IMG/VR virus record: IMGVR_UViG_3300036852_000426
Span: 1 to 21,688 of that record
Length of the DNA stretch: 21,688 nt
Reading direction: 5' to 3' (one strand)
DNA from: a virus
The number at the start of each line of letters is the position of its first letter. The first letter of the stretch is position 1. Below, piece after piece: positions 1 through 21,688 of the stretch. The notes under the pieces are model-generated. The model had not been told where the DNA came from. It saw nothing but the letters and a program-made list of their open reading frames with translations, and made no database searches. The position numbers were made by a program, and so were the translations under genes.

Positions 1-258
1 GCCATCCACATTTGACCAAAGGCCAACGGTCGCCGTACCTGTTCCGGCGAGCACGATTTTGATCCTGCACACCGTCATGCCCGCAGTGTTTTTGATTTTC
101 TGGGAAACCGTTGACCACGGCCCCCCCGCCGCGTTTGCACCGAATGATTGCAGCGCGAAGAACTCGGTGCAGGTAAGGCTGCCTGCCGGTGCGGTGCCAA
201 AAAGTGCTTGTTGTGGCGCGCCCACTGTTACGTCAGCCCCGTTCCGCTGATTATCCAC
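1..258 (-). CDS. Partial virion surface (tail/adhesin-like) protein, cut by left edge
   Basis: Reading the minus strand past the stop of the long tail gene shows an open frame of 86 codons with no stop to the window edge. A GTG at 258 could start it, which gives a 31-base overlap with the tail gene; the true start is not resolved and no clear ribosome site is seen. The translation contains an FFALQSFGAN stretch, then an AGMTVCRIKIVLAGTGTATV stretch and a GLWSNVDG end. This alternation of hydrophobic strands, with a late LWS/IWS motif, resembles jelly-roll domains of phage tail and adhesin proteins (family knowledge). Its place directly after the tail gene fits an accessory tail or fibre gene. 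The function is an inference from this short N-terminal piece. Confidence 0.5.
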   Translation of the reverse strand, partial: MDNQRNGADVTVGAPQQALFGTAPAGSLTCTEFFALQSFGANAAGGPWSTVSQKIKNTAGMTVCRIKIVLAGTGTATVGLWSNVDG

Positions 259-2477
259 TCGGTTGAGGTTATCTTGATCGCGGTAGCGACCCCGTTCGCC
301 GCCAGCGTCCGGCTGCCGGTCGTCCCGGCGCCCGCAAGCCGCATCGTATCAGAGGTTATGGCGATTGTAACAACCCCCGCCGAGTTCTGATTCACAATCG
401 TGATCGCCGTTCCAATCGGATAGGCGACGTTTGCATTGGAATCTATCGTAAAGGTCCGCGCGGTCGTGTCGGCGCTCGGGTGTAGCAGATGCTTGCCTGC
501 ATCCGCCAGAACCGTCGTGTAAGCCGCCGATTGAGAATTTTGCGGGATGCCACGGAAACCCGCCGCTACCGTGGATGTCGGGCCGCTGGCCGCGTCGATT
601 ATGAGTTCGGCGCCAGCGATGGTAAGGGTGTTCCCCGACTGGGTGATCGTCGCATCTCCATTGTCCCAGTTTATCACGCCACCTTCAGCTAGAAACAGGT
701 CGGAGAATTGATTGCTCGTCGATCCGAGGGCCGCGCCGTCGTTGGTTGTCGGCACAATCCCGGTCGTTATGGTCGGAGACGTGAGCACCCACGCCGAGGC
801 CGTGGAGGCGCCTGTGAATGTGTTGGCCGCGTCCGTGCGCGCCAGCGTGGCGGTCGTCGTCGGAAACGTGTAGGTGCGCGCGGTGGCCGCCGAAGGAAAG
901 GCGAATGTCGGGAGGTCCGTGCCGGTTGTCGTTAGGCTCGCGCCGAGCGTGATGGTCTTGCCGGTGTTCGCGATCCCAGTGCCGCCATTCGCGCCGGGCA
1001 CCACACCTGTCCCAAACGTCGTAAAGTTGAACGTCGTCGCATTGACCGTATTGACGGTCAGCGTGCCGCCCATCGTCAGATCGACGACGCCACCAATGTC
1101 GCCGTCTGTCGCAATCGTCACGATGTTGGCCAGTGTCACGATTCCGCTACTGCGGTCGATGGCGAGAGAGAGGCCGAGACTGCTTCCCGCATCATCGTAA
1201 CGCCGCAACTCGAAGTCTGAGCCGGCGTTCGAGCCGCCCTCCGCGGTGTTGTTCGTTGAAATCGACCAGCGCGGGAAGCTGCCCGTGCGAAGCATGTAGA
1301 AACCAAGCTCAAAGCCCGCCGCCGATTGAAGCGACATGAACGAATTCGCCGATCCGTTGATAATTGTTCCGTTTGTCGCCTGCCAGGTTCCTGTCACCAG
1401 TGAGCCGCTGGTTAGGAGCCCGCTTAGTGTCAGGGTTGTTCCGCTGGCCGCGCCGATGTTGCCGGAGAACGTAACGAGACCACCGGAAGCATTGGTGGTG
1501 TTTCCGAGAGCGGTGGCGACGCCCGTGCCGAGCCCTGTAAGGCCGCCGATGGGGAGACCGGTCGCGTTCGTCAGCACGATGGCCGACGGCGTGCCGAGGG
1601 CTGGCGTTACCAGCGTCGGCGAAGTTGCCAGCACCACACTTCCGCTGCCCGTCGTGGCCGTGATAGAGAGCGCGCCTGTCCCGCCGCTCGTCGTCACGAT
1701 GCCGTTGCTCGTGAGATTCGAGAGCGTAGCGATGTTCTGCGATGCGTTGACGGTAATCGTATTTGTCGAACGCGTCAGGCCGGTGCTGAACGTCAGCGGG
1801 ACTTCGTAGGCGGAGGTAGCGGTGAACGCTGCCGTTCCGAGCGTGCCGCCCGCGCCCACATTGAGCGTCGAGCCATCGGTGCCAGCGAGCGTTAGGGTGT
1901 TGTTGACTGTGAGCGTCTTTCCAGCAGCAACCGTAAGCGCGCCGGTCGTGGTTGTGATCGTCAGCCCGTTGACGGTTGTTGGGGTGATGGCACCCAGCGT
2001 CAGCGTGATGGCCGGCGTCGTAGTCGCGGTCGCTACCGATCCGGAGACTCCGTTGGCTGTGACCACTGAAACGCTCGTCACTGTGCCGCCGGCACCGGTA
2101 GCCGTGAGTGTTCCGCCCGCAAAGCTCAACCCGCTGCCAATCGTCACCGCCGCCAGCGCGTTTGCCCCGTCGCCGTAGATAATGCCATTCAGCGTGGTTG
2201 TAACCGCCAGCGTTCCGGTCGATGTGACTGGGCTGTTGGCCACACTAAACCCGGTCGGCATCGACAGGCCAACGCTTGTAACTGAGCCGCTGTTTGTGGC
2301 TGACAGGACGTTGCCAGCTAGTGCGAGGCCCGAGCCAATGGTGACGTTCGCCGGGACCGAACTCGCGTTGAAGCCGAGCAGGCTGTTCGCGGTGGGCGTG
2401 ACAGAGACCTGAATCCATCCTTTTGTCAGGGAGTCGCCAGTAAAACGTAACTGAGGTACTCTGATTTCGTTCGCCAT
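228..2477 (-). CDS. Long low-complexity tail fibre/appendage-type protein
   Basis: This 749-residue protein is very rich in Thr, Ser, Gly, Ala and Val, with hardly any charge in long stretches, as is usual for trimeric phage tail fibres. The N-terminus (MANEIRVPQL) is compact. Residues 44-70 and 110-137 are two copies of one module built on VTIGSGL...G..L.AT...G.VTSV. The middle part (about 370-480) has a more ordinary composition with an ELRRYDDAG segment. The last 110 residues contain GFRGIPQNSQSAAYT and end in WIISGTGLT, a C-terminal domain that I recognise from many phage tail proteins. The ATG at 2477 is chosen over an in-frame TTG at 2519, although neither has a good ribosome site. It is transcribed away from the HNH-like gene beside it and is followed by another surface-protein-like frame. 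It probably mediates host contact; receptor unknown. Confidence 0.8.
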   Translation of the reverse strand: MANEIRVPQLRFTGDSLTKGWIQVSVTPTANSLLGFNASSVPANVTIGSGLALAGNVLSATNSGSVTSVGLSMPTGFSVANSPVTSTGTLAVTTTLNGIIYGDGANALAAVTIGSGLSFAGGTLTATGAGGTVTSVSVVTANGVSGSVATATTTPAITLTLGAITPTTVNGLTITTTTGALTVAAGKTLTVNNTLTLAGTDGSTLNVGAGGTLGTAAFTATSAYEVPLTFSTGLTRSTNTITVNASQNIATLSNLTSNGIVTTSGGTGALSITATTGSGSVVLATSPTLVTPALGTPSAIVLTNATGLPIGGLTGLGTGVATALGNTTNASGGLVTFSGNIGAASGTTLTLSGLLTSGSLVTGTWQATNGTIINGSANSFMSLQSAAGFELGFYMLRTGSFPRWSISTNNTAEGGSNAGSDFELRRYDDAGSSLGLSLAIDRSSGIVTLANIVTIATDGDIGGVVDLTMGGTLTVNTVNATTFNFTTFGTGVVPGANGGTGIANTGKTITLGASLTTTGTDLPTFAFPSAATARTYTFPTTTATLARTDAANTFTGASTASAWVLTSPTITTGIVPTTNDGAALGSTSNQFSDLFLAEGGVINWDNGDATITQSGNTLTIAGAELIIDAASGPTSTVAAGFRGIPQNSQSAAYTTVLADAGKHLLHPSADTTARTFTIDSNANVAYPIGTAITIVNQNSAGVVTIAITSDTMRLAGAGTTGSRTLAANGVATAIKITSTEWIISGTGLT

Positions 2478-2522
2478 TGTATTAGTAGGTTGACCCGCAG
2501 CCCCGGCGCCCAGATACAAAAC

Positions 2523-2556
2523 AGGCCGAAGCGGAATTGTCGTTCCGAGACGGCCT
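2523..2556 (-). terminator. Strong interrupted hairpin, possible minus-strand terminator or leader element
   Basis: AGGCCG (2523-2528) pairs with CGGCCT (2551-2556), and CGGAA (2532-2536) pairs with TTCCG (2543-2547). This gives an 11-bp stem with a symmetric 3x3 internal loop and a 6-base terminal loop. On the minus strand the stem is followed by GTTTTG, a weak T-run, so a terminator or attenuator between the neck gene and the tail gene is possible. The plus-strand side has no T-run. It lies in the 107-base gap between the divergent tail gene and HNH-like gene, so it could instead be a leader structure of either one. Confidence 0.4.
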
Positions 2557-2584
2557 TAACCACAAAACGAAAGAGAGTTCGCTT

Positions 2585-3241
2585 ATGGCTGATTTGACTG
2601 ATGGGGAAGTTCGCAACGTAAGGAAAGATTTAACTGGGCAGATATTCGGGAGCTGGCTGGTTCTTGGCCCAACCGAGATTCACGCCAATCCCGGCGGCCA
2701 GTTGGTCAAAAGATGGCGCTGCGAATGCGCCTGCGGCACACAAATGTTTATGGAGCGCGCTACGCTGGTCCGCAGTAAATCGGCAAAATGCAGGCGGTGC
2801 CACACCACGCGATGTATTTACCCCCGCCTTAAGGAACACCCGCTTTACGATGTTTATCGCACAATGAAAGGGCGTTGTCATAGCAAAACCAACCCGGATT
2901 ATCCGCATTATGGAGGGCGTGGAATTGCCGTCGATGAGCCGTGGCGATCCTCCCAATACGAATTTTACTCCGACATGATGGCGTCGTGGCGTCATGGTAT
3001 GACTTTGGAGCGGAAAGATAATAACGGTAACTACTGTAAAGATAACTGCTGTTGGGCAACGTATCGCGAGCAGGCGAATAATAGGCGCTCCAATCGAAGG
3101 CTTACGTGGAATGGCGAAACCAAAACGGCGCTTGAGTGGGCGAGAATCACAGGCATAGAGCAGTCGCTTCTCAGGAATCGAGCGGATCGCGGAATGCCAG
3201 AGGATAAAATCTTTTTCATGGGGAATCTTCCAAGGCGCTAG
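2585..3241 (+). CDS. HNH-like/zinc-ribbon homing-type phage protein
   Basis: This 218-residue protein belongs to a widespread family of small free-standing phage proteins usually annotated as HNH or homing-endonuclease-like. The signs are an N-terminal LTGQIFGSWLVLG segment, a zinc-ribbon pattern CxCxCG (Cys46, 48, 50) with CxxC at 69-72, then LYDVYRTMKGRC, a YGGRGIAV motif (109-116), LERKDNNGNY (141-150) and NCCWATYREQANNRR (154-168), and a helical WARITGIEQSLLRNR tail that may bind DNA. The classical HNH histidines are not obvious, so nuclease activity is an inference. The ATG at 2585 has GAGAG upstream; an in-frame TTG at 2537 would fall inside the hairpin. It opposes the structural operon and shares the bases CTAG at its stop with the stop of the neck gene. 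Its codons are more AT-rich than its neighbours, which suggests an independent arrival. Confidence 0.7.
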   Translation: MADLTDGEVRNVRKDLTGQIFGSWLVLGPTEIHANPGGQLVKRWRCECACGTQMFMERATLVRSKSAKCRRCHTTRCIYPRLKEHPLYDVYRTMKGRCHSKTNPDYPHYGGRGIAVDEPWRSSQYEFYSDMMASWRHGMTLERKDNNGNYCKDNCCWATYREQANNRRSNRRLTWNGETKTALEWARITGIEQSLLRNRADRGMPEDKIFFMGNLPRR

Positions 3242-4254
3242 ATCGAGTTTTGGAAAAAAACCTTCTGGTTTGTCGATGCATTGTAATCGTTTGGGCGCAT
3301 GACGCCATTCGGAACATCGGTAGCGGCGGTCGAAGACATCAGCACCCACGTTTGCAGTTCGCCAGAAATCTTGACCTGAAGAACGTATGGTGTAGTTATG
3401 GATACGGTGGGTAAATTTTGTAGCGAAATATTGGTCGCGCCCTCCAGGGCCGTGACGACTGTAAGGAAAGGAATATCCTGTGGGCCGAAGCCGTAAAATG
3501 GGTCGGAAGGCATGATTAAAGTACTATTATATTCCTCATCTTTTTCCTGCATACTCTGCGTCTCCTGAAAGTCTCGGTATAGGGCGAGCCGGAGCTGGCT
3601 GTAATTCTCCTGATGGAGCCGGGCGAGGGTCGGGTTCTTATCGACGTTTAGGGTTATCTTCCAAAGAATATAGGCGGCGACCGCCTCCGAAACTTCCTCC
3701 GGGAAGTTGATGACATCGGCATCGTCAAAATCATACTTGTAGCCGTCCCAAATCAACACTAGCCGCGTCGAGGTCGTGAGCTGTGGGTAGATCAGAAAAT
3801 TCCGCCCCATTGGCCCAATTGTGTAGACATACGCCTTCGCCATCCAATTAGCCGCCTCGTCCTCATCGACCGGAGGCACCGCGCCCGGCCAGCAGCATCC
3901 CCACCATGTCGAAAACGACAGCCGCCCGCAGATCAAATCCTGCCTATGTTCCCAAGGGTAGAAATTTAGCCGGTAGCGGTTGCACAGCACGTCATCGCCA
4001 TCGGCCACCGAGTAGATGTAGCACGCCTTGGGCTTGGCGCCCGTCGGCATCGGCACCAGATGCGCCTGACTCTCAATGGCTACGTCACCCGAGGTGAACG
4101 TCGAGTAGTTCGCGTCCCGGTAGCCACGGATATACCGCTGCAAATCCAAGATCGCGTTCCGCATGTAACGGTCGCGAAACGTGGCAAGACCGCGGCGGGT
4201 TGCTTCCACCGCCAAGTGGCTGTCCACCGAGACTACGAATTCGGCCCATGTCAT
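3238..4254 (-). CDS. Probable neck/head-completion adaptor protein
   Basis: This 338-residue protein has no motif I can assign firmly. The N-terminus (MTWAEFVVSVDSHL followed by RDRYMRNAILDLQRYIRGYR) is an amphipathic helical segment. A helical middle part (FPEEVSEAVAAYILWKITL, near residues 185-203) resembles head-tail adaptor proteins of podovirus-like phages. The C-terminal 60 residues (LQVKISGELQTWVL, then GVMRPNDYN) look like a beta domain. It lies between the capsid gene and the tail gene, where connector or tail-tube genes normally sit. The ATG at 4254 is 3 bases after the previous stop with GGTGA close upstream. Its stop shares CTAG with the opposing HNH-like gene. Adaptor is the best guess from position and the helical core; tail tube or tail completion is possible. 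Confidence 0.5.
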   Translation of the reverse strand: MTWAEFVVSVDSHLAVEATRRGLATFRDRYMRNAILDLQRYIRGYRDANYSTFTSGDVAIESQAHLVPMPTGAKPKACYIYSVADGDDVLCNRYRLNFYPWEHRQDLICGRLSFSTWWGCCWPGAVPPVDEDEAANWMAKAYVYTIGPMGRNFLIYPQLTTSTRLVLIWDGYKYDFDDADVINFPEEVSEAVAAYILWKITLNVDKNPTLARLHQENYSQLRLALYRDFQETQSMQEKDEEYNSTLIMPSDPFYGFGPQDIPFLTVVTALEGATNISLQNLPTVSITTPYVLQVKISGELQTWVLMSSTAATDVPNGVMRPNDYNASTNQKVFFQNSI

Positions 4255-4257
4255 GCG

Positions 4258-4674
4258 TCACCATTTCTTCCGGCGCCCACCGCCCGCCAGCAGCGGTTCG
4301 TCGGGCGGGGAATTTGCTGTCGTTTGAAGTTCCACCATCGCCATCGCCGGCTCCGCCGCCTTAGCGGTGGTCGGCGCGGTACGGCTTGCCGCAGGTTCCG
4401 CAATTGCCACCGCGGGATGTTCGCCCCGCGGATTCGGCTGCGCTAGCGAGTTGACCTGTCTGGCTGGTAGCTTTTTTTTTAAACTGTCGTAACGCTCGAA
4501 TATAATTTCGCCGACCCGTGGGTCGCCGGATGCGAGAATACTGGACGCCGACTCATCGTCAGCCTCCAGTATCCCAAGCCATGTTCCGCCCCGAGCGAGA
4601 ACAGGCTCAAAGTTCCAACTACGACCCCCCGCCACAACCGGGCGGGAGGCATTGGTTGTAAGCAGGTAGCGCAT
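4258..4674 (-). CDS. Small structural-operon protein of unknown function
   Basis: This 138-residue protein has a folded-looking N-terminal half (MRYLLTTNASRPVVAGGR, then GGTWLGILEADDE and VGEIIFERY) and a disordered Ala/Pro/Thr-rich second half ending in a basic RRKKW. It lies 15 bases after the capsid gene and 3 bases before the neck gene, so it is certainly part of the head-neck cluster. A GGGAG about 12 bases before the ATG at 4674 is a weak ribosome site. It may be a decoration, head-completion or capsid-accessory protein, but nothing in the sequence decides among these. Confidence 0.6.
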   Translation of the reverse strand: MRYLLTTNASRPVVAGGRSWNFEPVLARGGTWLGILEADDESASSILASGDPRVGEIIFERYDSLKKKLPARQVNSLAQPNPRGEHPAVAIAEPAASRTAPTTAKAAEPAMAMVELQTTANSPPDEPLLAGGGRRKKW

Positions 4675-4689
4675 CGGGGCGCGCTCCCG

Positions 4690-6393
4690 TTAGGACTGGG
4701 GCACCGTGCAGCCGCTGATGCTGATCTTCGGGCAGTCCAGACTGTAGTTGTGGTAGATCATGTGCTGGTTCGGGCGATCCAGTAGCACCGTCCACATTTT
4801 CGAGCGGAGGTCGTAGCTGACGACCGTCGGATCAATGACGCACTGGTACTCGGCCAACTCGGTATTCGAGCCGGGCCGGCGCCGCGTCACCTGTTTGGAC
4901 TTCGACGGATCGACGCCGATCTTGATGTCCGCCCAGTTGATGAACCAAATTTGGTTGCCGCGAATCTGGAAGTTCCAGCCGACGACCTGCGTGTTGTAGG
5001 CGTCGATCAAGTCGTTGAAGTAATCGAGCTGGAAGATCGCCAGCACTAACCCTTCCTTCTTCAGATCGTAGTTGTCGTAGACGAACATCAGCATACCATC
5101 GTGGGTGATCTTTTCACCCATCTTGACGAAGCGGGTCGTGTCCCACTGGTACTTCGCCTTGTAGAATTTCGTCATCACCTCGAAGATCAAGTCCGCCGTC
5201 AGGCGGTCGGTGTAGCCGTCGATGGTCCGCGCGTCGTCGGTGTCGGCCTCCCGGTTGCGCCGCAGGTAGTACATGTCGGCGAACAGCAGATCGAGGTCGA
5301 GCGGCAGTCCGAGGAAGTCGCGCACCCGGTTACAGTCGGCCAGTAGATGAAAGATTCCGATGGCCCGCGCCTTGTAGGAGAGCAAACACGTCGGCTGGCC
5401 GACATCGTAAACGGGCGGAAGATTGGTGTAGTTGGCGGTCGTCTGGTTGTCCACGTCGATGGCCATCCCGTAAAACACCGAGTTGTACCACGCCTTGTTG
5501 TAGAGGACCTTTTTCTGCTTTTGCTGCTCGGCGAGCGACATGTAGCGGAACGTCTTGAGGTAGTCGTTCACCTGGCCGTTGAGAATGTAGCCGAGCACCT
5601 TTTCCTGCACCGAATCACGGCAGTAGGATTCGCGGCTCGTCTGAATCCAGCTCGGAAGGAGCTTCGCCGAAAGGTCGGCGGGCAACTCCGGGCAATACGC
5701 CTCTTCGTTGGCCACCGAGTTCGTGCCGATCTCGACCATGCCGAACATCGGCTGCCATTCGGAGCGTTCAGCCGGCGTATACAGCGCCCAGTTGGCGGCG
5801 CTGACCGGAGGATAAACAACCACGTTGGCGCGCGGGATAGCACCAGAATCGGCATTGGTCGCAGAATAGATTGTGACGGTGATCGTCTTCGCCGTCTTGG
5901 TGGTCACATTGTCCCACGTCCGAATGTTGAGCGTCATACCGGCCACGAAGTACCGCTCGATGTTGGCCAGCGTCGTCTGAAACGGACTGTTGCCGAGGCC
6001 AAGAGTGAGCTGCCATGCCGAGGCCGGCGCACCCGCCACGCCACCGACGCCACCGGCGCCCGTGACAATCGTAAAGTAGTTCGCGTTTATGACCGACCGC
6101 TGGATGCGCTGGATAAACGGAAGGATGATCGACTGCTCGCCGTCGATGTTCATCGTGTTCAGCTTGATGTCCTTCGTTGAACCATCGAGCAGGTTCATCA
6201 GCGGGTTCTCGCGCACGCCGAGCATCTTCGCCTCCTTGGTGTCGATGATGGCGCGGGTTAGGGCGATTTCCTTGTAGGAAAGCGCCTCGAATTCAGTTGG
6301 GGTTAGCCCGGTGATGGATGCACGTTTTAATGTACAACCACATGAAGAGTCGATCTTTACGACACGACCTACGCAATTTGCTTCAAGCGCCAT
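4690..6393 (-). CDS. Probable major capsid protein
   Basis: This 567-residue protein of mixed alpha/beta composition has no enzyme motif. It is placed after the portal and scaffold genes and before the neck gene, where the major head protein is expected. The N-terminus contains a CVGRVVKIDSSCGC cysteine cluster and then LTPTEFEALSYKEIALTRAI. A Gly/Ala-rich segment (GAGGVGGVAGAPASAW, about residue 112) may be a flexible loop, and a beta-rich insertion follows. At 567 residues it is longer than typical HK97-fold capsid proteins of 300-400, so extra domains are likely. The ATG at 6393 has no Shine-Dalgarno sequence; instead a 6-bp hairpin (6402-6416) sits 8 bases upstream with an A-rich spacer. 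The assignment rests on synteny and size, not on a recognised signature. Confidence 0.6.
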   Translation of the reverse strand: MALEANCVGRVVKIDSSCGCTLKRASITGLTPTEFEALSYKEIALTRAIIDTKEAKMLGVRENPLMNLLDGSTKDIKLNTMNIDGEQSIILPFIQRIQRSVINANYFTIVTGAGGVGGVAGAPASAWQLTLGLGNSPFQTTLANIERYFVAGMTLNIRTWDNVTTKTAKTITVTIYSATNADSGAIPRANVVVYPPVSAANWALYTPAERSEWQPMFGMVEIGTNSVANEEAYCPELPADLSAKLLPSWIQTSRESYCRDSVQEKVLGYILNGQVNDYLKTFRYMSLAEQQKQKKVLYNKAWYNSVFYGMAIDVDNQTTANYTNLPPVYDVGQPTCLLSYKARAIGIFHLLADCNRVRDFLGLPLDLDLLFADMYYLRRNREADTDDARTIDGYTDRLTADLIFEVMTKFYKAKYQWDTTRFVKMGEKITHDGMLMFVYDNYDLKKEGLVLAIFQLDYFNDLIDAYNTQVVGWNFQIRGNQIWFINWADIKIGVDPSKSKQVTRRRPGSNTELAEYQCVIDPTVVSYDLRSKMWTVLLDRPNQHMIYHNYSLDCPKISISGCTVPQS

Positions 6394-6401
6394 GATATTT
6401 T

Positions 6402-6416
6402 TGGGTTAAAAACCCA
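6402..6416 (-). promoter_or_regulatory. Small hairpin in the leader just before the capsid start
   Basis: TGGGTT and AACCCA form a 6-bp perfect inverted repeat with a 3-base loop, ending 8 bases before the capsid ATG (minus strand). The spacer is A/T-rich and there is no Shine-Dalgarno match. It could shape ribosome access or mRNA stability for a highly expressed gene; this is inference. Confidence 0.35.
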
Positions 6417-6458
6417 GAATATCACTGCGCCGCCTCCGAAGCTGGAATACCCGCCATC

Positions 6459-6527
6459 TATAGGATATACCTATAATTGATTATCTTGCCTGTCTCGTAG
6501 CCCGATCTTGCCTACAAATAATTGTAG
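6459..6527. repeat. Cluster of short palindromes and direct repeats in divergent intergenic region
   Basis: The 188-base gap between the capsid gene and the HNH-AP2 gene (6394-6581) is AT-rich and holds TATAGG/CCTATA (6459-6464 and 6470-6475, 5-base spacer), two copies of ATCTTGCCT (6483-6491 and 6505-6513, 22 bases apart, about two helical turns), and CTACAA/TTGTAG (6512-6517 and 6522-6527, 4-base loop). A TATAAT lies at 6472-6477 on the plus strand but without a good -35. This may be a promoter or operator region for the two divergent genes, or a scar of the endonuclease insertion. Confidence 0.4.
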
Positions 6528-6581
6528 CCAATTAGACACTATAGCATTGACTGATGCACTATTGTGGTTATCTGTTTCCGA

Positions 6582-7178
6582 ATGGCACAAAAAGGAGGTA
6601 AGTGGTTTGTAAGGAACGATAGGTGGATCACCGCCGAATACCTCCGATTCATATTATCCTACGACCCAAATACCGGCGAGTTTAGATGGAAGCAGAAGAT
6701 AAATTGCACCATTGTCGTAGGCGAACTGGCTGGTAGTTCAAGCCCAACCGGCATAATGATAGGCATAAACGGCGCACGGGTAATGGCTCACCGGCTTGCT
6801 TGGCTTTATGTTCACGGTGAATGGCCCGTTGCCACGATAGACCATAAGGACAGAAATAATCACAACAACCGGTGGGAAAACCTCCGCGAGGCCACGCATT
6901 TTCAGCAGCGCGGCAATATGAATCTCAGGCCGCACAAAATGTCCCGGTTTCGCGGGGTGTCATTCAATAAACAACCCGGACTCGCAAGACCGTGGCGAGC
7001 CCAGCTCCGGGTTGATGGCTACTCCAGACAATTGGGGTATTACGCGACCCAAGAAGAGGCGCATGTTGTTTACGAAAAAGCCGCGAAAGAAACTTGGGGT
7101 GATTACTACACCCCGCACAGCGTTCTATTTCCTACGTCCGCGCCACCGCCAGCGCCCGATCCCAATCCGCGTACTTAA
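6582..7178 (+). CDS. HNH homing endonuclease with C-terminal AP2 DNA-binding domain
   Basis: This 198-residue protein has the two-domain layout of a free-standing phage homing endonuclease. The N-terminal ITAEYLRFILSYDPNTGEFRW segment (split here at about 16-36) leads into an HNH domain with AHRLAWLYVHGEWP (69-82), IDHKDRNNHNNRWENL (86-101) and the catalytic-type DH pair at 87-88. Residues 121-177 form an AP2 domain (SRFRGVSF, WRAQLRVDG, LGYYATQEEA, YEKAAKETWGDYY). ATG 6582 is preferred over GTG 6564; a strong AAAGGAGG lies inside the frame at codons 4-6 but no in-frame start follows it. The frame runs 47 bases antisense into the end of the GH130-like gene, and its Pro-rich last 14 residues come from that overlap. 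Lower GC than the neighbours suggests an inserted selfish gene. Confidence 0.88.
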   Translation: MAQKGGKWFVRNDRWITAEYLRFILSYDPNTGEFRWKQKINCTIVVGELAGSSSPTGIMIGINGARVMAHRLAWLYVHGEWPVATIDHKDRNNHNNRWENLREATHFQQRGNMNLRPHKMSRFRGVSFNKQPGLARPWRAQLRVDGYSRQLGYYATQEEAHVVYEKAAKETWGDYYTPHSVLFPTSAPPPAPDPNPRT

Positions 7179-8328
7179 TTTCGGTCACGCCCGCCATCTC
7201 AGCCACCGCCTGCGCCTCCATCGGATTCGCGCATTTCATATATCCGGTCCCGGTGCGACCAACGCGACCGCGAACCACCGTCCAATGGAGGTGCCTCGGC
7301 AGCCCGTCCTCGCCGCGGATAGGCACCGGCATCGAGCCGTTGTCGGCGCTGAAATATCTCGGCGGGATGTCCGACCCGTTGGCCGCACCGAGATGCAGGC
7401 CATCGGCCTTGATCCGCGCCACCGCGCACGCCCAGTCGTTCACCCCCAGCGATACCAGCCAGTTCGGCCCGTCTGGCACCAGCCCGCATGGGAACACCAC
7501 GTAGGGCTTCCACCCGGCCACGTAGCGCGGATCGACGCGGTGGCCGTCCTCCTCACTGCCGACCATCAGCGGCCTCGTCGAGATGCGCAGCGGAGCAAAT
7601 GGCGGCTCGCCCTCGAACGTGTAGGCGGCGGCGTAGTAGCGGATGTAGTGCGGCGCGATTTCGGTCGGCAGCGACGAATGGAAGATCGAAAGCATCGTGC
7701 CGTCCGCTTGCTTCACCGGCGGGGTGCCGCCGCGGAACGCCCCGAAATGCCACATCGCTCCCGGTGCATCGTAGGTGGTCACGACCTGTTCGCCATTCAG
7801 TCGCAGCACCAGATGATTCGGGCGCCCGGCATACACGGCATGAATCGCCCCTTCGTAGTCAAAGAACACCCAGTTCTTTTCGCGGTTCTTGCCGTCGTTC
7901 AGCCCGTAGCGCGGCTGCCAGCTTTCAACCACCGACCAGCGCCCGCTCGTCAGCTTGAGCTGCGAATACTTCATCACGCAGCGGTAATCCTTACCGGGCT
8001 CGTAGCTGCTCATTTCCGTATACGAAATGTATGGCACGCCAGCCACCTCGAAAAGCCGCGGGTCTTCGTAGTGGGCGATCTTGGACTTCCCGAGCTGCAC
8101 CTGCTGGCTCTTGCCGCACGGTTGCAGAGTTTTTGCGTCGAGTTCACAGATGGCCACCGCGCACCGCGAACATGGTTCCTGTAGGTGATAACGGTAGGCC
8201 AGCCACAGTCGCTCGCGGTGGCGGAACATCCCGCAATTCCAACAGCGCGGTGAATCCTTCAGTAGTGCGGCGTTGATCGCCACCGCGTCGAGCTGGGTAA
8301 AAAGAGACGGCTTCACGCCTGCGCCCAT
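7132..8328 (-). CDS. GH130-like five-bladed beta-propeller (glycoside phosphorylase/hydrolase-type) protein
   Basis: The 398-residue protein reads like a GH130-type propeller. In order it has FRHRERLWLAYRYH (35-48), HYEDPRLF (86-93, the EDPR motif holding the family's proposed catalytic Asp), PYISYTEM, EKNWVFFDYEG (150-160), an RGGTPPV motif (199-205), LSIFHSS (213-219), YVVFPCGLV (276-284) and LVSLGVND (291-298). GH130 enzymes break or make beta-mannosidic bonds, often with phosphate. Here the substrate is unknown, and activity is not certain because I cannot check every phosphate-binding residue. About 90 residues follow the propeller. The ATG at 8328 overlaps the scaffold gene by 16 bases and has AAGGTGAT upstream; a longer 498-residue frame is only an antiphase extension across the scaffold gene. 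Finding such a gene between scaffold and capsid is unusual and suggests a virion-associated role. Confidence 0.72.
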   Translation of the reverse strand: MGAGVKPSLFTQLDAVAINAALLKDSPRCWNCGMFRHRERLWLAYRYHLQEPCSRCAVAICELDAKTLQPCGKSQQVQLGKSKIAHYEDPRLFEVAGVPYISYTEMSSYEPGKDYRCVMKYSQLKLTSGRWSVVESWQPRYGLNDGKNREKNWVFFDYEGAIHAVYAGRPNHLVLRLNGEQVVTTYDAPGAMWHFGAFRGGTPPVKQADGTMLSIFHSSLPTEIAPHYIRYYAAAYTFEGEPPFAPLRISTRPLMVGSEEDGHRVDPRYVAGWKPYVVFPCGLVPDGPNWLVSLGVNDWACAVARIKADGLHLGAANGSDIPPRYFSADNGSMPVPIRGEDGLPRHLHWTVVRGRVGRTGTGYMKCANPMEAQAVAEMAGVTEIKYADWDRALAVART

Positions 8329-9671
8329 GCCGCCATCACCTTTGCCGCCCGCGGGTCGATGTCGGGCTTTGTGCCGTTGTCGCCCGCACCCGGAATCGGC
8401 GCACCACGCGGAGCCGCATTTCCCGCCGGCTCCGGCTTTGGAGCGGGTTCCTGTTTTACTGCCGCAGCCGCCTGCGCACGCGTGAATCCGTATCCCTCCA
8501 GTTTTTTGCGCCGCAACGCAATCTCGGCCTCCACCTGCGGTTTCACTTGCGACTTCATGTACTCGATCAACTGCGCGTTGGAAAACGTCCAGTATTGACC
8601 GCGGGATTCTGGCCGGATTCGGCCCCACTCCTCACGGGTCACGAACCAGCGCCCGTTGACGAGCTGTTGGTCGGCGGCCGCTTCTTTCTGAAACCGTGAA
8701 CACGCTTCGTCCATCACCTTTCGCAGACGTTCGTGGATGGCGTACTTCGGGTCGCTCGGATCGGTGGCCTCCGTGGCCAAGGGTCGTCCAGTCGCTGGGT
8801 CTTTCTCGGTCAGCCGCACCATCTCCTTGATCTGGTCAGCCGTCCGCGCGCAAACATCGCCGATGGCCTCCACCTCCAGCTTCATGGCCGCTGACGCCTT
8901 CACGGCGCCGTCTTTCTTCACGGCTTCCGCCAATTCATCCGGCATGGCGACCGCCACCAAATTATTGTAGAGCGCCTGCCCGTGCTGCTCGATCTCTGGC
9001 TCCTTTTGCTTCCGGTACATCTCGTACTTCAGGTCGGCAAACTTCGCCTCCTGCTTGCCCTCGACTTCGCGGGTCACGCGCACCGTCTCGATCTCGCGGA
9101 TTTCCTTGCGCGATAGTTTCGGCATGTTTGCCTCGACCCATGCCTTGTAGTCGGGCGCCGATTCGTCGAAGCCTTCGCGGTTCACGATCTCGGAGTGTTT
9201 CTTGAGGAACGCTTCGACCTTCGTCGGCAGCTCCTTGTATTTGCCTGGCACGATTTCCGCCGCCTCGCGGGCATCAGCCAGCATCTCGCGCTCGTTTTCC
9301 TTTAGCGCCTCCTCCCATTTCGGGTCGGGCTTCGCGGCGACTTCAGCGACCGCTGGTTTCGGGGGCTCGATGACTGGCAGCGCCGGGCGCACTACCTTCT
9401 GGCGCCGAACCGTGATCGGTTTTTCGTCGGCCTTCGGCTCCGCCTTCACCTCAGCCTTTGCTGGTTCCGCCGTCTTCGGCGCTTCCCTCGGCTTCTCTTC
9501 CTTCGGCTTGTCAGGCTTGTCGGTCTCCTCAACCGAGGCGTCTATCAGACGCCGCACCAAATCAGGATATTGTTCGGTTACGAGTTTTCCAGTAGCGGGT
9601 GGAGTGGGCGCAGCGGCAGCCGGCTGAGCGCCAGCATCTACCACCGCGACGTTCGGGGCGTCGTCGGGCAT
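8313..9671 (-). CDS. Probable capsid scaffolding protein
   Basis: This 452-residue protein is highly charged and rich in Ala, Lys, Glu and Pro. Residues 1-130 are a Pro/Lys/Glu low-complexity stretch without a hydrophobic core. The middle (about 125-390) is strongly helical, with heptad-like runs such as RKEIREIETVRVTREVEG, typical of coiled-coil scaffolds. A Pro/Gly-rich linker precedes a short terminal helix (DPRAAKVMAAWAQA), and phage scaffolds commonly bind the coat through such a C-terminal helix. It starts 6 bases after the portal stop. No protease catalytic motif is visible, so it is a stand-alone scaffold candidate and not a protease-scaffold fusion. The assignment comes from composition and location. 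Confidence 0.65.
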   Translation of the reverse strand: MPDDAPNVAVVDAGAQPAAAAPTPPATGKLVTEQYPDLVRRLIDASVEETDKPDKPKEEKPREAPKTAEPAKAEVKAEPKADEKPITVRRQKVVRPALPVIEPPKPAVAEVAAKPDPKWEEALKENEREMLADAREAAEIVPGKYKELPTKVEAFLKKHSEIVNREGFDESAPDYKAWVEANMPKLSRKEIREIETVRVTREVEGKQEAKFADLKYEMYRKQKEPEIEQHGQALYNNLVAVAMPDELAEAVKKDGAVKASAAMKLEVEAIGDVCARTADQIKEMVRLTEKDPATGRPLATEATDPSDPKYAIHERLRKVMDEACSRFQKEAAADQQLVNGRWFVTREEWGRIRPESRGQYWTFSNAQLIEYMKSQVKPQVEAEIALRRKKLEGYGFTRAQAAAAVKQEPAPKPEPAGNAAPRGAPIPGAGDNGTKPDIDPRAAKVMAAWAQA

Positions 9672-9677
9672 GGGATG

Positions 9678-12062
9678 TTATGATTGAGGTTGCGGGTCTT
9701 GAAGCATTGCGCGCCCACCGGGCGGCGGTAGTGGCGGACTGCCATTGACGGGTCCGGCGGGCGCGGGAGGCGCTCCGTTTGGCATCGGTCCACCGCCTTG
9801 CGGCCTGAGCACCTGCATAAGAAATTGCTGTAGCCCTTGGAGCTGTTGCTGCACGGCGCTGACCTGCTTCTTAATTTCCTCATCGGCTGCCGGAATGCGG
9901 TCGTCCTCGCCGGGCGCCAGTTCGATTTGCAGGTCGAGCGGCGCTCCGCTCATGCGGATAATCGAGTTCGCCATGCGGATGATTTGCCCAGCGCCCATCT
10001 TCTGCGCAATCGGCGGTACTTGCAGCAAGAACTGGAGGAGTTGTGTCATCACCTGCGCGCCCTGCGTGTTCAGTGGACGTTCGGCTCCGTCCCGGCTATT
10101 GAAAATATAGTCATAGACCAGATCGCGCAGGTTGCCCATGACCGGCGTCGCCGTCGGCACATTGTTGTCCTTCAGCTTCACGTCCGGCGCCACCCGGAAT
10201 CCCGCCGCCTCCACCACCTCGCGCGTGTAGCGGCGCAGCCCCGGCACCCGAATCTCCGGCTGACCGTGAGTCACCAAGCTCTCGTAGATCATCTCCTTGG
10301 CCGCTGCCGTCATCTCTCGCGGCCCCTGGTTGTTGAATCCATTGATGGCTTGCACGGAGCCCGCAATCTCCGTCACCTCACGGGCTGCCACCTCACGAGG
10401 GTTTGGCTGGCCGAGTTCATTCGGCGACAAAATCAGCAGTCGGTCCGCAAGGTTGAGCAGTTGGCCAAGGGACTCCAGCCCGGCCTGAAATACATTCTGG
10501 ATTTGCGCCTGCACGACCGCGAACGCGGCTCGCGGGTCTTGAATGCCGAGATCGCGGAGCTTCGTCGCGCTATAAATCAGGAGTTTCCGGTCTACCCACC
10601 AGTCGCTATCCGTTCCGTTTTTCTTGAATTCCTCGATGATTTCCGGGTCCAGCGAATCTTTGTCGATCAGCCACAATTGAATCAGGCTCGTGCGAAGCTG
10701 CATGAGCATGTGGGACTCTATATTGCTCGCCTGATCCTGATAGCCGAGCAGCGCCATCGCCATCGACTGATTAGTCAGTCGCCCGTCGTTGCAGTTGATG
10801 CCGCCGTAGCAGGCCGGAATGCTCGGCAGAAACTCCGCGGCGATGATCGTGCAGTCACCGGCTACCGTCAGGTGCAGCCACACATTGCAATCGTAGGTGC
10901 CAATCCCCTCGTGCAGCGGATTGATGCGCTCATAGTAGTGCGTCAGCAGCACCCCGGTATCCATCGTCTCCGAGGAGTAGCGACCGACGTTCGCCTTGAT
11001 GTCGTTGCCGATTGACGGGTCGGGGCCGCGCAGGTCCGGGTAACTCAACACGCACTGATCGAAGTAATAGTTCCAGTAGTCGCTGTAGGTCGCCGCCAGA
11101 TCGGTCCACCCGTTCGTGCAGAAAACGTTTTCGAGATTGTAGAAATCCGAGCCGGTCTCGGTCAGGCTGCGCCATTGCACCAAATCCCAGTAGCCGATGT
11201 ACGACGGCCCAGTGTCGGTGTTGATGTTGGCCAGCGGCGAACTGATGTCGTAGTAAATTCGCGACGGATGCGGGTTAAAGAAATCCACGCCCTCGCGAAC
11301 CACATAGCTCTCGATTTCGTCGGTCGCCTCCTCGCCGGTGTTGGTTTTAACCGGGCGCCATCCGGTCTTCCGATCCCACGCCGAACGCGTGAAAGCCACC
11401 GAATACCCGTAGAGCAACATCTGCCGCCGGCACTGCGAAAAGAAATGCCGATAGTTGTAGGCGTCCGACATCACGTCCACCCTAGCTGAAAGCACATCGC
11501 CGCGGAACTGCGCTACTTCGTCCTCACCTCGCGGATCGTACAGAAAATGCGGCCACTGGTTCGACCACAGTGCATCCATCGCCGCGTGCCGGCGCGTCGT
11601 GTAGCTTTTCAGTAGGTCGATGGAAATATCCGTGATCCGATTTTCGTTCAGCTTGATGACGGTCTTGCCGGACACATCGGTCTTCTTGAAAAACTTGTCG
11701 GCCTGCGTGGTGCCGCCCGATGCTGCCAAGCTGTCGTAAGCCTGCTCGATCTTCAGTTTCCCCTGTGCCCACATCATCAGCGGAATCGTGTGGCGCTGAA
11801 TCGGCGGAGCGTCCGCCGCCATGTCCACCGCCTGAAACGGGCGGCTCGCGCGCAGATTATTGCGCACCCCGTCGATGGTCCGGTTCATCACCCGCGAGCG
11901 AAACCGCCGGTGGATTTCCGCCATCGTCTTCGGCGTCTTCGGAATCTGCTCCGGGTTCAGAATGGTGCCGTCGGTCGCATCCGGCCCGATCTTCGTGGTG
12001 AAAATCTTTCGCAGCTTCTCCGGGCCGCAGCCGTGGCTTTCGAGAATCTCTTTATAGTGCAT
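9678..12062 (-). CDS. Probable portal protein
   Basis: This 794-residue protein is of the size seen in large portal proteins. The N-terminal third is mixed (LKSYTTRRHAAMDALWSNQW near 150). A central part has REGVDFFNPHPSRIYYD and GPSYIGYWDLVQW, as in the clip and wing regions of portals, followed by long helices (ARAAFAVVQ-type and GLESLGQLLNLADRLLI stretches) matching a stem and crown. The last 60 residues are Gln-rich and then Pro/Gly-rich (VSAVQQQLQGLQQFLMQVL), a flexible tail. The ATG at 12062 overlaps the preceding stop as TGATG, so translation is probably coupled. It follows the terminase and precedes the scaffold, the canonical portal slot. The call uses synteny, length and general pattern, since portal sequences diverge strongly. 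Confidence 0.75.
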   Translation of the reverse strand: MHYKEILESHGCGPEKLRKIFTTKIGPDATDGTILNPEQIPKTPKTMAEIHRRFRSRVMNRTIDGVRNNLRASRPFQAVDMAADAPPIQRHTIPLMMWAQGKLKIEQAYDSLAASGGTTQADKFFKKTDVSGKTVIKLNENRITDISIDLLKSYTTRRHAAMDALWSNQWPHFLYDPRGEDEVAQFRGDVLSARVDVMSDAYNYRHFFSQCRRQMLLYGYSVAFTRSAWDRKTGWRPVKTNTGEEATDEIESYVVREGVDFFNPHPSRIYYDISSPLANINTDTGPSYIGYWDLVQWRSLTETGSDFYNLENVFCTNGWTDLAATYSDYWNYYFDQCVLSYPDLRGPDPSIGNDIKANVGRYSSETMDTGVLLTHYYERINPLHEGIGTYDCNVWLHLTVAGDCTIIAAEFLPSIPACYGGINCNDGRLTNQSMAMALLGYQDQASNIESHMLMQLRTSLIQLWLIDKDSLDPEIIEEFKKNGTDSDWWVDRKLLIYSATKLRDLGIQDPRAAFAVVQAQIQNVFQAGLESLGQLLNLADRLLILSPNELGQPNPREVAAREVTEIAGSVQAINGFNNQGPREMTAAAKEMIYESLVTHGQPEIRVPGLRRYTREVVEAAGFRVAPDVKLKDNNVPTATPVMGNLRDLVYDYIFNSRDGAERPLNTQGAQVMTQLLQFLLQVPPIAQKMGAGQIIRMANSIIRMSGAPLDLQIELAPGEDDRIPAADEEIKKQVSAVQQQLQGLQQFLMQVLRPQGGGPMPNGAPPAPAGPVNGSPPLPPPGGRAMLQDPQPQS

Positions 12063-12340
12063 CAGGTCTTGTGCGTTGCGCGTATCATGGCGTAGCTAGC
12101 GTCCACCATTAACTCAAACGCCCTGCCTACCTCTTTGACAATTTCGATGTAATTTCGCTCAAGCATCGCCCGCGCTTCAGCGTTGCGGATATATCCCGGC
12201 TTACCCGACTTTGCTGAAAGGCGCTTTTGTAGCGCGGTCGCCAAATCCACCAATTGCACAATTTGTACATAATACGTTCTCCAAGATATTTCCATCGACC
12301 GCAATAGCACGCCGACAGGTTTTTTAGCTTTTGATTTCAT
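12062..12340 (-). CDS. Small protein sharing a domain with the small terminase candidate
   Basis: This 92-residue protein starts at ATG 12340 and overlaps the upstream gene by 17 bases. Its stop overlaps the portal start as TGATG. Residues from SMEISWRTYY to the end align without gaps to the C-terminal part of the small terminase candidate at 14573-15331: 37 of 74 positions identical by hand count, including the blocks NYIE.VKE.GRAFELM and PGY..N..ARAM/SRAM-like. It therefore looks like a duplicated fragment that lost the DNA-binding N-terminus. It may bind a shared partner in the packaging machine, but its function is unknown. An in-frame start at 12406 would only add antiphase sequence from the neighbour. 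Confidence 0.65.
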   Translation of the reverse strand: MKSKAKKPVGVLLRSMEISWRTYYVQIVQLVDLATALQKRLSAKSGKPGYIRNAEARAMLERNYIEIVKEVGRAFELMVDASYAMIRATHKT

Positions 12341-12689
12341 TGGTGGCCAGTTCCGCAAACGGATCAAGCACGTCGTCGCTGTACGCGCGGCAGACGCTAT
12401 ATTCAAGGGCGGTCAGCAACAGCGCCGTCTGACGGGCGTAAAACCGGGGCAGAACTTTAGTCTCGCGGAAAACGTCCACCGAGTCGTGCTTTAACGCCAC
12501 CATCGAGGCCACCTCGTAGGGCGTGTGCTGCAAAAACTGGCAGAGTCGCGCAAACCGATCCCACGTCCACCGCTCCACGAGCAGCATGTTCGCGTAACGC
12601 ACGTCGATCATCAGCGATGCCGGCGTCTGATGCGGGCTGCCTTGGTTTGGCAGCGACGGAATGTAGGCAAACTCGCGCCGGGCTACCAT
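12324..12689 (-). CDS. Hypothetical protein of the portal-terminase interval
   Basis: This 121-residue protein has a helical core, WDRFARLCQFLQHTPYEVASM (interrupted at about 43-64), that has a helix-turn-helix look, followed by RFYARQTALLLTALEYSV. I do not recognise the family. The ATG at 12689 overlaps the previous stop as TGATG, with GAGGAA about 12 bases upstream. The gene overlaps the next one by 17 bases, so four genes from 12919 down to the portal form a coupled string. A role in packaging or head completion is suggested only by place. Confidence 0.6.
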   Translation of the reverse strand: MVARREFAYIPSLPNQGSPHQTPASLMIDVRYANMLLVERWTWDRFARLCQFLQHTPYEVASMVALKHDSVDVFRETKVLPRFYARQTALLLTALEYSVCRAYSDDVLDPFAELATNEIKS

Positions 12690-12919
12690 CAGACTATTTC
12701 CTCTTCGACCATCATCGCCGGCTTCGGCGTCAGGTTGATTTCCTTGGGCGCGGGTTCGTCGCCGCGGAGCGGGGAGATTTCACTTACGGTCACGGTGAGT
12801 GTTTGTGAGTCAAGCGACTTGATCGTCGCGTGAAGCGTTACCTCGTCGCCGGGCTGGCTGTCAGCAACTTCGTCGGCGATTTCAGGGGACTTTGCTAAGT
12901 CGATCTGTAAAACCTGCAT
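12689..12919 (-). CDS. Small acidic hypothetical protein after terminase
   Basis: This 76-residue acidic protein (MQVLQIDLAKSPEIADEVAD, then GDEVTLHATIKSL and TLTVTVSEI) looks like a small beta-barrel with an acidic, Pro-containing tail ending in VEEEIV. It begins 76 bases after the terminase stop, the only real gap in this stretch, and lacks a Shine-Dalgarno match. The function is not recognised. Coupling to the next gene by TGATG supports it as a genuine gene. Confidence 0.6.
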   Translation of the reverse strand: MQVLQIDLAKSPEIADEVADSQPGDEVTLHATIKSLDSQTLTVTVSEISPLRGDEPAPKEINLTPKPAMMVEEEIV

Positions 12920-12995
12920 AATGGAGTGGGTTGATTGTGGGTAAGTTGTCGGTCAGTCGTAGGCAATTCAATAATACTGGGACTCAATCTCAACT

Positions 12996-14570
12996 CTAGG
13001 CCGCGCTGCGGATAAGCGTCTGCGACGATCCCGCAATCGGTATCAGCGCCGTCGGGTTTATTAGCGCGAAATGTAGCATGTAGCTCACCGCGTCGAAGAC
13101 GTGTTTGTGCGGCGACTTGATCGGTTTCAAAATCTCATCGGCCTCCGGCGCCTCGCCGGGTTTGAACTTCTTGCCCTCCAGTTGCAGAAACATCTGGTGG
13201 ATTTTCGGGCAGCCAGACGATACCACAATTTCGTCATCCGATAGCAACCGCTGCAACAACCGCACGCGCGCCACAATCGACCCATCGCCCTTTGGACACG
13301 CCTTAATCTTGCCCAGCGGCTCCAGCTTGTACTTCACGCGGTTCGCCTCGTAAATTTGCTCGAACTGCATCACGTCGAAACTCCCGCTCTGCGCGCGGTA
13401 TTGGTTGAACGACGCCTCGTCGGCCACCCACACCTGCTTCATTTCCTTGCCGACCTGATCGCGCCACCAGCGGATGCGCCGCATCACCAGCGGAATCAAC
13501 GTCGTATAGGGAATGGCCCGCCCAATGGTCACCACCTCGTCGAAGAACACCCACTTCATCTTCCCGCCAATCGGGAGGTGCTGCACGAATACGAATGCAT
13601 TGTTTGGCGAGCCTGGGTCGATGCTCAACCCCATCACATGATCGGCGTTCGGCTGGATGCGGCTCCGATGGCTGGGGCGCCCGTTCTCCTCGATTGGATG
13701 CACATGCCGCACCGGGTTGTAGATTTCACGAAACAACCCCTCGCCCGATGGCCGGTCCACCCACTCACCCGCCGCCATGCGCGCCAACTCCACTTCGTTG
13801 TAGCGGTAGATTTTCGCCACCTGCTCGAAATAACCATCGGGCAGCCGCTCGCGGTTTTCCTCCTTCGGGAAGAATATCTCGGCAAAATCCTCGTCGTAGG
13901 CGCCAGTCGTCTCGTCGATGGGATTCACAAACCACGTCTGATAGACCCAGTGCGACGGCCCCTCTGGGTTACACGCGCCGATGTACTGCTGCACACCCTC
14001 GACGTGCGGGCGGCGGCCAAGCTGGGCGGCCACCGGCTCAAAGTACTCGGCGCTCGGGCACGAGGTCAGCTCATCGACAAACACCATGCTGGGCACCATG
14101 CCGCGGATGCGCTCGCGCAGTTGGTTGGCGTGCGGCGAACTCATCACGCAGATCATCGACCAGCCGCCATGCCGGTTCTCGACCCAGATGTATTGGAAGT
14201 GCTGCTCATCCGACTTTACATCCGAAATCTGAATACCGAGCCCCTCTTTCCACTTTGGCGCTATCTCGCCGATCAGCATGTCCCACGAGCCGCCCTTTTT
14301 GGCCATGTTCTGCGTGCGGACGAGAATCAGCGCGAGTGCGTTCTGGTTCTCGTAGCAGTGTTTCATCAGCTTCGACACGCCCAAAAAACTTTTTGCGCCC
14401 CCCTTGGCGCCCCACAGCAGCAGGTATTTCGCATCGCAGTTCCACGCCTTGAGCTGCGTCGGATTCAGGTCGGGCATCCACGACTCATCGACCTCGTGCT
14501 TCGGCGGTGCCTTCGGCGGACGAATCTTTTCGCCTAGCAGCTTGAACGCTTGCGGATCAATGCGCGGCAT
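12996..14570 (-). CDS. Large terminase subunit (ATPase/nuclease)
   Basis: This 524-residue enzyme drives DNA into the procapsid and cuts the concatemer. The ATPase half shows a Walker A motif GAKGGAKS (54-61), a Walker B MVFVDE (162-167, catalytic Glu167) and a coupling motif ACNPEG (199-204). The RNase H-like nuclease half shows three acidic centres: Asp318 in GLSIDPGS, Asp384 in VWVADEAS and Asp493 in HVFDAVSY. Length and motif order match full-length terminases. The ATG at 14570 follows the small terminase candidate's stop by 2 bases, which suggests reinitiation. It is the most certain call in the window and the anchor for reading the minus-strand block as a phage morphogenesis operon. Confidence 0.95.
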   Translation of the reverse strand: MPRIDPQAFKLLGEKIRPPKAPPKHEVDESWMPDLNPTQLKAWNCDAKYLLLWGAKGGAKSFLGVSKLMKHCYENQNALALILVRTQNMAKKGGSWDMLIGEIAPKWKEGLGIQISDVKSDEQHFQYIWVENRHGGWSMICVMSSPHANQLRERIRGMVPSMVFVDELTSCPSAEYFEPVAAQLGRRPHVEGVQQYIGACNPEGPSHWVYQTWFVNPIDETTGAYDEDFAEIFFPKEENRERLPDGYFEQVAKIYRYNEVELARMAAGEWVDRPSGEGLFREIYNPVRHVHPIEENGRPSHRSRIQPNADHVMGLSIDPGSPNNAFVFVQHLPIGGKMKWVFFDEVVTIGRAIPYTTLIPLVMRRIRWWRDQVGKEMKQVWVADEASFNQYRAQSGSFDVMQFEQIYEANRVKYKLEPLGKIKACPKGDGSIVARVRLLQRLLSDDEIVVSSGCPKIHQMFLQLEGKKFKPGEAPEADEILKPIKSPHKHVFDAVSYMLHFALINPTALIPIAGSSQTLIRSAA

Positions 14571-14572
14571 GG

Positions 14573-15265
14573 CTATTGCGGCATCGGCTCAAGCCGGGGT
14601 TTCGGCGGTGCCTTCGGCGCGCTCACAATCGCCCAGCCCGGTTTCTTCTTCTTGCCACCCGGCATCTCAATGTCGTTCGCGTCGGCCATCATCTTAACCA
14701 TTGAGGTCGCCGCCGTCAGCATCAACTCGAACGCGCGCCCCGCCTCCTTCACGAACTCGATGTAGTTTTTGTTGAACATCGCCCGCGACTCGTCGTTGGC
14801 CACATAACCCGGCTCCGTATCCTTTGCCATCAGCCGGGCGTGGAGCGCATCCGCCGCGCCCATCATTTTCAAAACCTGAAGATAGTAGGAGCGCGATGTC
14901 ATCTCCAGTGATTGCGCGATAAAATGTCCAGTGGTGGACGCCAATCCCTTCAGCGCCTTCAATTGCTTCAGGGTGTCCTCGGGTATGCCGGCTTTCTTTA
15001 GCCCCATCATGTGCATCATCCGCTCGGCATCCGTCACCATGTCGAGCACGTCGATCTTCAACACCTCCGGCGGCAACCCCTCGGCATTGCGCGTCATTAC
15101 GTCGCCCTGCGTCGGAGGCTGCATCCCTTTGGCGTCCGTAATCAAGCTGTTGTAGATCGCGTTGAGCTGGTTGTTGCCCCTGATCCGATCCTTCACGTAC
15201 TCCTTCGACTTGCCGAGAATTCTCGCGGCTCGATATTTAGCCCCATGCTTTCCGCCATTGGCCAC
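14573..15265 (-). CDS. Probable small terminase subunit (start unresolved, possible frameshift product)
   Basis: The frame lies directly before the large terminase and carries a helix-turn-helix-like segment (FIDALKAAV, then YRAARILGKSKEYVKDRI), followed by a helical middle part and a C-terminal tail with a basic GGKKKKPGW. This fits a DNA-recognising small terminase. The coordinates use the only canonical in-frame start after the previous gene, GTG 15265 with AAGG upstream, giving 230 residues. That start would cut the first helix, because protein-like sequence (REVIPLPVFIDALKAA) continues upstream to about 15331 without ATG, GTG or TTG. A much earlier ATG at 15583 would read antiphase through the neighbouring gene and gives an implausible Gly/Pro/Arg-rich stretch. 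A -1 frameshift from the 149-aa gene, a rare start codon or a one-base sequence error could explain this. Confidence 0.7.
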   Translation of the reverse strand: MANGGKHGAKYRAARILGKSKEYVKDRIRGNNQLNAIYNSLITDAKGMQPPTQGDVMTRNAEGLPPEVLKIDVLDMVTDAERMMHMMGLKKAGIPEDTLKQLKALKGLASTTGHFIAQSLEMTSRSYYLQVLKMMGAADALHARLMAKDTEPGYVANDESRAMFNKNYIEFVKEAGRAFELMLTAATSMVKMMADANDIEMPGGKKKKPGWAIVSAPKAPPKPRLEPMPQ

Positions 15266-15292
15266 CGCGGCCTTGAGGGCGTCGATGAATAC

Positions 15293-15331
15293 CGGGAGCG
15301 GTATTACCTCCCGCGACCCTGTGGTAAAAAC
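15293..15331 (-). other. Candidate -1 frameshift site: slippery-like run plus hairpin
   Basis: On the minus strand a GTTTTTA run (15331-15325) is read G TTT TTA in the 149-aa frame, followed after 11 bases by an inverted repeat CGGGAG (15313-15308) / CTCCCG (15298-15293) with a 9-base loop that contains the zero-frame TAA stop. Slipping back one base would join the 149-aa protein to the small terminase frame. The heptamer is imperfect (first base G), so the site is only suggestive. Confidence 0.35.
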
Positions 15332-15753
15332 CTCACGGCGGCTGCCTTCCGCAGCACCGCCAGCCGGCGGCTCTCCGCCGCGTATTGCAGCCGGGTCGAT
15401 TCCCGCAGAATCGAGTCGTCGATCTGGCGCAGCTCGATCTCCCGGTGGGCGCTCGCAAACCTCAGCGGCAGGAACTTCGCGAACTCCCTCTGCACCGCCC
15501 TCCACTGGTTGTCGATCTCCCGCGTTGTCGGCATGGGCCGGGCCAGCAGCTCCTTCCTCTCGTCCATCAGTCGGCGAATGCATGGGTTGCGGGCGATTAA
15601 ACGGTCGAGTTGTTCGGCGCTGAGAAAATCCGGCTTTAGGCGGCGGCGGATTTCACTCGGGATTGAATCATCTTGATGATCGGCAGCAGCTCCGACTCCC
15701 ACTTTGGGCTCCGCCGCAGGTATGCTCCCGGTTTCGCGTTCCTCATCGTGCAT
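15304..15753 (-). CDS. Hypothetical protein upstream of small terminase, possible fusion partner by frameshift
   Basis: This 149-residue protein is charged and helical (SEIRRRLKPDFLSAEQLDRL, then REIDNQWRAVQREFAKFL and RRLAVLRKAAAV). I do not recognise a family. ATG 15753 would overlap the previous gene by 118 bases; an alternative GTG at 15702 with GGAG 7 bases upstream shortens the protein to 132 residues and the overlap to 67 bases, and is perhaps more likely. Its last codons contain the slippery-like TTTTT run discussed for the small terminase, so it may be the N-terminal part of a fused protein. The neighbour's place suggests a packaging-related role. Confidence 0.55.
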   Translation of the reverse strand: MHDEERETGSIPAAEPKVGVGAAADHQDDSIPSEIRRRLKPDFLSAEQLDRLIARNPCIRRLMDERKELLARPMPTTREIDNQWRAVQREFAKFLPLRFASAHREIELRQIDDSILRESTRLQYAAESRRLAVLRKAAAVRFLPQGRGR

Positions 15754-16025
15754 ATGAATTCATAGTTGATGACCCGGCGCCGGTCCTTCGGGTTCGTCGG
15801 GTCAAACCGACAGGCGGCAACGTAGGCGCGCTGCTCCCATGTGTCCACCCCGCGCCACGCCGTCTTGAAGTTGATCTCACGCACCCGCACCAAGTCGATC
15901 CCGCTGCCGATGGCAATCTCGGCATCGGTCATCGCCACAAACGATCCGCTCTTCGCCAGCAACCGCACCAGATAGGGCGGAAACGCGTCCCACGCCTGCC
16001 ACGGAGTCATCGTTTTTGCTCTCAT
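15636..16025 (-). CDS. Hypothetical protein with helix-turn-helix-like segment
   Basis: This 129-residue protein begins at ATG 16025, which overlaps the previous stop as ATGA; a second methionine lies five codons later. MTDAEIAIGSGIDLVRVREI (residues about 33-52) has the spacing of a helix-turn-helix, followed by a TAWRGVDTWEQRAYVAACRF stretch and a C-terminal YLRRSPKWE motif. The family is not one that I can name. A DNA-binding function at the start of the packaging operon is plausible but inferred. Confidence 0.6.
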   Translation of the reverse strand: MRAKTMTPWQAWDAFPPYLVRLLAKSGSFVAMTDAEIAIGSGIDLVRVREINFKTAWRGVDTWEQRAYVAACRFDPTNPKDRRRVINYEFICTMRNAKPGAYLRRSPKWESELLPIIKMIQSRVKSAAA

Positions 16026-16252
16026 TCGGGTGGGCGCTGGATTTGGCCCGACCAAATGCCGGCGACCTGAATAATTGGCCGGAGTCCGTCCTCGTAGGCC
16101 GGGTTATTGCCGCAGTGGGCGATGCACACTCGCTGGATTTTGTCTTCGGCATCGCGCAGGTAGGCCACCATCACAAAACCTTCGATTCCGGCATCCTGCA
16201 TCCGCGGCACGATTTGGGCACGCAGCATTTCGAGTTGTTCGGGGACGGTCAT
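16022..16252 (-). CDS. Small hypothetical protein, first gene of the minus-strand operon
   Basis: This 76-residue protein (MTVPEQLEMLRAQIVPRMQD, then GFVMVAYLRDAED and CIAHCGNNPAYEDGL) looks like a small alpha/beta fold. It is the first gene leftward from the divergent control region, so it opens the morphogenesis operon. No Shine-Dalgarno sequence precedes ATG 16252. The ATGA overlap with the next gene supports it. Function unknown. Confidence 0.6.
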   Translation of the reverse strand: MTVPEQLEMLRAQIVPRMQDAGIEGFVMVAYLRDAEDKIQRVCIAHCGNNPAYEDGLRPIIQVAGIWSGQIQRPPE

Positions 16253-16336
16253 GTGATGGACGGATGGATTTTTTTAACAATCATGTCAATCGGGACTTGA
16301 CGGTGTTAGCGATTGCTGTCTCGACTTGCTACCGAC
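16253..16336. promoter_or_regulatory. Divergent control region with nested palindrome
   Basis: This 84-base gap separates the leftward structural operon from the rightward glycan operon. It contains TAACA (16275-16279) ... GTCAA (16285-16289) tcgggac TTGAC (16297-16301) .. TGTTA (16304-16308), two nested inverted repeats. TTGACA reads leftward at 16289-16284 and TTGACG rightward at 16297-16302, both like -35 boxes, but no good -10 box lies at the right distance on either strand. An operator for the XRE-type regulator encoded next to it is a reasonable inference. Confidence 0.5.
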
Positions 16337-16573
16337 ATGGCGATCAAATCTCAAACACGCGTGTGCTCGCACTGCGGCGGGACCGGGAGGGAGATTGACC
16401 CGTTTCTTTTCGGACAGCAAATGCGTCGGCTGAGAAAAGCTGCATCCCTGTCGCTTAGGGAAGTCGCGCGGCGCGCTGGGTTTTCCGCGCCATACATCTC
16501 CGATTTGGAGCACGGGCGGAGGGCGTGGAGCGAAAACGCCGTGATGAAATACCAGGAGGCGCTGAAGCAATGA
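16337..16573 (+). CDS. XRE-family transcriptional regulator with CxxC knuckle
   Basis: This 78-residue protein has an N-terminal CSHCGGTGREID segment (a single CxxCGGTG, as in zinc-knuckle or DnaJ-like repeats) followed by a canonical Cro/C1 helix-turn-helix: FGQQMRRLRKAASLSLREVA, RRAGFSAPYISDLEHGRR. Such short regulators are common in phages. ATG 16337 is used; an upstream TTG at 16315-type position adds nothing convincing. There is no ribosome site, so it could be nearly leaderless. It is the first gene of the plus-strand cassette and adjoins the palindromic divergent region, which suggests that it controls that cassette, the morphogenesis operon, or both. Confidence 0.85.
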   Translation: MAIKSQTRVCSHCGGTGREIDPFLFGQQMRRLRKAASLSLREVARRAGFSAPYISDLEHGRRAWSENAVMKYQEALKQ

Positions 16574-16776
16574 AGGGCATCTACGAGATCGTCTGGCTGA
16601 ACAGTTTCGACATGCGCTGCTGCATGGTTGTCATCGCCGGCAACGCACAGGCCGCGCTCGCGCTCGCCAAATGCACGCCATCGGATGCGAATGAAAACAA
16701 GCTTGAACTCATCGACCTGCTAGCCACCGAAGTCGGGCTCGGTGAAGACCGCGTGGTTTGCGAGGAGTCGCCATGA
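16570..16776 (+). CDS. Small hypothetical protein in glycan cassette
   Basis: This 68-residue protein (MKGIYEIVWLNSFDMRCCMV, then AGNAQAALALAKCTPSDANE) has an alternating strand start and a helical middle. It begins in an ATGA overlap with the regulator stop, with AGGAGG 12 bases upstream, and ends in an ATGA overlap with the GT11-type gene. The family is not recognised. Its coupling at both ends argues that it is translated. Confidence 0.6.
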   Translation: MKGIYEIVWLNSFDMRCCMVVIAGNAQAALALAKCTPSDANENKLELIDLLATEVGLGEDRVVCEESP

Positions 16777-17543
16777 GCACCCTCGTCTGCACCCTTCAGG
16801 GACGCACAGGTAATCAGGCGATGCAGTGGTTGTTTGCCTACGCCTACGCGAAAAAATACGGACTTGTCTTTCAGTGCGATGAATGGATCGGCGAGCGGAT
16901 TTGGAATTTACCGCCATACTCCCGGCCCGGCCTTCGGCAACTACCCAGATTCAATGAAGTCCAACTCGCTGAGTTCGCTCGGAACATTCAGCATCCGCAC
17001 GAGCTTCGATTTGATTTTGAGTATCGCGGATACGCGCAAACCCAATGGTGCGTAGATTTCTACACGAAGCGCGAAGCGATCTCGTGTTTGAGACTCAAGC
17101 CAGAGGTGGAGAAGGCTTGCATAGATATGCTGCCACACTTCAGCAAGAGGGTGCCGATCACGTGCCACCTTCGGCGCGGCGACTATTTTGGTTACAATTA
17201 CGTGGTCGTGAAGCGCAGTTCATACGAACGCGCGTTGGAGTGCTTTGGTTTACTTGCGGCACCCTGCTACGTCTCTGAAGAGACACCGTGGCCTCGTGGC
17301 GACCTACCGGAAGAACTGTCATTCATGCCAGATTTCTATCGCATGATGACAACGGCCACATTGCTGCGCGCCAACAGTTCGTTTTCGTGGCTTGCCGCGT
17401 TACTTAATCCCAACGCGCTCGTTCTTTCTCCGGTGATCGCCGGGCTAGAAGGAGGGCGGGAGCACGATTGCCAGTTCGTATCGGGCAACTGGCCGCGCTT
17501 CGCCAATCTCAATTTCACCGAAGACCTGCACGTCTCGCCATGA
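16773..17543 (+). CDS. GT11-type (alpha-1,2-fucosyltransferase-like) glycosyltransferase
   Basis: This 256-residue protein shows the GT11 hallmarks: an N-terminal GRTGNQAMQWLFAYAYAKKY (10-29; family pattern G.LGNQ.FQ..A....), a donor-binding HLRRGD (132-137; the HxRRxD motif of alpha-1,2- and alpha-1,6-fucosyltransferases) and ANSSFSWLAALL (200-211; family pattern SNSSFSWW.A.L). Known members transfer fucose from GDP-fucose to galactose-type acceptors in O-antigens and glycans. The donor here is inferred. Its length is slightly below the usual 280-300. GAGGAG lies 5-6 bases upstream of ATG 16773, and both ends are ATGA overlaps. No membrane segment is seen, so it should act in the cytosol on a lipid-linked, nucleotide-linked or protein-linked acceptor. 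Confidence 0.85.
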   Translation: MSTLVCTLQGRTGNQAMQWLFAYAYAKKYGLVFQCDEWIGERIWNLPPYSRPGLRQLPRFNEVQLAEFARNIQHPHELRFDFEYRGYAQTQWCVDFYTKREAISCLRLKPEVEKACIDMLPHFSKRVPITCHLRRGDYFGYNYVVVKRSSYERALECFGLLAAPCYVSEETPWPRGDLPEELSFMPDFYRMMTTATLLRANSSFSWLAALLNPNALVLSPVIAGLEGGREHDCQFVSGNWPRFANLNFTEDLHVSP

Positions 17544-17746
17544 GCATCCTTCGGCACAAAATTTCCTATCGCGTCGCCTCCGACGTGGAGTTCCCGGCGG
17601 TTTACCGAAAACTGCCTGAGCGGCGCGGATACCCGGAGTTTTCTTTTATCTGCCGCGTTGGGACGTGGCGCCTGTTTGGCCTCCCAATTCTTTCAACGGA
17701 AAAAATCGTCGTGTCGAGACTGACCGATCTCGGGGAGAAGTTATGA
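17540..17746 (+). CDS. Small hypothetical protein between GT11 and FkbM genes
   Basis: This 68-residue basic protein (MSILRHKISYRVASDVEFPA, then YPEFSFICRVGTWRLFGLPI) has a short aromatic, strand-rich core. I do not recognise a family. ATGA overlaps join it to the glycosyltransferase before it and the methyltransferase after it. It could be an accessory to either enzyme, but nothing in the sequence shows this. Confidence 0.5.
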   Translation: MSILRHKISYRVASDVEFPAVYRKLPERRGYPEFSFICRVGTWRLFGLPILSTEKIVVSRLTDLGEKL

Positions 17747-18342
17747 AAGCCTTCACCGAGTCCCTCCGCTACGACTACCCCGACCTCACGCCCGAAAGCG
17801 TGATTCTAGAAATCGGCACACATCGCGGCCAATGGGCGGTCGAGATGTTGCGCAAATACGGCTGCCGCTATGTTGGCTTCGAGCCGATCCGCGAATTCTT
17901 CGTCGCTGCATCAAAGGCACTTGTCCCTTTCGCAAATACCCGTCTTTATCCATACGCTATGGGCGGCTCACACCGCACAGACATATTCAAAGTAAAAGGC
18001 GACATGAGCGGTCAGTTCGCCGACGGCCCTGAAGAGAAGGTGTGTGTTTTAGACGTGGCAGAGCCGTTAAAGAATTTTACCACGCCCGGTGCAGACGAGC
18101 GGTGGGCGCCATCACATAAAGTAGATTTACTCGCCATCAACGCCGAGGGCGGCGAGTTCGAGATCATGGAACGCATCCTCGATGCCGGGCTCACTGACAG
18201 GATCATCCATTTTCAAATCCAGCCACACCCAATCGTCTCCGACTTTGAGCCCCGCTGGCAGCGCATCATGGACCGCATGGCGGAGACGCACACACTTTCG
18301 TACTACGCGAGCTGGGTTTGGGCGGGATGGGATCGAAAATGA
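17743..18342 (+). CDS. FkbM-family SAM-dependent methyltransferase
   Basis: This 199-residue protein has a class I methyltransferase fold of the FkbM type. Motif I is ILEIGTHRGQW (21-31), motif II is VGFEPIREFF (44-53), and the late INAEGGEFEIM (132-142) matches the family's ID.EG.E..vL motif. FkbM enzymes O-methylate sugars or small hydroxyl groups. GGGAGAAG 5 bases before ATG 17743 is a good ribosome site. The neighbouring glycosyltransferases point to methylation of a sugar, perhaps the fucose-like residue added by the GT11-type enzyme (inference). It is shorter than many FkbM proteins (about 240-280). Confidence 0.8.
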   Translation: MKAFTESLRYDYPDLTPESVILEIGTHRGQWAVEMLRKYGCRYVGFEPIREFFVAASKALVPFANTRLYPYAMGGSHRTDIFKVKGDMSGQFADGPEEKVCVLDVAEPLKNFTTPGADERWAPSHKVDLLAINAEGGEFEIMERILDAGLTDRIIHFQIQPHPIVSDFEPRWQRIMDRMAETHTLSYYASWVWAGWDRK

Positions 18343-18755
18343 AAATCTACATGGTAGATAACGGTGGCGAATACAGCGACTACTCGGTGCTTGGGTTGTT
18401 CACCGACCGAGACCTCGCCGAGCGTTACGTCGAACAAGTAACCAACAGCAGGATCACCGAATGGGACGCCGACGTTCCACCCGAGCAGTGGACATATGCC
18501 TACGGCCACTTGGGCGCTCGCAAAGAAAAAGGGAAGTGGGTGGTGCATTGCCACTCGAATTCAGACGAAGCCGATCCAAGCCCAACCTCCTGCGAAATCC
18601 AGTTTGGGCACTATCGCGGCTGGGATAAACCAGACCCCATTACCGGCGAGTACACGCACGCCACCGGAATCTCGCGCGCTCGCGATGCTGAGACTGCCAA
18701 GAAAATCCTCATCGACGCATTCTGGAAACGCGTCGCCGAATTGGAGCTGGCATGA
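18339..18755 (+). CDS. Hypothetical protein in glycan cassette
   Basis: This 138-residue acidic protein begins MKIYMVDNGGEYSDYSVLGL, followed by FTDRDLAERYVEQV, a pattern common in small phage proteins that have a strand, a glycine turn and a helix. It ends with a helical ARDAETAKKILIDAFWKRVAEL. No catalytic motif is visible. ATGA overlaps lie at both ends, and GGGA precedes the start. Unknown function; it might be carried only by position in the operon. Confidence 0.6.
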   Translation: MKIYMVDNGGEYSDYSVLGLFTDRDLAERYVEQVTNSRITEWDADVPPEQWTYAYGHLGARKEKGKWVVHCHSNSDEADPSPTSCEIQFGHYRGWDKPDPITGEYTHATGISRARDAETAKKILIDAFWKRVAELELA

Positions 18756-19351
18756 AATTGGCGGATTCCAAATCCCAAGCAGGCCAGGATATTTTTGTGG
18801 CGACGGTATGCCCAAACGGAAAAACTTTCCTCGACGTGGGGTGCGGTGCGCCGATTACGATCAACAACACCTACGCGTTGGAGCAGATCGGGTGGCGTGG
18901 ACTGCTGGTCGATAATTCGCAAGAGGCAATTGATGCCTGCGGCATTCGCGCCAGCCCTGCGATCCGAGCCGACGCCACGTCGCTCGACTGGAATGCCGCC
19001 CTTAGGAAGTACGTCCCATCATGGGGCCTCTACGGCATCGACTACCTGAGTCTCGACATCGACGAGGCTACGTTCGCAGCCGTCGATGCACTCATGGATG
19101 AAGGTGCCTGTTTTCGCGTCATCACTGTCGAGCACGACGCGTACCGTCACGGCGACCTATTACGCGCACCGATCCGCAACCGCTTTTCCAAGCACGACTA
19201 CATCCTTATTGCCGCCGACGTGTGCTCGGACGACGGACTGCCTTACGAAGACTGGTGGGTTTACATGGACCTCGCCGATCAAGCCGACCGCTTCCGCAGT
19301 CACAACATGCGCTGGCGCGACATCCTCGCGCAAGGCGGAGTCATCATATGA
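18752..19351 (+). CDS. FkbM-like SAM-binding methyltransferase
   Basis: This 199-residue protein starts KLADSKSQAGQDIFVATV, the SQ.GQD opening of many FkbM proteins linked to sugar operons. It then has TFLDVGCGAP (25-34, SAM-binding motif I), an NNTYALEQIGWRGLLVDN segment (38-55) that ends motif II with an acidic residue, and DYLSLDIDE (97-105) in the place of the ID.EG motif. The last element has Asp-Glu instead of EG, so activity should be tested and not assumed. GGAG lies 6 bases before ATG 18752. ATGA junctions lie on both sides. It is clearly different from the first FkbM gene, so the two are not a recent duplication. Confidence 0.75.
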   Translation: MKLADSKSQAGQDIFVATVCPNGKTFLDVGCGAPITINNTYALEQIGWRGLLVDNSQEAIDACGIRASPAIRADATSLDWNAALRKYVPSWGLYGIDYLSLDIDEATFAAVDALMDEGACFRVITVEHDAYRHGDLLRAPIRNRFSKHDYILIAADVCSDDGLPYEDWWVYMDLADQADRFRSHNMRWRDILAQGGVII

Positions 19352-19989
19352 ACGTCCCAAACCTACTCAACCGCATTACCACCGAATGCGCGAAAATTTC
19401 TGGATGGTGCAGCGAGGAGAAAGCCATAGACCTCGCGATGGCCATTCTCGTGCTGCGCCCAGCCAACGTGCTCGACCTCGGGGTGTGGTTTGGAAAATCC
19501 ACCATTCCGATGGCGCTCGCCTGCTCGGTAATCGGCAAGGGCATCGTTCACGCTGTCGATCCGTGGACCAAGGCGGCGGCGGTTGCCGACATGGACAAGC
19601 CCAACGCTGAATGGTGGGGCAATCAGGACTACCAAGCCGCATATCAGTCTTTCAAGGAAAAGGTGGACGCGCTCGATCTCAACCGAAACGTCGTCATCCA
19701 CCGCCAGAAGTCCGACGACTACGTTCCTCCGCCCGTACTGGATTTAGCGCACATAGACGGAAACCATGGGCCGCAGGCCATCGCCGATGTAAACCGCTTC
19801 GCGCCCAGCATCCGCTACGGTGGAATCGTGTGTCTCGACGACATTAACTGGTCTACTGATGGCGTGGCGCACGTTTCAATTGCAGTAAACCGCCTACTCA
19901 AACTCGGCTTCGAGCAACTCTCCCACACGAAGATCGAGGGCGTCGGCGAGTGGGCGATGTTTCAACGCGTGAGGGCCGCCGGACGATGA
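19348..19989 (+). CDS. Class I methyltransferase (Methyltransf_24-like)
   Basis: This 213-residue protein carries VLDLGVWFGKST (41-52, SAM motif I), GIVHAVDPWT (65-74, motif II with Asp71), LAHIDGNHGPQAIADV (133-148) and GGIVCLDDINW (158-168). The IDG.H....v..D and G.i...DD motifs are typical of the Methyltransf_24 and cephalosporin-hydroxylase-like group, which acts on sugars and amino sugars in surface-glycan operons. A hydroxylase-like side activity cannot be excluded. GGAG stands 9 bases before ATG 19348 and both ends are ATGA overlaps. It is the third SAM-binding protein of the cassette. Confidence 0.78.
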   Translation: MNVPNLLNRITTECAKISGWCSEEKAIDLAMAILVLRPANVLDLGVWFGKSTIPMALACSVIGKGIVHAVDPWTKAAAVADMDKPNAEWWGNQDYQAAYQSFKEKVDALDLNRNVVIHRQKSDDYVPPPVLDLAHIDGNHGPQAIADVNRFAPSIRYGGIVCLDDINWSTDGVAHVSIAVNRLLKLGFEQLSHTKIEGVGEWAMFQRVRAAGR

Positions 19990-20828
19990 ATACTCCAGAC
20001 AACTGTTTCGACAAAATCTTTGTGATTAACTTGGAGCGCCGGACTGATCGTTGGGCGCAAGCCACAGAGCAGCTAATCAAGAATGGGATCACGCGCGCCG
20101 AACGCTTCATCGGGCATGACAGTCCAGTGAATCACGAAGGCCGCGTGAGCGCCAACATGGGTTGCACCGCATCGCACCGCGGACTTCTTGAGCTGATCGC
20201 CCATTATCGTTGGCCCAAAGTTCTAATTCTGGAGGACGACGCCCTCTTCCTCGATTGGTTCGTACCGCGATTCAGCGACGCCATGACATACATCCCGCAG
20301 CAATGGGACATGCTATTTCTGGGAGGTTCTTACGCGGAAAATCCGCATAGCCGATACAATGCTTGGTGGATTCGCACCAACGGCCTGATGACGACCAGCA
20401 GCTACGTCATCACCGCTGAGATGGCCCGCAAAATGGCCCCGCACATATCGGGCGACGTTGGGATAGATTCGCTTTACCACAAGTTTCAACGCGAGAACCT
20501 GTGCTACATGAGCACCCCACGCTTGATCGTTCAACGTCCGAGCTACTCCGACATCCAAGGTCGCGACTGCGACAACTCCATGTCGATGCTCGACTCCCGC
20601 CACGAGGAAATGCTCCTAGAAGGCCGCTGGGTCGATTCATTCAACGGGATGCGCGCTTTCCGCTCGGAAATCCCGTGGCGCGAGATTGCGGCGCCCAACG
20701 ACAAGGATGGAGATACCGTCATCGTCGGCGACGAGGAGTTCAAGATCGCCGCTATTCAGCTCCCGAAGCACAAGGCGCCGTGGTATCGCGGGGAGAGTGT
20801 TACGTTTTTGCTCACGCCATGCATTTGA
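19986..20828 (+). CDS. GT25-family (LPS/procollagen-type) glycosyltransferase
   Basis: This 280-residue protein matches GT25: FVINLERRTDRW (12-23), a GCTASHRGLLELI segment (59-71; the family's GCT.SH motif) and VLILEDDALF (79-88), with the EDD pair at 83-85 expected to bind the metal and nucleotide sugar. Bacterial GT25 enzymes add galactose or similar sugars to lipooligosaccharide. A C-terminal 45-residue extension (APNDKDGDTVIVGDEEF onward) looks like a separate small beta domain. ATG 19986 lies in an ATGA overlap and GAGGG is upstream. No signal peptide is seen. Acceptor unknown. Confidence 0.85.
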   Translation: MNTPDNCFDKIFVINLERRTDRWAQATEQLIKNGITRAERFIGHDSPVNHEGRVSANMGCTASHRGLLELIAHYRWPKVLILEDDALFLDWFVPRFSDAMTYIPQQWDMLFLGGSYAENPHSRYNAWWIRTNGLMTTSSYVITAEMARKMAPHISGDVGIDSLYHKFQRENLCYMSTPRLIVQRPSYSDIQGRDCDNSMSMLDSRHEEMLLEGRWVDSFNGMRAFRSEIPWREIAAPNDKDGDTVIVGDEEFKIAAIQLPKHKAPWYRGESVTFLLTPCI

Positions 20829-21688
20829 CCATCGCCTTCTTCACATCCCGCATCAACCCTTGTATCCAGTGGTTCTTCGACTCGCTTGATCGCGAGACCC
20901 GCGGCGACTACACTGGAATCAAGGTTGTTGTCGTGGATTTTTGGGCGCAGCCAAACGGCGCCTACGATTCTTCGCCGGCGTATCGCCAAGCCGTCCTGCT
21001 CGACGGCAGGTCGCCAACCTGCGCGCCGACTTGGGTCGCGCCAAAAAGCACTGTCTGGCAGGGACCATCACGCCGCACTAAGGTCGATTGGTTCGCAGCC
21101 GCCAATGCGCGCAATACCGCCATCTGCCTTGCGCCCGATGGCTGGATCGCATTTGTCGATGACCTATCCGTACTACTGCCCGGCTGGCTCGCGCGCGTTC
21201 GCGAGGCTATGAAAGGTCCGCAGAATCGGATAACGTGCGGCGCATATCGCAAAGTTCGTGACCTCGTGGTCAAGGACGGCGAAGTCGCCTCCTACACCGA
21301 TAATCCGCCCGGCAACGACAACCGCCTCGCGCATGTCAAAGGCGACGGCCCTCACGAGTGTGGTTCCAATTGGCTCTACGGTTGCTCGCTCGCGGCGCCG
21401 GTCGAAGCGTTTCTAACGATCAACGGGTTTCCTGAGGCATTGTGTGACAGTCTCGGATTCGAGGACGTAATTTGTGGAATCATGCTCGGGAAAAAGGGCT
21501 ACAACTTCGTCTACGATCCGCGAATGATGACCTTCGAGTCCGAGGAACTGCACTCGCAGTTACCCGTAATGAAACGCTCGGACTACGGCGTAAGCCCGAA
21601 CGACAAATCGCACGCAGTTCTGAATATCGCGGTGACGGGCGACGGCTGGCACCCAAACTATTTCGGCGAGGAGGGCATTCGTGGACTT
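20819..21688 (+). CDS. GT-A/GT2-like glycosyltransferase, cut by right edge
   Basis: From ATG 20819 an open frame of 290 codons runs to the window end, overlapping the GT25 stop by 10 bases. MHLTIAFFTSRINPCIQWFF opens a GT-A fold. NARNTAI (96-102) and WIAFVDDLSVLLPGWL (109-124) match the aRN.a and metal-binding DxD-type region (Asp114-Asp115). INGFPEALCDSLGFEDVICG (201-220) resembles the acceptor/galactosyltransferase-type NGFPE...GFED motif, where the ED pair is usually catalytic. The frame is open-ended, so length and C-terminal domains are unknown. It is probably the third glycosyltransferase of the cassette; sugar and acceptor cannot be told. Confidence 0.75.
   Translation, partial: MHLTIAFFTSRINPCIQWFFDSLDRETRGDYTGIKVVVVDFWAQPNGAYDSSPAYRQAVLLDGRSPTCAPTWVAPKSTVWQGPSRRTKVDWFAAANARNTAICLAPDGWIAFVDDLSVLLPGWLARVREAMKGPQNRITCGAYRKVRDLVVKDGEVASYTDNPPGNDNRLAHVKGDGPHECGSNWLYGCSLAAPVEAFLTINGFPEALCDSLGFEDVICGIMLGKKGYNFVYDPRMMTFESEELHSQLPVMKRSDYGVSPNDKSHAVLNIAVTGDGWHPNYFGEEGIRGL

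Follow-up and report, generated by a model that had tools for sequence, protein, structure and literature searches.

The window that we analysed is a whole virus record of 21,688 bases. On its minus strand the order of the genes is terminase, portal, scaffold, propeller, putative capsid gene and a small gene, and a sugar operon runs divergently on the plus strand (Table 1). The propeller gene encodes a protein with a predicted five-bladed propeller followed by a separate C-terminal domain.

Table 1. Genes, domains and motifs in the window
Feature	Position	Strand	Remarks
Terminase large subunit	12996-14570	-	PF03237, phrog_2
Portal gene	9678-12062	-	family profile matches the L028 portal, which matches PHROG phrog_6547 at 3e-7
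Scaffold-like gene, directly upstream of the propeller	8313-9671	-	homologues with the same gene order in L004, L051 and L052
Propeller gene	7132-8328	-	398 aa; open frame, clean translation
Five-bladed GH130-type propeller domain (predicted), residues 13-318	7375-8292	-	AlphaFold2, PDB comparison and profile match to 7fip
EDPR motif, residues 88-91	8056-8067	-	D89 at the position of the GH130 catalytic Asp; aligned to EDPR of 7fip/9fj8
EKNWVFF motif, residues 150-156	7861-7881	-	family signature; K151 aligns with the Lys of GH130 'NKD'
C-terminal domain, residues 322-398	7135-7365	-	about 75 residues; conserved in L051 and L052
HNH endonuclease gene, between propeller and capsid genes	6564-7178	+	antisense insertion; PF13392, phrog_99
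Putative major capsid protein	4690-6393	-	conserved; also follows the scaffold gene in L051, L052 and 27 relatives
Small gene directly after the capsid gene	4258-4674	-	carries a domain common to the propeller tail
Methyltransf_24 gene of the divergent sugar operon	19348-19989	+	homologues adjoin propellers in other viruses
GT2 glycosyltransferase, truncated by the end of the window	20819-21688	+	homologues adjoin propellers in other viruses
Rest of the sugar operon	16773-20828	+	weak GT11-like gene, FkbM methyltransferase, unclassified gene, methyltransferase-like gene, GT25

The propeller gene and its place in the head operon

A chance open reading frame at 7132-8328 was ruled out, because conserved homologues occupy the same place in relatives, and therefore we consider it a real gene. 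These homologues were found in L051 and L052, two 72-kb IMG/VR contigs whose propellers are 55-56% and 36% identical to that of the window respectively, and in L004, a phage fragment in a gammaproteobacterial MAG; L004 breaks off within the propeller, which directly follows its scaffold gene, and the propeller fragment is also 55-56% identical. When aligned with the window, the homologues of L004 (MKPSLFEQ) and L051 (VKPSLFTQ) begin at the GTG at 8316, which is therefore a more likely start than the ATG at 8328. With this start the overlap with the scaffold stop is GTGA, 4 bases long. The initial annotation had reported an overlap of 16 bases with the scaffold gene; the overlap itself stands, and its size probably has to be reduced.

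Regarding the neighbours, the gene after the propeller is a putative capsid gene by its position and by its homology to 27 relatives that share this gene order. It matched no named capsid family or solved structure in Pfam, PHROG, NCBIfam or the PDB, and a profile of 13 capsid candidates found no credible match in the PDB. The antisense HNH endonuclease gene overlaps the 3'-end of the propeller gene by 47 bases and was not found at the corresponding position of L051 and L052. Another HNH endonuclease gene, of the phrog_374 type, lies at 2537-3241 on the plus strand, in antisense among structural genes. Two further minus-strand genes, 14573-15583 and 12062-12406, both match one protein of L004 (frame 793-1836), which suggests the duplication of a packaging-region gene.

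Searches with portal and capsid profiles found the order scaffold, propeller, capsid also in L051 and L052. Another 27 loci (near-copies included) with the same portal and capsid genes had a scaffold-like gene and no propeller in the interval; all the relatives are metagenomic. A portal tree of 23 rows grouped the four carriers (window, L004, L051 and L052) in one clade with a support of 99/97, and the presence of the propeller needs one change on this tree. As judged from the sequences, the propeller is a gene that was gained once between the scaffold and capsid genes. The identity between the window and L051 is 55% for the propeller and only 36% for the scaffold. The position in the head operon that had been described for the window is thus real and conserved across the clade (window, L051, L052 and, as far as the contig end, L004), and the synteny in related phages shows the place kept in this clade, with the propeller absent from the other relatives that have the same portal and putative capsid genes.

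Fold and active site of the propeller

The AlphaFold2 model predicts a five-bladed propeller over residues 13-318, with a core pLDDT of about 90 and low confidence beyond residue 319. In the comparison with the PDB this model reached a Z of 26.1 to 7fip, a beta-1,2-mannobiose phosphorylase, of 25-26 with GH130 phosphorylases and of about 22 with the Leishmania GT108 enzymes (22.2 to 6q4y). Structures of GH43 scored lower than GH130 (Z at most 20), so GH43 identity was rejected, as was GH32 identity, which was seen only as weak profile hits. The GH130 family of Pfam, PF04041, matched the window propeller with 28.6 bits (cut-off 26) and an E of 8.8e-7, over residues 201-309 only; the L001 and L051 homologues fall below the cut-off. 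A profile of 16 family sequences matched 7fip over the whole domain with an E of 3.3e-19.

Other searches gave less. The NCBIfam models of beta-1,2-mannobiose phosphorylase matched far under their cut-offs, the window propeller had no PHROG match (that of L051 matched phrog_28262, whose function is not known, at 2.6e-5), and phmmer of the window propeller alone against the PDB returned ferredoxin reductase noise only. Four family members compared by tblastn with 50,697 INPHARED phage records gave no match, nor did the putative capsid and the portal match INPHARED phage records, and therefore annotated isolates give no help. Among the structural relatives in BFVD are proteins of giant viruses that carry the names pyruvyl transferase, LicD and fucosyltransferase. 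The description of a GH130-like five-bladed propeller, for which a search against GH130, GH43 and GH32 and a structure prediction had been proposed, agrees with these results: GH130 is the best match, the propeller fold is predicted, and neither another kind of fold nor a best match to a non-enzymatic virion family was found for the propeller domain.

In the GH130_NC beta-1,2-mannosidase BT3780, Asn74, Asp142 and Asp363 bind the -1 mannose, with Asp142 as the candidate acid, and Lys199 marks the beta-1,2 linkage; the base of GH130 hydrolases is Glu227/Glu268 (BT3780), and GH130 phosphorylases bind phosphate by three basic residues (PMC4599007). We aligned the phage family with 7fip and 9fj8, so that the correspondence of residues comes from sequence alignment and spacing and not from superposed coordinates. 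The Asn, the Arg, the Glu-Asp pair, the Lys and the C-terminal Asp are kept, which places the catalytic Asp of GH130 at D89 and the Asn/Asp of the -1 subsite at N31 and D298. Across the 16 rows of the family alignment N31, R46, D89 and EKNW (150-153) are invariant and E88, H217, Y231 and D298 near-invariant, and these conserved residues include those of the GH130 sugar site. The full EKNWVFF is common to the alignment, and L051 and L052 keep EKNW and vary the next residue. The pairing of K151 is the less certain part, since HMMER placed the Lys region differently.

The phosphate site, by contrast, has changed. Of its three positions, assigned by alignment spacing, two are lost and only that of K151 is basic: the positions of R177/R178 and K211 in 7fip are A167/G168 and A197 here and vary in the family. 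In the family alignment, which BT3780 itself lies outside, no conserved acidic residue was found in the Glu227/Glu268 regions, and no replacement nucleophile-side residue was evident in the alignment with 7fip and 9fj8. Because two phosphate positions and the Glu pair of the hydrolases are missing while the sugar site is kept, the propeller, going by its sequence, does not fit the standard pattern of a phosphorylase or of a hydrolase. The plain glycoside phosphorylase or hydrolase of the initial annotation is not supported, and the comparison of EDPR and phosphate positions that it had called for is split, with EDPR and the catalytic Asp retained and the phosphate site mostly gone.

Compared with the GH130 phosphorylases (7fip), the protein shares the five-bladed fold, the profile match over the whole domain, EDPR and the sugar-binding residues; it differs in having EKNWVFF for NKDAALL, in the phosphate site, in the extra C-terminal domain and in the phage head operon as its setting. 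It is like BT3780 in fold, in the Glu-Asp pair (E88-D89) and in the Lys at the 'NKD' position, and unlike it in the absent Glu pair and in showing no sign of secretion. The dual mannosyltransferase/phosphorylases of Leishmania (GT108; 6q4x, 6q50) have the same fold as the model and are a precedent that a GH130-like propeller can act as a transferase (PMC8950772). However, they come from other organisms, no sequence-level match was found (no GT108 (MPT) chain was listed in a profile search of the PDB at E up to 10), and the likeness of the modelled fold does not imply that a donor is used in the same way here.

These residues also bear on whether the protein might be a virion-borne or lysate glycosidase or phosphorylase that degrades beta-mannoside glycans of the host, like a depolymerase. 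The homology to the GH130 clan would suit such an enzyme. Nevertheless, we hold it to be very improbable, since the Arg168/Lys212-type phosphate-binding positions and the Glu227/Glu268-type pair are absent, the context is not that of tail genes and the relatives lie in synthesis operons.

The C-terminal domain and the sugar genes

Residues 319-398 form a separate conserved domain outside the propeller; disorder, as the low pLDDT might indicate, was ruled out by the conservation in L051 and L052. Residues 322-398 are similar to the N-terminal region of the small post-capsid protein, the product of the gene 4258-4674, which has about 20 homologues in the relatives. The tail of L052 finds its own post-capsid protein (phmmer E 1.9e-5), and the profile-profile score between tail and post-capsid protein is 41.7, where 100 column shuffles reached 17.7 at most. 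Among 4,060 ORFs the tail profile ranks the post-capsid proteins first after the propellers themselves, and in the reverse search the L052 propeller comes next after the clear members of the post-capsid family (E 0.048). The post-capsid protein also hit DUF7302 (E 0.06) and a head-tail connector PHROG (0.011); both hits are weak and were not used as evidence. The earlier idea of a capsid-bound protein is weakly favoured by this relationship to a product of the head region.

Such a domain would also suit a non-catalytic lectin, that is, a GH130 sugar pocket displayed on the capsid via the C-terminal domain and binding glycans of the host, of mucus or of biofilm, or the phage's own glycan. The sugar-site residues are kept and the nucleophile-side residues lost, as would be expected of a lectin, and the fusions to transferases described below would fit an acceptor-recognition module as well. 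However, none of the 16 diverse sequences departs from D89 or from any residue of EKNW, which is more than binding alone would seem to need, and most relatives lie in biosynthetic operons and lack the head-region domain. We regard a lectin as unlikely, if still a serious candidate.

Scans of viral contigs and MAGs provided further members of the family, and most EKNW propellers have sugar genes clustered around them or form fusions with sugar enzymes. L001, L012 and L013 have GT9-like-propeller fusions (weak PF01075, at the same place in all three) and L005 a fusion to a methyltransferase (Methyltransf_24). The operons around the propeller contain GT4, GT64 and a pyruvyltransferase in L003, DegT and PglD in L011, Methyltransf_24, GT25 and DegT in L016 and a sulfotransferase in L019, and in L008 the propeller lies within a Verrucomicrobiales polysaccharide locus (read by eye). 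The GT9-like-propeller fusion of L013 is located, with Methyltransf_24, GT2 and a GroES gene, between scaffold-like and capsid-like genes, and L014 has a similar order, the scaffold and capsid assignments in L011-L014 being made only from gene order and mutual homology. In the L001 phage the capsid gene lies next to the scaffold gene, and the propeller is part of the sugar operon. The family is also bacterial, because in L006 and L007, contigs of Chlamydiia MAGs, EKNW propeller proteins are found beside cell genes.

Two side observations concern these loci. The GroES-like co-chaperonin gene of L013 (4751-5044) follows the scaffold-like gene and precedes the GT9-like-propeller fusion. The 137-kb phage contig L018 encodes at 3208-6645 a protein of 1,145 aa with collagen-like and PKD-like stretches (by eye) and an EKNW propeller end, which is possibly a fibre-like virion protein.

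In L012 and L013, homologues of the Methyltransf_24 and GT2 genes of the window lie immediately beside the propeller, and in L001 they share its cluster; the L051 phage has Methyltransf_24, an FkbM-like gene (by eye) and GT2 in a row. Methyltransf_24 was not found in the propeller-less relatives L028 and L035, nor were GT2 and the propeller in L026, L028, L035 and L037. L052 has no detectable Methyltransf_24 or GT2, nor a detectable GT25 (the same GT25 search was silent in the controls too); directly after its propeller there is a methyltransferase-like gene. That homologues of Methyltransf_24 and GT2 are neighbours of the propeller in other viruses, and that the L051 phage carries both, supports the functional link to the sugar operon that had been suggested for the window. 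Glycosyltransferases are encoded with the propeller, as in a virion-glycosylation cassette, and the glycan genes are probably a cassette of this kind.

The target of the glycan could be a different one, namely the phage DNA, as hypermodified bases, or the host surface, for superinfection exclusion, and then the position in the head operon would merely be convenient for late expression. Phage glycosyltransferases are known in these roles (PMC12619734). Nevertheless, no base-modification genes were recognised in the window. The propeller was, moreover, gained in a single clade, precisely in the interval from scaffold to capsid gene, and carries a head-region domain. These points argue against the two targets, which we find improbable.

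A possible role in the glycosylation of the phage head

The explanation that we prefer, although it falls just short of an even chance, is that the propeller is part of a phage glycan cassette, was moved into the head operon and acts on a glycan of the head proteins. The cassette (propeller, FkbM and Methyltransf_24 methyltransferases, GT25 and GT2) would build a methylated sugar structure. In the clade of the window the propeller gene would have moved into the head operon and gained the C-terminal head-region domain, which, as a guess, docks the propeller to the capsid. The propeller would work on a glycan attached to head proteins, so that the glycan would sit on the virion. We infer that it is catalytic and not merely sugar-binding; an inverting transfer or synthesis of beta-mannosyl type, with D89 as the acid/base, would be most likely, and is proposed by analogy with the GT108/GH130 clan.

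The observations behind this explanation are the fold, as modelled, the conserved sugar site and Asp, the position, the clade, the co-occurrence and fusion with sugar genes and the homology of the C-terminal domain. The loss of two phosphate positions counts against it, as does L052, whose propeller stands without detectable Methyltransf_24, GT2 and GT25. A more specific version, in which a capsid-anchored glycosyltransferase with the propeller fold and no phosphate site, gained once, finishes a methylated glycan on the capsid or procapsid, seems to us rather unlikely.

There is a known parallel in the mycobacteriophages Che8 and Rita, where phage-encoded glycosyltransferases are reported to modify capsid proteins (Freeman et al. 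2023, cited in PMC11256854). The likeness lies in the phage-encoded glycosyltransferases. For Maravista, which is related to Che8 and Rita, the passage of that source on the glycosyltransferase genes places them near the 3'-end of the genome and mentions no propeller component (PMC11256854).

Virion glycosylation is known in few phages, and which phages do it, with which enzymes and how the capsid is targeted are mostly open questions. The locus offers a testable design, with a sugar-site propeller in the head operon, a head-region domain and recognisable partner genes. Moreover, the EKNW propeller family connects phages with giant viruses (through structural matches) and with polysaccharide loci of bacteria, and it would mark glycan synthesis by viruses that is still uncharacterised. 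A propeller resembling mannose enzymes and carrying a head-region domain suggests a phage that may coat its own particle with sugar, or edit the sugar on it.

Follow-up and report, generated by a model that had tools for sequence, protein, structure and literature searches.

The right end of the DNA analysed here very likely carries a phage-borne operon for glycan assembly and methylation, of a type seen in many aquatic phages, as judged from its gene families and their surroundings. The window, meaning the whole stretch analysed, is the complete IMG/VR virus record IMGVR_UViG_3300036852_000426 (21,688 bases), and the right edge of the operon is the contig end. From position 16337 to this end, ten successive ORFs (g1 to g10, all on the plus strand) were found, encoding an XRE regulator, three glycosyltransferases, three class-I SAM methyltransferases and three small unassigned proteins. 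A sequence-only reading had placed three glycosyltransferases and three SAM-binding proteins after an XRE-type regulator, and this was essentially right, except that g3 can be called only GT11-like and g7 only FkbM-like. Its description of the block as a phage-borne, tightly overlapping operon for glycan building and methylation is borne out by comparable operons around relatives in other phages.

The junctions from g1 to g10 comprise eight ATGA overlaps of four bases and one overlap of ten bases (g9/g10), and comparison with the ORF list and the sequence showed that the coordinates and overlap counts given earlier were correct. For comparison, 13 junctions were examined in the contig's minus-strand module and no four-base overlap was seen, and the tight packing thus belongs to the ten-gene block. 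Such overlaps are common in related operons (6 of 11 junctions in Synechococcus phage DSL-LC02, 5 of 7 in locus L025 and 1 of 8 in viral contig L010), so the overlap pattern is nothing unusual for operons of this kind. Since g10 has no stop codon at the contig end, the operon may continue beyond the contig.

The first gene of the operon, g1 (16337..16573, 78 aa), encodes an XRE/Cro-C1 type HTH regulator, with Pfam HTH_31 (2e-12) and HTH_3 matches above the curated cut-off and a short, Cys-containing N-terminus (CSHCGGTG). Two proteins of 68 aa, g2 (16570..16776, joined to g1 by an ATGA overlap) and g4 (17540..17746), had no match in Pfam, PHROG or NCBIfam. The third small protein, g6 (18339..18755, 138 aa), has an N-terminus resembling DUF7336, with a Pfam match (7e-5) slightly below the cut-off.

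Evidence for the three glycosyltransferases differs in kind. For g3 (16773..17543, 256 aa), the glycosyltransferase profile PHROG 2644 was matched at 2e-7, and phmmer gave 6e-9 and 1.5e-5 to two phage proteins within strong Pfam GT11 matches. The motifs GR-GNQ, H-RRGDY and ANSSFSW are conserved between g3 and its aligned relatives. The match of g3 itself to Pfam GT11 (PF01531) was not significant (E 0.66, below the cut-off). Its AlphaFold model was poor (pLDDT 47), and the best PDB matches, the fucosyltransferases NodZ, POFUT1 and FUT8, are therefore a weak hint only. Because the support comes from PHROG, phmmer relatives, motifs and fold while Pfam stays below its cut-off, we name g3 a divergent GT11-like protein of the fucosyltransferase superfamily and not GT11. 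The GT25 glycosyltransferase g9 (19986..20828, 280 aa) matched Pfam Glyco_transf_25 above the cut-off (9e-11) and PHROG 2835 (1e-13). In an alignment with its relatives the EDD metal (catalytic) motif and the GC-x-SH motif are present, and g9 has a C-terminal extension missing from these relatives; its best PDB match is a procollagen galactosyltransferase (3e-5). The GT2 glycosyltransferase g10 (20819..21688, at least 289 aa) is cut by the contig end, and its match to Pfam Glycos_transf_2 (PF00535, 8e-6) passed the cut-off (26.3 bits against 23.3). No close relatives of g9 and g10 were confirmed in IMG/VR, and none of g3 and g10 were found in annotated phages.

Among the methyltransferases, g5 (17743..18342, 199 aa) belongs to the FkbM family, with a match to Pfam Methyltransf_21 (PF05050) above the cut-off (2e-6), a match to NCBIfam TIGR01444 below its cut-off (1.7e-5), and EIGTHRG as motif I. 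The Methyltransf_24 family protein g8 (19348..19989, 213 aa) matched PF13578 at 4e-13, passing the cut-off (50.5 bits against 26.3), and its motif I is DLGVWFG. For g5 and g8, no close relatives were confirmed in IMG/VR and no relatives were found in annotated phages. Between them lies g7 (18752..19351, 199 aa), which has the hallmark N-terminus SQAGQDIF and no Pfam match of its own, PF05050 included. The FkbM match was obtained for 3 of the 8 members of the g7 alignment, and the AlphaFold model (pLDDT 89.8) folds as a SAM methyltransferase, the class to which its PDB matches belong. On these two grounds, relatives and predicted fold, g7 is named an FkbM-like class-I SAM methyltransferase. An anti-phage defence function of the block was also considered and rejected; PADLOC gave HTH matches and a single weak match to g5, and nothing else.

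The minus-strand module next to the operon encodes the terminase large subunit (12996..14570, minus strand), 1.8 kb from the operon. Through its matches to the PHROG 2 terminase profile (3.5e-18) and Pfam Terminase_6N (7e-9), this gene anchors the module as phage. Candidates for portal, scaffold, capsid and fibre on the minus strand were assigned by order and size only, and no family match was found for them. No close relatives of the terminase and the portal candidate were confirmed in IMG/VR; the capsid candidate had no relative in 84,980 genomes or in phages, and a search of 50,697 phage records gave nothing near-identical to the contig. A divergent gap of 84 bases (16253..16336) separates the module from the operon, and a consensus scan of this gap gave no sigma-70-like promoter.

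Several other features outside the operon were recorded. The large fibre-like protein (228-2519, minus strand) has a Ser plus Thr content of 29% and no family match. Within the presumed structural module, a GH130-like protein (beta-mannoside phosphorylase family; 7132-8328, minus strand) matched Pfam barely above the cut-off (1.7e-6), and its ORF overlaps the end of the scaffold-like ORF by 16 bases. It had no relative in annotated phages, and the 16 records searched for a GH130 link contained no GH130 match. Two minus-strand proteins (12062-12406 and 14573-15583) share a stretch of 76 residues with 49% identity, and this duplicated domain thus stands on either side of the large terminase region. 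Two HNH endonucleases (2537-3241 and 6564-7178), probably homing endonucleases, lie on the plus strand, opposite to the structural genes between which they are found.

Conserved synteny of the ten genes was proposed earlier as a check; the exact order was found nowhere else, while pieces of it recur. A scan with g7 as a single protein gave 11 IMG/VR loci, some of which are near-duplicates, and a profile scan of IMG/VR added three further contigs (L015, L018 and L023). Four phage records also contained relatives, but 84,980 genomes yielded only three loci, all from Pelagibacterales; in two of these (L046 and L047) the g7 relative stands alone amid genes that look housekeeping-like by eye. Nearly all viral relatives lie within sugar operons with GT11, GT25, GT2, FkbM, GDP-mannose dehydratase or epimerases. 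Among 66 neighbouring ORFs in 13 viral loci, matches were to GDP_Man_Dehyd (10), Epimerase (10), GT2 (4), DegT (3), FkbM (2) and GT11 (2); these counts overlap because one protein may match several families, and Synechococcus phage S-SCSM2R (L028) is excluded. Homologues occurring only as scattered single genes, a pattern that the sequence-only reading named as evidence against itself, were looked for, and the viral relatives of g7 do not show this pattern. In L015 a GT11 gene overlaps the g7 relative by four bases with GT25 upstream, and in L004 the g7 relative adjoins a g5 relative, with GT11 and GT2 also present. In S-SCSM2R a g7-like domain lies inside a larger protein annotated as CcmH/NrfG (5353-7218), near which sugar genes are absent. 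A tandem pair of g7-like stretches was seen in the viral contig L018 (543-2395), the second within a longer ORF.

A partly similar arrangement was seen in L010 (IMGVR_UViG_3300020042_006789), a viral contig of 11 kb in which a relative of FkbM-like g7, a Methyltransf_24-like gene and GT25 follow in the same order as here. This cassette has overlaps and lies directly upstream of, and co-directional with, the genes for the small and large terminase subunits, whereas the operon in the window is on the strand opposite to its terminase gene. These three L010 genes are preceded by GT2 genes and by a gene for a radical SAM-like protein (4437-5078), which is itself part of the sugar cassette and slightly below the Pfam cut-off. 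The Methyltransf_24-like gene also stays under the Pfam cut-off, and no similarity to g8 could be detected; the GT25 gene is also below the cut-off, yet similar to g9 at 7.5e-7. We consider it improbable that FkbM-like g7, Methyltransf_24 and GT25 form a recurring module, carried next to the packaging genes in phages that are not related to one another, whose product is a glycan specific to phages that bears several methylated sugars and decorates the virion.

These data also bear on the origin of the block. Bacterial chromosomes commonly carry glycan islands, and the position of the block at a contig end, on the other strand and with slightly lower GC, would suit a polysaccharide island of bacterial origin adjoining the end of a prophage, so that these would not be phage genes at all. 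GC3 is somewhat lower in the operon genes (0.64-0.75) than in the structural genes (0.68-0.81), a difference from which phage and host origin cannot be told apart. Against such an island, the block lies only 84 bases from phage genes, and searches of the window found neither a tRNA nor a recognised integrase, nor any long repeat that might mark an attachment site. The small ORFs g2, g4 and g6, which have no bacterial family matches, are interleaved with the enzyme genes; g7 relatives are mostly viral, as against three bacterial loci; and the comparable cassette of L010 stands directly beside terminase genes. A bacterial island is therefore very unlikely. Because the ten-gene block starts 84 bases from a divergent terminase module, and because the window is an entire IMG/VR contig, a phage origin of the block is very probable.

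Starting from the observed gene content, overlaps, phage context and family recurrence, we infer which reactions take place and in what order, what they act on and how the phage gains, as follows. Once the host is infected, the regulator would be produced jointly with the products of at least nine overlapping genes, probably through translational coupling. Using nucleotide sugars of the host, the three glycosyltransferases (GT11-like, GT25 and GT2), all predicted to be soluble, would attach sugars to a cytoplasmic acceptor. Hydroxyl groups of the sugars may then be methylated by the three methyltransferases (FkbM, FkbM-like and Methyltransf_24), which would modify or terminate the chain, and the product would be a short glycan assembled and methylated in the cytoplasm. 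Sequential addition and capping by methylation had been read from the gene order, from which they do not follow, and both are guesses.

The most likely acceptor may be a precursor of a host surface glycan (LPS or capsule), in which case phage receptors would be altered and competitors kept out. Hydropathy gave no convincing membrane segment in any of the ten proteins, and family profile searches found no nucleotide-sugar enzyme, flippase, polymerase or GtrA/GtrB among the ten genes. With all of these missing, and membrane proteins too, the ten genes offer no direct connection to the cell surface. A close second to the host surface, and a quite possible one, is that the operon glycosylates and methylates virion proteins of the phage itself, either the Ser/Thr-rich fibre (228-2519) or the capsid, and thereby shields or tunes the particle. 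This competes with the host surface as a target and not with the assignment as a glycan operon. All enzymes look soluble, as a cytoplasmic route of protein glycosylation needs; the operon adjoins the structural module, as the L010 cassette directly precedes terminase; and 29% of the predicted fibre protein is Ser or Thr. GT25 includes protein glycosyltransferases, among them the procollagen galactosyltransferase matched best by g9, and there is a precedent in mycobacteriophages (PMC12619734, PMC12363180). Against a virion target, many related phage clusters carry genes for nucleotide-sugar synthesis, pointing to larger glycans, and the operon is on the strand opposite to the structural genes and so is probably differently timed.

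Targets other than the host surface or the virion are, taken together, rather unlikely. One of them is phage DNA, with glucosylated or hypermodified bases made against restriction, which we regard as highly improbable. Phage glycosyltransferases acting on DNA are known (cited in PMC12619734), and g8 has as its best PHROG a family labelled DNA methyltransferase, but this match is to an internal segment of a longer profile. Neither a base hydroxylase nor a nucleotide synthase was found among the ten genes, with most early phage genes lying outside the contig. Moreover, the GT25, GT11-like and GT2 families are known from sugar and protein acceptors, which argues against DNA. The phage seroconversion (gtrABC) cassette was also compared with the operon and rejected as its class; hydropathy showed no membrane segment, and neither a GtrA flippase nor a GtrB bactoprenyl glucosyltransferase family was present.

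Sugar operons of phages are widespread in aquatic viruses, and their products and targets have rarely been tested. Since the g7 family (SQAGQDIF proteins) marks such operons, it is a handy search tag, and a compact operon with three methyltransferases offers a small enzyme set for the question of host-surface versus virion glycosylation.

Among known systems, the "LPS" or capsular polysaccharide clusters of cyanophages and jumbo phages, such as the 15-gene cluster of P-SSM2 (PMC7824862), contain several glycosyltransferase families as the present operon does, and relatives of g7 occur in operons of this cluster type. In a survey of jumbo phages, such clusters had at least eight glycosyltransferase families, with O-methyltransferases in related clusters, and were proposed to modify the host surface against competing phages (PMC7824862). 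Complete clusters carry NAD-dependent epimerase/dehydratase or other nucleotide-sugar enzymes, and more restricted sets occur outside cyanophages (PMC7824862). Compared with these clusters, the operon in the window has glycosyltransferases of mixed families in a phage genome (IMG/VR record and terminase) but no NDP-sugar epimerases or dehydratases, though it is cut by the contig end; nucleotide-sugar enzymes, absent from the ten genes, are not strictly required in a phage glycan-modification cluster. It further differs in having three methyltransferases and a leading XRE regulator, and in belonging to a phage without a close sequenced relative. In Synechococcus phage DSL-LC02 (OR032571, 91916-102407), a g7 relative (33%), GT11 and GT25 are present in one operon with many four-base overlaps; unlike the operon in the window, it is larger, has another order, carries GDP-mannose dehydratase and GDP-fucose synthase, and has no Methyltransf_24 match. 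According to two papers (PMC12619734, PMC12363180), it is established that mycobacteriophages glycosylate their virions with glycosyltransferases of their own, and phage-encoded enzymes are reported to modify the particles of Che8, Corndog and Myrna (PMC12363180); PMC12363180 mentions no methyltransferases. In the literature on phage FkbM and glycosyltransferases, no paper describing such an operon was found. The earlier statement that no such phage system had been described thus holds for the exact gene order but not more widely, since phage clusters mixing glycosyltransferases and sugar-modifying enzymes have been described (PMC7824862). Because such clusters and virion glycosylation have already been published, this operon adds a divergent example to a known kind and is not a new system.
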